Shown here: positions 1 through 64,000 of the stretch, one piece after another
Layout: every line of letters begins with the position of its first letter
Position numbering within the stretch: the stretch's first letter is position 1
The notes under the pieces: model-generated
Told to the model about the DNA's origin: nothing
Databases searched by the model: none
The model's input: the letters and a program-made list of their open reading frames with translations, nothing else
Translations under genes and position numbers: made by a program
Assembly (NCBI GenBank): GCA_005502925.1
Contig: SCPD01000011.1
Span: forward strand, 62,001-126,000
Direction of reading: 5' to 3'
Source: Rhizobiales bacterium Y(2018)
GTDB lineage: Bacteria; Pseudomonadota; Alphaproteobacteria; Rhizobiales; Aestuariivirgaceae
DNA length: 64,000 nucleotides

Positions 1-232
1 GAACGGGATAACGGCGCTCCGGCTCGTGCGCATAACTCGCCGGGAGGCTCACAAAGACCTCATAGAGGCGACCCGATTGCGGATCGGGCACCGACCAGAC
101 CTGCGTGCCCTCGAGCGCATAAGCCCGCCCCTCTTCCGTCGCGGGCGCCGATCGCGCGATTGACGGGACGGCGATCAGCGTGAGGCCGATGACCATCGCA
201 GAAAGAAGCTTCGTGTCGCAAATGATACGCAT
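1..232 (-). CDS. Secreted serine esterase, N-terminal fragment (runs off left edge)
   Basis: Only the first 77 codons lie in the window. The ATG at 230-232 opens a hydrophobic export signal of about 27 residues ending near ARSA, so the product is probably periplasmic or secreted. The following stretch RLYEVFVSLPASYA and then RRYPV resembles the first strands of esterase D / Fes-IroE type hydrolases (PF00756), which normally continue YPVLYVLDG. The nucleophilic serine and the rest of the triad would lie outside the window, so activity cannot be judged. It lies 65 bp downstream of an SDR gene on the same strand. The family call rests on a short segment. Confidence 0.55.
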   Translation of the reverse strand, partial: MRIICDTKLLSAMVIGLTLIAVPSIARSAPATEEGRAYALEGTQVWSVPDPQSGRLYEVFVSLPASYAHEPERRYPV

Positions 233-297
233 AGGTCCCCGGAAATGAGTGAGCTGAACCGTCCCTGCGAACTCTCTCACGGCTGTCTGCGGTCGAT

Positions 298-1176
298 TTA
301 AGGCACCTTTACGCCACGCGACTCCACCGCCGGCACCGCGATTCGGCGCCAGGACGCCGCCACCTCCTCCGGGCTTGCCGCGCGGACCGCTTTCAGATCT
401 CGCGGATAGGCGACGCCTTCGGCTTCACTGAGGCGCGTGGCATGAAACTGCCCGTTGCTGGCGCGCAGAATCCACCCACCCTCCGAACACTCCCGGGAGA
501 CGAGATAGATTGCACCGGGCGCGATCTCGGCGGGTTTGAGCTCGTCGGGTTCCTCGGTGATACCCCACATCCGCGTCTTGGCCACCGGCGAGATCGCATT
601 GACGATGATGCCGTGCGGCGCGCCCTCATCGGCCAGCACATTGACGATGCCGACGGCGCCGATCTTCGCCGCCGCATAGGCGGCAAGGCCCGGCTGCACA
701 TATTGCGGATAGAGCGCACGATCTGATGTCGTCAGGAGGATACGGCCATAGTTCCGCGCCTTCATCGCCGGCCAGGCCGCCTGCGCCAGCCATAGCGGTG
801 ACTTGATGCCAAGCGCCAGCATCCGGTCGAGGAACATCTCGTCGAGCTCCTCGATGCGCTGATAGCCGACCCAGCCCGCATTATGGATCAGAATGTCCAG
901 GCGACCGTGCTTCCCCAGCACGCGGGCGACGAGCGCATGGCACTCGTCCCGCGTCCCGATACTGCCGCTTTCGCCGAAGGCCTTGCCGCCGGCCGCCTGC
1001 AGACCCGCCGCCGCGGCGCCCGCGACGGCTGGATCACTGCCTTGGCCGTCGGATCCAGCACCGACATCGTGGACGATGACCACGGCGCCACATTCGGCCA
1101 GATGCTGCGCGTAAGCGAAGCCGATGCCACGGCCGGCACCAGTGATGAGGGCCACCTGCCCGTCGAATCTGATCAT
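298..1176 (-). CDS. SDR family NAD(P)-dependent oxidoreductase
   Basis: A 292-residue classical short-chain dehydrogenase. The cofactor motif TGAGRGIG is at residues 12-19, the structural NAG at 99-101, and the catalytic set is Ser151, Tyr167 and Lys171 (YAAAK). The segment VHDVGAG after the second strand resembles 3-hydroxyacyl-CoA dehydrogenases of the MFE-2 type, which points to an acyl or hydroxyacyl substrate, but the substrate is not defined by sequence alone. About 45 C-terminal residues extend past the usual core. The start is supported by GAGGAAGAG just upstream of the ATG. It is followed on the same strand by the esterase fragment and preceded by rnk. Confidence 0.88.
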   Translation of the reverse strand: MIRFDGQVALITGAGRGIGFAYAQHLAECGAVVIVHDVGAGSDGQGSDPAVAGAAAAGLQAAGGKAFGESGSIGTRDECHALVARVLGKHGRLDILIHNAGWVGYQRIEELDEMFLDRMLALGIKSPLWLAQAAWPAMKARNYGRILLTTSDRALYPQYVQPGLAAYAAAKIGAVGIVNVLADEGAPHGIIVNAISPVAKTRMWGITEEPDELKPAEIAPGAIYLVSRECSEGGWILRASNGQFHATRLSEAEGVAYPRDLKAVRAASPEEVAASWRRIAVPAVESRGVKVP

Positions 1177-1197
1177 TTGCTCTTCCTCGTCTTGGGG

Positions 1198-1608
1198 TCA
1201 GACGCTTTCGGGAGCCTCGACCTCGAGAACGGTCAATTCATGTCGCTGGCCGTTCCGCGCCGTCCACAGGATCGACTGTCCGGGCGACAGCCCGATGAGC
1301 GCCGTTCCGACCGGCGTCAGGATCGACATCCTGCCTTGCGCGATATCGGCCTCGGGCGGGAAGACCAGGGAAACGGTACGTTCGAGCCCCTTCTCGTCCT
1401 TGAAGCGCAGGCGCGATCCCATGCGGATGACGCCTTGGGCGATCTTGTCGTCGGCGACGACACGCGCCCGCTCGAGCTCGCCGGCGAGGTCATCGGCCAG
1501 CGTCGCATCACGTTCGGCGATGGCATCGGCAAGCATGCTCAACCGGGCATGGTCGCTCGTCGAGATGCTGATTTCGGGCTTCTGGCGGGTGGTGGTGATG
1601 TCGGTCAT
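1198..1608 (-). CDS. rnk: Rnk, nucleoside diphosphate kinase regulator
   Basis: The 136-residue length equals that of E. coli Rnk. An N-terminal short coiled coil (about 10-50, ISTSDHARLSMLADAI) precedes a GreA/GreB-type C-terminal FKBP-like domain (about 55-130) with the typical run GRMSILTPVGTALIGLSPG. Rnk binds RNA polymerase near the secondary channel and was first found as a regulator of nucleoside diphosphate kinase levels; the mechanism in this organism is not known. It is probably its own transcription unit, 21 bp upstream of the SDR gene. The gap on its 5' side is over 300 bp. Confidence 0.85.
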   Translation of the reverse strand: MTDITTTRQKPEISISTSDHARLSMLADAIAERDATLADDLAGELERARVVADDKIAQGVIRMGSRLRFKDEKGLERTVSLVFPPEADIAQGRMSILTPVGTALIGLSPGQSILWTARNGQRHELTVLEVEAPESV

Positions 1609-1909
1609 GTCAAATAGGCCTATTACGCTTCCGCCCTGTTACGGCGCGGGAGTCCTGCAATTTGTTAGGGAAATGAGAGGTTGGCGGCGCCTTAGCGACG
1701 AGCGAGCGGATAAGACTCAAGCCCTGCCCCGCGACTCGGAGGTGCCAGGGGGCCGAGCCGGGGGTTAGATTCCCGCGATGGGGCAAGCCCCATAATGAAG
1801 ATGAGTCGTATTTCGCTGCAGTTTTTGCATGGCTCATAGTTGGGGGCGCCGCTCGCGATGTCAAGCGTAACCCGTCCGGGCCCGGTTAACAGTGTCGGGG
1901 CTTGCCCGA
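1609..1909. other. Intergenic region without a recognised gene
   Basis: About 300 bp between rnk and the promoter of the small secreted protein. It holds a perfect 16-bp hairpin at 1778-1793 (ATGGGGC, two-base loop, GCCCCAT), and a related GGGCTTGCCC stem occurs near 1898-1907. Short open frames here lack ribosome sites and do not resemble proteins. The promoter of rnk should lie within the first 100 bp, but no convincing -35/-10 pair was seen. Confidence 0.4.
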
Positions 1910-1938
1910 TTGACAGCGGGCCAGGGATGGAAAATATT
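1910..1938 (+). promoter_or_regulatory. Sigma-70-type promoter of the small secreted protein gene
   Basis: TTGACA at 1910-1915, a 17-bp spacer, and AATATT at 1933-1938 (4 of 6 matches to TATAAT). The predicted transcript starts about 35 bp before the ATG at 1979. The AGGAGG at about 1945-1950 lies too far from that ATG to serve it; the nearer GGAGGAGAG just upstream of 1979 is the ribosome site. Confidence 0.45.
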
Positions 1939-1978
1939 CCAAAAAGGAGGGGCAAATCAGCCCTTGGAGGAGAGACGG

Positions 1979-2278
1979 ATGATCAAGATGATGGTGGCGG
2001 CGGCCGGACTTGCGGTCGGTCTGATGATGATGCCCGTGGCGACGGCCCCTGCAAAGGCCGGTGTCAATATCGATATCAATATCAACGGCAAGAAGCGGAT
2101 CAGCTGTCGGCGCGGCGCGCGGATCGCCGAGAATTACGGTTACTTCCGCATTCGCGCCCGTGACTGCAGCGGCGGCACTTACAGCTATTTCGGCCGTCGC
2201 AATGGCAAGAGCTATATCATTTACGTCGACTCCAGGCGCGGCTACGTCTCCGATGTCCGCCGCGTCGGTTATTATTGA
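1979..2278 (+). CDS. Small secreted protein with one Cys pair, PepSY-like
   Basis: A 99-residue protein. The ATG at 1979 is chosen over upstream starts because GGAGGAGAG precedes it and a clean signal peptide follows (residues 1-27, cleavage after AKA). The mature part is basic and rich in Tyr, Arg and Gly, with only two cysteines, Cys43 and Cys63, which could form one disulfide. The end (IIYVDSRRGYVSDVRRVG) has the shape of a single PepSY/YpeB-like repeat seen in many small secreted proteins of Hyphomicrobiales. Function is unknown. It has its own promoter at 1910 and terminator at 2306. Confidence 0.75.
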   Translation: MIKMMVAAAGLAVGLMMMPVATAPAKAGVNIDININGKKRISCRRGARIAENYGYFRIRARDCSGGTYSYFGRRNGKSYIIYVDSRRGYVSDVRRVGYY

Positions 2279-2305
2279 TACGGCTCGGAAATCGCGGGCA
2301 TAAGC

Positions 2306-2337
2306 AAACAGCGGGCATTTGCCCGCTGTTTTCTTTT
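2306..2337 (+). terminator. Intrinsic terminator
   Basis: Arms AACAGCGGGCA and TGCCCGCTGTT form an 11-bp stem, followed directly by TTCTTTT. It lies 28 bp after the stop of the small secreted protein gene and closes that one-gene unit. Confidence 0.85.
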
Positions 2338-2429
2338 GGGTGGTGATTGATTGCCTTTTAATGGAATTGCGCCATTCTGTGACATATGAGCAACAGTGCG
2401 GACAATTCGACCGGCTTTACCTAGCGTAT

Positions 2430-2514
2430 CACTGGTGCAACAGGAAACTTTGAGGCGTAATCCGACTCATCACTCCTCCATGGAACTAAGGCCCTTCGGG
2501 GCCTTTTTCTTTGG
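2430..2514 (+). ncRNA. Candidate small RNA with an exposed CUCCUCC and its own terminator
   Basis: A strong terminator-like hairpin (AAGGCCC, TTCG loop, GGGCCTT, then TTTTTCTTT) lies at 2488-2514 on the plus strand, although the preceding plus-strand gene already ends at a good terminator at 2306-2337. The about 150 bp between have no convincing open frame but carry ACTCCTCC at about 2472-2479, an anti-Shine-Dalgarno sequence typical of rhizobial trans-acting small RNAs. No clear promoter could be fixed, so the 5' end given is arbitrary. It could instead be a second, read-through terminator. Confidence 0.3.
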
Positions 2515-2529
2515 CGGAGCTCAAACGGC

Positions 2530-3537
2530 CTAGCAAGCCAAGGCGGTCGCTTCTTGCTGCGTCGCCAAGCGCTCCTTCTCGTTTCCAGCTTTGGCGTAGA
2601 GCTCCTGAACCTTGCAGGCGTCACCGGTGCGATTGACTGCGGCGAGGATGCTTCCATGCGTGCGGTAATGGACTGCGGACCTGTAGTCGCTGTCCGGGAG
2701 CGTCGTCAGGCTCTTCTCGGAATAGCTCAGCGCCTCTTCAAAACGCTTGAGCGCGAGCAGTATTTGCGCCTGGGTGTCGTATAATGTCACCAGAAGCTGC
2801 GGGTTGTCGACGACTTCGGCAATCCGGATGCCCTTCTGGGCGGCCTCCAGAGCCTTGTCGTATCTGACGCTGCGCTTATACATCCAGGCCAGATTGTTAT
2901 AGGCGAAGGTCTTCAAATCGAGATTGGGCGGCGTCAGGGCTTCAGCACGCTTGACCGTTTCCTCGAGATAGTATTCGCCACGATCGAAATCCTTGTGATG
3001 CACATAGGCTATGCCCAGCCCCATCGATATTCGCGCCTCGGTTATCGGGTCCACATAATTCTGTCCCCTGAAGCTGCCCTGCACTTCCAGGAAGCGCTCG
3101 ATCGCCTCCTCATAACGTCCGCTCTCATCCAAAAGCGTGGCGAATGCGATGAGTAATTCCGCCCTGCTGTCCAGAAACATTGGGAATTCATTGTCGAAAT
3201 CGAACGCAAGGGCCGCGCGGTACTGCTTCTCCGCTGCGGCCACGTCGCCCAGCGACCGGTGATATAGATCAGCCAGGCTGCCATGCAGGGCGAACTGATA
3301 ACTGGGCTTGGCCAGCGCCTCGTTGGCCAGCCCGTCGAGCAGAATTCGTTCAGCGCCCACATAGTCCTTGGCTTGCCATTGCCTGGCATAGCCAGCCATG
3401 ACCTCCGAATAATCGGAGCGCGTAGGAGTCATGACGCTCCTGCGGTCCATCATTTGGCCAAAGACATATAACGCCGCAACGAGCAAGACGGCGATGACCC
3501 CCAGGGTCGCGAAAATGGAGATCAGCGCTCTCTTCAA
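2530..3537 (-). CDS. Membrane-anchored TPR protein
   Basis: 335 residues from a TTG start at 3535-3537 that has GGGGG 7-8 bp upstream. An ATG at 3627 would add 30 residues that do not look like a protein N-terminus, so it is not preferred. Residues about 5-27 form one membrane segment; the rest is a solenoid of five or six tetratricopeptide repeats (pairs such as SLGDVAAAEKQYRAALAF, SGRYEEAIERFLEV, YDKALEAAQKGIRIA). This predicts a periplasmic scaffold or binding protein. No enzymatic motif is present. The gene diverges from the lytic transglycosylase gene. Confidence 0.7.
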   Translation of the reverse strand: MKRALISIFATLGVIAVLLVAALYVFGQMMDRRSVMTPTRSDYSEVMAGYARQWQAKDYVGAERILLDGLANEALAKPSYQFALHGSLADLYHRSLGDVAAAEKQYRAALAFDFDNEFPMFLDSRAELLIAFATLLDESGRYEEAIERFLEVQGSFRGQNYVDPITEARISMGLGIAYVHHKDFDRGEYYLEETVKRAEALTPPNLDLKTFAYNNLAWMYKRSVRYDKALEAAQKGIRIAEVVDNPQLLVTLYDTQAQILLALKRFEEALSYSEKSLTTLPDSDYRSAVHYRTHGSILAAVNRTGDACKVQELYAKAGNEKERLATQQEATALAC

Positions 3538-3685
3538 AAGATTACCCCCGGCAGATTCGGCGCCGACGCTAATCCAGGGCGGCCGACAGATCGAGACTCT
3601 TTCCGGAGCGTCACCGGCGCGCCACATTGCTGAATCAGAGCTTAGCCGGTAAGTGTCAGATCAAATCAGCCACGGAGTTTCGACG

Positions 3686-4894
3686 GTGAAGCTTGTCCCC
3701 CTCTGCTTGTCCGCCTTGCTAGTCTTGGCCACGTCCACGGCCGCCTCGGCCGCCGACTGCCAGCCCACCTCCCCCTCCAAATTCCCGAGTTGGCTTTCGG
3801 GGGTCAAGAAGGAGGCCGCCGGCATGGGCATTTCGCGGCGCGGGCTCGCCGGCCTCGACGGCCTCACCTATGACCCCGCGGTCATCAAGCGGGACCGCTC
3901 ACAGAGCGTCTTCTCCCTCACTTTCCTCGAATTCCAGGCGCGCCTGATTTCCGCCGGTCGCATGAACAAGGGCGCCGCGCTCATCAAACAGCATGCGGCG
4001 ATCTTCAAGAAAGTGGAGCAGCGTTACGGCGTGCCGCCCTCGGTGATTACCGCCTTCTGGGGCCTCGAAACCGATTTCGGCGGTTATATGGGTGATTTCC
4101 ACACCATCCGCTCGCTCGCCACGCTCGCCTTCGATTGCCGGCGGCCTGAGAAGTTCCGCCCGCAGGTCTTTGCCGCCCTTCAGATTCTGGATCGCGGCGA
4201 TATGACCGAAGAGGATATGGTCGGCGCCTGGGCCGGCGAGATCGGCCAGGTGCAGTTCCTTCCCGCCGATTTTCTCGAGAGCGCCGTCGACGCTGATGGC
4301 GATGGCCGTGTCGACCTCAAGCGCAGCATTCCCGACATTCTGATGTCGACTGGTAGTCTTCTCGTCAATCACGGCTGGCAAGCCAACCAGCCGTGGCTGC
4401 AGGAAGTGAGCGTTCCCGAAGACATGCCATGGGATCAGGCCGATATCGCCATCCAGCACCCGCGGTCGCAATGGGCCAAATGGGGGGTGAAACTGGCATC
4501 CGGGAAGACCCTGAAGGCGGATAAGGCGGGAGCCTCGCTGCTGCTGCCCATGGGCCGCCATGGACCGGCTTTCCTGGCCTATCCGAATTTCACCAAAGTC
4601 TATCTCAAGTGGAACGAGTCGCTCATCTACTCGACGACGGCCGCCTATTTCGGCACCCGTCTCGCGGGCGCCCCGCCGGTCAGCAAGGGCAATGGTCCGG
4701 TCGACGCGCTCGACTACAACCAGATCATGGAATTGCAGAAGATCCTGTCCCGCATGGGGTATGACGTCGGCAAGATCGACGGCAAGCTGGGGGCGGCAAG
4801 CCGGGCCGCGGTCAAGGCGGTGCAGATCAAGCTCGGCCTGCCGGCCGATTCCTGGCCGACGACGGAATTCCTCGCCCGCTTGCGCAAGAGCTGA
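3686..4894 (+). CDS. Lytic murein transglycosylase, MltB family
   Basis: Cleaves peptidoglycan glycan strands with formation of 1,6-anhydromuramic acid. The GTG at 3686 is chosen because GGAG lies 8 bp upstream and the product then begins with a textbook signal peptide (residues 1-22); another GTG at 3653 adds 11 residues before it. The SLT_2 domain (about 30-320) has the catalytic Glu128 in WGLETDFG and the family motif AGEIGQVQFLP. The last about 65 residues are a PG_binding_1 domain (ELQKILSRMGYDVGKIDG). Unlike E. coli MltB there is no lipobox, so it is probably soluble in the periplasm. Confidence 0.9.
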   Translation: MKLVPLCLSALLVLATSTAASAADCQPTSPSKFPSWLSGVKKEAAGMGISRRGLAGLDGLTYDPAVIKRDRSQSVFSLTFLEFQARLISAGRMNKGAALIKQHAAIFKKVEQRYGVPPSVITAFWGLETDFGGYMGDFHTIRSLATLAFDCRRPEKFRPQVFAALQILDRGDMTEEDMVGAWAGEIGQVQFLPADFLESAVDADGDGRVDLKRSIPDILMSTGSLLVNHGWQANQPWLQEVSVPEDMPWDQADIAIQHPRSQWAKWGVKLASGKTLKADKAGASLLLPMGRHGPAFLAYPNFTKVYLKWNESLIYSTTAAYFGTRLAGAPPVSKGNGPVDALDYNQIMELQKILSRMGYDVGKIDGKLGAASRAAVKAVQIKLGLPADSWPTTEFLARLRKS

Positions 4895-4902
4895 AGGCAG
4901 CG

Positions 4903-5931
4903 ATGACGGAACGACGTGCCTCCGCCCAAGAGCTGGCGGCCTTTTCCTATGCGGTACTCACTTCGGCCGGCGCCGATCCGGACTCGGCCGAAGCGACGAC
5001 GGGCGCCATGCTGCATGCCTCGCTTCTGGGCGTCGACAGCCATGGCATCCGGCTCCTGCCGTTCTATGCCGACTGCCTGAGGGACGGCATCTGCAAGCCG
5101 AAACCCAAGATCACCGTGTCGCATCCACGCCGCAGCGCCGTGCTGGTCGATGCCGATGACGGGCTCGGCCATCTGCCCACCTATCGCGCCATGGACGAGG
5201 CGTGCGCCATTGCGCGCGACACCGGCATCGGTATGGGCGTGGTGATCAACTCGACCCATTTCGGCGCCGCCGGCGCCTATGCGCTCGCCGCCGCGAATGC
5301 CGGCTTCATCGGCTTCGTCACCTGTAATTCGGGCGCCTTCGTCGTGCCTTATGGCGGCAAAAGACCCATTCACGGCACGAGTCCGATCGCCATGGCGGCC
5401 CCGCTCGAGGGCCGCGATCCCTATTTCCTCGATATGGCGACGAGTTCCATCCCCTGGAACAAGGTGATGCGCTACCGCACCGAAGGGCTCGAGCTGCCTC
5501 CCGATGCGGCGCTCGACGCCGATGGACAATACACGCTGGACCCGAATACGGCGGTCTGCTTGGGCCCGGTCGGCGGCTCGGGCTTCGGCTACAAGGGTGC
5601 AGCGCTCGCCGGCCTGGCCGAGGTGCTGGGCGCCATGCTAACCGGCATGCGGCTCTCCATTGAGCAGGAAGGCGTCGTGCTCGCCGATACCAAGGTCGGC
5701 CATTTTGTTATGGCGATCGATCCATCGACCTTCGTTCCCCTGACTGTCTTCAACGAGCGCCATGCGGGCTATCTCGACGGCTTCAAGGCAGAACCTGGAA
5801 TCATGCCGGCCGGCGGGCCTGAATGGGCGAAGCGGATCGACCGCGAAGCCAAGGGCATACCCTTGGCCGACGGCCTCCATCGCGAGCTCGCCGACGCGGC
5901 AGACAAGGCGAAAGTGGCTTTTTCCCTCTAA
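4903..5931 (+). CDS. Malate/L-lactate dehydrogenase family oxidoreductase (Ldh2)
   Basis: 342 residues of the Ldh2/MDG1 superfamily of NAD(P)-dependent 2-oxoacid reductases (malate, ureidoglycolate, sulfolactate and Delta1-piperideine-2-carboxylate enzymes). The family motifs LGVDSHGIR (residues 42-50, with His47) and NSTHFGAAG (116-124, catalytic His119) are both intact, as is GSGFGYKG near 225. The exact substrate cannot be told from sequence. It starts 8 bp after the transglycosylase stop and may be cotranscribed with it and with the exporter that follows. Confidence 0.82.
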   Translation: MTERRASAQELAAFSYAVLTSAGADPDSAEATTGAMLHASLLGVDSHGIRLLPFYADCLRDGICKPKPKITVSHPRRSAVLVDADDGLGHLPTYRAMDEACAIARDTGIGMGVVINSTHFGAAGAYALAAANAGFIGFVTCNSGAFVVPYGGKRPIHGTSPIAMAAPLEGRDPYFLDMATSSIPWNKVMRYRTEGLELPPDAALDADGQYTLDPNTAVCLGPVGGSGFGYKGAALAGLAEVLGAMLTGMRLSIEQEGVVLADTKVGHFVMAIDPSTFVPLTVFNERHAGYLDGFKAEPGIMPAGGPEWAKRIDREAKGIPLADGLHRELADAADKAKVAFSL

Positions 5932-6013
5932 ATTCCGGCCATGCGCGGGCTGCATCCGGGGCCATCCGGATTGTACATTGGCTTGCACCTGCTCCCTGCC
6001 TATAGCTCGCCCA

Positions 6014-6910
6014 ATGAGCGTTGCGGGAGAGACAGCCGATCATCGGGACAATCACGCCGTGGGCATCCTCTGGATGCTCGTCACGGTGTTGTGCTTCACC
6101 TCCCTCGATACATTGGTCAAATACCTGCTCGAGACCTATTCGCTGGTCCAGGTCACCTGGGCGCGCTTCTTTTTCGCCACCATCGTCGCTGCCGTGGCGG
6201 CGGGCCCGAGCCTGCCCAGGGTGGTGAAGACCAAGGCACCGACTCTGCAGCTGACGCGCTCGCTGCTCCTTGCGCTGACCACCGCTCTGTTCAATGCCGG
6301 CATACGTATCGTGCCCCTGGCGACGGCGACGACCATCATGTTCCTCGCCCCCATCCTGGTCACCGTGCTGTCGGTTCCCTTGCTCAAGGAGCATGTGGGC
6401 CCGCGCCGCTGGTTCGGCGTGCTCGTCGGCTTCGTCGGCGCGCTTATCGTGGTCCGTCCTTGGGAAAGCCATGCCGGCCTGTTCATCAGCGGCGCCCTCT
6501 TCCTGCTGATCGCCGCCTTGCTCAATGCGAGCTACCAGATCACCACCCGCAAGGTGCGCCTCTTCGACGAGCCCTTGACCTCGATGTTCTACACCTCGGT
6601 GATCGGTGCGCTCGTCACTACGGTCTTCGTGCCGTGGCACTGGCAATGGCCGGGAGCGACCGATTGGCTGCTCCTCGTCGGCACCGGACTTCTCGGCGGC
6701 GTCGGCCACCTCTTCCTCATCCAGGCCTTCCGCCAGGCGCCCGCCTCCGTCGTCGCCCCCTTTTCCTATTCATCGCTGATCTGGGCCGCTCTGTTCGGCT
6801 GGCTGTTCTTCGCCGAATGGCCTGAATACTGGACATGGCTGGGTGCCGCCCTGATCATCGGTTCCGGCCTTTACATTTTCCATCGCGAAAGACAGCATAG
6901 GCACAACTGA
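6014..6910 (+). CDS. EamA/DMT-superfamily transporter
   Basis: 298 residues with ten predicted membrane helices in two EamA halves (about 18-150 and 165-290), the usual form of 10-TMS drug/metabolite exporters. The ATG at 6014 is chosen because the hydrophobic start GILWMLVTVLCF follows after a short polar tail; an upstream frame to 5762 overlaps the Ldh2 gene and is not protein-like. The substrate is unknown; members export amino acids, S-adenosylmethionine or metabolites. A paralogue is at 9266-10201. A class II aldolase-like gene follows after 22 bp. Confidence 0.85.
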   Translation: MSVAGETADHRDNHAVGILWMLVTVLCFTSLDTLVKYLLETYSLVQVTWARFFFATIVAAVAAGPSLPRVVKTKAPTLQLTRSLLLALTTALFNAGIRIVPLATATTIMFLAPILVTVLSVPLLKEHVGPRRWFGVLVGFVGALIVVRPWESHAGLFISGALFLLIAALLNASYQITTRKVRLFDEPLTSMFYTSVIGALVTTVFVPWHWQWPGATDWLLLVGTGLLGGVGHLFLIQAFRQAPASVVAPFSYSSLIWAALFGWLFFAEWPEYWTWLGAALIIGSGLYIFHRERQHRHN

Positions 6911-6932
6911 CAAATTCGGGAGAACGAACGCC

Positions 6933-7691
6933 ATGACTTCGGTGACCAAGCTCAAGACCAAAACGTCGGAAGAACAACAGCTGCGCATCGATCTGGCCGC
7001 GGTCTTCCGTCTGGCCGAGCATTTCAACTGGCATGAGGGCGTCGCCAATCATTTCAGCCTCGCCGTGTCGTCCGACGGCAAGCAGTTCCTGATGAACCCG
7101 AAATGGCGGCATTTCTCCGGCATCAAGGCTTCCGACCTCCTGCTCCTCGATGCCGACGACAAGGAGGCGATGAAGCGTCCCGATGCGCCGGATGAGACGG
7201 CGTGGTGCATTCACGGCCGCATGCACGCTCTGGTTCCGTCGGCGCGCTGCGTGCTGCATGTCCACCCGACCTATGCGACCGCGCTCGCCGGCCTCGCCGA
7301 TCCCGAGGTCAAGCCGATCGACCAGAACACCGCGCGCTTCTATAAGCGTATCGCTTATGATCTGGGCTATGAGGGCATGGCCAATTCGGATGCCGAGGGT
7401 AACCGCCTCGCCGGCCTCCTCGGCAATAACAAGACGATGATGATGGGTAATCACGGCGTGCTGATCGCCGCCGGTTCGGTCGCCGAAGCGTTCGACGAAC
7501 TCTATTATCTCGAGCGTGCCTGCCAGACGCTGATGATCGCTTATGCGAGCGGCCAGAAGCTCAATGTCATGAATGACAAGGTCGCCGAGCAGACGGCGCG
7601 CGACTGGGATCTTTATGCCGACTCGGCCTTCGCTCATTTCGCCGAGATGAAAAAGATCCTCGACCGCAAGGATCCGTCTTACGCCGACTGA
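6933..7691 (+). CDS. Class II aldolase/adducin family protein
   Basis: 252 residues of the zinc-dependent class II aldolase/adducin fold. Metal ligands are visible as the HVH pair at 109-111 and His174 in GNHG; a candidate catalytic Glu88 lies in DETAWCIHGRMH. Family members are fuculose- or ribulose-phosphate aldolases and epimerases, but many stand-alone bacterial copies have no known substrate. A ribosome site GGGAGAACG precedes the ATG. The Ldh2 gene, exporter and this gene run the same way with short gaps and may form one operon. Confidence 0.82.
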   Translation: MTSVTKLKTKTSEEQQLRIDLAAVFRLAEHFNWHEGVANHFSLAVSSDGKQFLMNPKWRHFSGIKASDLLLLDADDKEAMKRPDAPDETAWCIHGRMHALVPSARCVLHVHPTYATALAGLADPEVKPIDQNTARFYKRIAYDLGYEGMANSDAEGNRLAGLLGNNKTMMMGNHGVLIAAGSVAEAFDELYYLERACQTLMIAYASGQKLNVMNDKVAEQTARDWDLYADSAFAHFAEMKKILDRKDPSYAD

Positions 7692-7714
7692 CCTAACCGC
7701 CTGATCTGATGATC

Positions 7715-7751
7715 AAAAAACGCTGAATGGCGGACAACCGTCCATTCAGCG
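7715..7751 (-). terminator. Intrinsic terminator for the DUF2000 gene
   Basis: A long stem with arms CGCTGAATGG and CCATTCAGCG plus inner CGG/CCG at 7721-7751, followed on the minus strand by six T residues (7715-7720). It ends transcription coming from 7917-8327. On the plus strand the same hairpin has no T tract but may still slow polymerase behind the aldolase gene. Confidence 0.75.
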
Positions 7752-7822
7752 GTGGCTCAGCACATTGCGCCTATTCTGTGACAATCAATTGGGGGCCGAT
7801 TGTTTCAGGATAGGAGAACGCC

Positions 7823-7909
7823 ATGCGCCCTGTCGAAACCGCTTTCGCCGGTCTGTTGATCGTCACCGTCCTCACCACCGTTGTGAAGGTTGCCGTCATC
7901 CTGCTGTGA
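7823..7909 (+). CDS. 28-residue single-helix membrane peptide
   Basis: ATG at 7823 with the strong ribosome site GGATAGGAG 6 bp upstream, TGA at 7907-7909. The product is short and very hydrophobic: MRPVETAFAG, then a run of Leu, Val, Ile and Thr to the end, enough for one transmembrane helix. It lies between the minus-strand terminator at 7715 and the end of the convergent DUF2000 gene. Nothing is known of its function; the ribosome site and the unbroken helix are the support. A second short membrane peptide is found at 63189. Confidence 0.5.
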   Translation: MRPVETAFAGLLIVTVLTTVVKVAVILL

Positions 7910-7916
7910 GGGTGGG

Positions 7917-8327
7917 TCACGCATGCAGCTTCAGACCTTTGACGATCTTGTCGAGCGTTTTGCGCTCGGTATGGAGAGCTACCCCAGCAAGATCGAGCTT
8001 GTCGGTCGGAACATTCGCCACTGCGGCACGATTGTCGATATCGTTATAGGTCATGAACAGCTTCATCGTGTAGATCGACGGCACGACGCCACGCTCAGCC
8101 GCCCGTTTCAATACCCGCGTCAACGCCTCACCATCTGCCGAGAAGATGAGAATGGGCTGGCGCACCAGAGGCCCATAGGCAACGCCGCCGCCGTCCCGGT
8201 AGCGTTCGCCCACGATCTCGGGGTACACTCCGGCAAGGCCGCCGGCGAGAAAGGCGGTCACATTGAGTTTCTGCCATTGTGCGAGGCTCTCGCGCACCAC
8301 GATGGCGATCTTGGTATCGAATGTCAT
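7917..8327 (-). CDS. DUF2000 family protein
   Basis: 136 residues matching the DUF2000 pattern: TKIAIVVRE at the start, then WQKLNVTAFLAGG and a C-terminal TYNDIDNRAAVANV-type block. The fold resembles peptidyl-tRNA hydrolase II proteins, but no function is established. Its ATG (8325-8327) overlaps the likely ATG of the divergent AraC regulator by two bases, so the two promoters must lie inside each other's coding regions. The pairing with an AraC regulator is common and suggests control by it. Confidence 0.8.
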   Translation of the reverse strand: MTFDTKIAIVVRESLAQWQKLNVTAFLAGGLAGVYPEIVGERYRDGGGVAYGPLVRQPILIFSADGEALTRVLKRAAERGVVPSIYTMKLFMTYNDIDNRAAVANVPTDKLDLAGVALHTERKTLDKIVKGLKLHA

Positions 8328-9186
8328 GCCGCAGACTCTAGGAGAAACGCCACAGGTCCGTCTTGAACGATCGTGCGGCGCCCATGATGGCGACTGGATC
8401 GGTCATGCGCCCGCCTGCGACGGCATCGAGCGCATCGAGGCCTTCTTCTCAGGCCACGCTTATGATCCGCACCGCCACGACACCTATGCGCTCGGCTACA
8501 CGATCAGCGGCGTCCAATCCTTCACCTATCGTGGCGCCCAGGCCGACAGTCTTGCCGGCAACGCTATCGTGCTCCATCCTGATGAAGTCCATGATGGCCG
8601 CGCCGGCGCCGAGACGGGGTTCCGCTATCGGATGCTTTACATCGAGCCGCGCCTGATCAGCCAGGCCCTGCGCGGCCGCACCCATGCGCTTCCGTTCCTG
8701 AAGTCCGCCGTCTCCTCCGATCCCGCGCTTCTCGCCGCGCTTGCGGCAGCACTGGTGGACCTCACGCACCCACTCGAGCCGCTCGAAAGAGACCGCATCG
8801 TCACGGCAATTGCCGATGCCCTCTTCGCGCTGGACAGCTCACTGCCGGAACGCCGGATGTCCACCACTTCCGCGTGGGCGGTCGACCGCGCCCGCCAGTT
8901 TCTCGACACGCATTTCGCCCGCGTCGTCGCCTCGGAGGAACTCGAGGCCGAGAGCGGGCTCGACCGCTATGCGCTCGCTCGCCATTTTCGGACGCGGCTC
9001 GGCACCAGTCCCTATCGCTATCTCACCATGCGCCGCCTCGACCGCGCCAAAACCGCGATCCTCAGCGGTGATTCCCTGGCCGAGGCCGCCTTCATCAGCG
9101 GCTTTTCCGACCAGAGCCACATGACGCGGCAGTTCAAGCAGGCTTTCGGTCTGACACCCGGACATTGGCAGACCCTGCGGCATTAG
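8326..9186 (+). CDS. AraC family transcriptional regulator
   Basis: 286 residues. An N-terminal AraC-type cupin (about 30-170; HAYDPHRHDTYALG and DEVHDG carry the cupin His/Glu pattern) is joined to a C-terminal pair of helix-turn-helix motifs (about 185-285; LDRYALARHFRTRLGTSPYRY and DSLAEAAFISGFSDQSHMTRQF). The ATG at 8326 is the best start in frame but has no clear ribosome site; an earlier in-frame start at 8263 lies inside the divergent gene. It probably senses a small ligand and regulates the DUF2000 gene or the EamA exporter 79 bp downstream. Confidence 0.82.
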   Translation: MPQTLGETPQVRLERSCGAHDGDWIGHAPACDGIERIEAFFSGHAYDPHRHDTYALGYTISGVQSFTYRGAQADSLAGNAIVLHPDEVHDGRAGAETGFRYRMLYIEPRLISQALRGRTHALPFLKSAVSSDPALLAALAAALVDLTHPLEPLERDRIVTAIADALFALDSSLPERRMSTTSAWAVDRARQFLDTHFARVVASEELEAESGLDRYALARHFRTRLGTSPYRYLTMRRLDRAKTAILSGDSLAEAAFISGFSDQSHMTRQFKQAFGLTPGHWQTLRH

Positions 9187-9265
9187 CTAAACACCCCGTC
9201 GCGCCTGTTGCAGCCATGCCGCGAACAGGCGAGCGCCTCATCTCCAACCTCTTCAGTCTCCTCCC

Positions 9266-10201
9266 ATGGCATTTCTCTCCGGCAACAGGAACCTGCTCGG
9301 CATCGCGTCGCTCTGCGCCGGCATCCTGATCATTTCGACCCAGGATGCGATCATCAAGGCGGTGAGCGGCGACTATGCCGTCACCCAGGCGGTCGCCACG
9401 CGCTCCATCGTCGCGTTGCCCATGCTCCTGTTCTTCGTCCATCTGAATGGCGGAATCCGCCAGCTCTTCTCGCCGCGTTATTGGGCGCTGATCTTCCGCG
9501 GAGTCATTCTGCTCGTCGCCTACACGTCTTATTACCTGGCGTTTCCGGCCCTGCCGCTTGCCGAAGCGATCGTGCTGTTCTTCACCGCCCCCTTCCTCGT
9601 CACCTTTCTCGCCGCACCGATTCTCGGCGAGCGCGTCGAGCTCAAGGCGATCATCGCGCTCTTCGTCGGTTTTGCCGGTGTGCTGGTCATCCTGAAGCCG
9701 GGCTTCGGCTTCTTCGAGCCGGCTGCGCTGTTCAGCCTGCTGGCCGCCATCACCTATGCGCTGGCCATGCTCTTCGCCAGGAAGCTCGGCGTGACAGAGC
9801 CGGCCTCCGTCATGGCCTTCTACCAGAATTGGGTCTATCTCGTCGGCGCCGGTCTCATGGCGCTGGTCTTCCATCTCGGCGGCATCACCACGTCGGACCA
9901 TCCGAGCCTTGCCTTCCTGGTGCGGCCGTGGTCGTGGCCCGATCCCTTGAGCTTCGCAATGATGGCCGCCTGCGGCGCCATCGCCGCCATCGCGATGGTG
10001 CTCATCACGCAGGCCTATCGCCTGGCCGATGCCAGCCTCGTCACCGTCTTCGAATATACCGGCATGATCTGGGCGCCGCTCTGGGGCTTCCTGTTTTTCG
10101 CCGAGGTGCCGGCAGCGACGACGCTGCTCGGCATGCTGCTCATCCTGGTGGCAGGCCTGATCGTGCTTGTGCGGCCGTCACGGCGCGTCGAGGCGACCTG
10201 A
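9266..10201 (+). CDS. EamA/DMT-superfamily transporter
   Basis: 311 residues with ten predicted membrane helices in two EamA repeats (about 10-140 and 155-300). Typical features are the charged loop after the first helix (TQDAIIKAVSG), the RGVILLVAYTSYYLAF segment, and the second repeat ending EVPAATTLLGMLLILVAG. It is distantly similar to the exporter at 6014 but not a recent duplicate. The AraC regulator just upstream on the same strand may control it. Substrate is unknown. Its stop is 3 bp from the stop of the convergent NTF2-like gene. Confidence 0.85.
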   Translation: MAFLSGNRNLLGIASLCAGILIISTQDAIIKAVSGDYAVTQAVATRSIVALPMLLFFVHLNGGIRQLFSPRYWALIFRGVILLVAYTSYYLAFPALPLAEAIVLFFTAPFLVTFLAAPILGERVELKAIIALFVGFAGVLVILKPGFGFFEPAALFSLLAAITYALAMLFARKLGVTEPASVMAFYQNWVYLVGAGLMALVFHLGGITTSDHPSLAFLVRPWSWPDPLSFAMMAACGAIAAIAMVLITQAYRLADASLVTVFEYTGMIWAPLWGFLFFAEVPAATTLLGMLLILVAGLIVLVRPSRRVEAT

Positions 10202-10204
10202 CGG

Positions 10205-10576
10205 TCAGACCGCCTTTGGATATTGATGGAAGGTCTTGCCGCTGACCTGGATGCCGGAACCAGACGCGACGAAGCTCAGCGCATCACAATAGCGGAAGCC
10301 GCCATAGGCGGTTTCGACAAAGGCGCAGGCGACCGTTTCCATGATGGTGACGGAGCTGATCCGATAGTCGGGAGCACCCGCCCCCGCTTTGTCGGGAGCG
10401 CAGACGACCTCGATCCAGCGGTCGCGCGGCACCGAGATCGGCTTGCCTTCATCGATGCCGGTGATATGCGCCGTCGGCGCGAACAGCGCCGCCAGCATCT
10501 CTTTATCCTGCTTGGCGACGCCGGTGATGTAGCGGCGCACCCCGTCCTCGACGGTCTCCAGCGAAAGTCTGCTCAC
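10205..10576 (-). CDS. NTF2-like protein (lumazine-binding type), last gene of the cyclitol operon
   Basis: 123 residues with the cone-shaped NTF2/SnoaL layout: an N-terminal helix pair (TVEDGVRRYITGVAKQDKEML) and then strands ending in SFVASGSGIQVSGKTFHQYP, close to the Lumazine_bd_2 family. Such proteins act as small isomerases, lyases or ligand binders; no catalytic residue can be named. The start overlaps the stop of the ABC permease by 4 bp (ATGA), so it is translated with the transporter and probably acts on the same substrate or its product. Confidence 0.65.
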   Translation of the reverse strand: MSRLSLETVEDGVRRYITGVAKQDKEMLAALFAPTAHITGIDEGKPISVPRDRWIEVVCAPDKAGAGAPDYRISSVTIMETVACAFVETAYGGFRYCDALSFVASGSGIQVSGKTFHQYPKAV

Positions 10577-11547
10577 TTGATCACTCCGATCTTCTTGCGG
10601 TCGATGGAAATCACCACGGCGATGATCAGCACCGCGCCCTTGATGATCAGCTGCGAATAAGAGGAAACGCCCGCCAGATTGAGGCCGTTGGACAGGATGG
10701 TGATGATGAGCGCGCCAATGATGGTGCCCACCACGCCACCCATGCCGCCGGTGAGCGGCGTTCCGCCGATCACCACGGCGGCGATCACGTCGAGCTCGAG
10801 GCCGGTGCCGGCCGTCGGGCTGCCGGCGCCCATGCGCGACGACAGAACGATCCCGGCAAGGCCGGAATAGAGGCCGGCCAGCGCGAAGGTGCCGATCTTG
10901 ACCCGGTCGATGCGGATGCCGGAACGCTGCGCCACCATCTCACCGCCGCCGATGGCGACGATGCTGCGGCCGAGGATCGTGTGGTTCTGGATCACATAGG
11001 CGACGGCGAAGGCGATGAGCGCCACGATGACGATCGTCGGCACACCGGCAATGTCGCCGGAACCGATCCACCGCATCGTCTCGTTCTTGATCATGATCGG
11101 ACGGCCTTCGGTGATATGCAGCATCATGCCATGGCCGGCGACGAGGAGGCCCAGAGTCACGATGAAGGACGGCACCTTCATCTTGGCATAGATGACGCCG
11201 ACCAGGGCACCGAGGAACGCCCCGCTCAACAACCCCGCCGGCGCCGCCAGGAGACCGTTCGACTGCATGAAATAGGCGACGATGACCGCCGAGAGCCCGA
11301 CCACCGAGCCGACCGACAGATCGATGGACGCCATCATGATGATGAAGGTCGCGCCCATGGCCGCGATCGACAGCACCGAAGCCTGGCGCAGCACGGTCTC
11401 GAGATTGCGCGCGCTCACGAACTGGTCGGAGAAGATGGCGAAGCCGATGCAGACCAGGATGAGGACCATGAAGGGGAAATAGGTCCGCAGGCGATCGAAA
11501 TTCATGCCGGATCGCAAGGATGGGGTGGAAGCTGTCATATCGCTCAT
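10573..11547 (-). CDS. Ribose-type sugar ABC transporter permease
   Basis: 324 residues with eight to ten membrane helices and the RbsC-family signature: QASVLSIAAMGATFIIMMASIDLSVGSV near residues 50-80 and a C-terminal GLELDVIAAVVIGGTPLTGGMGG-type block near 240-265, which forms the contact with the ATPase. RbsC-type permeases take up ribose, xylose, inositol or rhizopine-like polyols. It lies 13 bp after the ATPase gene and overlaps the NTF2-like gene, completing a classical binding protein - ATPase - permease set. Confidence 0.92.
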   Translation of the reverse strand: MSDMTASTPSLRSGMNFDRLRTYFPFMVLILVCIGFAIFSDQFVSARNLETVLRQASVLSIAAMGATFIIMMASIDLSVGSVVGLSAVIVAYFMQSNGLLAAPAGLLSGAFLGALVGVIYAKMKVPSFIVTLGLLVAGHGMMLHITEGRPIMIKNETMRWIGSGDIAGVPTIVIVALIAFAVAYVIQNHTILGRSIVAIGGGEMVAQRSGIRIDRVKIGTFALAGLYSGLAGIVLSSRMGAGSPTAGTGLELDVIAAVVIGGTPLTGGMGGVVGTIIGALIITILSNGLNLAGVSSYSQLIIKGAVLIIAVVISIDRKKIGVIK

Positions 11548-11560
11548 AGCCTGTCGCTCT

Positions 11561-13096
11561 CTAGATCATCGCATTTATGAGATTGGTTTCGGTGATGGCC
11601 TCACCTTCGAAGACGCCGGAAATCGCACCATGGCGGATGGTGATCACAATGTCGCTGACGCGGATGACCTCGGCCATGTCCTCTGAGGCCATGAGCACGG
11701 CGAGATCGCGCTCTTCGCGCAGCTTCTGCAGCATCTCATAGATTTCGAGCTTGACGCCGACATCGACGCCGCGCGTCGGATTATTGAGAAGAATGAGCTT
11801 GGGATTGGTCAGGAACCATTTGGCGAGCAGCACCTTCTGCTTGTTGCCGCCGGAAAGGTTGCGCACCGCCGTCGCCGCGCTCGGCGCCTTGATGCGGAAA
11901 AGCTGCATGCCCTGCTTGGCATCCTTGGACTCAGCGCTGCCGTCGACGAAACCGCCGCGTGCGTTGCGGGTGAGCCCGGCGAGCCCGATATTAAACTGGA
12001 TGTCGGCGCTGTCGATCAGGCCTTCAACGGCGCGCTCCTTCGGAACCATGGCGATGCCGGCGGCGATCGCCTCAGGAATATCCCGGCCTTCATGCCGCTT
12101 GCCGTCGAGCTCTATGCTACCCTTGCTGACGGCGACCGCGCCGAAGACGGCTTCCAGAACGGCATCGGCGCCCGAACCGGCAAGGCCGGCGAGGGTAACG
12201 ATCTGGCCGCGCCGCACCTTCAGCGACACGTCCTTGAAACCTGCTCCGCTCAGGCCGTCGAGCGCCAGCATTACCGGACGGTCCGCAAGACCCGGCGTCC
12301 GTTCCCAGACATCGATCTTGCGCCCGATCATCAGGGCCGACAGCTGGCTCTCGTCGAGTTCCTCGACCGGACACGTCGTGACATAGGCGCCGTCCTTCAT
12401 GACCTCGACGGTCGTGCAGCTGCCGAAAATCTCCTGCAGGCGGTGCGAGACGTAAAGAATGCCCACACCCTGGGCGCGTAGATCAGCCATCAGCCGGTGC
12501 AAGGTGTCGGCGTCGTCATGATCGAGCGATGCGGTGATCTCGTCGAGCAGGAGAACTTTCGGATTGGTCGACAGGGCGCGTGCCAGCTCGATCATCTTGC
12601 AGGTCGAGGGCGACAGGCTGCCCATGGAAGCACGCGGATCGATTTTGAGACCGAGCCGGTTCAGCACCTCTTGCGCCGCGGCATGGAGCTTCGTCCAGTC
12701 GATGATGCCGAAACGGCGGAACATGTCCATCCGCCCGAGAAAGACATTTTCAGCCACGGACGTGTTCGGCAGCGTGTTGAATTCCTGATAGACCATCGAC
12801 ACACCGGCCCGCACCGCCGATGCCGCCGAATCAGGCTTGAATGGGTCACCATTGAGCGTGATCTCGCCGCCATCCGGCGTCACTTCCCCGGCCAATATCT
12901 TGAAAATCGTCGACTTGCCGGCGCCATTCTCGCCGCACAAGGCAAGCGCCTCGCCGGCATGAAGGGTGAGGCCGACGTCGCGCACCGCATGAACGGGACC
13001 GTACTGCTTCTGCAATCCACGCGCTTCAAGTATCGCGTGCGAAAAGCGCTTGGCAGTCCCCTGCCCGGTTTCCATGTGATTTGCGACGTCAGCCAT
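11561..13096 (-). CDS. Sugar ABC transporter ATP-binding protein, double-cassette (RbsA/MglA type)
   Basis: 511 residues with two ABC cassettes in one chain. The first has Walker A GENGAGKS at 55-62 and Walker B LLLDEITAS. The second has a degenerate Walker A (GLAGSGADA) but an intact signature NLSGGNKQKV and NNPTRGVDVG. Loss of the second Walker A is normal for this family. The first-cassette signature reads SLSPSTCKM rather than the usual LSxGQ/LSxAxxQ form. It energises uptake with the permease at 10573 and the binding protein at 13113; polyol or pentose substrates are typical. Confidence 0.92.
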   Translation of the reverse strand: MADVANHMETGQGTAKRFSHAILEARGLQKQYGPVHAVRDVGLTLHAGEALALCGENGAGKSTIFKILAGEVTPDGGEITLNGDPFKPDSAASAVRAGVSMVYQEFNTLPNTSVAENVFLGRMDMFRRFGIIDWTKLHAAAQEVLNRLGLKIDPRASMGSLSPSTCKMIELARALSTNPKVLLLDEITASLDHDDADTLHRLMADLRAQGVGILYVSHRLQEIFGSCTTVEVMKDGAYVTTCPVEELDESQLSALMIGRKIDVWERTPGLADRPVMLALDGLSGAGFKDVSLKVRRGQIVTLAGLAGSGADAVLEAVFGAVAVSKGSIELDGKRHEGRDIPEAIAAGIAMVPKERAVEGLIDSADIQFNIGLAGLTRNARGGFVDGSAESKDAKQGMQLFRIKAPSAATAVRNLSGGNKQKVLLAKWFLTNPKLILLNNPTRGVDVGVKLEIYEMLQKLREERDLAVLMASEDMAEVIRVSDIVITIRHGAISGVFEGEAITETNLINAMI

Positions 13097-13112
13097 TATT
13101 GCACCATTCCGA

Positions 13113-14150
13113 TCAGGGTTTGATCACCTGGAAGACGTCGGAATATTTGATCGACGGATTCGACGCCTTGCTGATCGCCTTCCAGTCGATGAGCGACTTG
13201 CCGGCCGCCAGAGGCTCGATGATCTTCGAGCGATAGTCGCCGATCCCGTCCTTGGTCAGGTAATAGAGGCTCATCTCATAGACCGGCTGATCCGGCTTCT
13301 GGCCGTTCAGGTAGTCGTGGATGATGGTGATGCCGTAGCCGCCCATGACCCAGTGACCACCGGCGAGCATCGACAGCTTGCCTTCGGCGAGCGAGTCGAG
13401 CGCCGCGGCGGTAATGTCGATGCCGGCGAGCTTGACCGAACCGAGGCGGCCCGAGTTCTCCATGGCGACGATGGCGCCCAGGAGCGGATCGGAGCCAGCA
13501 CCCCATACGCCGTCGATGTCACTGAAGCGGGTCAGGAAATCTTCCATGACGGTCTGGCCCTTGGCGAGCGTCCAGTCCGTATACTGAAGGTCGAGAAGCT
13601 CGACGCCCGGATGCTCGGCGACCGCCTTCTTCAGGCCGTCATTACGTGATTCCGAGGTGGAGATGCCGGGAACACCGCCGATGCCGACGATCTTCTTGAC
13701 ATTGTCCTTCTCGATCAGGTGCTTGGCCACATTGTAGCCGGCCACTTCGTCGTCGAGCTTGATGAAGGCGAGATAATTGGGGACCGACCCCACTTCGACG
13801 CCCGGGAAGGTGTCGGTGACGACCACCGGGATATTCGCCTTGTTCAGAAGATTGATCGCCTGGATGCCGAGCGGCTCGCTGAGCGGTGTCAGGATGACGC
13901 CCTTGACGCCGGCATTGATCAGCGACTCGATGTCGGACAATTGCTTGTCCTCGCGCGACTGCGCGTCGGTCACGACCAGCTCATAGCCATAGGCTTCCGC
14001 CGCGGTCTTGGCGAAATTCACATAGTCGACCCAGAACGCGTCGTTGAGCGTCGTCATCGGCATGCCGATCTTGGGTTTGTCCTGGGCCGCCGCCGTCAAC
14101 GCCGAGGTGACGGCGAAGACAAAGGCAGCGACTAGAGAAACGATACGCAT
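13113..14150 (-). CDS. Periplasmic sugar/polyol-binding protein (Peripla_BP_4)
   Basis: 345 residues with a cleavable signal peptide (about 1-22, ending TAAA). The mature chain is a class B two-lobe binding protein: IGMPMTTLNDAFWVDYVNFAKTAA starts lobe one, and the family marker AGVKGVILTPLSEPLG follows near residues 85-100. Relatives bind ribose, myo-inositol or rhizopine (MocB). Its position as first transporter gene after the catabolic genes of the same operon suggests that it recognises the substrate of those enzymes. GGAG about 7-10 bp upstream of the ATG supports the start. Confidence 0.9.
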   Translation of the reverse strand: MRIVSLVAAFVFAVTSALTAAAQDKPKIGMPMTTLNDAFWVDYVNFAKTAAEAYGYELVVTDAQSREDKQLSDIESLINAGVKGVILTPLSEPLGIQAINLLNKANIPVVVTDTFPGVEVGSVPNYLAFIKLDDEVAGYNVAKHLIEKDNVKKIVGIGGVPGISTSESRNDGLKKAVAEHPGVELLDLQYTDWTLAKGQTVMEDFLTRFSDIDGVWGAGSDPLLGAIVAMENSGRLGSVKLAGIDITAAALDSLAEGKLSMLAGGHWVMGGYGITIIHDYLNGQKPDQPVYEMSLYYLTKDGIGDYRSKIIEPLAAGKSLIDWKAISKASNPSIKYSDVFQVIKP

Positions 14151-14187
14151 GCTACTCTCCTCCTCTGTTGGTTTTCGTTACGTGCGT

Positions 14188-15198
14188 TCAAAGTTCGATG
14201 CGGCGGCCTTCGACCGCCGACCGGTAGGTTGCTTCGACGATTTCGACGATGCGGCGGGCTTCCTGCCCGTCGGCGGCGAGCTTCGCCCGTCCCTGGACCG
14301 CCGCGATGAAGTTCTCGACCGAGCGCGCGACCGTTTCAGTCCATGCCACCGTCTCGACGTCCACCGCCGCCCATTTTCCATCCTGCCAGCGCAGCAGCTC
14401 GGGCTCGCCCGAGAACTTCTCGAAATGCGCCTCGAGGCCGGGAATGCGGATCAGCGCGTCGGCCGTCACCGCCTCGACCTGGTCGTCGAAAGCGCCTTTC
14501 GGCGCGTGATAGCCGGCTTCGATTACCGCCCGGCCGCCATCGCGGAATTCCAGGATGACGAGGCCTGAATCCTCGCCCTTCTCGCGCGGCTTGTCGGTGT
14601 CGAGCACCGCCGTCACCGCCGTGACCTCACCCATGATGTAACGGGCCACGTAGAAACGGTGGAAACCAGCATCGAACAGCAGGCCGCCGCCGGTCAGATC
14701 CGGATCGGCGCGCCAGCCGCCGAGCTTGCCGCCGATCGCCAGGCGGAGCCGCAGCGTGGTCGGCCGCGCGACACGCTTCTCGGCGATCGCCTCGGCGAGC
14801 CAGCGATGCGGCGGATAGAACAGCTGATTGTGGCTGGCGCCGAAGACGACACCCTTCTCCTTGGCCAAACCGTTCAGCACGTCGCATTGCGCGGCGGTGA
14901 CGGTCGCCGGCTTCTCGACCAGCACGTGTTTTCCGGCCTTGAGAGCGCTCGCGCACAGCTCGGCATGGAATTTGTGCGGCACGCAGATGACGACGGCTTC
15001 GACGTCTTTGTCGGCCAGAAGCTCCTCGGCGCGCGCATAGCCGCGGATGGACGTTCCGGCGGTGGTCGCCTTGAGAAGTTCGGCATTGAGATCGGCAGCC
15101 GCGAAGAGCTCGGCATGGGCGCTGGCGCGCACGCCAGTGGCCTGGTGGCGTCCGACTTCGCCGAGACCGATCACACCGACTTTCAACTTGGTTGTCAT
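14188..15198 (-). CDS. Gfo/Idh/MocA family dehydrogenase
   Basis: 336 residues. The N-terminal Rossmann fold has GVIGLGEVGRHQ (about 8-19) and the family hallmark VEKPAT near residue 95; the C-terminal half is the GFO_IDH_MocA_C sheet, with the tyrosine or histidine proton donor expected in GGLLFDAGFHRFY near 170-185. Members oxidise inositols, inosose derivatives or sugars with NAD(P). Together with the IolD-like and IolE/MocC-like genes, an inositol dehydrogenase or MocA role (oxidation of a cyclitol ring hydroxyl) is the best guess. The start overlaps the previous gene's stop by 4 bp. Confidence 0.85.
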   Translation of the reverse strand: MTTKLKVGVIGLGEVGRHQATGVRASAHAELFAAADLNAELLKATTAGTSIRGYARAEELLADKDVEAVVICVPHKFHAELCASALKAGKHVLVEKPATVTAAQCDVLNGLAKEKGVVFGASHNQLFYPPHRWLAEAIAEKRVARPTTLRLRLAIGGKLGGWRADPDLTGGGLLFDAGFHRFYVARYIMGEVTAVTAVLDTDKPREKGEDSGLVILEFRDGGRAVIEAGYHAPKGAFDDQVEAVTADALIRIPGLEAHFEKFSGEPELLRWQDGKWAAVDVETVAWTETVARSVENFIAAVQGRAKLAADGQEARRIVEIVEATYRSAVEGRRIEL

Positions 15199-16091
15199 GC
15201 ACGCATTCCTTCAGGCAACAGGTCTTCCAGCGCGCGCAGCTGCTGCATCGACAGCTCGGAGGCACGGGCGGGATCGGACTTCAGGATCGTCCGGTAATAA
15301 CGATAGGATTCGAACTCGACCGACATCACGCCGCGATAGCGGGCGGCATCGAGGGCAGCGAACACCGCCTGCCAGTCGACGAGCCCCTCTCCGATCAGCG
15401 GGAAGATGAACTCCTTCCCGTCACGGCCCGGCATGCCGGCGACATCCTTGATATGGACATGGCGGATATAGGGGCCGAGCTCGGCGATCACCCAGGAGAG
15501 ATCGTCGCGCGCCAGCGCGAAATGGCTTGGATCGAAATTGATGCCGAAGGCCGGATGCCCGCCGAAGCGGCGCAGCAGCACGCCGGTACTATGGAAATCA
15601 TGCGCGAGCCCTCCCCAGCAGGGTTCGAGCGCCGCCACGGCGCCGATCTCGGCGAGACCGTCCAGCATGCGTGCATAGGCATCGAGCAGCAGCGTCCAGG
15701 CCTCGCCTTCCGGCATCGCCTGGCCGACATCGACATGGCCCGTTTCCCAGCGATTGGGTCCGGTCAGCACATTGATAAGATTGACATCGCGCCAGACGGC
15801 GGCCTTGGCCGCTGCAATCGTCAGGTCGACGCGCCTCGCCCGCTCCGCCTTGTCGGCGCAGACCAGGTCCTGCTGCACGACGATCTCCGAGACCGCGATG
15901 CCATGCTTGTGGCTCACCGCGAAGACGGCGTCGAGCTCGGCGTCGCTCATGCGCCGCGGATCGAAATGCGCCAGCGTCCATTCGACCGCGCCATAACCTT
16001 GCGCGGCAAGAGTCTGGGCGACGCGTTCAGCCGGCCAGTTTTCATAGTCGAGCGCCGCCAGGAAGCCCCAGCACTTGAAAGGTCCAGCCAT
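15195..16091 (-). CDS. Sugar phosphate isomerase/epimerase, IolE/MocC-like TIM barrel
   Basis: 298 residues of the AP_endonuc_2 (xylose isomerase-like) TIM barrel. The metal-site pattern is visible: Glu and His clusters in AALEPCWGG, FGINFDPSHFA, RHVHIKD and the final MSVEFESYRYY. IolE (inosose dehydratase) and MocC share this layout. The ATG lies in ACTGAGGATG, immediately after the aminotransferase stop, so the genes are coupled. Whether it dehydrates an inosose or isomerises another sugar cannot be settled from sequence. Confidence 0.82.
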   Translation of the reverse strand: MAGPFKCWGFLAALDYENWPAERVAQTLAAQGYGAVEWTLAHFDPRRMSDAELDAVFAVSHKHGIAVSEIVVQQDLVCADKAERARRVDLTIAAAKAAVWRDVNLINVLTGPNRWETGHVDVGQAMPEGEAWTLLLDAYARMLDGLAEIGAVAALEPCWGGLAHDFHSTGVLLRRFGGHPAFGINFDPSHFALARDDLSWVIAELGPYIRHVHIKDVAGMPGRDGKEFIFPLIGEGLVDWQAVFAALDAARYRGVMSVEFESYRYYRTILKSDPARASELSMQQLRALEDLLPEGMRA

Positions 16092-16093
16092 CC

Positions 16094-17434
16094 TCAGTGC
16101 ATCCTGTCGAGGCGGGCCTGGGCGGTGGCAAGCGAGCGCTCGAGACGGTCGAGCATCTCATCGGCCTGGTCGCGCGTCGTGTTCACCGCCGGCTTCAGCT
16201 TGATGACATTACCGAAGTCGCCGAAGACCGGGCCGCTCTTGCCAAGCAGCAGGCGCTGCTTCTCGAGCGCGTCCTTCCACACGAAACCGGTCAGCTCATC
16301 GGCCGGCTCCTTGCTCTCGCGATCCTTGACCAGCTCGACGCCGATCATGAGGCCGAGGCCACGCACGTCGCCGATGATCGAATAACGCTCTTTCATGTCG
16401 TTGAGGCGCGCCACCATGTGAGCGCCGATCTCCTGCGAATTCTTGCCGAGATCCTCCTCCTCCATGACTTCGAGCATGGCGAGGCTGCCGGCGCAGACCG
16501 CCGGCGTGGCCATCAAGGTGAAGCCCGCTTCCCAGCCCCTGAGCGAGGTGAAGCCCTCACCGGCAACGACGCCCGACAGCGGCAGGCCGGCGCCGAACGC
16601 CTTGCCCATCACGATGAGGTCGGGTTCGACGCCCACGACATTGGAGGCGAAGATGTCGCCGCAGCGCGAGAACGCCGTCTGCACCTCATCGGCGATTAGC
16701 GCCACGCCGTTGCGCGTGCAGATCTCGCGCACCATCTCGATATACCCTTCCGGCATCGGGATCATGCCGCCATTCGACTGGAACAGCTCGATGATCACGC
16801 CGGCGACCTTGGCGTCGGGCTGGTGCTTGATGGCGGTGTCGATGTAGCGCGCGCACAGCATATCGCAGGAGCCCGGCTTCAGGCCGAACGGACAGCGATA
16901 GCAATTGTAGTTCGGTACCCGGATCTGCCGGGTCAGGTAGCGGTCGAGCCCTTCCTTGGAGCCTTCGAGCATCTTCGGATAGGAATAACTGAGCGCCAGC
17001 GTGCTGAAGGTGGTGCCGTGGAAGGCGCTGAACAGCGAGACGAACTCGCTTCCCCCGGTGGCGCGCATCGCCAGATGCATGGCCCCTTCGACCGCATCGG
17101 CGCCGCTCAAGGCGAAGAGCACGCTGCGCATGTTCTTCGGCGCCTTGGACAGGACCTTCTCGGCGAGCTTGGTGCGCTGCTCGTTCTCGAAGACCGGCGT
17201 CACATATTCGATGCTATCGAGCTGTTCCTTGATCGCCGCGACGACCCTGGGATGCCGGTAGCCGAGATTGACCACCCATTCGCCCGAGACGGCATCGAGA
17301 TATTCGGTGCCCTCCTCGTCCCAGAAGCGCACGCCCTCGCCGCGCACGATGCGCAACGGATAGTGGCCCATCGGCTTGATGACTTTTTCGACCGTGGGGG
17401 AATTGAGAACAGGATTGGTGCTGTCGGCCTGCAT
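16094..17434 (-). CDS. Class III PLP-dependent aminotransferase
   Basis: 446 residues of aminotransferase fold type I, class III. The PLP-binding DEVQ is at 249-252 and the Schiff-base lysine is Lys278 in VMGKAFGAG. An unusual feature for the class is a four-cysteine insert at about 178-194 (CYRCPFG followed by SCDMLCA), which could hold a metal or disulfides. Class III enzymes act on omega-amino groups or, less often, on amino sugars. In this operon it could remove the amino group from an amino-cyclitol or handle a downstream amino acid. The start is supported by GGAG 6 bp upstream. Confidence 0.87.
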   Translation of the reverse strand: MQADSTNPVLNSPTVEKVIKPMGHYPLRIVRGEGVRFWDEEGTEYLDAVSGEWVVNLGYRHPRVVAAIKEQLDSIEYVTPVFENEQRTKLAEKVLSKAPKNMRSVLFALSGADAVEGAMHLAMRATGGSEFVSLFSAFHGTTFSTLALSYSYPKMLEGSKEGLDRYLTRQIRVPNYNCYRCPFGLKPGSCDMLCARYIDTAIKHQPDAKVAGVIIELFQSNGGMIPMPEGYIEMVREICTRNGVALIADEVQTAFSRCGDIFASNVVGVEPDLIVMGKAFGAGLPLSGVVAGEGFTSLRGWEAGFTLMATPAVCAGSLAMLEVMEEEDLGKNSQEIGAHMVARLNDMKERYSIIGDVRGLGLMIGVELVKDRESKEPADELTGFVWKDALEKQRLLLGKSGPVFGDFGNVIKLKPAVNTTRDQADEMLDRLERSLATAQARLDRMH

Positions 17435-17471
17435 GTGTGTCTCCGTCGGGGGATGCAGAAAAGGATGATTG

Positions 17472-19343
17472 TCAGAGGTAATGGCGCTGAAGGGCGTCGC
17501 GGCGTTCTTCGTATTTGCGGCGCAGTTCCTGCGCGGCGGCGATGCCGGAGGTTTCGGGCGGCGCGATATCCCAGAAGCTGTGCTTGGTGCCGACCGACAT
17601 CTTGTGCGGCTCGACCTCGATCACCACGACATTCAAGCCAGGTGCGGCGTCGGCGGCGACCAATGCCGCTTCCAGCTGCTCAGGGGTCTGGGCGCGATGC
17701 ACCTGGGCGCCCAGGCTCTGGGCGTTCTGCCCGATATCGATGCCGAGATAGGCGCCATTATAGGAGCCGGCATTATCGCGGCCGCGGAACTCGGTCGAGA
17801 AGCTGCTGCCGGTCGTGAGCGTCTGCAGATCGCGGATGATCTGGTAGCCGTGATTGACGAAGACGCAGACGGTGAGCTTGATGCCTTCACGCGCCGCGAC
17901 GATGAGGTCGCTCGGATTCATGAGATAGGTGCCGTCGCCGATGACGACGGTCACGTTTTTCTCGCCGCCGAGCACCAGGCCGATGCCGGCCGGCATTTCA
18001 TAGGTCATGCAGGAGAAGCCGAATTCGAGATGGGTGCGCTTGGAGCCGCGCGTATCCCACAATTTGGCGACATCGCCCGGCAGGCTGCCGGCCGCGGCGA
18101 CCACATAGGAGTCGCGCCGCGTCGCTTTGTTAACGAGCGTCAAAGCCTGCGCCTGGGTCATCTTCTGGCCGGCGGTGGCCTTGAGCGTCGGCTCGGCGAG
18201 GCCCGTCCACTCGTCGCGGGCGCTCTTCATTTCGGTGGTCCAGTCGGCCTTGGGCTTCAAGCCCTTGGCGGCGGCCGCCTCGGCGAGCGCCGTCAGGCCG
18301 ACCTTCGCATCGGCCGTGATCGGCTCGGCGCCGAGCTTGATCGAATCGCGTCCCGTCACATTGATGGAAGCGAAACGTACATCGGGATTCTGGAACAGGG
18401 TCTGCGAGCAGGTCACGACATCGGTGAGCCTGGTGCCGATGGCGAGGACGAGATCGGCCTGGCTGGCGATCCGGTTGGCGGCGAGATTGCCGGCAATACC
18501 GACCGCACCCAACGCATTGGGCGATTCGCCCGGCATGGTGCTGCGTCCGGCCACCGTCTCGACCACCGGAATACCGAAGCGTTCGGCGAAGCTCTTCAGC
18601 TCCTGCTCGGCCTCGGAATAATAGACGCCACCGCCGCTGATCAGCACCGGCTGCTTCGCTTTGGCCAGTATCTCGGCCACGCGCGTCACTTGGGCAGCAT
18701 CGGCGGCCCGCCGCTCGACGCGCCACACGCGCTTTTCAAACAATTCGACCGGGAAGTCGCCGGCTTCACCTTGCGTGTCCTGGCAGATGGACAGCGTGAC
18801 GGCGCCCGTTTCGGACGGGCTCGTCAGCACGCGCATCGCTTCAATGAGCGAGGGCAGCAATTGCTCGGGCCGCACGATCTTGTCGAAGAAGGCGCTGACG
18901 GTGCGCAGGCCGTCCGAAACCGACAGGTCGTAATTGGGATGCTCGAGCTGCTGCAGGACGATGCCCTGGCGGCGCGTCGCATAATGATCGGAGGCGAGCA
19001 GCAGCACCGGCACGCGCTGTACCGTGGCGCCGGCGGCGCCCGTATACATATTGGCGGTGCCGGGGCCGATCGAGGCGGTGCAGGCGAAAGTCGACAGGCG
19101 GCGCTTCACGCGCGCATAGGCGACGGCCATATGCACCATGCTCTGCTCATGGAACGGCTGATAGAAGGGAATGTCCTGGCCGCATTCGGCGAGACCCTGC
19201 CCCAGGCCCGATAGATTGCCGTGTCCGAAGATGCCGCAGGCGCCGCCGATCAGGCGCTGCTCGACGCCGTCACGTTCCGTCCACTGCGCCGCCAAAAACT
19301 TCGCGACCGCTTGTCCAACCGTCAGTCTGATGCTGCGTCCCAT
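17472..19343 (-). CDS. iolD: IolD-like thiamine diphosphate enzyme
   Basis: 623 residues from the ATG at 19341-19343, preceded by AGGGGAG; a GTG 15 bp upstream is possible. It has the three-domain TPP fold: PYR domain (FHEQSMVHMAVAYA near 65-80, with the cofactor-activating Glu), a central domain (about 210-340), and a PP domain with the cofactor motif GDGTYLMNPSDL near 495-506. IolD hydrolyses the ring of 3D-trihydroxycyclohexane-1,2-dione in inositol breakdown, and its length (about 637 in Bacillus) fits. No iolB, iolC or iolJ is nearby, so the real substrate may be a related diketone. First gene of the operon. Confidence 0.82.
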   Translation of the reverse strand: MGRSIRLTVGQAVAKFLAAQWTERDGVEQRLIGGACGIFGHGNLSGLGQGLAECGQDIPFYQPFHEQSMVHMAVAYARVKRRLSTFACTASIGPGTANMYTGAAGATVQRVPVLLLASDHYATRRQGIVLQQLEHPNYDLSVSDGLRTVSAFFDKIVRPEQLLPSLIEAMRVLTSPSETGAVTLSICQDTQGEAGDFPVELFEKRVWRVERRAADAAQVTRVAEILAKAKQPVLISGGGVYYSEAEQELKSFAERFGIPVVETVAGRSTMPGESPNALGAVGIAGNLAANRIASQADLVLAIGTRLTDVVTCSQTLFQNPDVRFASINVTGRDSIKLGAEPITADAKVGLTALAEAAAAKGLKPKADWTTEMKSARDEWTGLAEPTLKATAGQKMTQAQALTLVNKATRRDSYVVAAAGSLPGDVAKLWDTRGSKRTHLEFGFSCMTYEMPAGIGLVLGGEKNVTVVIGDGTYLMNPSDLIVAAREGIKLTVCVFVNHGYQIIRDLQTLTTGSSFSTEFRGRDNAGSYNGAYLGIDIGQNAQSLGAQVHRAQTPEQLEAALVAADAAPGLNVVVIEVEPHKMSVGTKHSFWDIAPPETSGIAAAQELRRKYEERRDALQRHYL

Positions 19344-19380
19344 CACGCTCCCCTGCACAAATCTGTTTTCGAGTGAGCGC

Positions 19381-19410
19381 AGATTAGATACCTTCTTATA
19401 GTATTGTCAA
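19381..19410 (-). promoter_or_regulatory. Candidate promoter of the cyclitol operon
   Basis: On the minus strand TTGACA (19405-19410), an 18-bp spacer and TAATCT (19381-19386) precede the IolD-like gene by about 40 bp. The region is the most AT-rich in its surroundings and lies between the divergent operon and the FAD dehydrogenase gene. TTGTATGATAA at about 19429-19439 (minus strand) resembles sites bound by FadR-family proteins, one of which is encoded two genes away. Confidence 0.35.
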
Positions 19411-19502
19411 GATCAGCATATATCAGTTATCATACAACTTATGAAGGCGCGTAACTCTGGCGTCTGCGGCAAGAAACAGCGGCGCTATCGAGGAAAATGG
19501 GC

Positions 19503-20933
19503 ATGAATCAGCTATCGGATTTCACAGCGGCTTTGGCGCGGGCCCTGCCCGAAAGCGCCTTTCGGCTGTCCGCTGATGACCGCCGTCCGTTCGAAACGGA
19601 CTGGCGTGGCCTGTTCAACAACGCGTCAGCGGCGATCCTCCTGCCCGCCTCCACTGATGAGACGGCGCAGATGCTCAAGCTCTGCAACGAACATGGAATC
19701 GCCGTCGTGCCGCAAGGCGGTAATACCGGTCTCGTGGGCGGCGCCGTGCCGATCGAAAACAGCGGCGCGCAAGCCATTCTTTCGCTGCGCCGGATGCGCG
19801 CCATCCGCAATGTCGATCCTCTCAATAATACGATGGAAATCGAGGCCGGCGTCATCCTGCAGGCCGCACAGCAGGCTGCCGAAGCGGCCGACCGTCTTCT
19901 GCCTCTGAGCCTCGCCGCCGAAGGCTCCTGTCAGATCGGCGGCACCATCGCCACCAATGCCGGCGGCATTCAGGTGCTGGCCTATGGCTCGATGCGCAAT
20001 CTCGTCCTCGGCCTTGAAGTGGTGCTTCCCGACGGCCAGGTCTGGAATGGATTGCGCAGCTTGCGCAAGGACAATACCGGCATCGACCTCAAGCAGATCT
20101 TCATCGGCTCCGAAGGCATTCTCGGCGTCATTACGGCCGCCACCTTGCGGCTGGTGCCGCGGCCACGCAAATCCCTGACGGCGCTCGCCGCCATTTCCGA
20201 TCCGCATCAGGCGCTCGCTTTGCTCCGCGCCACCCAGGAGAATTTCGGCAGCGAGCTCACCTCGTGCGAATATTTCGGCGCCGCCGGGCTCGAGCTGGTC
20301 AGCCGGCACCTGCCGGGCGCAGTGTCGCCATTCGCCAACAGCCATCCGGCCTTCGTCCTTCTCGAGGTCTCCTCGCTTGATGCCGATGCCGATCTCGCGG
20401 CGCGAATCGAGCCGGTCTTCGAGCGTCTCGTGACCGACGGGACGCTCCAGGACGTCGTCATCGCGCAGAACGAAGCACAGCGCCAGCGTCTCTGGGCGTT
20501 GCGCGAGGCCTTGTCGGAAGGCGAACGCGCCGCCGGCGGGGCGATCAAGCACGATATCGCCGTGCCGATATTCGCCATTCCGGACGTCTTGCGCAGCATC
20601 GAATCGGGGTTGCCCGAGATTGCACCGGGCGCCCGGCCCAATATTTTCGGCCATCTCGGCGACGGCAACCTGCATGTCAACATCATGCCGCCGGAAGGCC
20701 GTGCAATTGACTTGCTCTTGGCGCGCGCTACAGAGATAACTTCCTTTATCGAGGGTGTCGTCGTCGCGGCCGGCGGAACGTTCAGTGCCGAACACGGAAT
20801 TGGTCAATTGCGTCTCAAATCACTGAAACAGCACCGCTCGTCGCTCGAGCTGGAGCTGATGCGGGCCATTAAAGGAGTCCTGGATCCCAAATGGATGATG
20901 AATCCCGGCAAAGTTCTCAATCAAGGCTCCTGA
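19503..20933 (+). CDS. FAD-linked 2-hydroxyacid dehydrogenase, GlcD/D2HGDH type
   Basis: 476 residues. The PCMH-type FAD domain (about 35-215) has PQGGNTGLVGGAVP, and the FAD-oxidase C domain (about 220-470) has the metal-site motif GHLGDGNLHVN and the family ending MNPGKVL. The family oxidises D-2-hydroxyglutarate, D-lactate or glycolate and passes electrons to a flavoprotein or the quinone pool. The ATG at 19503 is preferred over 19497 because GAGG then lies 9 bp upstream. It diverges from the cyclitol operon and overlaps the following FadR-type regulator gene. Confidence 0.88.
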   Translation: MNQLSDFTAALARALPESAFRLSADDRRPFETDWRGLFNNASAAILLPASTDETAQMLKLCNEHGIAVVPQGGNTGLVGGAVPIENSGAQAILSLRRMRAIRNVDPLNNTMEIEAGVILQAAQQAAEAADRLLPLSLAAEGSCQIGGTIATNAGGIQVLAYGSMRNLVLGLEVVLPDGQVWNGLRSLRKDNTGIDLKQIFIGSEGILGVITAATLRLVPRPRKSLTALAAISDPHQALALLRATQENFGSELTSCEYFGAAGLELVSRHLPGAVSPFANSHPAFVLLEVSSLDADADLAARIEPVFERLVTDGTLQDVVIAQNEAQRQRLWALREALSEGERAAGGAIKHDIAVPIFAIPDVLRSIESGLPEIAPGARPNIFGHLGDGNLHVNIMPPEGRAIDLLLARATEITSFIEGVVVAAGGTFSAEHGIGQLRLKSLKQHRSSLELELMRAIKGVLDPKWMMNPGKVLNQGS

Positions 20934-21661
20934 GTCGGCGCAGCGTTGCGGCGAAGATCAAGTCGAAGCCGATCGTCCGGCCGGACCGGCTTTCGGACCT
21001 GGTCATCGACGCCCTGCGCAACGACATGGAATCGGGCCGCATCGGTCCGGGCTCACGCCTACCGTCCGAGAAGGATCTTACCGAAAGCTTCAATGTCAGC
21101 CGCACCGTGATCCGCGAGGCCATATCGCGCCTGCAATCCGACGGCCTCGTGGTCAGCCGGCAGGGTTCCGGCGTCTATGTCACCTCGCCCTCGGAAGGGA
21201 CCCGCGCCTTTCGCCTTGGCCTGAACGACCCGCATGAGAAGACCACCGCTCGCGACATCTATGAGTTGCGCATCTGCGTCGAAAGTGACGCCGCCGGCCT
21301 CGCAGCACTCCGCCGCGGCAAGACCGATCTCGCGATGCTGGAAAAAGCCCTCAAGACCCTGTCGGCCGCCGGCGGCGATCTGGAAAAGGGCGTCAATGCC
21401 GATGTGCAGTTTCACCGCCTGATCGCACGCCTGACCAAGAACTCGGCAATCATCAGGTTCCACGAATTCCTGGCCTCGATGCTGACCGATACGGTCCGGC
21501 TCGCCCGTGCGAATTCGGCCATGCATGAGGGCCTCACCGAATACGTGGCGACCGAGCACGTCGCCATTTTCGAGGCCATTGTCGCCGGCGACGCCGAGAA
21601 GGCTCGTCACGCCATGCGCATGCATCTGAACAAGGCCCAGGAGCGTCTGGGCCTTCTCTGA
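20891..21661 (+). CDS. GntR family regulator, FadR/FCD subfamily
   Basis: 256 residues: a winged helix at about 30-100 (LPSEKDLTESFNVSRTVIREAISRL, then GLVVSRQGSGVYV) and an all-helical FCD ligand domain (about 115-245). The FCD metal/ligand residues are visible in YELRICVESDAA, DVQFHRLIA and EHVAIFEAI. It overlaps the 3' end of the FAD dehydrogenase gene by 43 bp, so the two are made together. FCD regulators usually sense organic acids or sugar acids of the pathway they control, so the divergent operon at 10205-19343 and the dehydrogenase are the likely targets. Confidence 0.88.
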   Translation: MDDESRQSSQSRLLSRRSVAAKIKSKPIVRPDRLSDLVIDALRNDMESGRIGPGSRLPSEKDLTESFNVSRTVIREAISRLQSDGLVVSRQGSGVYVTSPSEGTRAFRLGLNDPHEKTTARDIYELRICVESDAAGLAALRRGKTDLAMLEKALKTLSAAGGDLEKGVNADVQFHRLIARLTKNSAIIRFHEFLASMLTDTVRLARANSAMHEGLTEYVATEHVAIFEAIVAGDAEKARHAMRMHLNKAQERLGLL

Positions 21662-21664
21662 GAT

Positions 21665-22015
21665 TCAGGCCGGGCCGTAGAACACCGACGCCTTGCCAAG
21701 AAGTCCGCTTGCAGCGCGCTCGCCGCAGGTCACGCCGGCGGCGATAGCGGTCCGCTGACCGTCCTCGAGCGTCCAGTTGACCAGGCAGGATTCGTGATGC
21801 TCGGCGAAACCATTGGTGACGATACGCAGGCCCGGAATGGCCTTCTGCAGCTCGCCGATATAATGCGACAGCTGATCACGGCCTTCGGTGCGGATGTTCG
21901 GATCGACATAAACGAATGTGCCGTCGAGCGTCCGACCGAGGGTCTCAGCCCGTTTGCCGGGATCGGTCTCAGCCCAGGCTCTTTCATATTCGGCCCAAAT
22001 GTCGCGCAATGCCAT
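21665..22015 (-). CDS. NTF2/SnoaL-like protein
   Basis: 116 residues. The ATG at 22013-22015 is taken because GGGGAG lies 6 bp upstream; a longer frame to 22186 would overlap the preceding gene. The chain has the SnoaL pattern: a long first helix (IWAEYERAWAETDPGKRAETLGR), then FVYVDPNIRTEGRDQLSHYI and a C-terminal sheet. Such proteins are often polyketide-cyclase-like or of unknown function. It is the last gene of a unit with the MGMT-like gene and follows it by 14 bp. Confidence 0.65.
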   Translation of the reverse strand: MALRDIWAEYERAWAETDPGKRAETLGRTLDGTFVYVDPNIRTEGRDQLSHYIGELQKAIPGLRIVTNGFAEHHESCLVNWTLEDGQRTAIAAGVTCGERAASGLLGKASVFYGPA

Positions 22016-22029
22016 GTGGATCTCCCCTG

Positions 22030-22497
22030 TCAGATGGCGGCCAGCTTCTTTTCGTAGTCCTTGACGACATGCCGCTTGCCGTCGCGGACGATGACATGCC
22101 CCTCCTCTTCCAGGCGCCTTCTGACGCCGGCGAGGCCACCTGGATATTTGCCGTTGATCTCGCCTCCGGGTTTCAGCACGCGCCAATAGGGTGTGATCCG
22201 CGATTTGCCCATCTCTTCGGCCTCATGCGCGGCATGGGCGGCGATCCAGGCGCAGATACCGGTCGTCACGGTGCAGCAGACCGTCGTCTTGTGGGTACGC
22301 GCCAGCGACTGGCCGATCTCACGCGCGGTGACGAGCTTGCGCTTGCCCACCATCTTGATGACGGCGTCAACATCGGCTGGACTGGGCACCACCATCGAGC
22401 CCGGCCCCAGCCGGTTGGCCATCTTTTCCGGGATCTCCTTGATCACCCGTGGCGCGCTGTGCGCCAACCGTTCGGCCCATGACTTGCGTTCCGGCAC
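22030..22497 (-). CDS. MGMT/ATL-like DNA-binding domain protein
   Basis: 155 residues. The central part matches the DNA-binding domain of O6-alkylguanine alkyltransferases and alkyltransferase-like proteins: an HTH-type stretch (KLVTAREIGQSLARTHKT) and SRITPYWRVLKPGGEIN, which corresponds to the active-site loop PCHRVV of MGMT with the reactive Cys replaced by Tyr-Trp. It may therefore recognise DNA but cannot accept alkyl groups in the usual way. Two copies of a TetR-type operator lie 20-60 bp upstream of its start. The call is tentative. Confidence 0.5.
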   Translation of the reverse strand: MPERKSWAERLAHSAPRVIKEIPEKMANRLGPGSMVVPSPADVDAVIKMVGKRKLVTAREIGQSLARTHKTTVCCTVTTGICAWIAAHAAHEAEEMGKSRITPYWRVLKPGGEINGKYPGGLAGVRRRLEEEGHVIVRDGKRHVVKDYEKKLAAI

Positions 22498-22516
22498 GGC
22501 GTCCTCCCAGCTGTTT

Positions 22517-22532
22517 CAGAACCGACGTTCTG
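22517..22532. promoter_or_regulatory. TetR-type operator, copy 1
   Basis: CAGAACCGACGTTCTG, a 16-bp inverted repeat (CAGAAC-N4-GTTCTG) 20 bp upstream of the MGMT-like gene. Copy 2 is 8 bp away and copy 3 lies in front of the tetR gene itself. Confidence 0.65.
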
Positions 22533-22540
22533 TTATTTAC

Positions 22541-22556
22541 CAGAACACTCGTTCTG
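22541..22556. promoter_or_regulatory. TetR-type operator, copy 2
   Basis: CAGAACACTCGTTCTG, the same CAGAAC-N4-GTTCTG palindrome, placed directly against the stop codon of the tetR gene (22557). Copies 1 and 2 have centres 24 bp apart, so two dimers could bind on nearby helix faces. Confidence 0.65.
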
Positions 22557-23147
22557 TCAATCACGATCGAGGGTCGACAGCGTCACTTCGATATGATGGC
22601 TGATCACCTTGCGGCCCGCTCCTGAACGCGCCAGGACCCAGACTGTCTGAAGCGCCGCGGTCAGGAAATCGGCATGGCGCGTTATATCGATCTCGGCACC
22701 GATCTCGCCTTTCTCGCGCGCCGTGCCGAGCGCGCGCCGGAAAGCTTTGCCGGCAACATCCCGGAACCGCTTGACCCGTTCCGCCACGGCCGCATCGAAA
22801 AGCGCCACCTCGCTCGCCGAGTTGCACATGAGGCAGCCGAGCCGGCCGCCATCCGGCTTGCCGGCGTAGCCCAGCACCACATCGAAATATTGCCGGATCT
22901 CGGCGACCGACGCTCCCGCCTTCTCGACCGGCGCCAGGAGCGCCCGGAAAACCGTCTCGTGATAGTGATCGAGCGCCGCCAGAAAAAGCCCGTGCTTGTT
23001 CTCATAGACGTCATAGAGCCCATAGCGGCTGACCCCCGTGGCGGCGACGAGGTCGTCGATCGAGGTGTTGAAATAACCGCGTTCCCAGAACACCATCATC
23101 GCGGTGCTGAGTGTCCGGGCGGGGTCGAAGCTACGCGGGCGTGCCAT
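22557..23147 (-). CDS. TetR family transcriptional regulator
   Basis: 196 residues from the ATG at 23145-23147. The N-terminal HTH (about 10-55; TSIDDLVAATGVSRYGLYDVYENKHGLF) is typical, followed by a helical ligand domain. The segment GRLGCLMCNSA (101-111) places two cysteines, Cys105 and Cys108, where many NemR-like TetR proteins have a GCL motif, so sensing of an electrophile or oxidant is possible but unproven. A 16-bp operator lies 10 bp upstream of the start and two more follow the gene, which predicts self-regulation and control of the MGMT-like and NTF2-like genes. Confidence 0.85.
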   Translation of the reverse strand: MARPRSFDPARTLSTAMMVFWERGYFNTSIDDLVAATGVSRYGLYDVYENKHGLFLAALDHYHETVFRALLAPVEKAGASVAEIRQYFDVVLGYAGKPDGGRLGCLMCNSASEVALFDAAVAERVKRFRDVAGKAFRRALGTAREKGEIGAEIDITRHADFLTAALQTVWVLARSGAGRKVISHHIEVTLSTLDRD

Positions 23148-23156
23148 GTCCAATTC

Positions 23157-23172
23157 CAGAATATGCGTTCTG
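23157..23172. promoter_or_regulatory. TetR-type operator, copy 3
   Basis: CAGAATATGCGTTCTG, one mismatch from CAGAAC-N4-GTTCTG, between the tetR start and the divergent enolase-superfamily gene at 23218. It could control both directions. Confidence 0.6.
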
Positions 23173-23217
23173 CCATATTCGGTGATATGAGCTAGCCTGT
23201 CAAACCGGGAGCACTGG

Positions 23218-24390
23218 ATGCGGATCACCGACATACGGGAATGCACCATCCCGATCTCACGTTACGCTGATCCGGCACTGCCGTCCGGCGGCCTCACCAC
23301 CAGCCTCGTGGAGATTGTCACCGATGTCATCATGGACGGCAGTCCGGTCATTGGTCGAGGGTACGCATCGGTCGGCCGCTATGCCCAGGGCGGCCTTCTA
23401 CGTGAGCGCTTCATCCCACGCTTGATGAAGGCCGATCCGACCGAATGGCTTAGCTACGAAGGTGACGATCTCGATCCCTTTCGCGCAACAGATGTCATGA
23501 TGGCGGGCGAGAAGCCCGGCGGTCATGGCGAAAGATGCGTCGCCGTGGGAGTCCTCGACATGGCCTTGTGGGACATCGCAGCCAAGATCGCCCGACAGCC
23601 GCTTTACGCCCTACTTGCCAAGTGGGTCTACCACGACACGCTGCTGCCGGATCGTGTCAAGGTCTATGCGGGCGGTGGATACCCCTATCCGGACGACGAC
23701 ACCGGACAGCTGGCGGACGAGATGCGGCGCATCGTCGATCTCGGCTTCACACACGCCAAGATGAAGATCGGCAACCCCGACATCGCGGTCGATCTGAAAC
23801 GGATCGAGGCGGCCGCGAAGGCGCTCGGGACTCCCGCCCAACTCGCCGTCGATGCCATGAACGTCTATCGCCGCGCCGATGCCCGTGTGGCGGCCACGGC
23901 GCTCGCGCCGATGAATGTCTGGTGGTTCGAGGACGTCTGCAACCCGCATGATTTTGTGACTCAATCAGCCGTCGCTTCTCTCTACCCAGGTCCCCTGGGG
24001 GCGGGTGAATCACTTTTCTCTGAAGAAGAGGCTCTTCTGCTCGATGATCATGGCGGCTTACGCCGAGATCGCGACGTCCTGCTCTTCGACCCGGTTCATT
24101 GTTATGGCGCGAGCGGATATGTCGATATTGTGCACGCTTTGACCCGGCGAGGAGAAGGCTGGCCCCGCTCGTCCTTCTGGCCGCATGGCGGGCATCTCTT
24201 CAGCCTGCATCTGGTGGCGGCACTGGGCCTCGGCGGCGCCGAGGTTACCCCTTTTGCGTTCCATCCGTTCTCGACTTTGTCCAAGAACCTGCCCATCGAG
24301 AATGGCTTCGTGCACTTGCCGCAGTCACCCGGCATCGGCTTCGAGCTGAATGACGATATCATGCGGGCCTTCAAGACCGCATTTGCCTGA
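23218..24390 (+). CDS. Enolase-superfamily dehydratase, D-tartrate dehydratase-like
   Basis: 390 residues of the mandelate racemase/muconate lactonising group. It follows the Bradyrhizobium D-tartrate dehydratase (TarD) pattern: MRITDIRECTIPIS at the start, EKPGGHGERCVAVGVLDMALWD, the base motif AKMKIG (second Lys at about 182), the metal-ligand regions LAVDAMN and WWFEDV, and the second base His in WPHGGH near 322. These residues suggest a working acid-sugar dehydratase acting on tartrate or a similar diacid. It lies 46 bp from a TetR operator and converges with a DUF2182 gene, stops 2 bp apart. Confidence 0.72.
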   Translation: MRITDIRECTIPISRYADPALPSGGLTTSLVEIVTDVIMDGSPVIGRGYASVGRYAQGGLLRERFIPRLMKADPTEWLSYEGDDLDPFRATDVMMAGEKPGGHGERCVAVGVLDMALWDIAAKIARQPLYALLAKWVYHDTLLPDRVKVYAGGGYPYPDDDTGQLADEMRRIVDLGFTHAKMKIGNPDIAVDLKRIEAAAKALGTPAQLAVDAMNVYRRADARVAATALAPMNVWWFEDVCNPHDFVTQSAVASLYPGPLGAGESLFSEEEALLLDDHGGLRRDRDVLLFDPVHCYGASGYVDIVHALTRRGEGWPRSSFWPHGGHLFSLHLVAALGLGGAEVTPFAFHPFSTLSKNLPIENGFVHLPQSPGIGFELNDDIMRAFKTAFA

Positions 24391-24392
24391 GC

Positions 24393-25157
24393 TCAGATCA
24401 GGGACACCGCCAGGACCCCGGCCCACAAGATCAGTAGCACACCGGTGAACTGATGCAGGCGCCAATGCGCCGGCACGAGCTTTTCCACCAGCACATAAAG
24501 GGCCAGCCCGCCGATCCAGTTGGCTTCCATGACGCCCCCATAGAACAGCAAAAGCATCAAGGGGCCGCAGCAGCCGGTGCAATAGAGCCCATGGGCGAGG
24601 CCTCGGCGATAGGCGGCCATCCTACCGGCGCGCCATTCTCCCGGCCGGAAGGCAATCGGCGACTGGCATTTCACCAGACAGGACTGTTTGGCCGGCGTCA
24701 TTTGATAGAGGCCGGCGAGTGCCAAAAGCGCCACGCCGATGACCTGGCTGGTGATCGCCATCATCGGCGTCATCTGGACGATACGCCCGATGCCGACATT
24801 GACGGCTGTGGCGATCAGCGCGAAGGCCGTCCACACGCTGACATAGCCGAGCGCGAAGGCGATCTCGAGAAGCCTGCGGTCCGCGCCGGGCGACCATTTG
24901 CTGGCGATCGCCGCATCGGTGAGGAGCGCCGGTACGGCGGTGGGCAGCATCATCGCCATCATCATCGTCCACCACATGATGAAGACCATGACGGCATAAA
25001 GGAATGCTCCTGCGCCGCTATCGAGCATCATCAGCCGGTCGCCCGACCATTGCATGGCGAAAATGCAGAGCACGACGACCAGCGACAGGCTGGCAATAAC
25101 GACGAGCCGCTGACGATGGAAGAGCGACGAGAAGAAAGCGCTCGCCGCGCCGCTCAC
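24393..25157 (-). CDS. DUF2182 membrane protein (pair A)
   Basis: 254 residues with about seven membrane helices. Conserved thiols lie at helix ends: SCLVKC after the middle helix and GLYCTGCC near 195-202; the charged motif MMAMMLPTAVPAL is typical of DUF2182, often described as predicted metal-binding. Function is not established. It overlaps the DUF1326 gene by 4 bp, and the same two families occur again at 55283-56653, which argues that they work together. A divergent ArsR regulator lies upstream of the pair. Confidence 0.8.
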   Translation of the reverse strand: MSGAASAFFSSLFHRQRLVVIASLSLVVVLCIFAMQWSGDRLMMLDSGAGAFLYAVMVFIMWWTMMMAMMLPTAVPALLTDAAIASKWSPGADRRLLEIAFALGYVSVWTAFALIATAVNVGIGRIVQMTPMMAITSQVIGVALLALAGLYQMTPAKQSCLVKCQSPIAFRPGEWRAGRMAAYRRGLAHGLYCTGCCGPLMLLLFYGGVMEANWIGGLALYVLVEKLVPAHWRLHQFTGVLLILWAGVLAVSLI

Positions 25158-25783
25158 CGCACGATGCCCTCGCCGGTCATGTGGATCATGGTCAGATGCG
25201 CATGCCGTCCCGACCAGTCGAGCGGGATCGCGCCTTGCGTCTTCGTCGTGCTGCTGGCGAATTCAGCGGCAAGAAATTCGAAACCGTTGCGCAGAGACAG
25301 CTTGGGCCGGTGCGGCTGGCCTGTCACCGGATTGCGGATGGGCTCTGCCTTCGCGTCGACGACACCGTCGACCTTGATATGTCCGGTCGCCGCATCGATG
25401 TCGGCGGCAAAGGCGATCGCCTTGAACAAGGGCTCATGCACCTTGTCGATCATCGAGCTGAACACCTGGAAATAAGTGGCGCCCGGCTGGCTCTCCTGCC
25501 CCGACATGATGGTGAGAAGAGCTTCGCGTTGCTTAGGGCTTGCCCGTTCATCGACGATGGGCTGCGCTTGGCCATGGCCTTCATGGATGGCGCCCGGCCA
25601 GGCAAAGACCCCGGCCCAATGCAGCCCGTCGAGCCGCACATCGCCGAAATGGCCCTTGTCGATGCGCATGCCGACCGTTGCGGTGCAGTTGCCGTGGGTC
25701 GGCAGCGCATTGAACTGACAAGGGCAACCATAGGCGCAATTGCAGGTCGCGATCTCGGGGCCGCGGATCATCCAATCGATCAT
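25154..25783 (-). CDS. DUF1326 protein (pair A)
   Basis: 209 residues of DUF1326. The start carries a compact cysteine motif, ATCNCAYGCPCQFN then GNC (Cys at about 13, 15, 19, 21 and 32), which looks like a metal or disulfide site; the rest is a beta-rich domain ending GAIPLDWSGRHAHLTMIHMTGEG. No signal peptide is seen, so it is probably cytoplasmic and may face the inner side of its DUF2182 partner. Function is unknown. The gene is divergent from the arsR-SRPBCC unit. Confidence 0.8.
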   Translation of the reverse strand: MIDWMIRGPEIATCNCAYGCPCQFNALPTHGNCTATVGMRIDKGHFGDVRLDGLHWAGVFAWPGAIHEGHGQAQPIVDERASPKQREALLTIMSGQESQPGATYFQVFSSMIDKVHEPLFKAIAFAADIDAATGHIKVDGVVDAKAEPIRNPVTGQPHRPKLSLRNGFEFLAAEFASSTTKTQGAIPLDWSGRHAHLTMIHMTGEGIVR

Positions 25784-25855
25784 GGCGATCGTCCTCCTGG
25801 GGCTGCCCTCCGTCTCGATTATCGAACTGACGGCGAGGTAAATCTACTTAAGAGT

Positions 25856-25884
25856 TTGACAGAATGTAAGCATAAGCTTACAGT
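25856..25884 (+). promoter_or_regulatory. arsR promoter, predicted leaderless transcript
   Basis: TTGACA at 25856-25861, a 17-bp spacer, and TACAGT at 25879-25884. A start 6-7 bp after the -10 falls on the arsR ATG at 25890, and no Shine-Dalgarno sequence precedes that ATG, so the mRNA is probably leaderless. Confidence 0.5.
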
Positions 25885-25898
25885 AAGCTATGACTTAC
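25865..25898. promoter_or_regulatory. Tandem ArsR-type operators
   Basis: Two inverted repeats side by side: TGTAAGC-ATAA-GCTTACA at 25865-25882, perfect, inside the promoter spacer, and GTAAG-N6-CTTAC at 25883-25898, which contains the arsR start codon. Both share the half-site GTAAG. Binding would block RNA polymerase and the start region at once. Confidence 0.65.
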
Positions 25899-26198
25899 CT
25901 ATTTAGCGCTTTGGCCGATCCGACCCGTCGCCAGATCTTCGAACGCCTCGCCAAGGGCGCGCAGCCGGTGGGCAAGCTGGCACAAGGCCTGCCGATCAGC
26001 CGGCCCGCGGTTTCGCAGCATCTGGCGGCGCTGAAAGCGGCCGGTCTCGTCACCGATCACGCCGAGGGCGCCCGTCGCATCTATAGGATCGATCCCAAAG
26101 GCCTCGCCGCCATCCGGATCTGGCTCGACCAGTTCTGGACCGAAGCTCTCGATGGTTATGTCGCCGAAGTCGAACGCTCATCAGGAGATCCGTCATGA
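25890..26198 (+). CDS. ArsR family transcriptional regulator
   Basis: 102 residues, one winged-helix domain: ALADPTRRQIFERLAKG, the recognition helix region ISRPAVSQHLAALKAAGLV and the wing EGARRIYRID. No CxC or histidine metal sites are seen, so it belongs to the non-metal branch usually paired with SRPBCC proteins. The ATG lies inside an operator and has no ribosome site. Its stop overlaps the next gene by 4 bp. It probably represses its own operon and perhaps the divergent DUF1326-DUF2182 pair. Confidence 0.88.
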   Translation: MTYLFSALADPTRRQIFERLAKGAQPVGKLAQGLPISRPAVSQHLAALKAAGLVTDHAEGARRIYRIDPKGLAAIRIWLDQFWTEALDGYVAEVERSSGDPS

Positions 26199-26671
26199 AC
26201 CTCCATATTTCCCCTGCCCCCGTCCGCAAGAGCATCGTCGTCAAAGCCGGCATCGACAAAGCTTTCGCCGTCTTCACCGGCAGCATGGGGCGCTGGTGGC
26301 CGAAGAGCCATTCCATCAACCGCACCACCGAGCAGGTCGATGTCGTGCTGGAGCCCAAGGTTCGTGGGCGCTGGTATGAGCGCGGCGCCGACGGATCCGA
26401 ATGCCAGTGGGGCCACGTTCTGGCCTGGGAGCCGCCCAGCCGCGTCCTACTTGCCTGGCAGATCAGCGCCGACTGGAAATTCGATGCGGATTTTCTGACC
26501 GAGGTCGAAATCCGCTTCACCGCCGAAAACGCTCAAGCAACGCGCATCGATCTCGAGCACCGGAATCTAGAGCGTTTCGGCGAAAAAGCCGCCGAGTCGC
26601 GCGCAGCCTTCGACAGCGAAGGCGGCTGGATGGGCATTCTCAAAGTCTATGCAGAGGCCGCAACGGCCTAA
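26195..26671 (+). CDS. SRPBCC domain protein (AHSA1-like)
   Basis: 158 residues of the START/Bet v1-like AHSA1 family: VRKSIVVKAGIDKAFAVFTGSMGRWWP at the start, GRWYERGADGSECQWGHVLAWEPP in the middle and a long C-terminal helix (GEKAAESRAAFDSEGGWMGILKVY). These proteins bind hydrophobic ligands; fusion or pairing with ArsR regulators is common, although the ligand is rarely known. It is translated from an ATGA overlap with arsR, and its end overlaps the end of the convergent XRE-cupin gene by 4 bp. Confidence 0.85.
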   Translation: MNLHISPAPVRKSIVVKAGIDKAFAVFTGSMGRWWPKSHSINRTTEQVDVVLEPKVRGRWYERGADGSECQWGHVLAWEPPSRVLLAWQISADWKFDADFLTEVEIRFTAENAQATRIDLEHRNLERFGEKAAESRAAFDSEGGWMGILKVYAEAATA

Positions 26672-27285
26672 TTGGATTCAGAGCCCATCTGGCGCAGCAC
26701 CAGCACCATGGTGGCATGGGCATAGTCCGTGCCCGGATTGAACAGCCGGTGCGGACGGTCGCCGCGGAATCTGACGGATTCGCCGGTCTTGATGAGGCGG
26801 GTCTCACCGTCGCAGGTCACTTCGAGCTCGCCTTTGAGCAGATAGAGATGCTCGACGGTGCCGGCCGGATGCGGGTCGGATTCGAGCGCCCCACCCGGGC
26901 GCGCCTGGAAATCATACCACTGCAGTTGCTCGACCAGATTGAGCGGTCCGGCGATCGCCAGCCGGCACAACCCATCCTGGCTTTCGAGGATCGGCACCCC
27001 CGATTTGCTCTGGACCTCGACGAAATTGGGGTCGTCGTCGTGCTTCAGCACCTCATCGATCGTCGTGTCGAGCGCACGGGAGAGGCGATACACCGTGCCG
27101 ATGGTCGGGTTGGTTTCATTGCGTTCGATCTGGGAAATGATCGATTTCGCGACACCAGAATGCTCCGAAAGCTCGCCCAAGGACATATTATAGGCCTTGC
27201 GCAACCTCTGGATGGTCTTGCCGAGGGCTGGGGTCACATCGGTTGCCTGGGCGTCGCCTGATTTACGCCCGCGGCGCGTTGACAT
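26668..27285 (-). CDS. XRE-cupin transcriptional regulator, SutR-like
   Basis: 205 residues: a lambda-type HTH at about 18-75 (IQRLRKAYNMSLGELSEHSGVAKSIISQIERNETNPTIGTVYRL) and a C-terminal cupin (about 130-200; GTVEHLYLLKGELEVTCDGE). This is the architecture of E. coli SutR (YdcN), a regulator of sulfur use genes. It lies divergent from the sulfur assimilation cluster, and paired GTTC-N8-GAAC operators sit between them. Control of sulfur genes is therefore the leading guess. The cupin could sense a small sulfur metabolite, but no ligand can be read from sequence. Confidence 0.83.
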   Translation of the reverse strand: MSTRRGRKSGDAQATDVTPALGKTIQRLRKAYNMSLGELSEHSGVAKSIISQIERNETNPTIGTVYRLSRALDTTIDEVLKHDDDPNFVEVQSKSGVPILESQDGLCRLAIAGPLNLVEQLQWYDFQARPGGALESDPHPAGTVEHLYLLKGELEVTCDGETRLIKTGESVRFRGDRPHRLFNPGTDYAHATMVLVLRQMGSESN

Positions 27286-27303
27286 TCCGGCGTTCCTTCT
27301 TTA

Positions 27304-27344
27304 GAACAGCTGTTCGTAATAACGAACGTTCGGATTGTCGAACA
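27304..27344. promoter_or_regulatory. Paired GTTC-N8-GAAC operators in front of the sulfur cluster
   Basis: Site A TGTTC-N8-GAACG at 27311-27328 and site B CGTTC-N8-GAACA at 27327-27344 have centres 16 bp apart. A perfect GAACAGCTGTTC palindrome at 27304-27315 shares a half-site with A. They lie 26-59 bp upstream of the XRE-cupin start and about 115 bp upstream of the ferredoxin start. The same motif is found at 34988 and 40481. Confidence 0.6.
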
Positions 27345-27457
27345 GCGTGATTGCTTCTTCTACCGCCAGATTCCCCAGAGAATCAACAGGAATCTCAAGG
27401 CTGAAAGCGCGCTACGTCCCGCAAACTGAGCGTGCTGATGAACGAACGGTAAGACTA

Positions 27458-27772
27458 ATGGGCGTCATTCGCATAACCGATCTGGACGGCAAGGACCACG
27501 AGCTCGATGCGGTGGAAGGCTGGCGGATCATGGAGATCATCCGCGAGCACGGCTTCGAAGTCGGCGGCCTGTGTGGCGGCGCCTGCGCCTGCGCCACCTG
27601 CCATGTCGAAGTCTGCGCCAAATGGGTTCCGAAGCTTCATCCGGCGCGCGACGAGGAAGAAGCCATGCTGGACGAGGTGCCGATCCTGACCCCGACCTCA
27701 CGGCTCTCTTGCCAGATCATCTACACGCCCGATCTCGACGGGCTCGCAGTCAAGCTTGTGCCCCAGGCTTGA
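27458..27772 (+). CDS. [2Fe-2S] ferredoxin, first gene of the sulfur cluster
   Basis: 104 residues from the ATG at 27458; the frame runs upstream through the operator region, but those codons are not protein-like. The cluster ligands follow C-x5-C-x2-C (Cys39, Cys45, Cys48) with the fourth at Cys85 (SRLSCQI); Cys43 is extra. The adrenodoxin-like layout fits an electron carrier. Its place 11 bp before cysG in the same operon as the sulfite reductase suggests that it delivers electrons to CysI, since no flavoprotein subunit (CysJ) is nearby. Confidence 0.82.
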   Translation: MGVIRITDLDGKDHELDAVEGWRIMEIIREHGFEVGGLCGGACACATCHVEVCAKWVPKLHPARDEEEAMLDEVPILTPTSRLSCQIIYTPDLDGLAVKLVPQA

Positions 27773-27783
27773 GGAGATGTGAC

Positions 27784-29199
27784 ATGCGTTACTTCCCTCT
27801 CTTTCTCGATCTCGACAACCGCAAGGCGATCATCGTCGGCGGCGGCGAAGAGGCTTTGCGCAAAGCGCGCCTTCTCCTGAAGACGAAGGCCAGGATCGAG
27901 CTTATCGCGCCGGTGCTCCATGAGGAGCTCAAGTCCTATCTGAAGGAAGGCCGCCTCGCCTGGGTTGCGAAGCATTTCGCGCCCGCTCTTCTCGATGATG
28001 CGGCTCTCGTTTATTCGTCCGACGACGATCTGCACGCGGACGTCTCCGCCGCGGCGCGTGCGCGCGGCATCCCGGTCAATGCGGTCGATGATGCCGCTTT
28101 GTCGACCTTCATCACGCCCTCGATCGTCGATCGCGATCCGGTCGTGGTGGCGATCGGCACCGAAGGCACGGCGCCGGTGCTCGGCATGGGCCTGCGCAGC
28201 CGCATCGAGGCGCTTCTGCCGCAGACTCTGGGCTCGCTCGCCACTGCCGCGAGCGGTCTGCGCGATCACGTCGCCGAGCGGGTGCCGCATGGCAATCGCC
28301 GCCGCTCCTTCTGGCAACGTTTCTTCTTCGGATCGATCCGCGAGTCCTTCCTCGCCGGCGATGCGAAAAACTATTCCCGCGAGCTCGAGGCTGCGCTCAT
28401 CGATGACTCCTCCCCGTCGGTCGGGCGCGTCTCGCTCGTGGGAGCCGGCCCCGGCGATCCTGAGCTGCTTACCCTCAAGGCGCAGCGCAAGCTGCAGGAA
28501 GCCGACGTCATCGTCTATGACCGCCTCATCGGCCCCGGCATACTCGAGCTGGCGCGCCGCGATGCGGTACGCATTCCGGTCGGCAAGAAGCCGTTCGAGC
28601 CGTCGCCCAAGCAGTCGGAGATCAATGCGATCCTGATCCGCGAGGCGAAGGTCGGCCGTCATGTCGTGCGCCTGAAGGGCGGCGATCCTTATATCTTCGG
28701 CCGCGGCGGCGAGGAACAGGCCGCCCTCATCGCGCAAGGCATTGCCGTCGATGTCGTGCCGGGCATCACCGCGGCACTTGGCTGCGCCGCCTCGGTCGGC
28801 CTGCCGCTGACCCAGCGCGGCCAGAACCGCTCGATCACGCTATTGACCGGTACCGCCGAAGACGGCCTCGCCGATCAGGACTGGAAGGCGCTCGCCAAAC
28901 CCGGCCAGGCCTTCGCCATCTATATGGGCGTCAACGCCGCCGGCAATATCTCCGCCGAGCTGCTCGACGCCGGCATCGACCATGCGACGCCGGTGACGGT
29001 CGTCGAGAACGGCACGCTCGCCAATGAGCGGGTGATGATGTGTAGCATCGGCTCGCTGTGGGAAACTCTGGCGCTCAACGGCGTCGAAGGTCCCGCCATC
29101 ATCTATGTCGGCCTCAAACCTGCGAAGACCTCGGCCGATATCCTCCCCTTCCCCGCCCGCGACGAAACCGGGCAGCATGTTTTGAGAGCAGTGTCATGA
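27784..29199 (+). CDS. cysG: Siroheme synthase CysG (multifunctional)
   Basis: 471 residues joining two modules. Residues 1-about 210 are the precorrin-2 dehydrogenase/sirohydrochlorin ferrochelatase part, with MRYFPLFLDLDNRKAIIVGGGEEALRKA. Residues about 215-460 are uroporphyrinogen-III C-methyltransferase, with GAGPGDPELLTLKA and RLKGGDPYIFGRGGEE. It makes siroheme, the cofactor of the sulfite reductase two genes later. The ATG lies 8 bp after GAGGAG at the end of the ferredoxin gene. Its stop overlaps the next start (ATGA). Confidence 0.95.
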   Translation: MRYFPLFLDLDNRKAIIVGGGEEALRKARLLLKTKARIELIAPVLHEELKSYLKEGRLAWVAKHFAPALLDDAALVYSSDDDLHADVSAAARARGIPVNAVDDAALSTFITPSIVDRDPVVVAIGTEGTAPVLGMGLRSRIEALLPQTLGSLATAASGLRDHVAERVPHGNRRRSFWQRFFFGSIRESFLAGDAKNYSRELEAALIDDSSPSVGRVSLVGAGPGDPELLTLKAQRKLQEADVIVYDRLIGPGILELARRDAVRIPVGKKPFEPSPKQSEINAILIREAKVGRHVVRLKGGDPYIFGRGGEEQAALIAQGIAVDVVPGITAALGCAASVGLPLTQRGQNRSITLLTGTAEDGLADQDWKALAKPGQAFAIYMGVNAAGNISAELLDAGIDHATPVTVVENGTLANERVMMCSIGSLWETLALNGVEGPAIIYVGLKPAKTSADILPFPARDETGQHVLRAVS

Positions 29200-29543
29200 C
29201 TACTAACGCAACCGAAAAGGGCAAGATCCTCACCGCCAACCGTCTGCGCGACGGCGAAGTCGTCTTCCTCACCCATTCCGGTGAATGGAGCGAGAATATC
29301 GACGGCGCCGTGCTCGCCACCGAGCCGCAGGCCCAGGCCGCGCTCGAAGCACGCGGCAAGGGCGATGAGCGCGTCAATCTGGTGACCGGCACCTATCTGT
29401 TCGATGCCGAGCGCCGCGACGGCCACGTCTTCGCCAGTCATATCAAGGAACGCATCCGGTCGCTGGGGCCCACCGTCAGGGTCGATCTCGGCAAGCAGGC
29501 CGAAGGCAAGGGTGGCCATTTCGCCGCCCTGCAGGGAGTTTGA
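29196..29543 (+). CDS. DUF2849 protein of the sulfur cluster
   Basis: 115 residues of DUF2849: KILTANRLRDGEVVFLT at the start and the YLFDAERRDGHVFASHIKERIRSLGPTVR block. It is found almost only between cysG and the sulfite reductase gene in alphaproteobacteria, so a helper role in siroheme insertion or sulfite reductase assembly is often assumed but not shown. It is translated from the cysG ATGA overlap and followed by cysI after 1 bp. Confidence 0.85.
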   Translation: MTTNATEKGKILTANRLRDGEVVFLTHSGEWSENIDGAVLATEPQAQAALEARGKGDERVNLVTGTYLFDAERRDGHVFASHIKERIRSLGPTVRVDLGKQAEGKGGHFAALQGV

Positions 29544-29544
29544 C

Positions 29545-31200
29545 ATGTATCGCTACGACGAGTTCGACAGTCAGTTCGTCAATGACCGGGTATCGCAGTT
29601 CCGCGACCAGGCCAACCGCCGCCTTACCGGTGAGCTCAGCGAGGACGAGTTCCGTCCGCTGCGCCTGATGAACGGCCTCTATCTGCAGCTCCATGCCTAT
29701 ATGCTGCGGATCGCCGTTCCCTATGGCTCGCTCGATTCAGCCAAGCTCAACACGCTGGCTTACATCGCCGAGAAGTGGGATCGCGGCTACGGTCACTTCA
29801 CCACCCGCCAGAACCTGCAATTCAACTGGATCAAGCTCGAGGACACCGCCGACATCCTGGCCAAGCTCGCCGAGGTCGAGATGCATGCCATCCAGACCTC
29901 CGGCAACTGCATCCGCAATGTAACGACGGATCAGTGGGCGGGCGCCGCCGCCGATGAAATCGCCGATCCGCGCCCCATCGGCGAACTGGTGCGCCAGTGG
30001 TCGAGCCTTCATCCCGAATTCTCCTATCTGCCGCGCAAGTTCAAGATCGCCGTCACCGGCTCGCCGAACGATCGCGCCGCCGTCAAGGTGCATGACATCG
30101 GCCTGCGCCTGCATCTCAACGACCGGGGCGAGCGCGGCTGGGAAGTCCTGGTCGGCGGCGGCCTCGGCCGCACCCCGGTGATCGCCGTCACCGTGCGCGA
30201 CTTCCTGCCCGAGCATGAGCTGATCGGCTATCTCGAAGCCATCATGCGCGTCTACAATCTCTACGGCCGGCGCGACAACAAATACAAAGCCCGCATCAAG
30301 ATCCTCGTCCATGAGATCGGCGCCGAGAAGTTCCGCGCCGAGGTCGAGTCCGAATATGCCAGGCGCCCGCATGCCGACACCAAGGTCGAGGAGCGTGAAT
30401 TGCAGCGCATCTCCGCCTATTTCGCGGCGCCAAAATTCGAGAAGCTGCCGCGCTGGTCCGCGACCTTCGAGGAGGCGCGCGCCAAGAACAAGGACTTCGC
30501 CAACTGGGTGCGCACCAATATCGCCGCCCATCGTGCCGACGGCTATGCGATCGTCAATATCTCGCTGAAGCCCGAAGGCGGCATTCCGGGCGACGCGACG
30601 GCCGATCAGATGCGCGTCGTCGCCGATCTGGGGCAGCGCTACAGCTTCGATGAGATCCGCGTCAGCCATCACCAGAACCTGGTGCTGCCGCATGTGAAGC
30701 GCGACGACCTCTTCGCCATCTGGAAGGTGCTGCAGGCGTCCGATCTCGCCACCTCCAATATCGGGCTCGCCGGCGACATCATCGCCTGCCCCGGCCTTGA
30801 TTATTGCTCGCTGGCGACGGCGCGTTCGATTCCGATCGCCCAGTCGATCTCACGCCGCTTCGCCGATCTCAACCGCCAACACGAGATCGGGCCGTTGAGG
30901 ATCAATATATCGGGTTGCATCAATGCCTGCGGCCACCATCATGTCGGCCATATCGGCATTCTCGGCCTCGATAAGAAGGGCGAGGAATACTATCAGATCA
31001 CGCTTGGCGGCTCCTCCGCCGACAGCGCCTCGATCGGCACCATCCTCGGCCCCGGCTTCGCCGGCGAGGACGTGCCGGATGCCATCGAGAAGATCGTCAA
31101 TACCTATCTCGCCCATCGCCAGCCGGGCGAGGAGTTTCTTGCCGCCTATCGCAGATTAGGCCCGCAACCTTTCAAGGAGGCGCTCTATGCCGCTGCTTAA
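29545..31200 (+). CDS. cysI: Sulfite (nitrite/sulfite) reductase hemoprotein CysI
   Basis: 551 residues with the duplicated ferredoxin-like / siroheme domain plan (about 60-120, 150-300, 330-400, 410-540). The [4Fe-4S]-siroheme ligands are Cys415, Cys421, Cys458 and Cys462 in CPGLDYC and GCINAC. It reduces sulfite to sulfide with six electrons. No CysJ is present; the operon ferredoxin is the likely donor, as in other nitrite/sulfite reductases of this group. The ATG at 29545 has GGGAG upstream. Nitrite as substrate cannot be excluded, but the cys neighbours favour sulfite. Confidence 0.92.
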   Translation: MYRYDEFDSQFVNDRVSQFRDQANRRLTGELSEDEFRPLRLMNGLYLQLHAYMLRIAVPYGSLDSAKLNTLAYIAEKWDRGYGHFTTRQNLQFNWIKLEDTADILAKLAEVEMHAIQTSGNCIRNVTTDQWAGAAADEIADPRPIGELVRQWSSLHPEFSYLPRKFKIAVTGSPNDRAAVKVHDIGLRLHLNDRGERGWEVLVGGGLGRTPVIAVTVRDFLPEHELIGYLEAIMRVYNLYGRRDNKYKARIKILVHEIGAEKFRAEVESEYARRPHADTKVEERELQRISAYFAAPKFEKLPRWSATFEEARAKNKDFANWVRTNIAAHRADGYAIVNISLKPEGGIPGDATADQMRVVADLGQRYSFDEIRVSHHQNLVLPHVKRDDLFAIWKVLQASDLATSNIGLAGDIIACPGLDYCSLATARSIPIAQSISRRFADLNRQHEIGPLRINISGCINACGHHHVGHIGILGLDKKGEEYYQITLGGSSADSASIGTILGPGFAGEDVPDAIEKIVNTYLAHRQPGEEFLAAYRRLGPQPFKEALYAAA

Positions 31201-31717
31201 GAACGGTTCCATCATCATCGACGATTGGATCACTTTGGGCCTCGACGATCCGAAGCCCGACAGCGGCGACATCGTCGTTCCCTATGCGCGCCTCCTGAAA
31301 GAGTGGGAGAGCCTCACCGACCATGACGGCCGGCTCGGCGTGATCTTCACCAATATCGACCGGGTCGAGGCCTTGACCCTGTTCCTGCCGCGCCTCGCGC
31401 TGATCGTGCTGCCCTTCCCGTCCTTCACCGACGGACGGGCCTATTCGCTGGCGCGTCAGATCCGCGAGACCGGCTATGGCCGCGAATTGCGCGCCGCCGG
31501 CAATGTGCTGCCCGACCAGGTGCAGTTCATGCTGCAGGTCGGCTTCGACAGTTTCGAGATCGGCGACCGCTTCACGGCGGAGGTCTGGCTCAAGGCGTCG
31601 CGGCAGATGTCGCTCGCCTATCAGCGCGGCCTCTATCGCACTCCGGGCCAGCACGACGTGTGGAGCGAGCGTCATCGCGAAGCCGAGCCCTGGCTCGAAC
31701 AGCCGCATGCCGGGTAG
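31187..31717 (+). CDS. DUF934 protein of the sulfur cluster
   Basis: 176 residues of DUF934: IDDWITLGLDDPKPDSGDIVVPYARLLKEWE, then FPSFTDGRAYSLARQIRETGYGRELRAAGNVLPDQ and the acidic-aromatic end. It almost always accompanies CysI/CysH in proteobacteria and is described only as an oxidoreductase-associated protein of unknown role. It overlaps the 3' end of cysI by 14 bp, so it is translationally coupled, and ends 7 bp before cysH. Confidence 0.88.
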   Translation: MPLLKNGSIIIDDWITLGLDDPKPDSGDIVVPYARLLKEWESLTDHDGRLGVIFTNIDRVEALTLFLPRLALIVLPFPSFTDGRAYSLARQIRETGYGRELRAAGNVLPDQVQFMLQVGFDSFEIGDRFTAEVWLKASRQMSLAYQRGLYRTPGQHDVWSERHREAEPWLEQPHAG

Positions 31718-31724
31718 ATAATCC

Positions 31725-32429
31725 GTGTACGAACATCTGATCAAGCATTTGAGCTTCTTCGACGGCATCGACATTCTCGAGCCGTTGATGAAGCGGCATT
31801 TCAAGAACCGCATCGCGCTGGTCTCGTCCTTCGGCGCCGAATCCGCCGTGCTTTTGCACATGGCGGCGCAGATCGACCGCGACATCCCGGTGATCTTCCT
31901 CGACACCCAGAAGCTGTTCTGGGAGACCATCGCCTATCGCTCCAAGCTGGTCGATCTTCTGGGCCTGACCAATATCCGCATCATGAAGCCCGATGCCGAT
32001 AGTCTGCGCCTGCTCGATGCCCAAGGTGAGCTGCACAAGACCGATCCGGACATGTGCTGCAATATCCGCAAGACGCAGCCTTTGCAGGAAGCGCTGTCGG
32101 GCTTCGATGCCTGGATCTCGGGCCGCAAGCGCTACCACGGCGGCGGCCGCACCAATATCCCGGCGCTCGAGGAAGCCGATGGCCGCCTCAAGATCGAGCC
32201 TCTGGCGCGTTTCACGCCCGCCGACCTCAAGGCCTATATGGAATATTATGACCTGCCGCCGCATCCGCTGGTGGCGGAAGGTTATCATTCGATCGGCTGC
32301 GTGCCCTGCACGGTGAAGGGTGGCTCGACCGACAATCCGCGCGCCGGGCGCTGGGCCGGCAAGTCGAAAGAGGAATGCGGCATCCACTGGACGCTGAACG
32401 GCCAGCCGGTCCGGCTTGCTGCGAAATAA
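31725..32429 (+). CDS. cysH: APS-type adenylylsulfate reductase CysH
   Basis: 234 residues from a GTG start. The P-loop-like SSFGAES is at 34-40, and the catalytic Cys218 lies in EECGIH. The pairs Cys111-Cys112 and Cys192/Cys195 (GCVPC) are the [4Fe-4S] ligands that mark APS reductases and are absent from PAPS reductases, so it should reduce adenylylsulfate directly to sulfite. The sulfate-activating genes cysD and cysN are not in the window. It is the last cys gene; the TauE-like exporter follows after 90 bp. Confidence 0.92.
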   Translation: MYEHLIKHLSFFDGIDILEPLMKRHFKNRIALVSSFGAESAVLLHMAAQIDRDIPVIFLDTQKLFWETIAYRSKLVDLLGLTNIRIMKPDADSLRLLDAQGELHKTDPDMCCNIRKTQPLQEALSGFDAWISGRKRYHGGGRTNIPALEEADGRLKIEPLARFTPADLKAYMEYYDLPPHPLVAEGYHSIGCVPCTVKGGSTDNPRAGRWAGKSKEECGIHWTLNGQPVRLAAK

Positions 32430-32519
32430 GCTGACAGCGCGTGATCAGAAAAAGTGGCTGCCGGTTTTCCGTCCGATCACGCGCCAATAAAAGCGCTTCT
32501 GTCTTTGGGGAGATGACGG

Positions 32520-33314
32520 ATGCCTGATCTCAGCGAATTCTGGATCTTTCTGCTGGTCGGTTTCGGCGCGCAATTGATCGATGGCGCGCTCGGCATGGGG
32601 TATGGCGTGATCTCCTCCGTCGTGCTCCTGGCGAGCGGCGTGCCGCCCGCCCACACCTCGGCGAGCGTCCATTCAGCCAAACTCTTCACCACGGCTGCGT
32701 CAGGTATGTCGCACCTGTTTCACGGCAATGTCGATCGCCGGCTGTTCTTGATCCTGGCGATTGCCGGATCGGCAGGCGGTATCGCCGGCGCCTTCTTCCT
32801 CACCCAGGTCTCAGGAAAAACGATCAGGCCGTATGTCTTCGGCTATCTCTTGATCATGGGGCTTCTCATCCTCTGGCGCTGCTGGCGCGAGGGCAAGGAA
32901 CGTCAGTTCATGCCGGGCGGCTTCGTCGGCCCTCTGGGCGGGCTCGGCGGCTTTCTCGACGCGGTGGGCGGTGGCGGCTGGGGACCGGTCGTGACCTCGA
33001 GCCTGATCGGCGCCGGCGCCAGGCCGCGCCTCGTCATCGGCACCGTCAATGCAGCCGAATTCGTGGTGACCTGCGCCGTGGTTGCCGCCTTCGTCACCAC
33101 CCTGCTCAGCGGCATGTGGAGCGAAGGCTCTGGCCTCCTCGACCACATCATGCCCGTCGCCGGGCTGATCCTGGGCGGCCTCCCCGCCGCGGCCGTTGCG
33201 GGCTTTCTGGTGAAACACGCGCCGCGCCGGCCGATCACCATCAGCGTGGCGCTCCTGGTCATCACCCTCTCCTCCTACGACCTCCTGCGCAGCGCCGGCG
33301 CGCTGGGCATATAA
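32520..33314 (+). CDS. Sulfite exporter TauE/SafE family protein
   Basis: 264 residues with about eight membrane helices. It has the TauE layout: FGAQLIDGALGMGYGVISSV with the glycine-rich turn in helix one and a repeat near GGLGGFLDAVGGGGWGPVVTSS in the second half. Members export sulfite, sulfoacetate or other small anions or act as anion channels. Its place directly behind cysH suggests relief from excess sulfite or handling of a sulfur anion. GGGGAG about 7 bp upstream supports the ATG. Confidence 0.85.
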   Translation: MPDLSEFWIFLLVGFGAQLIDGALGMGYGVISSVVLLASGVPPAHTSASVHSAKLFTTAASGMSHLFHGNVDRRLFLILAIAGSAGGIAGAFFLTQVSGKTIRPYVFGYLLIMGLLILWRCWREGKERQFMPGGFVGPLGGLGGFLDAVGGGGWGPVVTSSLIGAGARPRLVIGTVNAAEFVVTCAVVAAFVTTLLSGMWSEGSGLLDHIMPVAGLILGGLPAAAVAGFLVKHAPRRPITISVALLVITLSSYDLLRSAGALGI

Positions 33315-33317
33315 CGA

Positions 33318-33343
33318 TTATGGCCGGACAAGTCCGGCCATAA
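33318..33343. terminator. Symmetrical hairpin between convergent genes
   Basis: A perfect 12-bp stem (TTATGGCCGGAC, AA, GTCCGGCCATAA) in the 54-bp gap between the TauE-like gene and metZ. There is no T tract on either side, so it is a hairpin of uncertain strength that could act in both directions. Confidence 0.45.
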
Positions 33344-33368
33344 GGAGCTTCCAGCAGCTGTTCCGAGA

Positions 33369-34568
33369 TCAGGCGGAGATCGCCTGCTTGACGTCGTCGA
33401 TCACGTCCTCGGCGTCCTCGAGGCCGACCGACAGACGCAGCATGCCGTCGGTGATGCCCATGGTGGCGCGTGCCTCAGGGCCGATATTGCGGTGGGTCGT
33501 GGTCGCCGGATGGGTGATCAGCGATTTGGCATCGCCCAGATTGTTGGAGATGTCGACGAGCTGGAGATGGCGCAAGAGGTTGAAGGCCTTCTCCTTGCCG
33601 CCCGCAACCTCGAAGGTCACCATCGTGCCGCCGGCCGCCATCTGGCGCTGGCAGAGATCCGCCTGCGGATGGCTGTCGAGATGCGGATAGATCACCCGGG
33701 TGATGTCCTTGAGCCCGACAAGCGCCTCGGCCACTGTGCGCGCCGACTGTGACTGGTGCAGCACGCGCAGCTTCAGTGTTTCGAGCCCCTTCAGCAGCAC
33801 CCAGGCATTGAAGGGCGAGATCGACGGGCCGGTATGGCGCAGGAACGGCTTCAGCAGCTCTTCCTTGAACTTGCGCGTCGAGAGGATGGCGCCGCCGAGG
33901 ACCCGACCCTGGCCGTCCATATGTTTGGTGCCCGAATAGACGACGACATCGGCGCCGTAGCTCAGGGGCTTCTGAAGGACCGGCGTGGCGAAGACATTGT
34001 CGACCACGATCGAGGCGCCGGCGGCCCTGGCGATCTCGCAAACGGCAGCGAGGTCGATCACTTCGAGCGTCGGATTGGACGGCGTCTCGAGGAACACGCA
34101 TCTGGTGTCCGGGGTTATCGCCGAGCGCCAGGCATCGAGATCGGAGCCGTCGACCAGCGTATAGCGGATGCCGAAACGCGGCAGGATGCTGGTGATGACC
34201 TGATAGCAGGAACCGAACAGCGCCTTGGAGGAAACGATATGGTCGCCGGCCTTGAGCTGGCAGGCGAGCGCGCCGAAGACCGACGCCATGCCGGAAGCGA
34301 GCGCGTAACAGGCTTCAGCACCCTCCAGGAGCCGCAGCCGCTCTTCGAACATGGTGACGGTGGGATTGCCGTAGCGGCCATAGACATAGCCGTCATCCTC
34401 GCCGGCGAAGCGCTTCTCGGCGGTCTCGGGCTCGTCATAGACGAAGCCCGAATTGAGGAAGAGCGCTTCCGAGGTCTCGCCATGGGGCGAACGGTCGAGG
34501 CCGCCGCGCACCAGCTTGGTGTTCTCGCCCCAGCGCGCGGGCGATGAGGATTTGACGTCTTTCTTCAT
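33369..34568 (-). CDS. metZ: O-succinylhomoserine sulfhydrylase MetZ
   Basis: 399 residues of the Cys/Met metabolism PLP family. The cofactor lysine is in YSGTKHMDGQGRVLGG near 213-228 (Lys of SGTKH), and the family start TKLVRGGLDRSPHGETSEALFLNSGFVYD is clear. MetZ adds sulfide to O-succinylhomoserine to make homocysteine, using the sulfide made by the cys cluster. MetZ in alpha- and gammaproteobacteria is typically near 400 residues and is found with a rhodanese-like gene, as here. O-acetylhomoserine as substrate cannot be excluded. Confidence 0.87.
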   Translation of the reverse strand: MKKDVKSSSPARWGENTKLVRGGLDRSPHGETSEALFLNSGFVYDEPETAEKRFAGEDDGYVYGRYGNPTVTMFEERLRLLEGAEACYALASGMASVFGALACQLKAGDHIVSSKALFGSCYQVITSILPRFGIRYTLVDGSDLDAWRSAITPDTRCVFLETPSNPTLEVIDLAAVCEIARAAGASIVVDNVFATPVLQKPLSYGADVVVYSGTKHMDGQGRVLGGAILSTRKFKEELLKPFLRHTGPSISPFNAWVLLKGLETLKLRVLHQSQSARTVAEALVGLKDITRVIYPHLDSHPQADLCQRQMAAGGTMVTFEVAGGKEKAFNLLRHLQLVDISNNLGDAKSLITHPATTTHRNIGPEARATMGITDGMLRLSVGLEDAEDVIDDVKQAISA

Positions 34569-34571
34569 GGC

Positions 34572-34973
34572 TCAGCTCTGAATCCAGGGAAGTCCGGAAG
34601 CCTTCCAGCCGCCGACCGTGCCGCGATGACCAAGTCCGTCACGGTCGCCTTCGAAGCCTTGCGCGACATTCCAGCAATTGGTGAAGCCGGCCTTGGTAAG
34701 GGCTGAGGCGGCATTGGCCGAGCGCGCGCCCGAGCGGCAGATGCACAGGATCTCGGTGTCAGGGGCGATGCCGCTGTCCTCAATCTGCTTGACGAAGTCG
34801 CCATTGACCTGCATCTGCGGATAGGACTGCCAGGACAGCCGGATCAGCCGGTCGACGGCCGGCACGCCGACAAAAGCCCATTCAGGCTCGGTGCGCACGT
34901 CGATCAGCACGGCATTGGGGTTTTTGGTTAGCCGGTCATGGGCTTCGGCCGGGGTGATATCGCCCTTGTACAT
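34572..34973 (-). CDS. Single-domain rhodanese-like protein
   Basis: 133 residues. The ATG at 34971-34973 is chosen because the product then starts directly with the domain (MYKGDITPAEAHDRL); a GTG at 35006 would put the start on an operator. The active-site loop is CICRSGARS, with the nucleophilic Cys in CRSGARS, typical of thiosulfate or polysulfide sulfurtransferases. It may hand sulfane sulfur to MetZ or act in sulfide disposal. metZ follows after 3 bp, so the two form an operon. Confidence 0.85.
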   Translation of the reverse strand: MYKGDITPAEAHDRLTKNPNAVLIDVRTEPEWAFVGVPAVDRLIRLSWQSYPQMQVNGDFVKQIEDSGIAPDTEILCICRSGARSANAASALTKAGFTNCWNVAQGFEGDRDGLGHRGTVGGWKASGLPWIQS

Positions 34974-34987
34974 GCAAAAAACCAATC

Positions 34988-35005
34988 TGTTCTGAATTCC
35001 GAACA
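34988..35005. promoter_or_regulatory. GTTC-N8-GAAC operator in front of rhodanese-metZ
   Basis: TGTTC-N8-GAACA, the same spacing and half-sites as in front of the cys cluster (27311, 27327) and the peroxiredoxin gene (40481). It lies 15 bp upstream of the chosen rhodanese ATG. Confidence 0.55.
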
Positions 35006-35069
35006 CTTTCTAGTGGAAATATCAAGGGTGGAAAAGCAGAAAATCCAGCCCCATCGGGCCGGAACATTG

Positions 35070-35945
35070 TCACCTGACATTGTCCGCCGTGCCTTCGATG
35101 CTTCCGGGATAGCTCGGGAGTGCGCGGTCGGGAAACCACGCGCAATAACTGAAGGGCCTGGTCACCAGATACATTTCCACAGCGGGGTTCAATATCTTGG
35201 CCCAGCCGGAGAGGATTGACGGCGTTTTGATCACGATATTGCAGCGCGACAGCATCGCGCAATTCAGCACTGCGTCCCGACCCAGGTGAAACCCGTCGTG
35301 CTTCCGGTTGTGGTGAACGGCCTCTCTATCCATCGAGCGTACGAAATCGCGCAGGAACATGAGACGGTTGCCGTAGCGGAGCCGGCAGGCATGAACAAAG
35401 CGAGCCTCGTCGGTGGCCAGGAAGATATGGGCATCGGGCGACTGCATGAGCTCACGATCGATGATGGCGAGCATGTCAGCATAGGCGGTGCGGGGCGCTT
35501 CGCTGTGCTTGTCCGTGCCGCGATAGTGGATGCCGATCAGCCGGCCGCCGGGCGGGCGAACTTGCAGCACCGTATCGACCGCCTCGGTCACCCAGGGCCG
35601 GAAGGCATAGCGGTCGAAGAACACCCGATGCGCGTGCTCGAAACCGCTCTGCAATGCGTCGTCATCGGCCACGACATCACTGATGGTACGGATTGTCGTC
35701 CAGGGTAAATCCGGCGGGATCGTCCGCTGCGCGGCGACCCGGTCGATGAAGAAGTAGCCGACGAAGTCCGCTCCACGCTCCGGCGAAACATATTGCGGAC
35801 TGATGCTGGCAATATCGACGGGGATGTTGCGCTCAGCGCTGACGGTCAGGATCGGAATATACCAGGTGAGATGGGCGAAGAAGCCCAAGCCCGGGTTGCT
35901 GATCGCTATCCGCATTCCCTCCGCATGATCGACCAGCATGGTCAT
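35070..35945 (-). CDS. Putative fucosyltransferase, NodZ/GT23-like
   Basis: 291 residues from the ATG at 35943-35945, preceded by GGGAG. A two-lobe GT-B-type chain is suggested. The motif GIHYRGTDKHSEA (138-150) resembles the HxR region that binds GDP-fucose in alpha-1,6-fucosyltransferases such as NodZ, and a later NCAMLSRCNIVIKTPS block fits the nucleotide lobe. No signal peptide is seen, so it is probably cytoplasmic. Its neighbours are not polysaccharide genes, so the acceptor is unknown. NodZ proper is about 320 residues; this is a related, not identical, enzyme. Confidence 0.55.
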   Translation of the reverse strand: MTMLVDHAEGMRIAISNPGLGFFAHLTWYIPILTVSAERNIPVDIASISPQYVSPERGADFVGYFFIDRVAAQRTIPPDLPWTTIRTISDVVADDDALQSGFEHAHRVFFDRYAFRPWVTEAVDTVLQVRPPGGRLIGIHYRGTDKHSEAPRTAYADMLAIIDRELMQSPDAHIFLATDEARFVHACRLRYGNRLMFLRDFVRSMDREAVHHNRKHDGFHLGRDAVLNCAMLSRCNIVIKTPSILSGWAKILNPAVEMYLVTRPFSYCAWFPDRALPSYPGSIEGTADNVR

Positions 35946-36110
35946 GGACGCTCCCGGCCCCTCCATCGGCCTGACGCAAGGCCACTCTTATCTGTAGTTA
36001 GACCACCTGCCTGTTGAATTCCAAACATTCGCAGCGAGAAATTCTGATCCTTCACCTCCACCGCCGGTTCCTCTAGGGTGCCGCGTCGCTCTCTCTGAAG
36101 GTCCCCGCCC

Positions 36111-38570
36111 ATGTCAAAATCCCTGCCCGCCCGTGCCGATGTCGTCATCATCGGGGGTGGTATCGTCGGCGCGTCCATCGCCTATCACCTGGCCAAGCTC
36201 GGCATAAAGAACACCGTCCTTCTCGAGCGCAAGCAGCTCACCTGCGGCACCACCTGGCATGCGGCCGGCCTCGTCGGACAGTTGCGCGCCTCGCGCAACC
36301 TGACCGAGCTCGCCAAATATACGACCGGCCTGTTCGAGGGCCTGGAGAAGGAAACCGGCCAGGCGACCGGCTTCAAGCAGAACGGCTCGGTCTCAGTCGC
36401 CCTGACCGAAGGCCGCTTCGAGGAATTGAAGCGCGGCGCCTCGATGGCCAAGAGCTTCGGTCTTGAAGTGAATGTCGTCTCGGTCGGCGAAATCAAGGAA
36501 CGTCTGCCCCATTACAATCTCGACGGCGCGGTCGGCGGCGTCTTCCTGCCCAGGGACGGCCAGGTCAACCCGATCGACGTCACCCAGGCGCTCGCCGCCG
36601 GCGCCCGCATGAACGGCGCCAAGGTCTTCGAGAACAGCAAGGTAACCCGCATCCTGACCAAGGACGGCAAGGCTGTCGGCGTCGAGACGACGGACGGCAC
36701 CATCCACGCCGACAAGGTCGTCATCGCCGCCGGCATGTGGTCACGCGAGATCGGGCGCACCATCGGCGTCAATATTCCGCTCCATGCGGCCGAGCATTTC
36801 TACATCGTCACCGAGCCGATCGAAGAGCTGCCGCGCAACATGCCGGTGGTGCGCGTGCCGGATGAATGCACCTATTACAAGGAAGACGCCGGCAAGCTGC
36901 TGATCGGCGCCTTCGAGCCGGTGGCCAAGCCCTGGGGCACCGAAGGCATCGCCGAAGATCACTCCTTCGAGACGCTGCCCGAGGACATGGATCACTTCGA
37001 GCCCATCCTCAATGACGCGGTGGTCCGCGTGCCGTTGCTGGAGAAAGCCGGCATCGCCCTGTTCTTCAACGGGCCTGAAAGCTTCACGCCCGACGACCGC
37101 TATTATCTGGGCGAGGCGCCGGAGCTGAAGAACCTCTATGTCGCAACCGGCTTCAACTCGATCGGCATCCAGTCGTCGGGCGGCGCCGGCCTCGTCCTGT
37201 CGCAATGGATCAAGAACGGCCATCCGCCGATGGATGTGAGCGGCGTCGATATCCGCCGCATCCATCCCTTCCAGTCGGTGCGCCAATATGTGCATGACCG
37301 CACCGTGGAGAGCCTGGGCCTCCTCTATGCGATGCATTGGCCCTATCGTCAGGTCGAGACGGCGCGCGGCGTGCGCCGCTCCGCCATTCACGACAAGCTC
37401 GTCGCGCTCGGTGCCTGCATGGGCGAGGTCAATGGCTGGGAGCGGCCCAACTGGTATGCGCCGCGCGGCGTCGAACCGAAATACGAGTACTCCTATGGTC
37501 GCCAGAACTGGTGGCCTTATGCCGATGCCGAGGCCAAGGCGCTGCAGTCCAAGGTCGTCATGTTCGACCAGTCGAGCTTCTCGAAATATCTCGTCCAGGG
37601 CAGAGACGCGGCGAAGGTGCTGAACCGCATCTCGGCCAATGATGTCGATGTCGAGGAAGGCCGCATCGTCTATACGCAATGGTGCAATGAGCGCGGCGGC
37701 ATCGAGGCCGACCTCACGGTCACGCGCCTTGCCGCCGATAAGTTCATGGTCGTCACCGGCTGCGCACCGCAGACGCGCGACTTCGCCTGGCTGAAAACGC
37801 ACACGCCGGACGATGCCCATTGCATCGCGGCCGACGTCACATCGGGCCTGCCGATGTTCGCCCTCATGGGGCCCAACAGCCGGCCCCTGCTCCAGAAGCT
37901 GTCCGGCATGGACCTTTCCAACGCGGCGTTCCCGTTTGGCACGTCCAAGGAAATGGAGATCGGCTATGCCCGCGTGCGCGCCAGCCGCATCACCTATGTC
38001 GGCGAGCTTGGCTGGGAGCTTTATATCCCGACCGAATTCGCGAGCCATGTCTTCGAGCGCATCCTCGAGGCCGGCGCCGAATTCGGCCTGACGCTCGCCG
38101 GCATGCACACGATGAACAACTGCCGCGTCGAAAAGGCCTATCGCCATTGGGGCCACGATATTTCCGACGAGGACACGCCGGTCGAAGCGGGCCTCGGCTT
38201 CGTCGTCGCCTGGGACAAGACATCGGGCTTCATCGGCAAGGACGCGCTGTTGAAGCAGCGCGAGCGGAAAGCGCAGCCCAAGCGCATGATCTGCCTGGCG
38301 CTCGATGACGGCAGCGACAAGGCGCCGATGATGTATCATGAGGAGCCGATCTATCGCGACGGCGTCATCGTCGGCTCGACCACGTCGGGCGCCTGGGGCC
38401 ACCGCATCAATGCATCCCTCGGCATGGGTTATGTGAAGAACACCCCCGGCGTCACCAAGGAATGGATCGAGGCCGGCAAATGGGAAGTCGAGATCGCCTG
38501 GCAGCGTTACCCGGCCAAGGTGCAGCTGCAGAGCTTCTATGACCCGAAGGGCGAGAGGATCAAGGCGTGA
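36111..38570 (+). CDS. Sarcosine/dimethylglycine dehydrogenase family flavoprotein with GcvT domain
   Basis: 819 residues. The DAO-type FAD domain (about 11-370) has GGGIVGAS at 15-22 and GTTWHAAGL at 46-54; the His50 there is the residue that carries covalent FAD in dimethylglycine dehydrogenase. A short FAO_M linker (about 373-428) follows, then a GcvT folate-binding domain (about 470-710) and GcvT_C barrel (about 720-810). Such enzymes demethylate N-methyl amines and pass the carbon to tetrahydrofolate. The sub-family (sarcosine, dimethylglycine or another N-methyl compound) is not fixed by sequence. It appears to be a single-gene unit. Confidence 0.87.
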   Translation: MSKSLPARADVVIIGGGIVGASIAYHLAKLGIKNTVLLERKQLTCGTTWHAAGLVGQLRASRNLTELAKYTTGLFEGLEKETGQATGFKQNGSVSVALTEGRFEELKRGASMAKSFGLEVNVVSVGEIKERLPHYNLDGAVGGVFLPRDGQVNPIDVTQALAAGARMNGAKVFENSKVTRILTKDGKAVGVETTDGTIHADKVVIAAGMWSREIGRTIGVNIPLHAAEHFYIVTEPIEELPRNMPVVRVPDECTYYKEDAGKLLIGAFEPVAKPWGTEGIAEDHSFETLPEDMDHFEPILNDAVVRVPLLEKAGIALFFNGPESFTPDDRYYLGEAPELKNLYVATGFNSIGIQSSGGAGLVLSQWIKNGHPPMDVSGVDIRRIHPFQSVRQYVHDRTVESLGLLYAMHWPYRQVETARGVRRSAIHDKLVALGACMGEVNGWERPNWYAPRGVEPKYEYSYGRQNWWPYADAEAKALQSKVVMFDQSSFSKYLVQGRDAAKVLNRISANDVDVEEGRIVYTQWCNERGGIEADLTVTRLAADKFMVVTGCAPQTRDFAWLKTHTPDDAHCIAADVTSGLPMFALMGPNSRPLLQKLSGMDLSNAAFPFGTSKEMEIGYARVRASRITYVGELGWELYIPTEFASHVFERILEAGAEFGLTLAGMHTMNNCRVEKAYRHWGHDISDEDTPVEAGLGFVVAWDKTSGFIGKDALLKQRERKAQPKRMICLALDDGSDKAPMMYHEEPIYRDGVIVGSTTSGAWGHRINASLGMGYVKNTPGVTKEWIEAGKWEVEIAWQRYPAKVQLQSFYDPKGERIKA

Positions 38571-38588
38571 CAAGCAGGCCTGGCTGCT

Positions 38589-39017
38589 TCAGGCATAATC
38601 GGTCTCGCGCAATTTATCCCAAATGATGACGCGCAAACCGTCGTTATGCTTTATCCTGCGGTCGTTTGTGATGAAGGCAGAGCATTCGGCCCACTTGGCC
38701 GTGGCTACATGTATGGCGTCGGGCAATTTCAACTTCATCTCGGCCCGCAATTGAGCTGCCGATAGGAGGATTGGTCGAGAGATGGGAACGACAGGCAAGC
38801 CAGGCTGCTCACCGAGCAACGCCATGTAGGTTTCGACGGCGAATATATCCTTGTCTGCAAATGGCTTCACGAGACATTCGGCCAAGGTAATCTCGCTCGT
38901 CACCGCTTCGATCCGCCGTTCATCGATATGCGTGAAGAACAGAGCTTGCGCTGGCCCAAAGGAGTTCGATTCCTCCGCAGCCGAAATAACTACATTGGTG
39001 TCGAGATAGTAGCGCAG
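38589..39017 (-). CDS. PIN-domain toxin (VapC/FitB type), apparent CTG start
   Basis: 142 residues if translation begins at the CTG at 39015-39017, one codon after the antitoxin stop. The acidic nuclease residues are all present: Asp6 in LRYYLDTNVV, Glu47 in ITLAE, Asp100 in KLPDAIHVA and Asp119 in TNDRR. The first GTG in frame (38903) would remove Asp6 and cannot give a normal PIN fold. No ATG, GTG or TTG is available at the correct place, so either CTG is used, the antitoxin TAA is read through (the frames match), or the start has been damaged. Confidence 0.72.
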   Translation of the reverse strand: MRYYLDTNVVISAAEESNSFGPAQALFFTHIDERRIEAVTSEITLAECLVKPFADKDIFAVETYMALLGEQPGLPVVPISRPILLSAAQLRAEMKLKLPDAIHVATAKWAECSAFITNDRRIKHNDGLRVIIWDKLRETDYA

Positions 39018-39020
39018 GAC

Positions 39021-39260
39021 TTAGTTATCCCATTCATCGCGAAGCTTACGCACATAGGCGTCAATTTCAGCCTGTGAGCGATTGCCGCGAACAGAGCCTA
39101 TGAAAGAGCTAAGCGACCGTCGCGCTCTTTGAGGCGACGCCACGGCTTCATTCAGTATCTCCCGCACTTCTGCTTCCGTCGAACGGCCGTGGGCCTCAGC
39201 TCTGGCCTTGATCCGCTTGAGTACGTCATCGTCGATCTTGCGGATAAGTATTTGTCCCAT
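39021..39260 (-). CDS. FitA-like ribbon-helix-helix antitoxin
   Basis: 79 residues: ILIRKIDDDVLKRIKARAEAHGRSTEAEVREILNEAV is the FitA/Arc-type RHH DNA-binding part, and the tail (about 45-79, AEIDAYVRKLRDEWDN) should wrap the PIN toxin. It lies directly upstream of the toxin gene on the same strand. Tandem TGATATCA repeats in front of the gene are its likely operator, so the pair should be self-regulated, as is usual for FitAB and VapBC modules. Confidence 0.83.
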   Translation of the reverse strand: MGQILIRKIDDDVLKRIKARAEAHGRSTEAEVREILNEAVASPQRARRSLSSFIGSVRGNRSQAEIDAYVRKLRDEWDN

Positions 39261-39272
39261 ACCTCACCCCAT

Positions 39273-39306
39273 TGATATCAAAATGATATCAAAATGATAT
39301 CATTTT
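39273..39306. repeat. Tandem TGATATCA operator of the toxin-antitoxin pair
   Basis: An 11-bp unit (TGATATCAAAA) occurs twice at 39273-39294 and a third unit continues as TGATATCATTTT at 39295-39306. Each contains the 8-bp palindrome TGATATCA. Placed 12 bp upstream of the antitoxin ATG, it fits cooperative binding by an RHH repressor. Confidence 0.65.
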
Positions 39307-39331
39307 GAGCGTCACATGGCAAGCAGGCAAA

Positions 39332-39985
39332 TCAGCCAATCTTCCGCTTCCCGTCCGCGGCGAACTCCTTGATCGTGTCGGCGTGGGTCTCGAAGCGGTC
39401 GCGCAATTTGAGGCGGCGGGCCTGTTGGGCGGTGATCAGCGTGATATGGGGCGAGCTGTCGATCTCGCCCGCCATGTCCCAGCAATGGCTTTCCGCCGTG
39501 ATCCAGTCCTCTGCCCGGTAAGCGCCGATATCGAAGGGCCGCGACACGCGTCTCAGGCTCTTCTTGGGCCCAAGGATATATTCGTGGAAATAGGACATCG
39601 CCAATTCGCGCGGTGACCGGTAGATCGGATCGCGCCAGCGCAGCCAGATGGAGTTGCTCTTCGAGATGGCGCCCCAGTGGCCGCCGCGCTGGAACAACGC
39701 CAGCACATGGTCGTCGTCACCTTCGGCCTGGAAATCCATGAGCAGCGCCGGCGCGCCGTGCAGCATCAGCGCGCAGGCGGCGATGAAAGCCGCTTCAATG
39801 CAATGGCAGCGGTTCTTTCTCAGCGCGACCCGGACCGAATAGCACGTGTCGCCATCCGGTTCCGCATTGCTCGGCATGTCGTTGATGAAATCCTGGATCT
39901 TCTCCGGGCTCGTGAGCTTGCGGAAGACCGCCGTTTCCGATTTGGTCAGGCCGATCTCGCGGGCGAGCCTCTCCTTGAACGCCAT
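39332..39985 (-). CDS. Hypothetical protein with a possible transglutaminase-like core
   Basis: 217 residues from the ATG at 39985 (a GTG at 39991 is also in frame). I do not recognise a named family with certainty. The order of RCHCIEAAFIAACALMLHG, DDDHVLALFQ and HWGAISKSN resembles the Cys-His-Asp/Asn triad of transglutaminase-like cysteine proteins. The flanks are helical, with no signal peptide or membrane segment. It follows the small membrane protein gene by a few bases and may be cotranscribed with it. The toxin-antitoxin module lies behind it. Confidence 0.45.
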   Translation of the reverse strand: MAFKERLAREIGLTKSETAVFRKLTSPEKIQDFINDMPSNAEPDGDTCYSVRVALRKNRCHCIEAAFIAACALMLHGAPALLMDFQAEGDDDHVLALFQRGGHWGAISKSNSIWLRWRDPIYRSPRELAMSYFHEYILGPKKSLRRVSRPFDIGAYRAEDWITAESHCWDMAGEIDSSPHITLITAQQARRLKLRDRFETHADTIKEFAADGKRKIG

Positions 39986-39987
39986 CC

Positions 39988-40395
39988 TCACAATCCGTCG
40001 CGGTTGACGGAATAATCGCGCCGCGCCGAGAAGATCGACACCGTGTAGCCGGCCACCACATCGACCAGCGCCATGAGCATCAGGAGGAAGAAGGACGGGG
40101 TGCCGAAGGGCGGCACCAGCAGGAAGACGATGAGGGCGATGATGAAGGTTGCCGTCGACAGCATGTGATCGACAATGGTGCCGGGCCCGAGCCGCGCCGA
40201 TTTGATGATCTCGAAGAACAGTGCCACCAGCCCGAGCATCACAAAAATGTCACCCAATGTCAGGAAGAATTCGGCTTCCGACGGCAGAACCCAATCCATG
40301 AAGGCGGAGCCGGCGGAGAAGTTGGGATTGATCGCCAGGGCCGTATAAATGACCATGACCACGGCAATGAGCGGGACGGAAAGTATGAAGCGCAT
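39988..40395 (-). CDS. Small integral membrane protein
   Basis: 135 residues from the ATG at 40393-40395, which has GAGGA about 6 bp upstream. Four hydrophobic segments are visible (about 2-22, 40-62, 74-96 and 98-120), so it is a four-helix membrane protein with a basic, cytosolic end (FSARRDYSVNRDGL). It shows no family signature I can name. The gene diverges from the peroxiredoxin gene and is followed by the transglutaminase-like gene. Confidence 0.7.
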   Translation of the reverse strand: MRFILSVPLIAVVMVIYTALAINPNFSAGSAFMDWVLPSEAEFFLTLGDIFVMLGLVALFFEIIKSARLGPGTIVDHMLSTATFIIALIVFLLVPPFGTPSFFLLMLMALVDVVAGYTVSIFSARRDYSVNRDGL

Positions 40396-40480
40396 GAGAA
40401 TTCCTCTGATTGCCGGCAAATTGAACTGATTTGCATGGCGAGGAAACCCATCTTATTTATGCGTTACGGGGTACCTACAT

Positions 40481-40498
40481 TGTTCTTTATTTCGAACG
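40481..40498. promoter_or_regulatory. GTTC-N8-GAAC operator in front of the peroxiredoxin gene
   Basis: TGTTC-N8-GAACG, 46 bp upstream of the peroxiredoxin ATG. It shares half-sites and spacing with the sites at 27311, 27327 and 34988, and the following AACGAACGTTCGGAT is identical over 15 bp to the sequence at 27321-27335. Confidence 0.6.
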
Positions 40499-40544
40499 AA
40501 CGTTCGGATATAAAGGACGGAATATAAGCACATGGAGGCGAAAT

Positions 40545-41210
<666 letters not shown>

Positions 41211-41234
41211 GTTCTCCCTGGACGGCCAACTTCC

Positions 41235-41267
41235 AAGCCTGGCTTCACCGCCGGGCTTTTTTCTTTG
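41235..41267 (+). terminator. Intrinsic terminator after the peroxiredoxin gene
   Basis: Nine-pair stem AAGCCTGGC / GCCGGGCTT with a six-base loop, then TTTTTTCTTT. It lies 25 bp after the stop codon. Confidence 0.85.
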
Positions 41268-41312
41268 CCCCTCCGCTCGTCAGGGCCCGGCCATGACGAA
41301 AGGGGAAAGGCC

Positions 41313-41903
41313 CTACGCCAATTTCCGCACCGTTTCCCTGACCCGCTGCAGGTGGCTGCGGCGCTGGTCGGGCGATGTGCTGTCCATCCGGTAGATCGCG
41401 ATATATTTCGTCTTGCTCAGCGGGTGACAGACAGCCCGGAAGCCGCGCAGCAAGGTGCGCCGCCCCGGCTGGCCGACGATCCAGGAGAGCCATGGCGTGG
41501 CGCCGCAGGTGGTGAGCGCCACGATGCGGCGGATATTGGTGAGTTTCGGCAAATGGTCGCGTTGCGCCGTCGGCATCTCGAAGGCGAAGCCCGGCACCAG
41601 CACCCGCTCGAGCCAGCCCTTCAGCATGGCGGGAACATTGAACCACCAGGTCGGGTAGATGAAAATCACCGCCTCGGCCCACAGCAGGTCATCAGCCTGA
41701 TCGCGGAACGGGTCGAGATTCTTGCCCTCTTCATTGTAGACCTGAAGATCGGCCACGCTCATCACCGGGTTGAAGCCGCGGCCATAAAGATCGATGAGCC
41801 GCGCCTCGTGCCCGTGCTCGCCCAAAGCCTCGAGCACCGTATCGCGGATCGCCGCGTTGAAGCTTTCAGGATTTGGATGGCAATAGATGACGAGAACGCG
41901 CAT
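41313..41903 (-). CDS. NAD(P)H-dependent FMN/quinone reductase (flavodoxin fold)
   Basis: 196 residues of the NQO1/KefF/MdaB-like group: MRVLVIYCHPNPESFNAAI at the start, the FMN-contact PTWWFNVPAMLKGWLERVLVPGFAFE near 105-130 and LTTCGATPWLSW in the middle. It transfers two electrons to quinones or nitroaromatics. The gene lies 3 bp after the NTF2-like gene on the same strand, behind the ECF transporter operon, so it may be cotranscribed with that operon. Its substrate is unknown. Confidence 0.83.
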   Translation of the reverse strand: MRVLVIYCHPNPESFNAAIRDTVLEALGEHGHEARLIDLYGRGFNPVMSVADLQVYNEEGKNLDPFRDQADDLLWAEAVIFIYPTWWFNVPAMLKGWLERVLVPGFAFEMPTAQRDHLPKLTNIRRIVALTTCGATPWLSWIVGQPGRRTLLRGFRAVCHPLSKTKYIAIYRMDSTSPDQRRSHLQRVRETVRKLA

Positions 41904-41906
41904 GGC

Positions 41907-42353
41907 TCAAACCTTGGCGGCCGCCTTGGTCTTGACGTGATGATGATCCTCGACCGAGCCAACCGTGTCGAAATATTCGCGCCAGGACAGGATTAGTCCA
42001 TTCTCATCGAAATCGACGATGATCGCGTCTTCGGTGCGGCTTCTCTGGCCGTCCTCGCGCCGCGAGATTTCCCACAGCCATTCGAGCGCCATGCGCCGCC
42101 CATCGGGTGAACGGAAGGCGTTGGTGACGGTAAGGACGAGATCGCCGTAATCGCGGTGGAAGTTCTCGATGGTGCGGGCAAGTTCGGGCTTCGGTATCCG
42201 ATTGCCGGGCGCCGTCAACACGCCCTCCTCATGCCAGTCCGCTGCGGCCGCGGGCGAGAAATCGCCGGTGAGCCAGGCCTGGCCCTGGCGCCCCAACATC
42301 GCGAGCGTCGCGGCGTCGCAGCCGGCCTTGGCCTGATCGGTGACGATGATCAT
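41907..42353 (-). CDS. NTF2/SnoaL-like protein next to the ECF importer
   Basis: 148 residues with NTF2-like helices (AATLAMLGRQGQAWLTGDF) and a sheet containing ADWHEEGVLTAPGNRIPKPELARTIENFHRDYGD and WLWEISRREDGQ. The start overlaps the ecfT stop by 4 bp (ATGA), which ties it to the transporter operon. It could act on or bind the imported compound or its product. No catalytic residues can be named. Third NTF2-like protein in the window, not closely similar to the other two. Confidence 0.65.
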   Translation of the reverse strand: MIIVTDQAKAGCDAATLAMLGRQGQAWLTGDFSPAAAADWHEEGVLTAPGNRIPKPELARTIENFHRDYGDLVLTVTNAFRSPDGRRMALEWLWEISRREDGQRSRTEDAIIVDFDENGLILSWREYFDTVGSVEDHHHVKTKAAAKV

Positions 42354-43177
42354 AGAACGGAGCCTCCAAATCCAAAAATGAGCCGTGCCGCCAGAGCGAT
42401 CACGGGCGCCAGCAGAAAGACGGCGATCAAGAGCTTCTCGCTAAGCGAGAGCTGTTCACGCGTCGGGTGAAGATAGGTGCGGTCGCCCGAGCCGGTGAAG
42501 GCTTTGGCCTGGAGCGCGATCTCCATGAGCTGCGCCTTGCTGAGGCAGATCATGACCAAGGGCACCAGCATGCGCGCCATGGCGATGAGCTTGCGCACGA
42601 GGCCGAGGCTGTCGATATCAACGCCACGCAGACGCTGCGCTTCCTTGATGCCCTCCATTTCCTCGAACAGCAGCGGCACGAAGCGAAAGGTGGTGGAGAA
42701 CAGGAAGGCGACGCGATACGGCACGCCGATGCGCGCCAGGCCGAGCACGATGTCGCGCGGATCGCTGGTCATGAAGACGAGCTGGAAGGCGAGCATCGGG
42801 ATCAGCAGCCGGCAGCAGACCGCGAGCCCGAACAGCAATCCCTCGACATAGAAGATATGCCAGCCGCCGACCCATGGCACGCTGTCGGGCACGGTAAAGA
42901 CCGGCGTCACGCCGAAGGGGCTCCACAGGCCCTGGATGACCGCGATCATGATCAGGGCCGGCGACAGGATGAGGATGAGCCGGCGGATCGTGGCGGCAGG
43001 CACGCGCGCCGCCAGCATCAGCGCCAGCATGAGGACGAGCACGAGCGCCTGGAGCAGCAGGTTGTTCCAGATGAAGATGATGGTGCTCGCCATGACGAGC
43101 AGCGCGAACTTCACCCGCATGTCGAGATGAGCGACCGCCGTATCGTTCGAGACCCGCTGCAGGAAGGACGTCGTCAT
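42350..43177 (-). CDS. ecfT: ECF transporter transmembrane component EcfT
   Basis: 275 residues with five or six membrane helices and the two coupling helices of EcfT: EAQRLRGVD near 170-178 (the A-R-G motif) and ALQAKAFTG near 225-233. It links the ATPase pair to the substrate-binding S component. It overlaps the ATPase gene by 4 bp upstream and the NTF2-like gene by 4 bp downstream. Dedicated (group I) ECF systems, in which all components sit in one operon, import vitamins, metals or heterocycles. Confidence 0.88.
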   Translation of the reverse strand: MTTSFLQRVSNDTAVAHLDMRVKFALLVMASTIIFIWNNLLLQALVLVLMLALMLAARVPAATIRRLILILSPALIMIAVIQGLWSPFGVTPVFTVPDSVPWVGGWHIFYVEGLLFGLAVCCRLLIPMLAFQLVFMTSDPRDIVLGLARIGVPYRVAFLFSTTFRFVPLLFEEMEGIKEAQRLRGVDIDSLGLVRKLIAMARMLVPLVMICLSKAQLMEIALQAKAFTGSGDRTYLHPTREQLSLSEKLLIAVFLLAPVIALAARLIFGFGGSVL

Positions 43178-44946
43178 GCCGGCACCTCCGGCGCGAGGCC
43201 GAGCCGCTCCGCGAGATCGCGCGGGCCCAGCGGATGCAGATCCCGCAAGGCCGGCACCGCTTCAGCAAAACGCACCGTCTGCGGCGGGATGATCGCCGCC
43301 TCTTTCAACCGGGTGCGTTCATAAAAGACCTGGCGCAACGGGCCGTCGAGCACCACCTTGCCGCCATTCATGATGACCAGGCGCTCGGTGAAGCCGGGCA
43401 ACAGATAGAGATGATGGGTGACCAGCACGACCGTCTTGCCCATGCCGTTCAGCGTCTTCAGCGTATCGAGAATGGCGAGCGAGCCGCGCCAGTCCTGGCC
43501 GGTCGTCGGCTCGTCGAAGATCAGGATCTGCGGTTCGAGCGCCAGCACGGCGGCGATGGCGACGCGCAAGCGATCGCCGCGGCTCAAGGAAATCGGATGA
43601 CGATCCACTGCCCAGGCGAGATCCATCAGCGCCAGCGATTTTTCCACCGCCGCTTCGATCTCAGGTTTCGGGCGTTTCATCATCGACAGCGCGAAGCCGA
43701 CCTCGCCCGCGACCGTGTCAGAAAAGATCTGCTGATGCGCGTTCTGCGAGACATAACCGATACGGCGCGCCATATCGCTGACCTTCATGGCGGCGATGTC
43801 CTCGCCCATCACCCTGACCGTGCCGCTGCTCGGCGCCATGAGCTTCAGGAAGTGCCGCACCAGGGTCGTCTTGCCGCTGCCATTGCGCCCCAGAATACCG
43901 ACGAATTCCCCCTGTCCGATGGCGAGATCGATGCCGCGCAACGCCTGGGTGCCATCGGGATAGGTATAGGTGAGATTGTCGACCGACAGCGCTGCCGCTC
44001 CTGCCTTGCTCACGTGCTCCTCATGCGATGGTCCGGCCGGAATTTCGAGACCCGGCAATGCTGAAACCACCGCCACCGCCGCCGGCAAGGTGATCGGGAG
44101 CGCCGTTGTGTCGTTCCAGCCGGCATGGCGGCGCAGCACGTCGAAACTCTGAGTGATGTCTGGCGGCCGCACCCGGTGCTCGCGCAGCATCGCGGAAGCT
44201 GAGAAGACTTCGCTCGGCGGCCCTTCGGCGGCGATGCGTCCGTCGGAGACGAGCAGGATACGGTCGGCGATCTGCGCCAGCTCCTCGCTCGCATGGGTGG
44301 CGATGACCACCGTGGTTCGGCTCTCCTGCTTGAGCTTGAGCAGGATGGCGAAGATATCTTCGGACGCGGCCGGATCGAGCTGTGAGGTCGGCTCGTCCAG
44401 CACGATGATGTCGGGCGCCAGCGCCAGGGCCGATGCTATGGAAAGGCGCTGTTTCTGGCCGCCCGACAAGTTGGCCGGATGCTTCGTTTCATATCCCGTC
44501 AGTCCCACCATCGCGAGCGCATCGCGCACGCGGCGGCTGATCTCCGGCGTCGGGACTTTCAGGTTCTCGAGCGCGAAAGCCACTTCGCTTTCGACCGTCG
44601 TCGCGGTGATCTGAGTTTCGGGGTCTTCGAACACCATGCCGACCAGATGCGCCAGCCGGCTTATCGGCGTCTCGATCGTGTCGAGGCCGGCCACCGCCAC
44701 CGTGCCGAAGAAGGTGCCGCTGAAGAATTGCGGCACGATTCCGTTGAGCGCCAGGCAGAAGGTCGATTTGCCCGCCCCGGTCGGCCCGATGACGCCGATG
44801 ATCTCGCCGCGATCGATGGTGAGATCGATATCCTTGAGCACCTGGCGGTCGCTGCCCGGATAGGCGTAGCTCACCTTCTCGAAACGGATGAGAGGTGCGT
44901 CAGCCAGGCCGGGCGCGGCCGCCAGATTGCCCATATGCATGTTCAA
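43174..44946 (-). CDS. ECF transporter ATPase, EcfA-EcfA' fusion
   Basis: 590 residues with two CbiO-type cassettes in one chain, a fused form of EcfA and EcfA'. Cassette 1: Walker A GPTGAGKS at 54-61, signature NLSGGQKQRL, Walker B IIVLDEPTS. Cassette 2: Walker A GRNGSGKT near 355, signature SLSRGDRLRV (LSxGQ degenerate), Walker B ILIFDEPTTG. The weak second signature means one composite site may be less active. It drives import with EcfT and the S component in the same operon. Confidence 0.9.
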   Translation of the reverse strand: MNMHMGNLAAAPGLADAPLIRFEKVSYAYPGSDRQVLKDIDLTIDRGEIIGVIGPTGAGKSTFCLALNGIVPQFFSGTFFGTVAVAGLDTIETPISRLAHLVGMVFEDPETQITATTVESEVAFALENLKVPTPEISRRVRDALAMVGLTGYETKHPANLSGGQKQRLSIASALALAPDIIVLDEPTSQLDPAASEDIFAILLKLKQESRTTVVIATHASEELAQIADRILLVSDGRIAAEGPPSEVFSASAMLREHRVRPPDITQSFDVLRRHAGWNDTTALPITLPAAVAVVSALPGLEIPAGPSHEEHVSKAGAAALSVDNLTYTYPDGTQALRGIDLAIGQGEFVGILGRNGSGKTTLVRHFLKLMAPSSGTVRVMGEDIAAMKVSDMARRIGYVSQNAHQQIFSDTVAGEVGFALSMMKRPKPEIEAAVEKSLALMDLAWAVDRHPISLSRGDRLRVAIAAVLALEPQILIFDEPTTGQDWRGSLAILDTLKTLNGMGKTVVLVTHHLYLLPGFTERLVIMNGGKVVLDGPLRQVFYERTRLKEAAIIPPQTVRFAEAVPALRDLHPLGPRDLAERLGLAPEVPA

Positions 44947-44947
44947 C

Positions 44948-45724
44948 TCAGTAACCCGCGAGCTTCGCTTTGGCGATGGGCGAGCGGCGGATGGCGGCGA
45001 GCAGGCCGAAGCCGATAAGCGCCCCCACCGCCGAGAAGGCGATGCGTTCGACCGCGATGATGAAGATCAGCGCCGGCCACACTTCCGCGGGCCACGGATT
45101 GGTGGCGAAGGCCGGCACCCAGTTGAGCTGAATGCCCGCCGTGGAGCCAAAGAAGAACACCACATAAAGCGCCACATAGAGCTTCCAGCTTCGGACGCCT
45201 TCGCGGATGGTCGCGATCGCCCAGTTGCGGATCTGCGGAATGGCGATGAGGATGAGGCCCAGATCGACAGTGAAGACATTGCTCAGCCACAGCGGGAAGC
45301 TGATACCGAAGGTCAGCGACTGATAGAGATAGACGACATGGGCGACGAGCGTGATGATCCACGGTATGAACCAGTAGGAGCGGCCCGGATACATGACCAT
45401 GCCGACCGTGAAGGCGCACATGCTGCCGATCAACACGCCCCACGGCCCGAGATTGGTATAGGGCGCGATGACATTGCCGATGACCGTGCCGATCAGCGAG
45501 GCGATGGGACCGGCGATGGGGCCGAGAAGCAGGCCGACCACCGGATGGATCACGTCATGGAGCGGCCAGCCGCCGGCCATGCCGCCGACGACGATCGAGG
45601 CCGGCACCAGGGCCATGACGGCCACCAGGGCCGCGAGAATGGCCGTGTAGGAAACCGGCGCGCCACCGATAGAGACGCCCCCGCCTCCTCCGACAGTACG
45701 TGACTGCGTAGAATTGTCCGTCAT
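44948..45724 (-). CDS. Candidate ECF substrate-binding (S) component
   Basis: 258 residues with six or seven membrane helices and a glycine-rich N-terminal tail. The first helix pair (TAILAALVAVMALVPASIVVGG, then HPVVGLLLGPIAGPIASLIGTVIGN) is typical of S components, which present an A-rich helix to EcfT. It resembles none of the well-known specific groups (BioY, RibU, ThiT, HmpT) closely enough to name the ligand. GGGGAGGAG precedes the ATG. It is the first gene of the ECF operon and lies behind a RutR-like operator. Confidence 0.72.
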   Translation of the reverse strand: MTDNSTQSRTVGGGGGVSIGGAPVSYTAILAALVAVMALVPASIVVGGMAGGWPLHDVIHPVVGLLLGPIAGPIASLIGTVIGNVIAPYTNLGPWGVLIGSMCAFTVGMVMYPGRSYWFIPWIITLVAHVVYLYQSLTFGISFPLWLSNVFTVDLGLILIAIPQIRNWAIATIREGVRSWKLYVALYVVFFFGSTAGIQLNWVPAFATNPWPAEVWPALIFIIAVERIAFSAVGALIGFGLLAAIRRSPIAKAKLAGY

Positions 45725-45843
45725 TTTGCTCCTCCCCAGGATGCTCTGACCGATATGTTCTAATGGCGCAGCTTGTTAGCGTCCGGTTTCCGGCGATGAG
45801 CCGGAGCGCGGGATTCATGGCGCCGATGGTGATGATAAGCAAT

Positions 45844-45876
45844 CTGAGCAATCGGTCAAACTGTTTGTTTGGTTTT
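45844..45876. promoter_or_regulatory. RutR-like operator between the ECF operon and the tetR gene
   Basis: CTGAGCA-N2-CGGTCAA at 45844-45859 matches the E. coli RutR box (TTGACCA-N2-TGGTCAA) at 11 of 14 fixed positions, and a perfect CAAAC-T-GTTTG palindrome overlaps it at 45857-45867. A 31-bp block from 45846 is 27/31 identical to 50704-50734. Confidence 0.7.
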
Positions 45877-46010
45877 TCTCAGGATTTTTGCTAGAGGGTG
45901 AGACCGGCATGGCCGGGTTACGCGAAATACTCGCTTCTGGCTGAATTTTGAGCATGTCATGTGCTAGGAATACTATGCAGTCCCGATTCAAATCTGCAGC
46001 AAGGAGGAAA

Positions 46011-46652
46011 ATGGCGGCGCCTGAGAAGAAGAATGGCCGAGAGCGCATGCTCGATCGCCGCAAGAAGATCCGCGAAGCCATTCGCCAGGCGGCCATCGAC
46101 GAATTCGCCCAGAAGGGTCTGGCCGGCGCTTCCACCCAATCCATCGCGCAGCGCGCCGGGCTCACCAAGCCGCAGCTCCATTATTACATCTCGAGCAAGG
46201 AAGAGCTTTACGAAGAAGTGCTCGTCCACATCAACGAGCTGTGGCGCGACATCTTCATCGCCTCCTCCGGCGACAGTAAGGATCCGGCCAAGGTCATCCG
46301 CGACTATGTGCGCAACAAGCTCGAATTCGGCCGCCGCCATCCCAATGCCTCGCGTGTCTTCTCCAACGAGGTCGCCGCCGGCGGGCACTATCTGCAGAAG
46401 CACTGGCACAGTGCGCGCGAGGCGACCCGCGCCGCCGCCGAGATCATCCAGTCCTGGGTCGACAAGAAGCTGATCAAGCCGGTCGATCCCTGGCTGTTCC
46501 AGATGCACATCTGGGCGGTGACCCAGCATTACGCCGATTACGAGGCGCAGATCCGCTTCATGCTGCAATTGAAGGACGGCGAGGAGATCGACATGGACCA
46601 TGTCGTCGACGAAGTCTCGACCCTGTTTCTGCGTGCTTGCGGGCTGAAATAG
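46011..46652 (+). CDS. TetR family regulator, RutR-like
   Basis: 213 residues from the ATG at 46011 with a strong AAGGAGG site; the longer frame from 45948 is not needed. The HTH is at about 20-70 (IDEFAQKGLAGASTQSIAQRAGLTKPQLHYYISSKEELYEEVL), and the C-terminal domain follows the RutR/TetR_C_13 pattern with RHPNASRVFSNEVAAGGHYL and FQMHIWAVTQHYADYEAQI. RutR of E. coli binds uracil or thymine. It is divergent from the ECF operon and probably binds the two 31-bp operators at 45846 and 50704, switching on import and breakdown together. Confidence 0.87.
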   Translation: MAAPEKKNGRERMLDRRKKIREAIRQAAIDEFAQKGLAGASTQSIAQRAGLTKPQLHYYISSKEELYEEVLVHINELWRDIFIASSGDSKDPAKVIRDYVRNKLEFGRRHPNASRVFSNEVAAGGHYLQKHWHSAREATRAAAEIIQSWVDKKLIKPVDPWLFQMHIWAVTQHYADYEAQIRFMLQLKDGEEIDMDHVVDEVSTLFLRACGLK

Positions 46653-46667
46653 CTATTCCCGTCATTC

Positions 46668-46805
46668 CCCCTCTCCCGTCCGAAGGATGGGAGAGGGTGG
46701 CCGAAGGCCGGGTGAGGGCTCTTCGTCTGTGCACAGAACTACTAAGAAGAGCCCTCATCCGCCCTGTCGGGCACCTTCTCCCATTGCTACGCAACGGGAG
46801 AAGGG
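46668..46805. repeat. Composite palindromic intergenic repeat
   Basis: Three nested or adjacent stems in about 138 bp: CCCTCTCCC/GGGAGAGGG (46669-46697), GGTGAGGGCTCTT/AAGAGCCCTCATCC (46711-46760) and CCTTCTCCC/GGGAGAAGG (46774-46804). The wording (CTCACCCGGCCTTCGG type on the other strand) is like the dispersed BIME-like repeats of Hyphomicrobiales. It separates the convergent tetR and ferredoxin genes and may act as a transcription stop in both directions. Confidence 0.65.
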
Positions 46806-46824
46806 AAAGACGGTGGGAAGCCCT

Positions 46825-47145
46825 TTAAATCTGCCTCGCTGGCAATCGCACCGTCAGCCCGTCGAGCGCCGGTGAAATCCTGATCTGGCAGGCCAGCCGC
46901 GAATTGGGCGCGACCTCATAAGCCATATCGAGCATGTCGGCCTCCATCGCATCGGGCTCGCCGACCTTCTCGCGCCATTGCGGATCGACATAGACATGGC
47001 AGGTGGCGCAGGAGCAGGAGCCGCCGCACTCCGCCTCGATGCCCGCGACGCCATTGCGCACCGCCGTTTCCATGAGGCTCGCACCTTCCGCCGCCGCGAC
47101 TTCGAGCGCCTGTCCCTCGCGCGTGATGAAGGTCACCTGGATCAC
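46825..47145 (-). CDS. [2Fe-2S] ferredoxin of the catabolic block
   Basis: 106 residues, adrenodoxin/putidaredoxin type. Ligands are Cys40, Cys46 and Cys49 (C-x5-C-x2-C), with Cys86 as the fourth; Cys44 is extra. It overlaps the FAD oxidase gene by 4 bp. A matching FAD ferredoxin reductase is encoded at 50756 under the same type of operator, so NADH - reductase - ferredoxin is a likely chain. The acceptor is not clear, as no P450 or Rieske oxygenase gene is present in the block. Confidence 0.85.
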   Translation of the reverse strand: MIQVTFITREGQALEVAAAEGASLMETAVRNGVAGIEAECGGSCSCATCHVYVDPQWREKVGEPDAMEADMLDMAYEVAPNSRLACQIRISPALDGLTVRLPARQI

Positions 47146-48512
47146 GGCCGCGCCGCCATGTCGCTCGTCCAGCCTTGCGTCTTGCCCGGATTCATCAGGC
47201 CATAAGGGTCAGCCCTTTTCTTGAACTCGATCTGCGACTGGTCGATCTGCTTCATGCCGCCCTCTTCGATCGTAAAGACATGCGGATCGTAGATGGTGCA
47301 GCCGTCGAGCTCCTCGAATTCGCGGATCATCCGGTACATGGCATCCCTGCCCCGGTACTTCACCAAGGGCAGGCCGAAGATCTGCACCTCGCCCTCGAGC
47401 CGCGCCATTTCGTGGTGCATGTAGACGTCATCGCCATAACGGTGCATCTGGCGCAGCACGAGATCGGGATCGAAGGGTCTCGGATAGGCGACCTGCAGAT
47501 AGGTCCAGCTCTTGTCGGCCTTGAGCGCCTGCAAGGTCGTGTGATTCCAGCCGCATTCATAAGCAGGCTGCAGGCCGGCCGCGGTCAGATCGGGCTTCGG
47601 CATGGCGAAGGAAATCCTGCCCCCATGCGCCGCCGCCAGAGCCTCGAAGCGCGGCATCTCCTTCGGCGCCACCATCGCGAACACACCGTCGCGATCGGCC
47701 GGGAAGAGCGGACCATATTTGCTGTAGAAGCGTGCGAAGCGGCGTTCGACCGGCGTCAGCAGATAGCAGTCGAGCCCCACATGCTGCGCCTCCATGGCGA
47801 AGCGCAGCGCCTTGTCATAGCCCTCGAAAAGTGCGGCGGTGTGAATCCAGTCGGTCGCCGGCGTCAGCGCGACATCGATCTCCAGAATGATGCCATTGGT
47901 GCCATAGGCGTGCTGGACTTTCTGGATATCCGGTCCGTGCAGCTCGATGATCTGCGGCTCGGGCTCGACCGACATCACCTTGACATAACCGACATTGCCG
48001 TCGTCGCGCAGCATGCCGTGGCGCAACGAGCCGACACCGCCCGAGCCGCCCGACAGGAAGCCGCCGATCGTGGCGATGCGCCTGGTCGAGGGATACATCA
48101 GAAGCTCCTGCCCGCCTTCGCGCGCGGCATCGTCGAGCCGCGCGATGCGCGCCCCCGCTTCCACCCGGGCGCGGCCGGGCTCGAGCGCCAGGATGCGGTC
48201 GATCTTGGTGACATCGAGGATGATGCCGCCTTCCAGCGGCACGCACTGACCGTAATTGCCGGTGCCGCCGCCGCGCACCGTGAGCGGCACCTTGTGCCGG
48301 GCGGCGGCGGAAGCGACGCGGCGCACTTCGTCCTGATCCTTGGGCAGCACCACGAGATCGCCGACCCTGCCTTCCAGCGCCTGGCTGAGGATCGGGCTGT
48401 ACCAGAAATAGTCGCGCGACTTGAGCTCGACCTGCTTGGGGTCGTCATAGACGCGAATGCCCTCGATTTCCCGGCGAAAGGCGGCGAGATCGTAACCGCG
48501 CTTCTCGGTCAT
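47142..48512 (-). CDS. FAD-linked oxidase (PCMH / GlcD type)
   Basis: 456 residues. The FAD_binding_4 half (about 40-215) has TVRGGGTGNYGQCVPLEGG, which follows the PCMH nucleotide motif; the second half (about 220-450) is a substrate domain unlike that of the GlcD protein at 19503 and lacks the GHLGDGN metal motif. The end NPGKTQGW is typical for the superfamily. It may oxidise an alcohol, amine or ring position of the imported compound. It is translated with the ferredoxin (4-bp overlap) and the amidohydrolase (4-bp overlap). Confidence 0.78.
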   Translation of the reverse strand: MTEKRGYDLAAFRREIEGIRVYDDPKQVELKSRDYFWYSPILSQALEGRVGDLVVLPKDQDEVRRVASAAARHKVPLTVRGGGTGNYGQCVPLEGGIILDVTKIDRILALEPGRARVEAGARIARLDDAAREGGQELLMYPSTRRIATIGGFLSGGSGGVGSLRHGMLRDDGNVGYVKVMSVEPEPQIIELHGPDIQKVQHAYGTNGIILEIDVALTPATDWIHTAALFEGYDKALRFAMEAQHVGLDCYLLTPVERRFARFYSKYGPLFPADRDGVFAMVAPKEMPRFEALAAAHGGRISFAMPKPDLTAAGLQPAYECGWNHTTLQALKADKSWTYLQVAYPRPFDPDLVLRQMHRYGDDVYMHHEMARLEGEVQIFGLPLVKYRGRDAMYRMIREFEELDGCTIYDPHVFTIEEGGMKQIDQSQIEFKKRADPYGLMNPGKTQGWTSDMAARP

Positions 48513-49693
48513 GCGGGCCTCCGGCGCTGCCGGCCCTGTCCGAGCTTGCGGCCATTGCGATAGACGATGCGCTCGGCATTGGGCCGGCTGACCAGGTCAT
48601 TCAGGTCGGCGGCGTCGAACCAGATGAAATCGGCGCGCTGCCCGTCCGCGACGGGAGCCATCGGCGAACCGCAATGCGCCGCCGGCTTTGTCGTGATGCT
48701 GTCGAGCCAGTCGCGCGGATCGACATGGCAGGCGAGCACCGCGAGTCTCAGGATCGCCAGCGGATCGTAATCGCCGAAGGGATAGAAAGCATCGCGGCAA
48801 TTATCGACGCCGAGCAGAACCTCGACACCGGCCTTGCGCGCCTCGAGAACCGGCGCCACGCCGCGCCGGCGCGGCGAGCGTCCGCCATTGCGGTCCTGCA
48901 GATAGAGATTGGTCGTCGGAAGCGCCACCAGAGCGACGCCGGCTTCGGCACCCGCCACCAGCGTACGGGTCAGCCTGTCGTCGTCATGGAGCGACAGCGA
49001 GCAACCATGACCGCACAGGACGCGCCCCGACATGCCGGCGCGTTTGGTCGCCGCGATGATTTCGGAGAAGCCGTCGGCCTCGATATCGAGCCCTTCATCA
49101 ACATGAAAGTCGAGCGCCAAGTCATGCCGGCGCGCCAGCTTGAAGGCGACATCGACTTTGCTCGGCAGGTCGGCATTGCAATAGAAGAAGGCACCGAACA
49201 CGCCTTTGTCGCGGCGCACCCGCTCGGCGATGCGTTCACCGCCCTCGGGAAGGAGGTCGGCGGGCGCCAGGGCCGCGAGCTGCAAGTCGACGCGCCCTTT
49301 CCACTCGTGCTTCAGCTCATTGAGCACCGGCCAGGCGATCGGCGCGTCGGGCTCGGGCCAGTCGACATGGCTGCGCAACACCCGGACGCCATTGAGATAG
49401 GCGGCTTCGAGCGCACGGCCGGCGCGGCTGCGGATGTCGTCGACCGTCCATTGGCGCATATCCTCTTCCATGAGCGCGATGGCGTCGAACAGGCCGTTCA
49501 CCCGGCCGTTCAGCCGCTCGACCGTATAGGTCTTGTCGAGATGCACATGCGCATCCGCGAAAAGCGGCGTCACCAGCCCGCCATCGCCGCCGGAAGACGG
49601 CGTGATCGCCGTGATGCGTCCGTCCGCGACGGCGATATCGACTCGCTCCGGCGCACCGGCGACAGTTACGGCTTCGAGCACGAAACGGTCCAT
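48509..49693 (-). CDS. Amidohydrolase, cytosine deaminase-like
   Basis: 394 residues of the metal-dependent amidohydrolase superfamily, CodA-like branch. The first metal motif reads DAHVHLDKTY near 58-67, the second His is in DFHVDEG near 205, then CGHGCSLS near 240, and the last metal Asp in LLGVDNCRD near 300. Such enzymes deaminate or open cyclic amidines and amides such as cytosine, isocytosine or creatinine. ATG at 49691-49693 is preferred; a GTG at 49702 overlaps the upstream stop (GTGA) and is also possible. The substrate is not fixed by sequence. Confidence 0.82.
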   Translation of the reverse strand: MDRFVLEAVTVAGAPERVDIAVADGRITAITPSSGGDGGLVTPLFADAHVHLDKTYTVERLNGRVNGLFDAIALMEEDMRQWTVDDIRSRAGRALEAAYLNGVRVLRSHVDWPEPDAPIAWPVLNELKHEWKGRVDLQLAALAPADLLPEGGERIAERVRRDKGVFGAFFYCNADLPSKVDVAFKLARRHDLALDFHVDEGLDIEADGFSEIIAATKRAGMSGRVLCGHGCSLSLHDDDRLTRTLVAGAEAGVALVALPTTNLYLQDRNGGRSPRRRGVAPVLEARKAGVEVLLGVDNCRDAFYPFGDYDPLAILRLAVLACHVDPRDWLDSITTKPAAHCGSPMAPVADGQRADFIWFDAADLNDLVSRPNAERIVYRNGRKLGQGRQRRRPA

Positions 49694-49698
49694 TTGGG

Positions 49699-50499
49699 TC
49701 ACCAGCCGGGCTGATTGTCTAGCCAGGCGAGCGGCGCCCGTTCGATCTCTTCGAGCGCCGCGGCGATCCGCAGGGCGACGAAATCGAGAGTCTGGCGGCC
49801 CTTGTCGAAGCTCGCCGCCGAAGCGTCGCCGCAGGCACCTTCCGGATTGAGATCCTGCGACTGCCAGCCGGGCTTGGCGCCGCCGGACAGGCTGATATGG
49901 CAATAGTCACGCTCGAATTCCTCCGTAAGCGGATGAAAATTCTTTGCCTTGTCCATGTTCACGAGCATCGGTTGGAGCGCCAGCATCACCGAGGTCTCCA
50001 TGTCGCCGGCATGGACGCCGTGCTTGAGTTCGTGATCGCCATAGAGACCGTCCGGCATGCCGAGGCCGAACCAGTTGAGGGAGAAAGCCAGCATATGGTG
50101 CCGGCGGCGCAGCTCGCGCGCCACGATGTCCATGATGGCGATCTGGCCGCCATGGCTGTTGAGCATGACGAATTTGCGCACCCCGCTATGGGCGACCGAG
50201 GCGCCGATCTCGGTCCACATGCGGATCAGCGTTTCGGCCGAAAAAGTGAGTGTGCCGGGAAAGCGCAAATGCTCGTCGCTCTTGCCGATCGGCATGGTGG
50301 GCAGAAACAGAACCTGGCTGCTGTCGGAAAGCTTTTCCGCTACCGCCGCGACGATGCCGGAGATGATCGCGGCGTCGACCGAGAGCGGCAGATGCGGCCC
50401 ATGCTGTTCGGTGGCGCCAACGGGGAGGACGGCGACGATGCGGTTGCGGTCGAGCTTCGAGAACTCCTCACTCGAATAATCCGACCAGTAGCGCTTCAC
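49699..50499 (-). CDS. Creatininase family amidase
   Basis: 266 residues from the GTG at 50497-50499, which has AGGAG 7 bp upstream; the open frame continues upstream through two palindromic repeats, but that part is not protein. Creatininase-family metal motifs are clear: VGATEQHGPHLPLSVDA with the Glu-His-Asp ligands near 35-52, NSHGGQ near 125 and HAGDMETSVML near 170. Members hydrolyse cyclic amides (creatinine, formamide groups, or FAPy-type intermediates in deazaflavin and riboflavin pathways). First gene of the minus-strand catabolic block. Confidence 0.85.
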   Translation of the reverse strand: MKRYWSDYSSEEFSKLDRNRIVAVLPVGATEQHGPHLPLSVDAAIISGIVAAVAEKLSDSSQVLFLPTMPIGKSDEHLRFPGTLTFSAETLIRMWTEIGASVAHSGVRKFVMLNSHGGQIAIMDIVARELRRRHHMLAFSLNWFGLGMPDGLYGDHELKHGVHAGDMETSVMLALQPMLVNMDKAKNFHPLTEEFERDYCHISLSGGAKPGWQSQDLNPEGACGDASAASFDKGRQTLDFVALRIAAALEEIERAPLAWLDNQPGW

Positions 50500-50519
50500 C
50501 TTGCCTCTCCTAGGCTGAT

Positions 50520-50645
50520 AGAGCATCGGACCGAAAAGTGCGTAGCGGTTTTCGGAGAATCCGATGCGCAGAATAACGAGATAGAGCATCGGACCGAAAA
50601 GTGCATGGCGGTTTTCGGACATTCCGATGCGCAAAATAACGAGAC
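50520..50645. repeat. Two tandem 63-bp palindromic repeats (copies 1 and 2)
   Basis: Copies begin at 50520 and 50583 with AGAGCATCGGACCGAAAAG and are nearly identical over 63 bp. Each contains arms GCATCGGA / TCCGATGC and CCGAAAA / TTTTCGG. A third copy is at 63298. They lie in the leader of the creatininase operon, between the operator at 50702 and the GTG at 50499, and read as open frame, which explains the spurious N-terminal extension of the creatininase frame. Confidence 0.85.
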
Positions 50646-50701
50646 AGAGTGCGGTAATGGCTTCATGAAAACATCCGCCCTTGACCTTGTCTCTAACATA
50701 T

Positions 50702-50734
50702 CAGAGCAAATGGTCAAACTATTTGTTTTGTTTT
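50702..50734. promoter_or_regulatory. RutR-like operator between creatininase and ferredoxin reductase genes
   Basis: CAGAGCA-N2-TGGTCAA at 50702-50717 matches the RutR box at 11 of 14 fixed positions. The block 50704-50734 is 27/31 identical to 45846-45876. It lies in the divergent promoter region of the two catabolic units. Confidence 0.7.
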
Positions 50735-50755
50735 CTTGGAGACTATGCCACCGTC

Positions 50756-51991
50756 ATGACCATGCAAGAGCACTGCATCATTATCGGCGCCGGCCATGGC
50801 GGCGTGCAAGCCGCGGCGAGCTTGCGCCAGGAAGCCTATCAGGGCCGCATCACCCTGGTGAGCGATGAGCCCGATCTGCCCTATCACAAGCCGCCACTCT
50901 CCAAAGGGTTCCTAAAGACACCTGAAGCGCCAGTGCTCGAATTGCGCAATGAAGCTTTCTATCGCGACAGCGGTATCGACCTCTTGAGTGATGTGCGCGT
51001 CACGGCGATCGAACCCGTCACGAAGACCGTCAGCCTCGCGGACGGCGGCAAGCTCGCTTTCACGAACCTCATCCTGGCGACGGGATCACGGCCACGCCTG
51101 CCTGAGCTCGACGGTGTCACACTCGACGGCGTGCTGAGTCTCCGAAGCCTCGCCGATGCGCGCCGCCTTAACGAGGCGCTCAGCGGGCCGAAGCGCATTG
51201 CGATCATCGGCGGCGGCTTCATCGGCCTCGAGCTCGCCCATACGCTGGCCGGGCTCGACCATGCCGTGACCCTCATCGAGGCCGTGCCGCGCCTCCTCGC
51301 CCGTTCGGTTTCACCAGCCATGGCGGACCATATCCTGGCCCGCTCAGCTGAGGCCGGCATCGACTTTCATGTCGGCGCGCGGATCTCACATATCGAAGGG
51401 GCGAATGGCAAGGTGGCAGCGATCAGGCTCGCCGACGGCCAGCATCTTCCCGCCGATATCGCCATTCTCGGCACCGGCGCTCTGCCCAATGTCGAGCTCG
51501 CCGCCGAGGCCGGTCTCGCCGTCAATAACGGCATCGAGGTCGACGCCTTTCTGCGCTGCTCCGATCCGGCGATCCTCGCCATCGGCGACTGCTCCAATTT
51601 CCACCAGGTCCATGCCGGCCAGCGGCTCCGGCTCGAATGTGTGCAGAATGCCACCGACCAGGGACGCAATGCCGCCAAGACAATCGTCGGCAAGCCGGAA
51701 GCCTATCGCGAATTGCCCTGGTTCTGGTCGGATCAGGGCGATATGAAATTGCAGACCGCTGGTCTCAGTCTGGGCGCCGATCAGACCATCACCACCGGCG
51801 CATTGCAAGACAACGCCTTCGCCATCCACCACTTCCGTGATGGCAAACTCATCGCTGTCGACACGATCAACCGCCCGGCCGATCACATGCTGGCGCGCCG
51901 GCTGATCGGCACCCGCGCCACACCGACCCTTGCGGATGTGCAGGCGGGCCCCCAGCGGCTCAAGGAAATGCTGAAGGAGGCTGCCCAGTGA
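50756..51991 (+). CDS. FAD-dependent ferredoxin reductase
   Basis: 411 residues: FAD motif IIGAGHGGVQAA (9-20), NAD motif AIIGGGFIGLELAHTL near 148-163, the second FAD motif near AILAIGDCSNF (about 280), and a C-terminal reductase_C domain (about 325-405). This is the putidaredoxin/rubredoxin reductase type (CamA, ThcD). The ATG at 50756 overlaps the stop of a possible four-codon leader ORF (50745-50759, MPPS) as ATGA. It should pass NADH electrons to the ferredoxin at 46825, which lies under the same operator. Confidence 0.87.
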   Translation: MTMQEHCIIIGAGHGGVQAAASLRQEAYQGRITLVSDEPDLPYHKPPLSKGFLKTPEAPVLELRNEAFYRDSGIDLLSDVRVTAIEPVTKTVSLADGGKLAFTNLILATGSRPRLPELDGVTLDGVLSLRSLADARRLNEALSGPKRIAIIGGGFIGLELAHTLAGLDHAVTLIEAVPRLLARSVSPAMADHILARSAEAGIDFHVGARISHIEGANGKVAAIRLADGQHLPADIAILGTGALPNVELAAEAGLAVNNGIEVDAFLRCSDPAILAIGDCSNFHQVHAGQRLRLECVQNATDQGRNAAKTIVGKPEAYRELPWFWSDQGDMKLQTAGLSLGADQTITTGALQDNAFAIHHFRDGKLIAVDTINRPADHMLARRLIGTRATPTLADVQAGPQRLKEMLKEAAQ

Positions 51992-52392
51992 CGCTTCACC
52001 ATCTCCTGCCCGCGACGATCCGCAAGCCCTTCGCCCAGTACAGCCATGGCGTGCGGGTCGAGGCGCCGAGCGACCTGATCTTCTGCTCGGGTCAGCTCGG
52101 CATCGGGCCGGACGACACCATCCCGGAAGACGCCGCCGCTCAGGCGGAACTGTGCTTCGCCAATATCGCGGCGATCCTGGCGGATGGCGGCATGAGCCTC
52201 GCCGATGTCGTGCGCATCAACGCCTATGTCACCGACCGCGGCTTTATGGCCGCCTATATGAGTGTGCGCGACCGGCTGTTTCCAGCACCTTCGCCCGCCT
52301 CGACCTTGATGATCGTCGGAGGCTTCACGCGTGCGGTTTTCAAAGTCGAGATCGAGATCGTCGCGGCTAGAAGCTCAGAGCACGTCGCCTAA
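51988..52392 (+). CDS. RidA family protein
   Basis: 134 residues of the RidA/YjgF/RutC family: PFAQYSHGVRVEAPSDLIFCSGQLGIGPDDTIPEDAAAQ, NIAAILADGGMSLADVVRINAYVTD, and the imine-binding Arg expected at DRLFPAPSPASTLMIVGGFT. Members hydrolyse reactive enamines and imines; RutC in the pyrimidine pathway removes aminoacrylate. It overlaps the ferredoxin reductase stop by 4 bp, so it belongs to the catabolic block and suggests that an unstable imine or carbamate forms. Its end overlaps the convergent sulfotransferase gene by 18 bp. Confidence 0.9.
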   Translation: MTLHHLLPATIRKPFAQYSHGVRVEAPSDLIFCSGQLGIGPDDTIPEDAAAQAELCFANIAAILADGGMSLADVVRINAYVTDRGFMAAYMSVRDRLFPAPSPASTLMIVGGFTRAVFKVEIEIVAARSSEHVA

Positions 52393-53958
52393 GGCTTCGA
52401 CCAAAGGCTGGAGCTGCGTTTCATAACGCCGCCAGCGACCGACCGAGCTCTGATAGATCGGATTGCGGACCTGGTTGCGGCTGAAGGTGCGCACCGCCGA
52501 CGTGCCCTCATGGAAGCTCAGGCAGGCCGGATCCCAATCGAGATCGAGGAAAGCGATGATCTGCCTGGCCTGCGCCTCGAAATCGCTGGTGAGCGTTTCA
52601 TAGTCGACATCGAGGAATTTGAGCGGCAGCACTTTCCGCCAATGCGCCATGAGGCGCGCATATTCGCGGTAATAGAGCCCGAGCGTTGTAAGGTCGCGGC
52701 TATAGCCATGCGCCTCGCTGAGCCGGTTCTGGTAGCAGGAAAGGCAGGTATCGAGCGGATTGCGCCGCATATGGATGACACGCGCATTCGGCCACAGAAG
52801 CGCGATCAGCCCGAGAAACTCGAAATTATGCGGCAGCTTATCGACGACACGGCGCGCCTCGGGCCCGAAGAACTTGAGAAGCTTGACATAGCTCTCTGCC
52901 ATCGCCGCCACTTTCGGCGCGTCGGCGCCTGCGAACACCGGCAGGAACTTGGCGACGTCGCCGCGATATTGCGCATTGCCGGCGATTTTCCAGATGCGGT
53001 CGAGCTCTCCCGCCCCCGCGGCTTGCGGATGGCGGGCGATGATCTGCTCGACCAGCGTCGTGCCGGAACGCGGCATGCCGACGACGAAGACCGGGACGTC
53101 ACTGTCGCTGCCCTTGCCTTGATGCTCGGCGATGACTTCCGGCGTGAAGGTCGCGATCAGCGCGTCGACCCAGGCGCGATACTGGACGAGATCGAAGGGC
53201 ACCATGTCCGCGATATTGGCCTTCTGATAATGCGTGAAGGCACGCGCATAATCGCCATTCTGCTCGCGGATCTTGGCGGCGCCGACATGCAGCGCATTGA
53301 GCGCCCGCTTGTTGGCGGGCGCCACCAGGAGCTTGCTTTCGATCTCGGCGAGCAAGGGCGAGGCGAGATCATGCTTGTCGTTCACCGCCAGCCGGTAGAG
53401 GACGTAATCGCCATGCACCGGGTGATCGCGCAGGCTCGCAAAGCAGGCGCGTGCCTCATCCGCGCGGCCCAGCATTTCGAGCGTCTTGCCGAGGGCGAAT
53501 TTGTAGTCGGCATTGTCGGGCTCATCGCGGCAGGCCATCTCGTGATAGGGCCAGGCGCGCTCGGGCTTGCCGGCGAAACGGTAGAATTCGCCGAGGAGCC
53601 AGGACGACTTGGTGAGCTTGGGATTGATGGCGAGCGCCCGCTCGAGCGGCGCCTGGGCGAGCTCGATGAGGCCAATATCGAGATAGGCGCAGCCGAGATT
53701 GTTGAGATATATGGCGTTGCGCGGCTCCTTCCGGGCGGCGATCCCCAGATATTTGACCGCTTCGGCCGGGTTCTTGCGGTTGATGAGGACGATGCCGAGG
53801 ATATTGTTGGCATCCGCATGGCCGGGCGCCGATTGCTGGACCTGGCGTGCCGCCACCTCCGCCTCCGCAAGCTTGCCCTTGCCGATGAGGGTCATGATTT
53901 CCTTGAGCTTGCCCATGACGGGATCGGGCTTTTTGGTGATGGGCGAAGACGAGGCCAT
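52375..53958 (-). CDS. TPR-sulfotransferase fusion
   Basis: 527 residues. About six tetratricopeptide repeats fill residues 15-270 (GKLAEAEVAARQVQQSAPGHADANNILGIVL and later pairs). A PAPS-dependent sulfotransferase domain follows from about 280, with the phosphate loop VGMPRSGTTLVEQI near 283-296 and the 3'-phosphate motif MRRNPLDTCLS near 405-415. Such TPR-fused proteins are widespread in alphaproteobacteria; a protein or lipid substrate is suspected but unknown. PAPS supply is not encoded here, as CysH is of the APS type. Confidence 0.87.
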   Translation of the reverse strand: MASSSPITKKPDPVMGKLKEIMTLIGKGKLAEAEVAARQVQQSAPGHADANNILGIVLINRKNPAEAVKYLGIAARKEPRNAIYLNNLGCAYLDIGLIELAQAPLERALAINPKLTKSSWLLGEFYRFAGKPERAWPYHEMACRDEPDNADYKFALGKTLEMLGRADEARACFASLRDHPVHGDYVLYRLAVNDKHDLASPLLAEIESKLLVAPANKRALNALHVGAAKIREQNGDYARAFTHYQKANIADMVPFDLVQYRAWVDALIATFTPEVIAEHQGKGSDSDVPVFVVGMPRSGTTLVEQIIARHPQAAGAGELDRIWKIAGNAQYRGDVAKFLPVFAGADAPKVAAMAESYVKLLKFFGPEARRVVDKLPHNFEFLGLIALLWPNARVIHMRRNPLDTCLSCYQNRLSEAHGYSRDLTTLGLYYREYARLMAHWRKVLPLKFLDVDYETLTSDFEAQARQIIAFLDLDWDPACLSFHEGTSAVRTFSRNQVRNPIYQSSVGRWRRYETQLQPLVEALGDVL

Positions 53959-54027
53959 TGGGGTCCTTGAAAGATAAATCTCGGCGCCCTCTTAACACGG
54001 CCGCGAAGCTCACGGTAAGATGCCGCT

Positions 54028-54642
54028 ATGAAACTCCATGGCGATATGATTTCCCCGTTTTTCCGCATGTGTCTGGTCACCGCCCATGAGGTGGGACTGG
54101 GCGGCAAGGTCGAACAGGTCCAGACCCGGGCGGATCCAACCACGGTCAACCCGGCCCTCAGCGCTCTGTCGCCGGTCGGCAAAGTGCCGGTGCTGGTCAC
54201 CGATCACAACCACCCGCTCTATGACTCGCGCGTCATCATCGAATATCTGTGCCATGTCTCGGGCAACAAGACGCTCATCCCCGATGACGGCGTGAAGCGT
54301 TTCCGCATCTTGACCCTGCAGGCGCTGGGCCAGGCCATTGCCGAGGCGGGTGTCGCCTTCCGTTACGAAACAGCGGTCCGTCCGCAAGGCCTGCAATGGC
54401 GCGAATGGATCGCCCGCCATGAGCTGCGCGTGAAGGCGGAGTTCGACGACCTCGAAATGACCTGGGCCAAGGATCTGGGCGAGCTCACCTCAGGCTCGAT
54501 CGCGGTGGCGGTCGCTCTGTCCTATCTCGACTTCCGCATTCCCGACTGGCAGTGGCGCAAGGACCGGCCGCAGCTCCAGGCCTTCCATGACGCCTTCTCG
54601 CATCGCCCCTCGATGCAGGCGACGGCGTTGAAGCCGGCCTGA
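54028..54642 (+). CDS. Glutathione S-transferase family protein
   Basis: 204 residues: an N-terminal thioredoxin-like domain (1-about 80) with KLHGDMISPFFRMCLVTAHEVGLGGKVEQVQTR, cis-Pro in VGKVPVLV and Ser in DSRVIIEYL, which bind glutathione, and a C-terminal helical domain (about 88-200). The exact reaction is unknown; members conjugate or isomerise with glutathione. The LysE-type exporter gene follows after 10 bp, so the two may be one unit. Confidence 0.87.
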   Translation: MKLHGDMISPFFRMCLVTAHEVGLGGKVEQVQTRADPTTVNPALSALSPVGKVPVLVTDHNHPLYDSRVIIEYLCHVSGNKTLIPDDGVKRFRILTLQALGQAIAEAGVAFRYETAVRPQGLQWREWIARHELRVKAEFDDLEMTWAKDLGELTSGSIAVAVALSYLDFRIPDWQWRKDRPQLQAFHDAFSHRPSMQATALKPA

Positions 54643-54652
54643 GGACCCAGAA

Positions 54653-55279
54653 ATGATCGAGCCGGCCACTTTCATCGCTTATGTCGCGATAGTGCTCGGC
54701 TTCGTGTTTTTGCCCGGCCCCGCCACTTTGCTGACCATCGCCCGCGCCACGACCTCGGGGACGCGCGTCGGCGTGGCGACCGGCGCCGGCGTCGCGGCAG
54801 GCGACGTCATCCACACTTTCATGGCGATCGTCGGACTCTCGGCGATCATCGCCGCATCGGCCCTGCTGTTCAGCCTCATCAAATATGCGGGCGCCGCCTA
54901 TCTGATCTATCTCGGGCTGCGCGCGATCTTCGAGAAGACGCCGCAGGACCTCGTGGGGCGCACGCTGCCGATCACCGCAGGCAAGGCCTTCCGGCAGGCC
55001 GTTCTCACCGAGCTGCTCAACCCCAAGACGGCACTCTTCTTCCTCGCCTTCCTGCCGCAATTCGTACATCCGGAAAACGGCATGGTCTGGCTTCAGCTGA
55101 CCCAATTGGGACTGATCTTCGTCCTTCTCGGCCTCGTCAGCACCGTGGTCTTCGCCGTCGGGGCCGCCGGCCTCGGCCGTTTCCTGCGCCGCAACCCAAC
55201 GGTGCTCAAATGGCAAGGCAAGATCGTCGGCGGCATCTATTGCGCCCTCGGCATTCGCTTGGCGTTACAGGAGCGTTGA
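54653..55279 (+). CDS. LysE/RhtB family amino acid exporter
   Basis: 208 residues with six membrane helices and the family motif FLPGPATLLTIARATTSGTRVGVATGAGVAAGD (about 17-49). The second half contains FLAFLPQFV and GAAGLGRFLRRNP. It exports amino acids or small metabolites using the proton motive force; the substrate is not known. Stop is 3 bp from the stop of the convergent DUF1326 gene. Confidence 0.88.
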   Translation: MIEPATFIAYVAIVLGFVFLPGPATLLTIARATTSGTRVGVATGAGVAAGDVIHTFMAIVGLSAIIAASALLFSLIKYAGAAYLIYLGLRAIFEKTPQDLVGRTLPITAGKAFRQAVLTELLNPKTALFFLAFLPQFVHPENGMVWLQLTQLGLIFVLLGLVSTVVFAVGAAGLGRFLRRNPTVLKWQGKIVGGIYCALGIRLALQER

Positions 55280-55282
55280 AGC

Positions 55283-55897
55283 TCAGGGCCCCTTCCAGTC
55301 GAGCGCGCAGATCTCGGCTGAGCGGCCTTTGAAATCCCAGTTGCGGCCATGGCCGCGGTAACGGCTCTTCAACGCCTGGGCCACGATGATCTGCGGGCCG
55401 ATCCAATATTGGCTGTTCTCGATCGTGGTCGGCTGGCCCGCCGCGCTGCCGGCGATGGGGGCGATCTCGCCGTCGATGATCTTGGGGATCGAGAAGCGGC
55501 GTACATCGCCTTCGACCTCGTAGCGCACATCCTCCTGCCACACGCCGAGGAAACGCCCGACCAGGATCGAGAGCAGATGCGTGGTGCCGCCGGCCTGCCC
55601 CGTCATGATGCGGGTCAGCGCCTTGACCTGATAGATGTCGGCCTTGTTGTCGATATAGACGCCGGCGCTCCAGTTGCCGCGGCTCATCTGGCCGGGAATC
55701 TCGATGATGAGGCCGAGCGCGATGCCGGAAAGGTCGACCTCGCCGAACTTGCCGTCATCGATGCGGATGCCGCCCCAGGTCTGGCAATATCCCTCCGTAG
55801 GCGGATGTTTTCCGAGCGACAGCACGCAGGGACAGAACACTGTGCAATTGCAGGAGAGGATCAGCTCGCCTTTGATATGCCATGCTTCGCGCGCCAT
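55283..55897 (-). CDS. DUF1326 protein (pair B)
   Basis: 204 residues. It shares the N-terminal cysteine motif of pair A (LSCNCTVFCPCVLS, then YC; Cys at about 15, 17, 21, 23 and 37), then a beta-rich domain with VYIDNKADIYQVKALTRIMTGQAGG near 75-100. Unlike pair A it stands behind its DUF2182 partner and not before it. No signal peptide. Function unknown; a role with DUF2182 in metal or thiol handling is a guess from the paired cysteines. Confidence 0.8.
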   Translation of the reverse strand: MAREAWHIKGELILSCNCTVFCPCVLSLGKHPPTEGYCQTWGGIRIDDGKFGEVDLSGIALGLIIEIPGQMSRGNWSAGVYIDNKADIYQVKALTRIMTGQAGGTTHLLSILVGRFLGVWQEDVRYEVEGDVRRFSIPKIIDGEIAPIAGSAAGQPTTIENSQYWIGPQIIVAQALKSRYRGHGRNWDFKGRSAEICALDWKGP

Positions 55898-55906
55898 CTG
55901 TCTCTC

Positions 55907-56653
55907 CTAGATAAACATCACATAGAGGCCTGCGCCGACAAGGCCAAGGCCAATTCCGTAAGTCAGCGCCTTGGGCTGCGGCAGTGTCTTCTCAAGCACC
56001 ATCACCAACCCGATGAACCCCATCCAGACGATATTCATGAGGCCGGCCGCAAAACCCAGCAGCATCAGCGCCCAGCAGCAGCCGAAGCAGTTGAGGCCCT
56101 GGGCAAGCCCCATGCGAAAGACACCGAGGGGCCGGTCGGTCCAATTCGCCATGAAATAGGGCATCGGCATGCGGCATTTGCTGAGGCAGGCATGTTTGAG
56201 CGACGTGAACTGATAGGCGCCGGCGCCAAGGAGCACGATCCCCGCCCAGCGGCCTTCGAACGCGCCTGAGTAACCCGCTTCGAGAAGCCCCCATTGCGCG
56301 ACGGCGGCGGCCACCGCGAAGACCAGCCAGATGGCGCCATATCCCGCCGCCAGCACCAAGGGCGGCACGATCGTCATCTGCTTCGCCGCAGCGGCCTCCG
56401 CGATATCGAGATAGGTCGCGATCATCGGCACGGCCGAGGGCGTCATCATCGCCAGCGTCATGGCGAGCCACATGGCGAGAAGCGGCATGAAACCGGCATT
56501 GGCCGAAGGCCCGCACAGCACGCTCACGATGCCGGCTAGTGTGCCGCCGGCCACCATCCACAGATAGGCGCCCGACACCGCCAGAATGACGAAGAGGCAC
56601 AGCGCCATAACGAAGCGCGGCCGGCTGGTCGATTGCCTGAGGATCAGATCCAT
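55907..56653 (-). CDS. DUF2182 membrane protein (pair B)
   Basis: 248 residues with about seven membrane helices. It has the same thiol motifs as pair A: HACLSKC near 168-174 and GLNCFGCC near 197-204, plus MLAMWLAMTLAMMTPSAVPM. The conserved Lys-Cys and Gly-Cys-Cys segments face the ends of helices and may bind a metal. It overlaps nothing and is 9 bp upstream of its DUF1326 partner. Identity to the pair A protein is moderate, so this is an old duplication or separate acquisition. Confidence 0.8.
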   Translation of the reverse strand: MDLILRQSTSRPRFVMALCLFVILAVSGAYLWMVAGGTLAGIVSVLCGPSANAGFMPLLAMWLAMTLAMMTPSAVPMIATYLDIAEAAAAKQMTIVPPLVLAAGYGAIWLVFAVAAAVAQWGLLEAGYSGAFEGRWAGIVLLGAGAYQFTSLKHACLSKCRMPMPYFMANWTDRPLGVFRMGLAQGLNCFGCCWALMLLGFAAGLMNIVWMGFIGLVMVLEKTLPQPKALTYGIGLGLVGAGLYVMFI

Positions 56654-56718
56654 GGTTCCACGCTACCGCGACATCGCTCGCTCTTGAAGCCCCTACCCCC
56701 AACACGCATTGTGACCTT

Positions 56719-57906
56719 ATGTCCAAGCCTGTCGAATTTGACGTGATCGTCGCCGGCGCCGGCCCCGCCGGACTTGCCGCCGCCTGCCTCGCCGCCGCCC
56801 GCGGCTTTGCCGTGGCGCTGATCACGGGGCCCCGCGAGACGCGTCCCGATCCGCGCACCGTCGCTCTCATGATGCCGTCCCTCGCCGTGCTCGAGGCGTG
56901 CGGCCTGTGGCCGGGTGATCTGCGGGCGCAGACGGCGCCCTTGCGCAAGCTGCGCCTCGTCGACGACACCGGCGCCGCCTTCGTCGCCCCGGAGCTCGTC
57001 TTTTCGGCCCGGGAAGCGGGCCTCGATGCTTTCGGTTGGAACATTCCCCTCGCTTTATTGAAGCCCCGACTCGAAGCCCGCGCGCTCGAGTTGGGCGTCA
57101 AATTCCATCAGGCGAGCGTCGCCAGCTACGCAGCCGATGCGGAAGCCGTGGTCAATCTCGACAATGGTGACACGCTCGCCGCGCGCCTTGTCCTCGCCGC
57201 CGATGGGCGCAACTCCGCGCTGCGCCAGGCCGTCGGCATCGAGATGATCTCCTGGTCCTACGACCAGACGGCGATTGCCGTGAGCTTCGCCCATTCGCAG
57301 CCGCATCACGACATATCGAGCGAGTACCACAAGCAGGCTGGTCCCTTCACCACCGTGCCGCTGCCGGGACGGCGGTCCTCGCTCGTCTGGATGGAACGGC
57401 CGCAGCGCGCCGAAGAACTGATGCAGCTCGACGACAAAGCGCTTGCCGCCGAGATCCAGGCCTTGAGCCATGGCGAGCTCGGCCTCATCAGCGAGATCGG
57501 GCCGCGCCGCGCCTTCCCGATGTCGGGCGCCCGCGCGTCGAGTTTCGCCCGCAATCGCGTGATGCTGATCGGCGAGGCCGCCCATACCGTGCCGCCCATC
57601 GGCGCCCAGGGCCTGAATATGTCTTTCCGTGACGCCGACGACGCCATTGTGCTCGCAGCCGCTGCGCGTGATAGGGCCGAGGACTTCGGCGCGGCGAAAC
57701 TGCTGACCGACTACGACCTCAAGCGTCAGCGCGACGTGCGTCCGCGCCAGACGGTGATCGATCTCATGAACCGCTCGCTGCTTTCGGCCTATCTGCCGCT
57801 CGAAGCCGGCCGCGCGGCGAGCCTTGCCACTCTTGCCTCCTTTGGCCCGCTACGCCGCTTCGCAATGAGCATAGGACTTGGCGGCGGCACTAACCGTGCT
57901 GGATGA
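56719..57906 (+). CDS. UbiH/UbiF/Coq6 family FAD monooxygenase
   Basis: 395 residues. FAD motif VAGAGPAGLAAACLAA at 11-26, the DG-type motif LVLAADGRNSALRQ near 158-171, and GEAAHTVPPIGAQGLNMSFRDADD near 278-300. This is the ubiquinone-biosynthesis hydroxylase family (UbiH, UbiF, UbiI, UbiL, UbiM), which hydroxylate the quinone ring at C1, C5 or C6; the position cannot be told here. The gene is divergent from DUF2182 and its end overlaps the AEC transporter gene by 17 bp. Confidence 0.87.
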   Translation: MSKPVEFDVIVAGAGPAGLAAACLAAARGFAVALITGPRETRPDPRTVALMMPSLAVLEACGLWPGDLRAQTAPLRKLRLVDDTGAAFVAPELVFSAREAGLDAFGWNIPLALLKPRLEARALELGVKFHQASVASYAADAEAVVNLDNGDTLAARLVLAADGRNSALRQAVGIEMISWSYDQTAIAVSFAHSQPHHDISSEYHKQAGPFTTVPLPGRRSSLVWMERPQRAEELMQLDDKALAAEIQALSHGELGLISEIGPRRAFPMSGARASSFARNRVMLIGEAAHTVPPIGAQGLNMSFRDADDAIVLAAAARDRAEDFGAAKLLTDYDLKRQRDVRPRQTVIDLMNRSLLSAYLPLEAGRAASLATLASFGPLRRFAMSIGLGGGTNRAG

Positions 57907-58837
57907 TGTAGATCAGGAGTGGAATCGTGATCGCCGAGATGATGGTAGTGATCAGAACCGCCGTCGATGAGCCTTCAATATAAGCCTTGTACTGGCTGGC
58001 GAGGATGAAGGCGTTCGACGCGGTCGGCAGCGCCGCCATCATCAGCGCCACATCGCGCCATAAGGGATCGATCTCCGGCACGAAGAGACTCAAGGCGACG
58101 AAAGCAAGCGCTGGCTGAACCAGCGTCTTCATGCCGGCGACGAGCGGCATTTCACGGCCGATGCCGCCGAATTGCCGGGCGCCGACCGTGACGCCGAGCG
58201 CGAAGAGCGCCACGGGCCCGGCCGAGTTCATCAGCATGGTGAGGATGGTGCCGAGCGCCCCCGGCGCCTTGAAGGCGAAGGCCGAGGCGATGCCGCCCAA
58301 TATCGTGGCGACGATGAAGGGATGGCCGAAGACCTGCTTCAGAATCTTGAGCGCGATCTCGCCCCAATGCGCCTCTTCATTGCGCTCGTGACCGAGCGTT
58401 GCGAGGAAGGCGGTCAGGGTGAATTGCGCGGTGCAGTCGAAGCAGAAGACGAGTGCCGCCGGCACCGCGGCTTCCGGCCCGAAAAAGGCGACCGCCAGAG
58501 GCAGCCCCATATAGCCGACATTGCCATAACTTCCGGCTGTACCTTGCAGCACCGCCACCTTGAAGGCGAAACCCAGGAGCCGCCACGAAATGACGAATAC
58601 CAAAAGAAAGGCGGTAATCGTGGCGGAGCTGGTCGCCGCCACATAAGGCCAGTCGATGAGCTTCTCGAAGGGAGCGGCGGCCACCACCAGGAATATAAGC
58701 GCCGGCAGGGCGAACCAGATCAGGAAGATATTGAGCCATTCGAGGCCCTTGTCGCCCACCGCCCAGATCCGGGCGGCGGCGACGCCGAGCGCCACCAGGC
58801 CGAAAAACGGCAAAGCAAGATCGAGTATGGCGGCCAA
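57890..58837 (-). CDS. AEC family transporter
   Basis: 315 residues with about ten membrane helices in two five-helix halves, typical of the auxin efflux carrier family (Mem_trans). Segments such as GYMGLPLAVAFFGPEAAVPAALVFCFDC and ALPTASNAFILASQY near the helix breaks fit. Bacterial members move malate, malonate or other small acids. Only the C-terminal 17 bp overlap the UbiH-family gene. Function within the pathway context is unknown; it may be a single-gene unit. Confidence 0.85.
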   Translation of the reverse strand: MAAILDLALPFFGLVALGVAAARIWAVGDKGLEWLNIFLIWFALPALIFLVVAAAPFEKLIDWPYVAATSSATITAFLLVFVISWRLLGFAFKVAVLQGTAGSYGNVGYMGLPLAVAFFGPEAAVPAALVFCFDCTAQFTLTAFLATLGHERNEEAHWGEIALKILKQVFGHPFIVATILGGIASAFAFKAPGALGTILTMLMNSAGPVALFALGVTVGARQFGGIGREMPLVAGMKTLVQPALAFVALSLFVPEIDPLWRDVALMMAALPTASNAFILASQYKAYIEGSSTAVLITTIISAITIPLLIYIIQHG

Positions 58838-58940
58838 ATGCGCCCCCCTTAAGCAATTGAGTTATGGGACGTAATTCCCTTTTCAACAAGCGTCCACCTG
58901 CCCCCTTGCCTTCCGCCCAAAGGCTTGTCATCAAGGGGCC

Positions 58941-59282
58941 ATGACGGGCGCAATTCCTCTGGCGAAATTTCGGATCGGGCAAGTGGTAAAACACCGCCTG
59001 TTCCCGTTTCGTGGCGTCATTTTCGATGTCGACCCGGTCTTCAACAACACCGAGGAATGGTGGCTGTCGATCCCGGAAGACATAAGGCCGCGCAAGGATC
59101 AGCCCTTTTATCACCTCTTCGCCGAGAACGATGAAACCGAGTATGTGGCCTATGTTTCCGAGCAGAACCTGCTCGATGACGGCTCCGGCGAACCGATCCG
59201 GCATCCGCAGATCCGAGAGTTCTTCGAGGCTTTCGACTCGAAGAAGAGCCTCTACCGGCTGCGCGACGCACGCCGCCACTAG
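58941..59282 (+). CDS. hspQ: Heat shock protein HspQ
   Basis: 113 residues of the HspQ/YccV family. The characteristic run is FRIGQVVKHRLFPFRGVIFDVDPVFNNTEEWWLSIPEDIRP, then QPFYHLFAENDETEYVAYVSEQNLLDD. HspQ binds hemimethylated DNA in E. coli and acts as a Lon specificity enhancer. AGGGG lies close upstream of the ATG. No sigma-32 promoter could be identified. The solute-binding protein gene follows after about 80 bp. Confidence 0.92.
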   Translation: MTGAIPLAKFRIGQVVKHRLFPFRGVIFDVDPVFNNTEEWWLSIPEDIRPRKDQPFYHLFAENDETEYVAYVSEQNLLDDGSGEPIRHPQIREFFEAFDSKKSLYRLRDARRH

Positions 59283-59360
59283 ATCCCCGGTCAAACCATG
59301 ATTCCGGTCGGATTGCCGGCCACCCTCGAGAACCGGGCGAATCGCCTAAGTTCGAAAACC

Positions 59361-61148
59361 ATGACGAAGACCTGGATATCCGGCCTCCTCCTGGCGGCTC
59401 TGATCGGCGTGGCGCCAGCCGCCGCCGAACCCCGCCCTGGCCTCGCCATGCATGGCGAGCCGGCGCTCCCCGCAGACTTCAAATCGCTTCCCTATGCCAA
59501 TCCCGACGCGCCCAAAGGCGGCGCATTCCGCCAGGCCATCGCCGGCAGCTTCGACACAGTCAATCCCTTCATCGTGAAGGGACAGAAGGCGGTTAGCATC
59601 AGCACTTACGTCTTCGAGAGCATGATGAGCCGGAATTACGCCGAGGCCTTCACCGTCTACGGCCTGCTCGCCGAAAGCATCGATGTCAGCCCCGACCGCA
59701 ACAAGATGACCTTCGTGCTGAGATCGGAGGCACGCTTTTCAGACGGTGCGCCGGTGACCTCCGCCGATGTCGTCTACTCGCTCGAGACCTTGCGCGATCA
59801 CGGCCTGCCGCGCTTCAAGACCTATTATTCCAAGATCAAGACGATCGAAACGCCCAATGCCCGCACCATCGTGATGACGCAGGACCAGGGCGACCGTGAA
59901 TTACCGCTGATCATGGGGCTGATGCCGATCCTGCCCAAGCATTATTGGGAGAAGCGCAATTTCGAGGAATCGACGCTCGATCCCATCATGGGCTCGGGCC
60001 CTTATGTCCTGAGCGAAATAAAACCCGGCGAGCGCGTTTCGCTCAAGAAGAACCCTGATTACTGGGGCAAGGACATCGCCTTCAACCGCGGCCTGTGGAA
60101 TTTCGACGAGGTGCGCTTCGACTATTTCCGCGACAACAACACTGCCTTCGAAGCCTTCAAGAGAGGCCTGGCCGACATCAGGGTAGAGCCCGATCCGACG
60201 CGCTGGTCGCAGGCCTATGATTTTCCCGCCGTCAAGGACGGCCGGATCATCCGTGAACGGATCGAGCAGCAGACGCCCGCGGCGGCCGCGGGCTTTGCCT
60301 TCAACACGCGCAAATCCCTGTTCCGGGATCCCAAGGTGCGCCGCGCGCTTGTCGAGGTCTTCGACTTCGAATGGATGAACGACAATCTCCTCTTCGATCT
60401 CTATCACCGCACCCAAGGCTATTATTCGGGCTCGACGCTCTCCTATTTCGACCACCCTGCCGATGCCCGTGAGATGGCGCTGCTCGGGGCCGACGCGGCG
60501 CGCATCGATCCGCGCATTCTCGACGGCAGCTACGAGCCGCCCAAGACCGACGGCTCTGGCCGCGACCGCAAGGTGCTGCGCCATGCCGTGGGCTTGCTCA
60601 GTGAGGCGGGCTGGGAGATCCGCAACGGTCAGCTGACCAATGTCGCGACCGGTGAGCTTTTCGCCTTCACCATCTCCTGCGTCTCCCGCGAGCAGGAGAA
60701 GGTTGCTCTTCATTATCAGCGTACGCTGAAGCAGATCGGCATCGATGTGCGTATCCGCGTCGTCGACTCGACGCAGTTTCAGCGCATGCTCGACACCTAT
60801 GAGTTCGATATGCTGCCGGTGCTGTGGTACAATTCGCTCTCGCCCGGCAACGAGCAGGATTACTATTACGGCAGTGCCGGGCGCACCACATTGGGCACCC
60901 GCAACTATCCGGGCATCGCCGACCCGGCCGTCGACCGCATGATCGGGGCCTTGCTCGCGGCGACATCCGAGGAGGATTTCATCGCCGCCGTCCGCGCTCT
61001 CGACCGGCTGCTGGTCAATGGCTTCTATATCGTGCCCTTCTACAATTCAGGCGGCCAATGGGTGGCGCGCTGGAACACCATCGGCCGTCCCGAGCATCCC
61101 CCTCTTTCGGGATTTGAAGGCACTGGTCTATGGTATGTTAAGCCGTAA
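59361..61148 (+). CDS. Extracellular solute-binding protein family 5 (YejA-like)
   Basis: 595 residues from the ATG at 59361, which opens a clean signal peptide (about 1-22, ending APAAA); a longer frame from 59298 would bury it. The mature part is the SBP_bac_5 three-lobe fold: GLAMHGEPALPADFKSLPYANPDAPKGGAFR and FSDGAPVTSADVVYSLETLRD, as in YejA and other oligopeptide-binding proteins. It lacks adjacent permease and ATPase genes, so its partners must be elsewhere. The SHMT-like gene follows after 18 bp and may be cotranscribed. Confidence 0.85.
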   Translation: MTKTWISGLLLAALIGVAPAAAEPRPGLAMHGEPALPADFKSLPYANPDAPKGGAFRQAIAGSFDTVNPFIVKGQKAVSISTYVFESMMSRNYAEAFTVYGLLAESIDVSPDRNKMTFVLRSEARFSDGAPVTSADVVYSLETLRDHGLPRFKTYYSKIKTIETPNARTIVMTQDQGDRELPLIMGLMPILPKHYWEKRNFEESTLDPIMGSGPYVLSEIKPGERVSLKKNPDYWGKDIAFNRGLWNFDEVRFDYFRDNNTAFEAFKRGLADIRVEPDPTRWSQAYDFPAVKDGRIIRERIEQQTPAAAAGFAFNTRKSLFRDPKVRRALVEVFDFEWMNDNLLFDLYHRTQGYYSGSTLSYFDHPADAREMALLGADAARIDPRILDGSYEPPKTDGSGRDRKVLRHAVGLLSEAGWEIRNGQLTNVATGELFAFTISCVSREQEKVALHYQRTLKQIGIDVRIRVVDSTQFQRMLDTYEFDMLPVLWYNSLSPGNEQDYYYGSAGRTTLGTRNYPGIADPAVDRMIGALLAATSEEDFIAAVRALDRLLVNGFYIVPFYNSGGQWVARWNTIGRPEHPPLSGFEGTGLWYVKP

Positions 61149-61166
61149 TTCCGAGGGCCAAGCGAA

Positions 61167-62501
61167 ATGACCGTCCAGCCGATTGCGCAGAAATCCTGGC
61201 TTCCCGCCGAAAGCGCCACGCTGATCGAGGAGATCGAAACGACGCTCGGCCGCCTCAATGATCCGGCGGCGATCGAGGCCCGGCTGCTGCGGCTCGTCGA
61301 TGATCACGAGCGGCACATGGACCGCGAGTCGATCGGCCTCAATGCCGGCACCAATGTGATGAATCCGCGCGCCGCGTCCCTCCTCTCCCGCTCGCTCGGC
61401 AATCGCCCGAGCCTCGGTTATCCCGGCGACAAATATGAAATGGGCATGGAATATGCCGAGGAGATCGAGGTCATTGCCGAAGATCTGGCGAAGCGCCTTT
61501 TCGGCGCGCCCTTCGCCGAGATCCGCGTCGGTTCGGGCGCCCTCGCCAATCTCTACAGCTTCATGGCGACCGCCAGGCCGGGCGACAGCATCATGGCTTT
61601 CACCGGAGAGATGGGCGGCCATGTCACCCATCACCAGGCCGGTGCCGCCGGCCTCTATGGCCTCGTGACCCACGCCGTTCCCTTTGACGCGGCGCGGATG
61701 ACGGTCGACCTCGACCGGCTGCGCGACGAAGCCAAACGCCTGCGCCCCAAGCTCATCACCGTCGCGGGCTCGCTCTGCCTCTATCCTTATCCGGTGCGCG
61801 AGATGCGCCGGATCTGCGACGAGATCGGTGCCTATCTCCTTTATGACGCGGCCCATATGGGCGGCCTGATCGCCGGCAGGCATTTCCAGGCGCCGCTCGC
61901 CGAGGGCGCGCATCTGATGACCATGTCGACCTACAAGGCCTTTGGCGGCCCGCCCTCAGGGTTGATCCTTTCGAGCGACGCCGAACTCGCCAAACGCCTC
62001 GACCAGATCGCCTATCCGGGCCTCACCGCCAATTTCGATCTCGGCAAGACGGCCGCTCTGGCGCTGTCCATCCTCGACCTTCTCGAACATGGCGAGACCT
62101 ATGCCGCCCAGGCCGTCGCCAATGCCAAGGCGCTGGGCGCCGCGCTCGCAGCCGAAGGAATCGCCACGCACCATGTGCAAGGCCGTGATGTCACCGAGAG
62201 TCATCATCTCGCTTTGCCGGCGGCGCCTCATGGTGGCGGGCAGTCGGCCGCGAAACACCTGGCGCGCGCCAATATCCTGCTCTGCGGTATCGGACTGCCG
62301 GTGGCGCCCGTCGCCGGTGATCTCAATGGCATCCGCGTCGGCACCCAGGAAGTGACCCGCTTCGGCATGAAGCAGGACGCCATGGCCGGGATCGCCCGGC
62401 TGATGGCGCGGGTCATGGTCAAGGGTGAGGCGCCCGAACAAGTCCGCCCCGATGTCATCGCTTTCCGTCAGTCCTATCAGACCATGAGTTATGTGAGATG
62501 A
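61167..62501 (+). CDS. Serine hydroxymethyltransferase-like PLP enzyme
   Basis: 444 residues of the SHMT family: GYPGDKYEMGMEYAEEIE near 85-102 and LLYDAAHMGGLIAG near 225-238 are conserved. The cofactor lysine is Lys257 in MSTYKAFGGPPSG, where true SHMT has TTTTHKTLRGPRGG. The Thr-Thr-Thr-His run is thus reduced to Ser-Thr-Tyr and the Arg-Gly that follows is changed. This suggests a paralogue with another substrate (for example alpha-methylserine or threonine-type aldol cleavage). It overlaps the next gene by 4 bp. Confidence 0.8.
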   Translation: MTVQPIAQKSWLPAESATLIEEIETTLGRLNDPAAIEARLLRLVDDHERHMDRESIGLNAGTNVMNPRAASLLSRSLGNRPSLGYPGDKYEMGMEYAEEIEVIAEDLAKRLFGAPFAEIRVGSGALANLYSFMATARPGDSIMAFTGEMGGHVTHHQAGAAGLYGLVTHAVPFDAARMTVDLDRLRDEAKRLRPKLITVAGSLCLYPYPVREMRRICDEIGAYLLYDAAHMGGLIAGRHFQAPLAEGAHLMTMSTYKAFGGPPSGLILSSDAELAKRLDQIAYPGLTANFDLGKTAALALSILDLLEHGETYAAQAVANAKALGAALAAEGIATHHVQGRDVTESHHLALPAAPHGGGQSAAKHLARANILLCGIGLPVAPVAGDLNGIRVGTQEVTRFGMKQDAMAGIARLMARVMVKGEAPEQVRPDVIAFRQSYQTMSYVR

Positions 62502-63142
62502 GCACACCCGTCATCATCGATGTCGTTTCAGATGTCGTCTGTCCCTGGTGTTATGTCGGCAAGCGGCGGCTCGAGGCCGCTCAGCGCCTGTTGCCCGACC
62601 AGCAATTCGCGGTCTTCTGGCGGCCGTTCCAGCTCGATCCGACGATCCCCAAGGAAGGCCTGCCGCGCAAGACTTATCTCGAGCGCAAATTCGGCAATCT
62701 CGAGCGCCTCACCCAGACTCACGCGCAGCTGGTCGAGATCGGCAAGGTGGAAGGCATTCCCTTCGCCTTCGACAAGATCACCCGCTCGCCCAACACGCTC
62801 GACGCTCACCGACTGATCCGCTGGGCGCATGAAGCCGGCAAGCAGACCGAAATGGTCGAGCGCCTCTTCGCCCTCTATTTCACCGAGGGCGCCGACATCG
62901 GCAATCACGAGGTCTTGATCAAGGCGGCGGTGGAGGTGGGCCTCGACGGCGCGCTCGTCACCCAGCTCCTCAATACTGGCGCCGACCTCGATCCCGTAAT
63001 CGCCGAGATCAACGGCGCCGGCAAAATGGGCATCAGCGGCGTACCGACCTTCATCTTCGCCAGCCGCTTCGCGATCTCCGGCGCCCATCCGGCCGAGACG
63101 ATCAAGAAGGCCATCGAGCAGACGGCCTTAACGGCAACTTAA
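62498..63142 (+). CDS. DsbA family oxidoreductase, FrnE-like
   Basis: 214 residues: a thioredoxin fold with an inserted helical domain. The active site is Cys15-Pro-Trp-Cys18 (DVVCPWCYVG), the cis-Pro is in ISGVPTFIF near 181, and the region FRPFQLDP-like (WRPFQLDPTIPKEGLPRKTYLERKFG) is typical of FrnE. FrnE proteins are cytoplasmic disulfide isomerase/oxidoreductases, and no signal peptide is present here. It is translated from the ATGA overlap with the SHMT-like gene. Confidence 0.85.
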   Translation: MSTPVIIDVVSDVVCPWCYVGKRRLEAAQRLLPDQQFAVFWRPFQLDPTIPKEGLPRKTYLERKFGNLERLTQTHAQLVEIGKVEGIPFAFDKITRSPNTLDAHRLIRWAHEAGKQTEMVERLFALYFTEGADIGNHEVLIKAAVEVGLDGALVTQLLNTGADLDPVIAEINGAGKMGISGVPTFIFASRFAISGAHPAETIKKAIEQTALTAT

Positions 63143-63188
63143 GAAACAAAGCGCAGCCTGACGACTGGGAAAGGGGAGTTTTTCAACC

Positions 63189-63299
63189 ATGTCGTCACTG
63201 ACCTTCCTATATGGGGCCGTCGCTGTAACGGTGATCGGCAATCTCGTTCTGCTGCGTTACTTCCTGACCCGGCCGGACGATACGATCATCGAGGATTAG
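63189..63299 (+). CDS. 36-residue membrane peptide
   Basis: ATG at 63189 with GGGGAG 10 bp upstream; TAG at 63297-63299. The peptide has one helix (about 3-26: LTFLYGAVAVTVIGNLVLLRY) and a short polar tail ending RPDDTIIED. The stop codon lies in the first bases of palindromic repeat copy 3. It follows the FrnE-like gene by 46 bp on the same strand. There is no known function; a second short membrane peptide is at 7823. Confidence 0.55.
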   Translation: MSSLTFLYGAVAVTVIGNLVLLRYFLTRPDDTIIED

Positions 63300-63357
63300 A
63301 GCATCGGACCGAAAAGTGCGAAGCGGCTTTCGGATAATCCGATGCGCAAAACAAAGA
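63298..63357. repeat. 63-bp-type palindromic repeat, copy 3
   Basis: AGAGCATCGGACCGAAAAG starts at 63298, and TTTCGGATAATCCGATGC ends the hairpin near 63346. Nearly identical to the tandem copies at 50520 and 50583. Here it lies between the small membrane peptide and the convergent mfd gene. Confidence 0.85.
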
Positions 63358-63358
63358 A

Positions 63359-64000
63359 CTAAGCCGCGAGCTTGACCAGCTGGGTCATGATCTGACGCGA
63401 GCCCTTGAGGCGTTCCTCCGGTGTGTTCCAGCTGCGCATGATCACCAGCTTCATGTCCGCCGGGCGCAGTTTCGCCAGCGTGCCCTGCCCGGTGATCCAT
63501 TCGACGAGTTTCTTCGGATTGGCGAACTGATCGCCACGGAAGCCGATCACCGCCCCCTTGGGCCCGGCATCGACGCTCGCCACATTGGCCTTGCGGCACA
63601 GAAGCTTGATCGACACGACATCGAGCAGGTGCTTCACCTCTTCCGGGATACGCCCGAACCGATCATGCAGCTCGGCGCCAAAGGCGTCGAGATCGGTCTC
63701 CTCCTGGAGATCGGCGAGCCGGCGATAGAGACCTAAACGCAGTTGCAGATCCGGCACATAAGGCTCGGGGATGAGAACCGAGGTGCCGATATTGATCTGC
63801 GGTGACCAGGTGCCTTCGGCTTCGAGGGTATCTTCGCCGGTGCGCAATTTGGCCACCGCCTCTTCGAGCATCGTCTGATAGAGTTCGTAGCCCACTTCCT
63901 TGACATGGCCCGACTGTTCGTCGCCCAGCAGATTGCCGGCGCCGCGGATGTCGAGATCGTGGCTCGCCAGTGTGAAGCCGGCGCCCAGTGAATCGAGCGA
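63359..64000 (-). CDS. mfd: Transcription-repair coupling factor Mfd, C-terminal part (runs off right edge)
   Basis: The last 213 codons of mfd. The segment ending the helicase module (LASHDLDIRGAGNLLGDEQSGH, Rho/RecG motif VI region) is cut by the window edge, followed by the TRCF domain (about the last 110 residues; AYLPEPYVPD-like INIGTSVLIPEPYVPDLQLRLGLYRRLADL). Mfd removes RNA polymerase stalled at DNA damage and recruits UvrA. The gene ends 2 bp before repeat copy 3. The start lies outside the window. Confidence 0.93.
   Translation of the reverse strand, partial: SLDSLGAGFTLASHDLDIRGAGNLLGDEQSGHVKEVGYELYQTMLEEAVAKLRTGEDTLEAEGTWSPQINIGTSVLIPEPYVPDLQLRLGLYRRLADLQEETDLDAFGAELHDRFGRIPEEVKHLLDVVSIKLLCRKANVASVDAGPKGAVIGFRGDQFANPKKLVEWITGQGTLAKLRPADMKLVIMRSWNTPEERLKGSRQIMTQLVKLAA

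Follow-up and report, generated by a model that had tools for sequence, protein, structure and literature searches.

An ECF importer and degradative-type enzymes in a putative RutR-like regulon of a Rhizobiales bacterium

Comparison with described pathways

Among described systems, the Rut pathway (rutA-G, RutR), creatinine degradation and the cyanuric acid clusters come closest to the gene block reported here, which occupies positions 41313–52392 of a 64,000-nucleotide stretch of contig SCPD01000011.1 from Rhizobiales bacterium Y(2018) (hereafter the window; Table 1). The block shares with the Rut pathway a RutR-like TetR regulator and a RidA protein akin to RutC, but it lacks RutA (no match to this monooxygenase among the 12 block proteins scanned), and a cytosine-deaminase-like amidohydrolase (CDA) and a creatininase are additional to the Rut set. 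With creatinine degradation it shares the creatininase fold and a CDA-like deaminase; to our knowledge, neither a FAD_binding_4 oxidoreductase (FADox) nor ferredoxin is part of that pathway. The scores obtained with the RutR model (139.9 bits; cut-off 368), the RutC model (28 versus 169 bits) and TIGR04448 for creatinine amidohydrolase (94.8 versus 235 bits) agree with the original prediction that the block is neither a Rut nor a creatinine-degrading system. PMC6219798 presents the atzDGEHF cyanuric acid pathway and the free-standing atzG-E-H genes as amidohydrolase-rich N-heterocycle clusters with ABC transporters, and it is these that one related locus (L058) resembles in having AtzE and HpxZ. 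The neighbours of some distant operons point to the chemistry of heterocycles or urea and, besides AtzE and HpxZ, include allophanate hydrolase (L114) and 8-oxoguanine deaminase; the AtzE, HpxZ and deaminase matches all exceeded their cut-offs. For the 12 proteins of the block itself, neither AtzE nor HpxZ nor allophanate hydrolase was among the matches listed at E 0.001.

All the genes named in the original prediction were recovered by family profile matches, and its reading of the enzymes as degradative in type, with an N-heterocycle or a cyclic amide as their target, is supported. No account of the operon was found in the literature searched (gene set, rival pathways, ECF, RutR), consistent with an undescribed pathway, and the PDB codes of a FADox relative (6V42, 6V43) were not mentioned there. 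The creatininase has the E-H-D-H motifs of PF02633, with E76, H78, D87 and H161 near-invariant in 26 sequences; the position of E122, presumably a functional residue in the creatinine enzyme, is not conserved. In the CDA, the CodA-type HxH-H-E-H-D set of metal and catalytic residues (H55, H57, H203, E206, H235 and D303) is near-invariant in 28 sequences. The positions of Q156 and D314, which we take to be substrate residues of CodA, differ: the former is never Gln (mostly Pro), and the latter is Asn in 28/28 sequences. On these residues, cytosine itself is therefore unlikely to be the CDA substrate.

Table 1. Features of the block, with positions in the window and profile matches
Feature	Positions	Strand	Evidence or remark
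NQO, flavodoxin-fold NAD(P)H oxidoreductase	41313..41903	-	PF02525, 122 bits
SnoaL/NTF2-like protein	41907..42353	-	PF12680, 26.2 bits, slightly below cut-off 27
ECF T component	42350..43177	-	PF02361, 100 bits
ECF A-A' fused ATPase	43174..44946	-	TIGR04520, 437 bits (cut-off 315); TIGR04521, 427 bits, above cut-off
ECF S component	44948..45724	-	PF07155, 28.3 bits versus 26.7
Putative TetR operator, S/TetR gap	45854..45870	+	Exact GGTCAAACTRTTTGTTT match; over -35-like TTGACC of ECF promoter
RutR-like TetR regulator	46011..46652	+	PF08362 and PF00440; ATG 46011 after AGGAGG
[2Fe-2S] ferredoxin	46825..47145	-	PF00111
FADox, FAD_binding_4 oxidoreductase	47142..48512	-	PF01565, 95 bits; 6v42_A, 402 bits
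CDA, cytosine-deaminase-like amidohydrolase	48509..49693	-	PRK07583, 345 bits, below cut-off 403
Creatininase-family hydrolase	49699..50499	-	PF02633, 243 bits; start inferred, GTG 50499
Direct tandem repeat, 2 x 63 nt	50517..50642		Between motif and creatininase
Putative TetR operator, creatininase/FNR divergent promoter	50712..50728	+	Exact GGTCAAACTRTTTGTTT match; same site in ABC-type operons
FNR, ferredoxin-NAD(P) reductase-like flavoprotein	50756..51991	+	PF07992 and PF14759
RidA-family protein	51988..52392	+	PF01042

Two of these genes, NQO and the SnoaL/NTF2-like gene behind the ECF genes, were not named in the original prediction.

ABC-fed relatives and the ECF module

By sequence comparison, the block enzymes belong to a widespread operon that normally carries an NMT1/THI5-type ABC importer. 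The importer survey covered 54 chosen operon loci, leaving out the short stubs (L010–L039) and the loci with the S component only (L004–L009), and some genes escaped its ORF selection, which relied on codon periodicity. The FADox of ABC-fed operons is 69–77% identical to that of the window (the set at ≥69% identity leaves out plasmid H9), and the creatininase-CDA-FADox order is shared, as in Nitratireductor pOM-1, Mameliella pKUB257 and, more distantly, Rhizobium johnstonii 3841 pRL12. All three enzymes are present together in the window, where NMT1/THI5 ABC importer genes were not found among the block ORFs and the ECF importer stands in their place. In the FADox tree, the window and its near-twin L003 branched beside the ABC-fed L040 and L178 (97/87), and the larger clade that contains them (100/97) is otherwise ABC-fed. 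L040 and L178 have the same enzyme order as the window and, together with L041, L042 and L044, an FNR gene divergent from the creatininase gene; the DNA fetched for L040 and L178 contained no NQO or RidA match. RidA, NQO and ferredoxin accompany part of the ABC-fed operons, and those of the close clade also share with the window the RutR-like TetR and a motif 5' of creatininase (see below). The ABC-fed operons differ in their importer, in having no SnoaL match and in carrying TetR on the enzyme strand, whereas the TetR gene of the window is on the other strand. Distant ABC-fed operons (pRL12 and others) have a LysR, and enteric ones a PDR/VanB reductase.

The ECF genes and the enzymes were joined in one lineage only, consisting of the window and a sister with a 97%-identical FADox. 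Both modules occur in the same 2/69 genomes of the family, which amounts to one event rather than independent ones. Two sister genomes have syntenic flanks around an empty or nearly empty site, at which one keeps FNR; the motif was not found near the FNR of G345, a candidate remnant of a lost block.

The ECF A, A', T and S components are encoded together in the block, in an order kept in all six ECF loci outside Aestuariivirga, and the DNA fetched around the importer at these six loci lacks creatininase, CDA, FADox, ferredoxin, TetR, FNR and RidA. In Mesorhizobium and Kaistia, where the S component is 73–77% identical to that of the window, the ECF module is located apart from the enzymes and adjoins a LysR gene. 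Given that the ABC importer is the usual one and that the ECF module stands apart in these genera, the pathway is not ECF-fed as a rule, and this element of the original prediction may, among the loci compared, apply only to the window lineage. The six ECF-bearing Mesorhizobium and Kaistia genomes also have an ABC-fed operon elsewhere, so the ECF substrate there may be a different one.

Nevertheless, the modules show kinship. The best other match of the ECF-linked NQO falls inside the FADox operon in all six ECF-bearing Mesorhizobium and Kaistia genomes. At six loci, the LysR adjoining a FADox operon is 38–42% identical (184–221 bits) to the ECF-linked LysRs; in a search of eight genomes with another program, unlinked LysRs reached at most 133 bits against the ECF-linked LysR, and the LysRs of four enteric-type loci (L082–L084, L126) showed background-level similarity. 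Thus, the expectation that importer and enzymes stay together in orthologous blocks failed at the six loci without FADox and the other genes listed above, but the combinations were not random, given the common motif and the kinship of the ECF-linked NQO and LysR with those of the enzyme operons. The SnoaL-like protein was found, among the loci compared, only alongside the ECF module. That ECF and FADox occur together in Mesorhizobium (the genus of G358) was discounted as evidence, because FADox is present in 127/129 genomes of this genus (S component: 5/129).

The S component had no NCBIfam match and no match to PDB sequences up to E=1. Residues A28 and A32, invariant in eight sequences, fit an AxxxA motif in TM1, a hallmark of ECF S components. 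An AlphaFold2 model built with eight close rows (mean pLDDT 38) was too poor for fold comparison and was discarded.

A putative operator at both divergent promoters

Within the 64 kb, the 17-nt motif GGTCAAACTRTTTGTTT has exactly two occurrences, one between the S and TetR genes and one between creatininase and FNR (chance expectation 0.04 at up to three mismatches; two sites in 0/100 shuffles), and 28 of the 40 bases compared between the two sites are identical. Related operons were scored in a set of 55 loci containing near-duplicates (e.g. L048/L078, L043/L046, L045/L047, L040/L178 and L072/L075, plus the near-twin L003), 11 of which have no creatininase match and fall outside the counts. 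At up to two mismatches, the motif was found 5' of creatininase in 9/13 operons with a related TetR (including L003) and in 0/31 operons without it. Within the close ABC-fed clade (L040–L047, L178), eight of nine operons carry it at this threshold and L047 at three mismatches. The motif is missing at L081, L112 and L124 despite a related TetR, and L058 and L079 have two-mismatch sites away from creatininase. The motif contains TGGTCAA, which we take to be one half of the RutR consensus; a full scan for the RutR palindrome gave nothing better than three-mismatch sites at the promoters. The ECF promoter-like sequence, TTGACC-16-TATCAT on the minus strand, belongs to a class of matches that occur at chance level overall.

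The motif common to both divergent promoters and the block-free syntenic flanks in the sister genomes indicate that the ECF and enzyme genes are grouped beyond chance. The block is very probably a single co-regulated unit, or regulon, as judged from sequence; the single functional unit originally predicted is likewise favoured by the way in which the motif tracks the RutR-like TetR across related operons.

Candidate substrate and rival explanations

In our view, the block is probably a catabolic regulon induced by its substrate, and our best guess for this candidate substrate is an amino-substituted N-heterocycle, most likely one resembling a pyrimidine. TetR would bind the motif and repress both promoters until the heterocycle, taken up by the ECF importer, is bound. 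The CDA-like enzyme would hydrolyse the exocyclic amino group, FADox would dehydrogenate either the ring or one of its side chains, ferredoxin/FNR and NQO would take care of the electrons, the creatininase-like enzyme would hydrolyse the cyclic amide, and the imine or enamine so formed would be removed by RidA as ammonia. We see an even chance that one lineage swapped an ABC importer with its binding protein for an ECF importer under the operator of a widespread, undescribed proteobacterial amino-heterocycle pathway. If true, this would be a natural case of ECF/ABC importer exchange on a single pathway, in which ECF transport feeds a nutrient pathway instead of vitamin salvage. It would also reveal, in bacteria of soils, the rhizosphere and the sea, an orphan nutrient pathway whose importers, regulator and candidate operator can be assayed, the latter two providing a ready sensor for identifying the missing compound.

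The ECF importer might instead supply a cofactor or precursor, such as a flavin, for FADox, FNR and NQO. PF07155, the riboflavin S family, is the only family that the S component matches above cut-off, the ECF module travels with the NQO flavoprotein, and it coexists with the ABC-fed operon in the six genomes mentioned above. However, the S component exceeds the PF07155 cut-off only narrowly and over no more than residues 24–114 (91 residues), the window block has no ABC importer, with its ECF genes under the same motif, and Rfam gave no riboswitch or other match at gathering thresholds in the window or in L003–L009; we therefore regard this explanation as unlikely. The same Rfam result, with no TPP riboswitch, bears on a somewhat less likely reading, in which the substrate is the pyrimidine moiety of thiamine (hydroxymethylpyrimidine, HMP) or a near relative, the hydroxymethyl group being oxidised by FADox and the 4-amino group removed by CDA. 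The three binding proteins tested from related operons are of NMT1/THI5 type, one of them weakly matches 4nmy (30.9 bits), which we take to be a thiamine-binding chain, and the A-A' fusion presumably resembles YkoD. Against this, PF09084 is a broad family, and the allophanate hydrolase beside L114 suggests an N-CO-N moiety, which is missing from HMP.

Proteins of the NQO, SnoaL and RidA families are also found in stress responses, as would suit a block that serves detoxification or salvage instead of nutrition. This is very unlikely, given a high-affinity type of importer combined with hydrolases under a substrate-type repressor, and the near-universal presence of FADox in Mesorhizobium. Two unrelated operons that are adjacent by accident would account for the six ECF loci without FADox and the other genes listed above in the fetched DNA, but would leave the common motif, the NQO and LysR kinship and the joint presence of both modules in the same two family genomes (one event) to coincidence, and we give this explanation hardly any credence.

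Two gene starts deserve comment. The creatininase ORF can be extended to 50634, but most homologues align from about residue 45 of this longer ORF, which is therefore probably too long, the true start probably being GTG 50499; the extra 5' part covers the 2 x 63-nt tandem repeat. The CDA gene starts at ATG 49693 or GTG 49702.

Layout of the block and its candidate operator

The genes named in the original prediction were all present in the window at the positions given for them. Two operons lie on the minus strand, one encoding the creatininase-like protein, the cytosine-deaminase-like amidohydrolase (CDA), the FAD_binding_4 oxidoreductase (FADox) and a ferredoxin, and the other encoding the ECF S component, a fused A-A' protein, the T component, a SnoaL/NTF2-like protein and a flavodoxin-fold NAD(P)H oxidoreductase (NQO). 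The creatininase ORF is probably artificially lengthened by a tandem repeat (see table; FNR, ferredoxin-NAD(P) reductase-like flavoprotein).

Features of the window and of comparison loci (L) or genomes (G)
Feature	Position	Strand	Context
RutR-like TetR		plus	Window; between both minus-strand operons, divergent from S
FNR-RidA		plus	Window; divergent from creatininase
Motif, exact sites	45854-45870; 50712-50728		Window
63-nt tandem repeat, two copies, 92% alike	50517-50642		Window; between motif and creatininase
Match to translated repeat region	L192 16000-16128		Behind the lone FNR of G345
Sulfate/siroheme-assimilation-like cluster	27571-34568		Window, by eye from translations; CysG-like, sulfite-reductase-like, CysH-like, sulfur-amino-acid PLP enzyme
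Dimethylglycine/sarcosine-dehydrogenase-like gene	36111-38570		Window, near the block; 819 aa, named by eye
Divergent cluster beside FADox operon	L082 894-4323 (Klebsiella); L083 830-4290 (Rahnella)		2OG-Fe(II) oxygenase, PRK12393 amidohydrolase (8-oxoguanine-deaminase-like), binding protein
FADox genes in tandem	L054 8828-12908 (three); L050 9219-11908 (two)		
FADox copy with one in-frame TGA	G535:C1:111154-112476		

A 17-nt motif, GGTCAAACTRTTTGTTT, is common to the S/TetR and creatininase/FNR gaps, and no other site with up to 3 mismatches was found in the 64 kb (0.04 expected by chance; two sites reached in 0/100 shuffles). Because the motif was defined on this pair of sites, their exact matching is built in, and other genomes provide the independent test. 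With no more than 2 mismatches, TGGTCAAACTRTTTG was found upstream of creatininase in 9/13 operons with a TetR gene (including L003, the near-twin of the window block) and in none of the 31 operons lacking one. The ABC-fed operon L047 has the motif at 3 mismatches; L081, L112 and L124 lack it, and the identity of their TetRs is just 41-45%. Alignment of the sites extends the motif to about CAAAyAGTTTGACCnnTTGCT. The motif overlaps a -35-like TTGACC of the ECF promoter, a position that would suit a repressor, and one of its halves equals TGGTCAA, the half-site of RutR. We infer that the RutR-like TetR binds this putative operator.

Relatives of the enzyme operon and of the ECF importer

FADox relatives with 69-76% identity are carried by nine plasmids, eight of which (H1-H8) were examined for the operon. 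These eight share the order creatininase, ABC permease, amidohydrolase, FADox, binding protein (SBP) and TetR, and an ABC ATPase gene follows creatininase (in Leisingera it is missing from the annotation table, although the gap contains a match); some of them also carry NQO, RidA, ferredoxin or a divergent FNR. All three SBPs tested from ABC-fed operons were of the NMT1/THI5 type. More distant versions of the operon were found in Rhizobium, Agrobacterium, Ruegeria (no ABC ATPase or permease seen beside the operon), Comamonadaceae, Klebsiella, Rahnella and Pantoea. FADox was detected at E 1e-60 in 32/398 phylum genomes, the window genome included. Protein clustering of 54 loci, with some genes missed by ORF picking, recovered FADox in 50, SBP-like proteins in 46, ABC ATPase-like proteins in 44 (a cluster that takes in ECF and other ATPases), CDA in 42, creatininase in 38, permease in 36, NQO in 26, RidA in 26 (plus 4 in a second cluster), LysR in 15 and TetR in 10. 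The loci from Klebsiella, Rahnella and Pantoea, as well as L112 and L126, have a PDR/VanB-type reductase, which may substitute for ferredoxin and FNR.

A scan of genome contigs yielded seven ECF loci related to that of the window. The proposed grouping of importer, enzymes and regulator was retained in full in L003 from Aestuariivirga sp. YIM B02566 (apparently the same assembly as G342; 91-99.6% identity), but not in the other six loci, five titled Mesorhizobium and one Kaistia. These six kept the S-A-A'-T-SnoaL-NQO order, and creatininase, CDA, FADox, ferredoxin, TetR, FNR and RidA were absent from the fetched DNA around them, which for L008 covered only 5.4 kb upstream. Next to the ECF genes of all six sits a LysR from a single subfamily, with 56-100% identity to the L008 protein; a search of the window genome gave no close copy (best match 32%). 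The S component was confined to the window's own genome among 289 class genomes sampled and among 398 phylum genomes (profile search), and was found in 2/69 family genomes (the window's own and G342) and in 5/129 genomes from the G358 genus, where one match was partial.

Links between the ECF module and the pathway were also found in the Mesorhizobium and Kaistia genomes. In all six, the best other genome-wide match of the ECF-linked NQO lies beside FADox, at 47-55% identity in four of the genomes and 32-35% in the remaining two. LysRs adjoining FADox operons (L048, L078, L079, L114, L116 and L123; L048 and L078 are near-duplicates) matched those linked to the ECF genes in L008 and L004 with 38-42% identity and 184-221 bits (blastp), versus 133 bits for the best unlinked LysR (HMMER, L008 as query, eight genomes searched); the LysRs of L082-L084 and L126 were at background level. 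However, the same six genomes carry an ABC-fed operon elsewhere, which counts against such a link, and FADox occurs in 127/129 genomes of the genus of G358, so the co-occurrence of ECF and FADox genes alone carries no weight.

A possible importer exchange and the locus in sister species

Of the ABC-fed operons fetched, none of the ten whose FADox is at least 69% identical (L040-L047, L049 and L178) gave an ECF S match. In the FADox tree (28 rows), the window and L003 grouped with L040 and L178 (97/87), within a clade (100/97) whose remaining members are ABC-fed. The window resembles L178 in its FNR divergent from creatininase and in the creatininase-CDA-FADox order; unlike L178, it has no ATPase-permease or SBP genes in the block, its ferredoxin gene immediately follows FADox, its TetR is on the opposite strand, and it has RidA and NQO, neither of which was matched in L178. 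The simplest reading would be that an ABC importer was lost and the ECF importer gained at the window block.

In the sister species G343, about 0.5 kb separates the left flank (peroxiredoxin) from the right flank (TPR/sulfotransferase-like), and the block is absent; in G345, an FNR (77%) lies between these flanks. The flank proteins are 71-99% identical, two short or weak extra matches excepted. From the syntenic flanks, the block was probably gained or lost as one unit. The FNR of G345, near which the motif was not found, may be a remnant of it. S and a close FADox were found in the same 2/69 family genomes, which counts as one event, and G341 has a distant, partial FADox.

Candidate substrates

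The metal and catalytic set of the CDA-like enzyme is conserved. In 28/28 sequences, Asn occupies the position of CodA D314 and the Q156 position is never Gln; both are substrate residues in CodA, which makes cytosine an unlikely substrate, as judged from sequence. The creatininase-like protein keeps E-H-D-H and does not keep the Glu of creatininase E122. Genes above the cut-offs adjoin the operon in L114 (allophanate hydrolase), L058 (AtzE and HpxZ) and L113 (8-oxoguanine deaminase); L114 also holds the end of a urea carboxylase gene, truncated at the edge of its stretch. RutB/BiuH-like hydrolases, all under the cut-offs, lie near the operons of L058, L116 and L114, and Rieske, 2OG-Fe(II) or TauD oxygenases near those of L050, L054, L116, L058 and L060. 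The genes next to some distant operons point to nitrogen-rich heterocycles, with no single compound named, and our best guess is an amino-pyrimidine-like ring. The pathway had been predicted to be undescribed, and this holds within the literature searched, to which subscription papers were largely external and in which no description of the operon was found. Dimethylglycine/sarcosine-dehydrogenase-like genes also lie near the ABC-type operon in L072-L075 and L128, possibly by chance.
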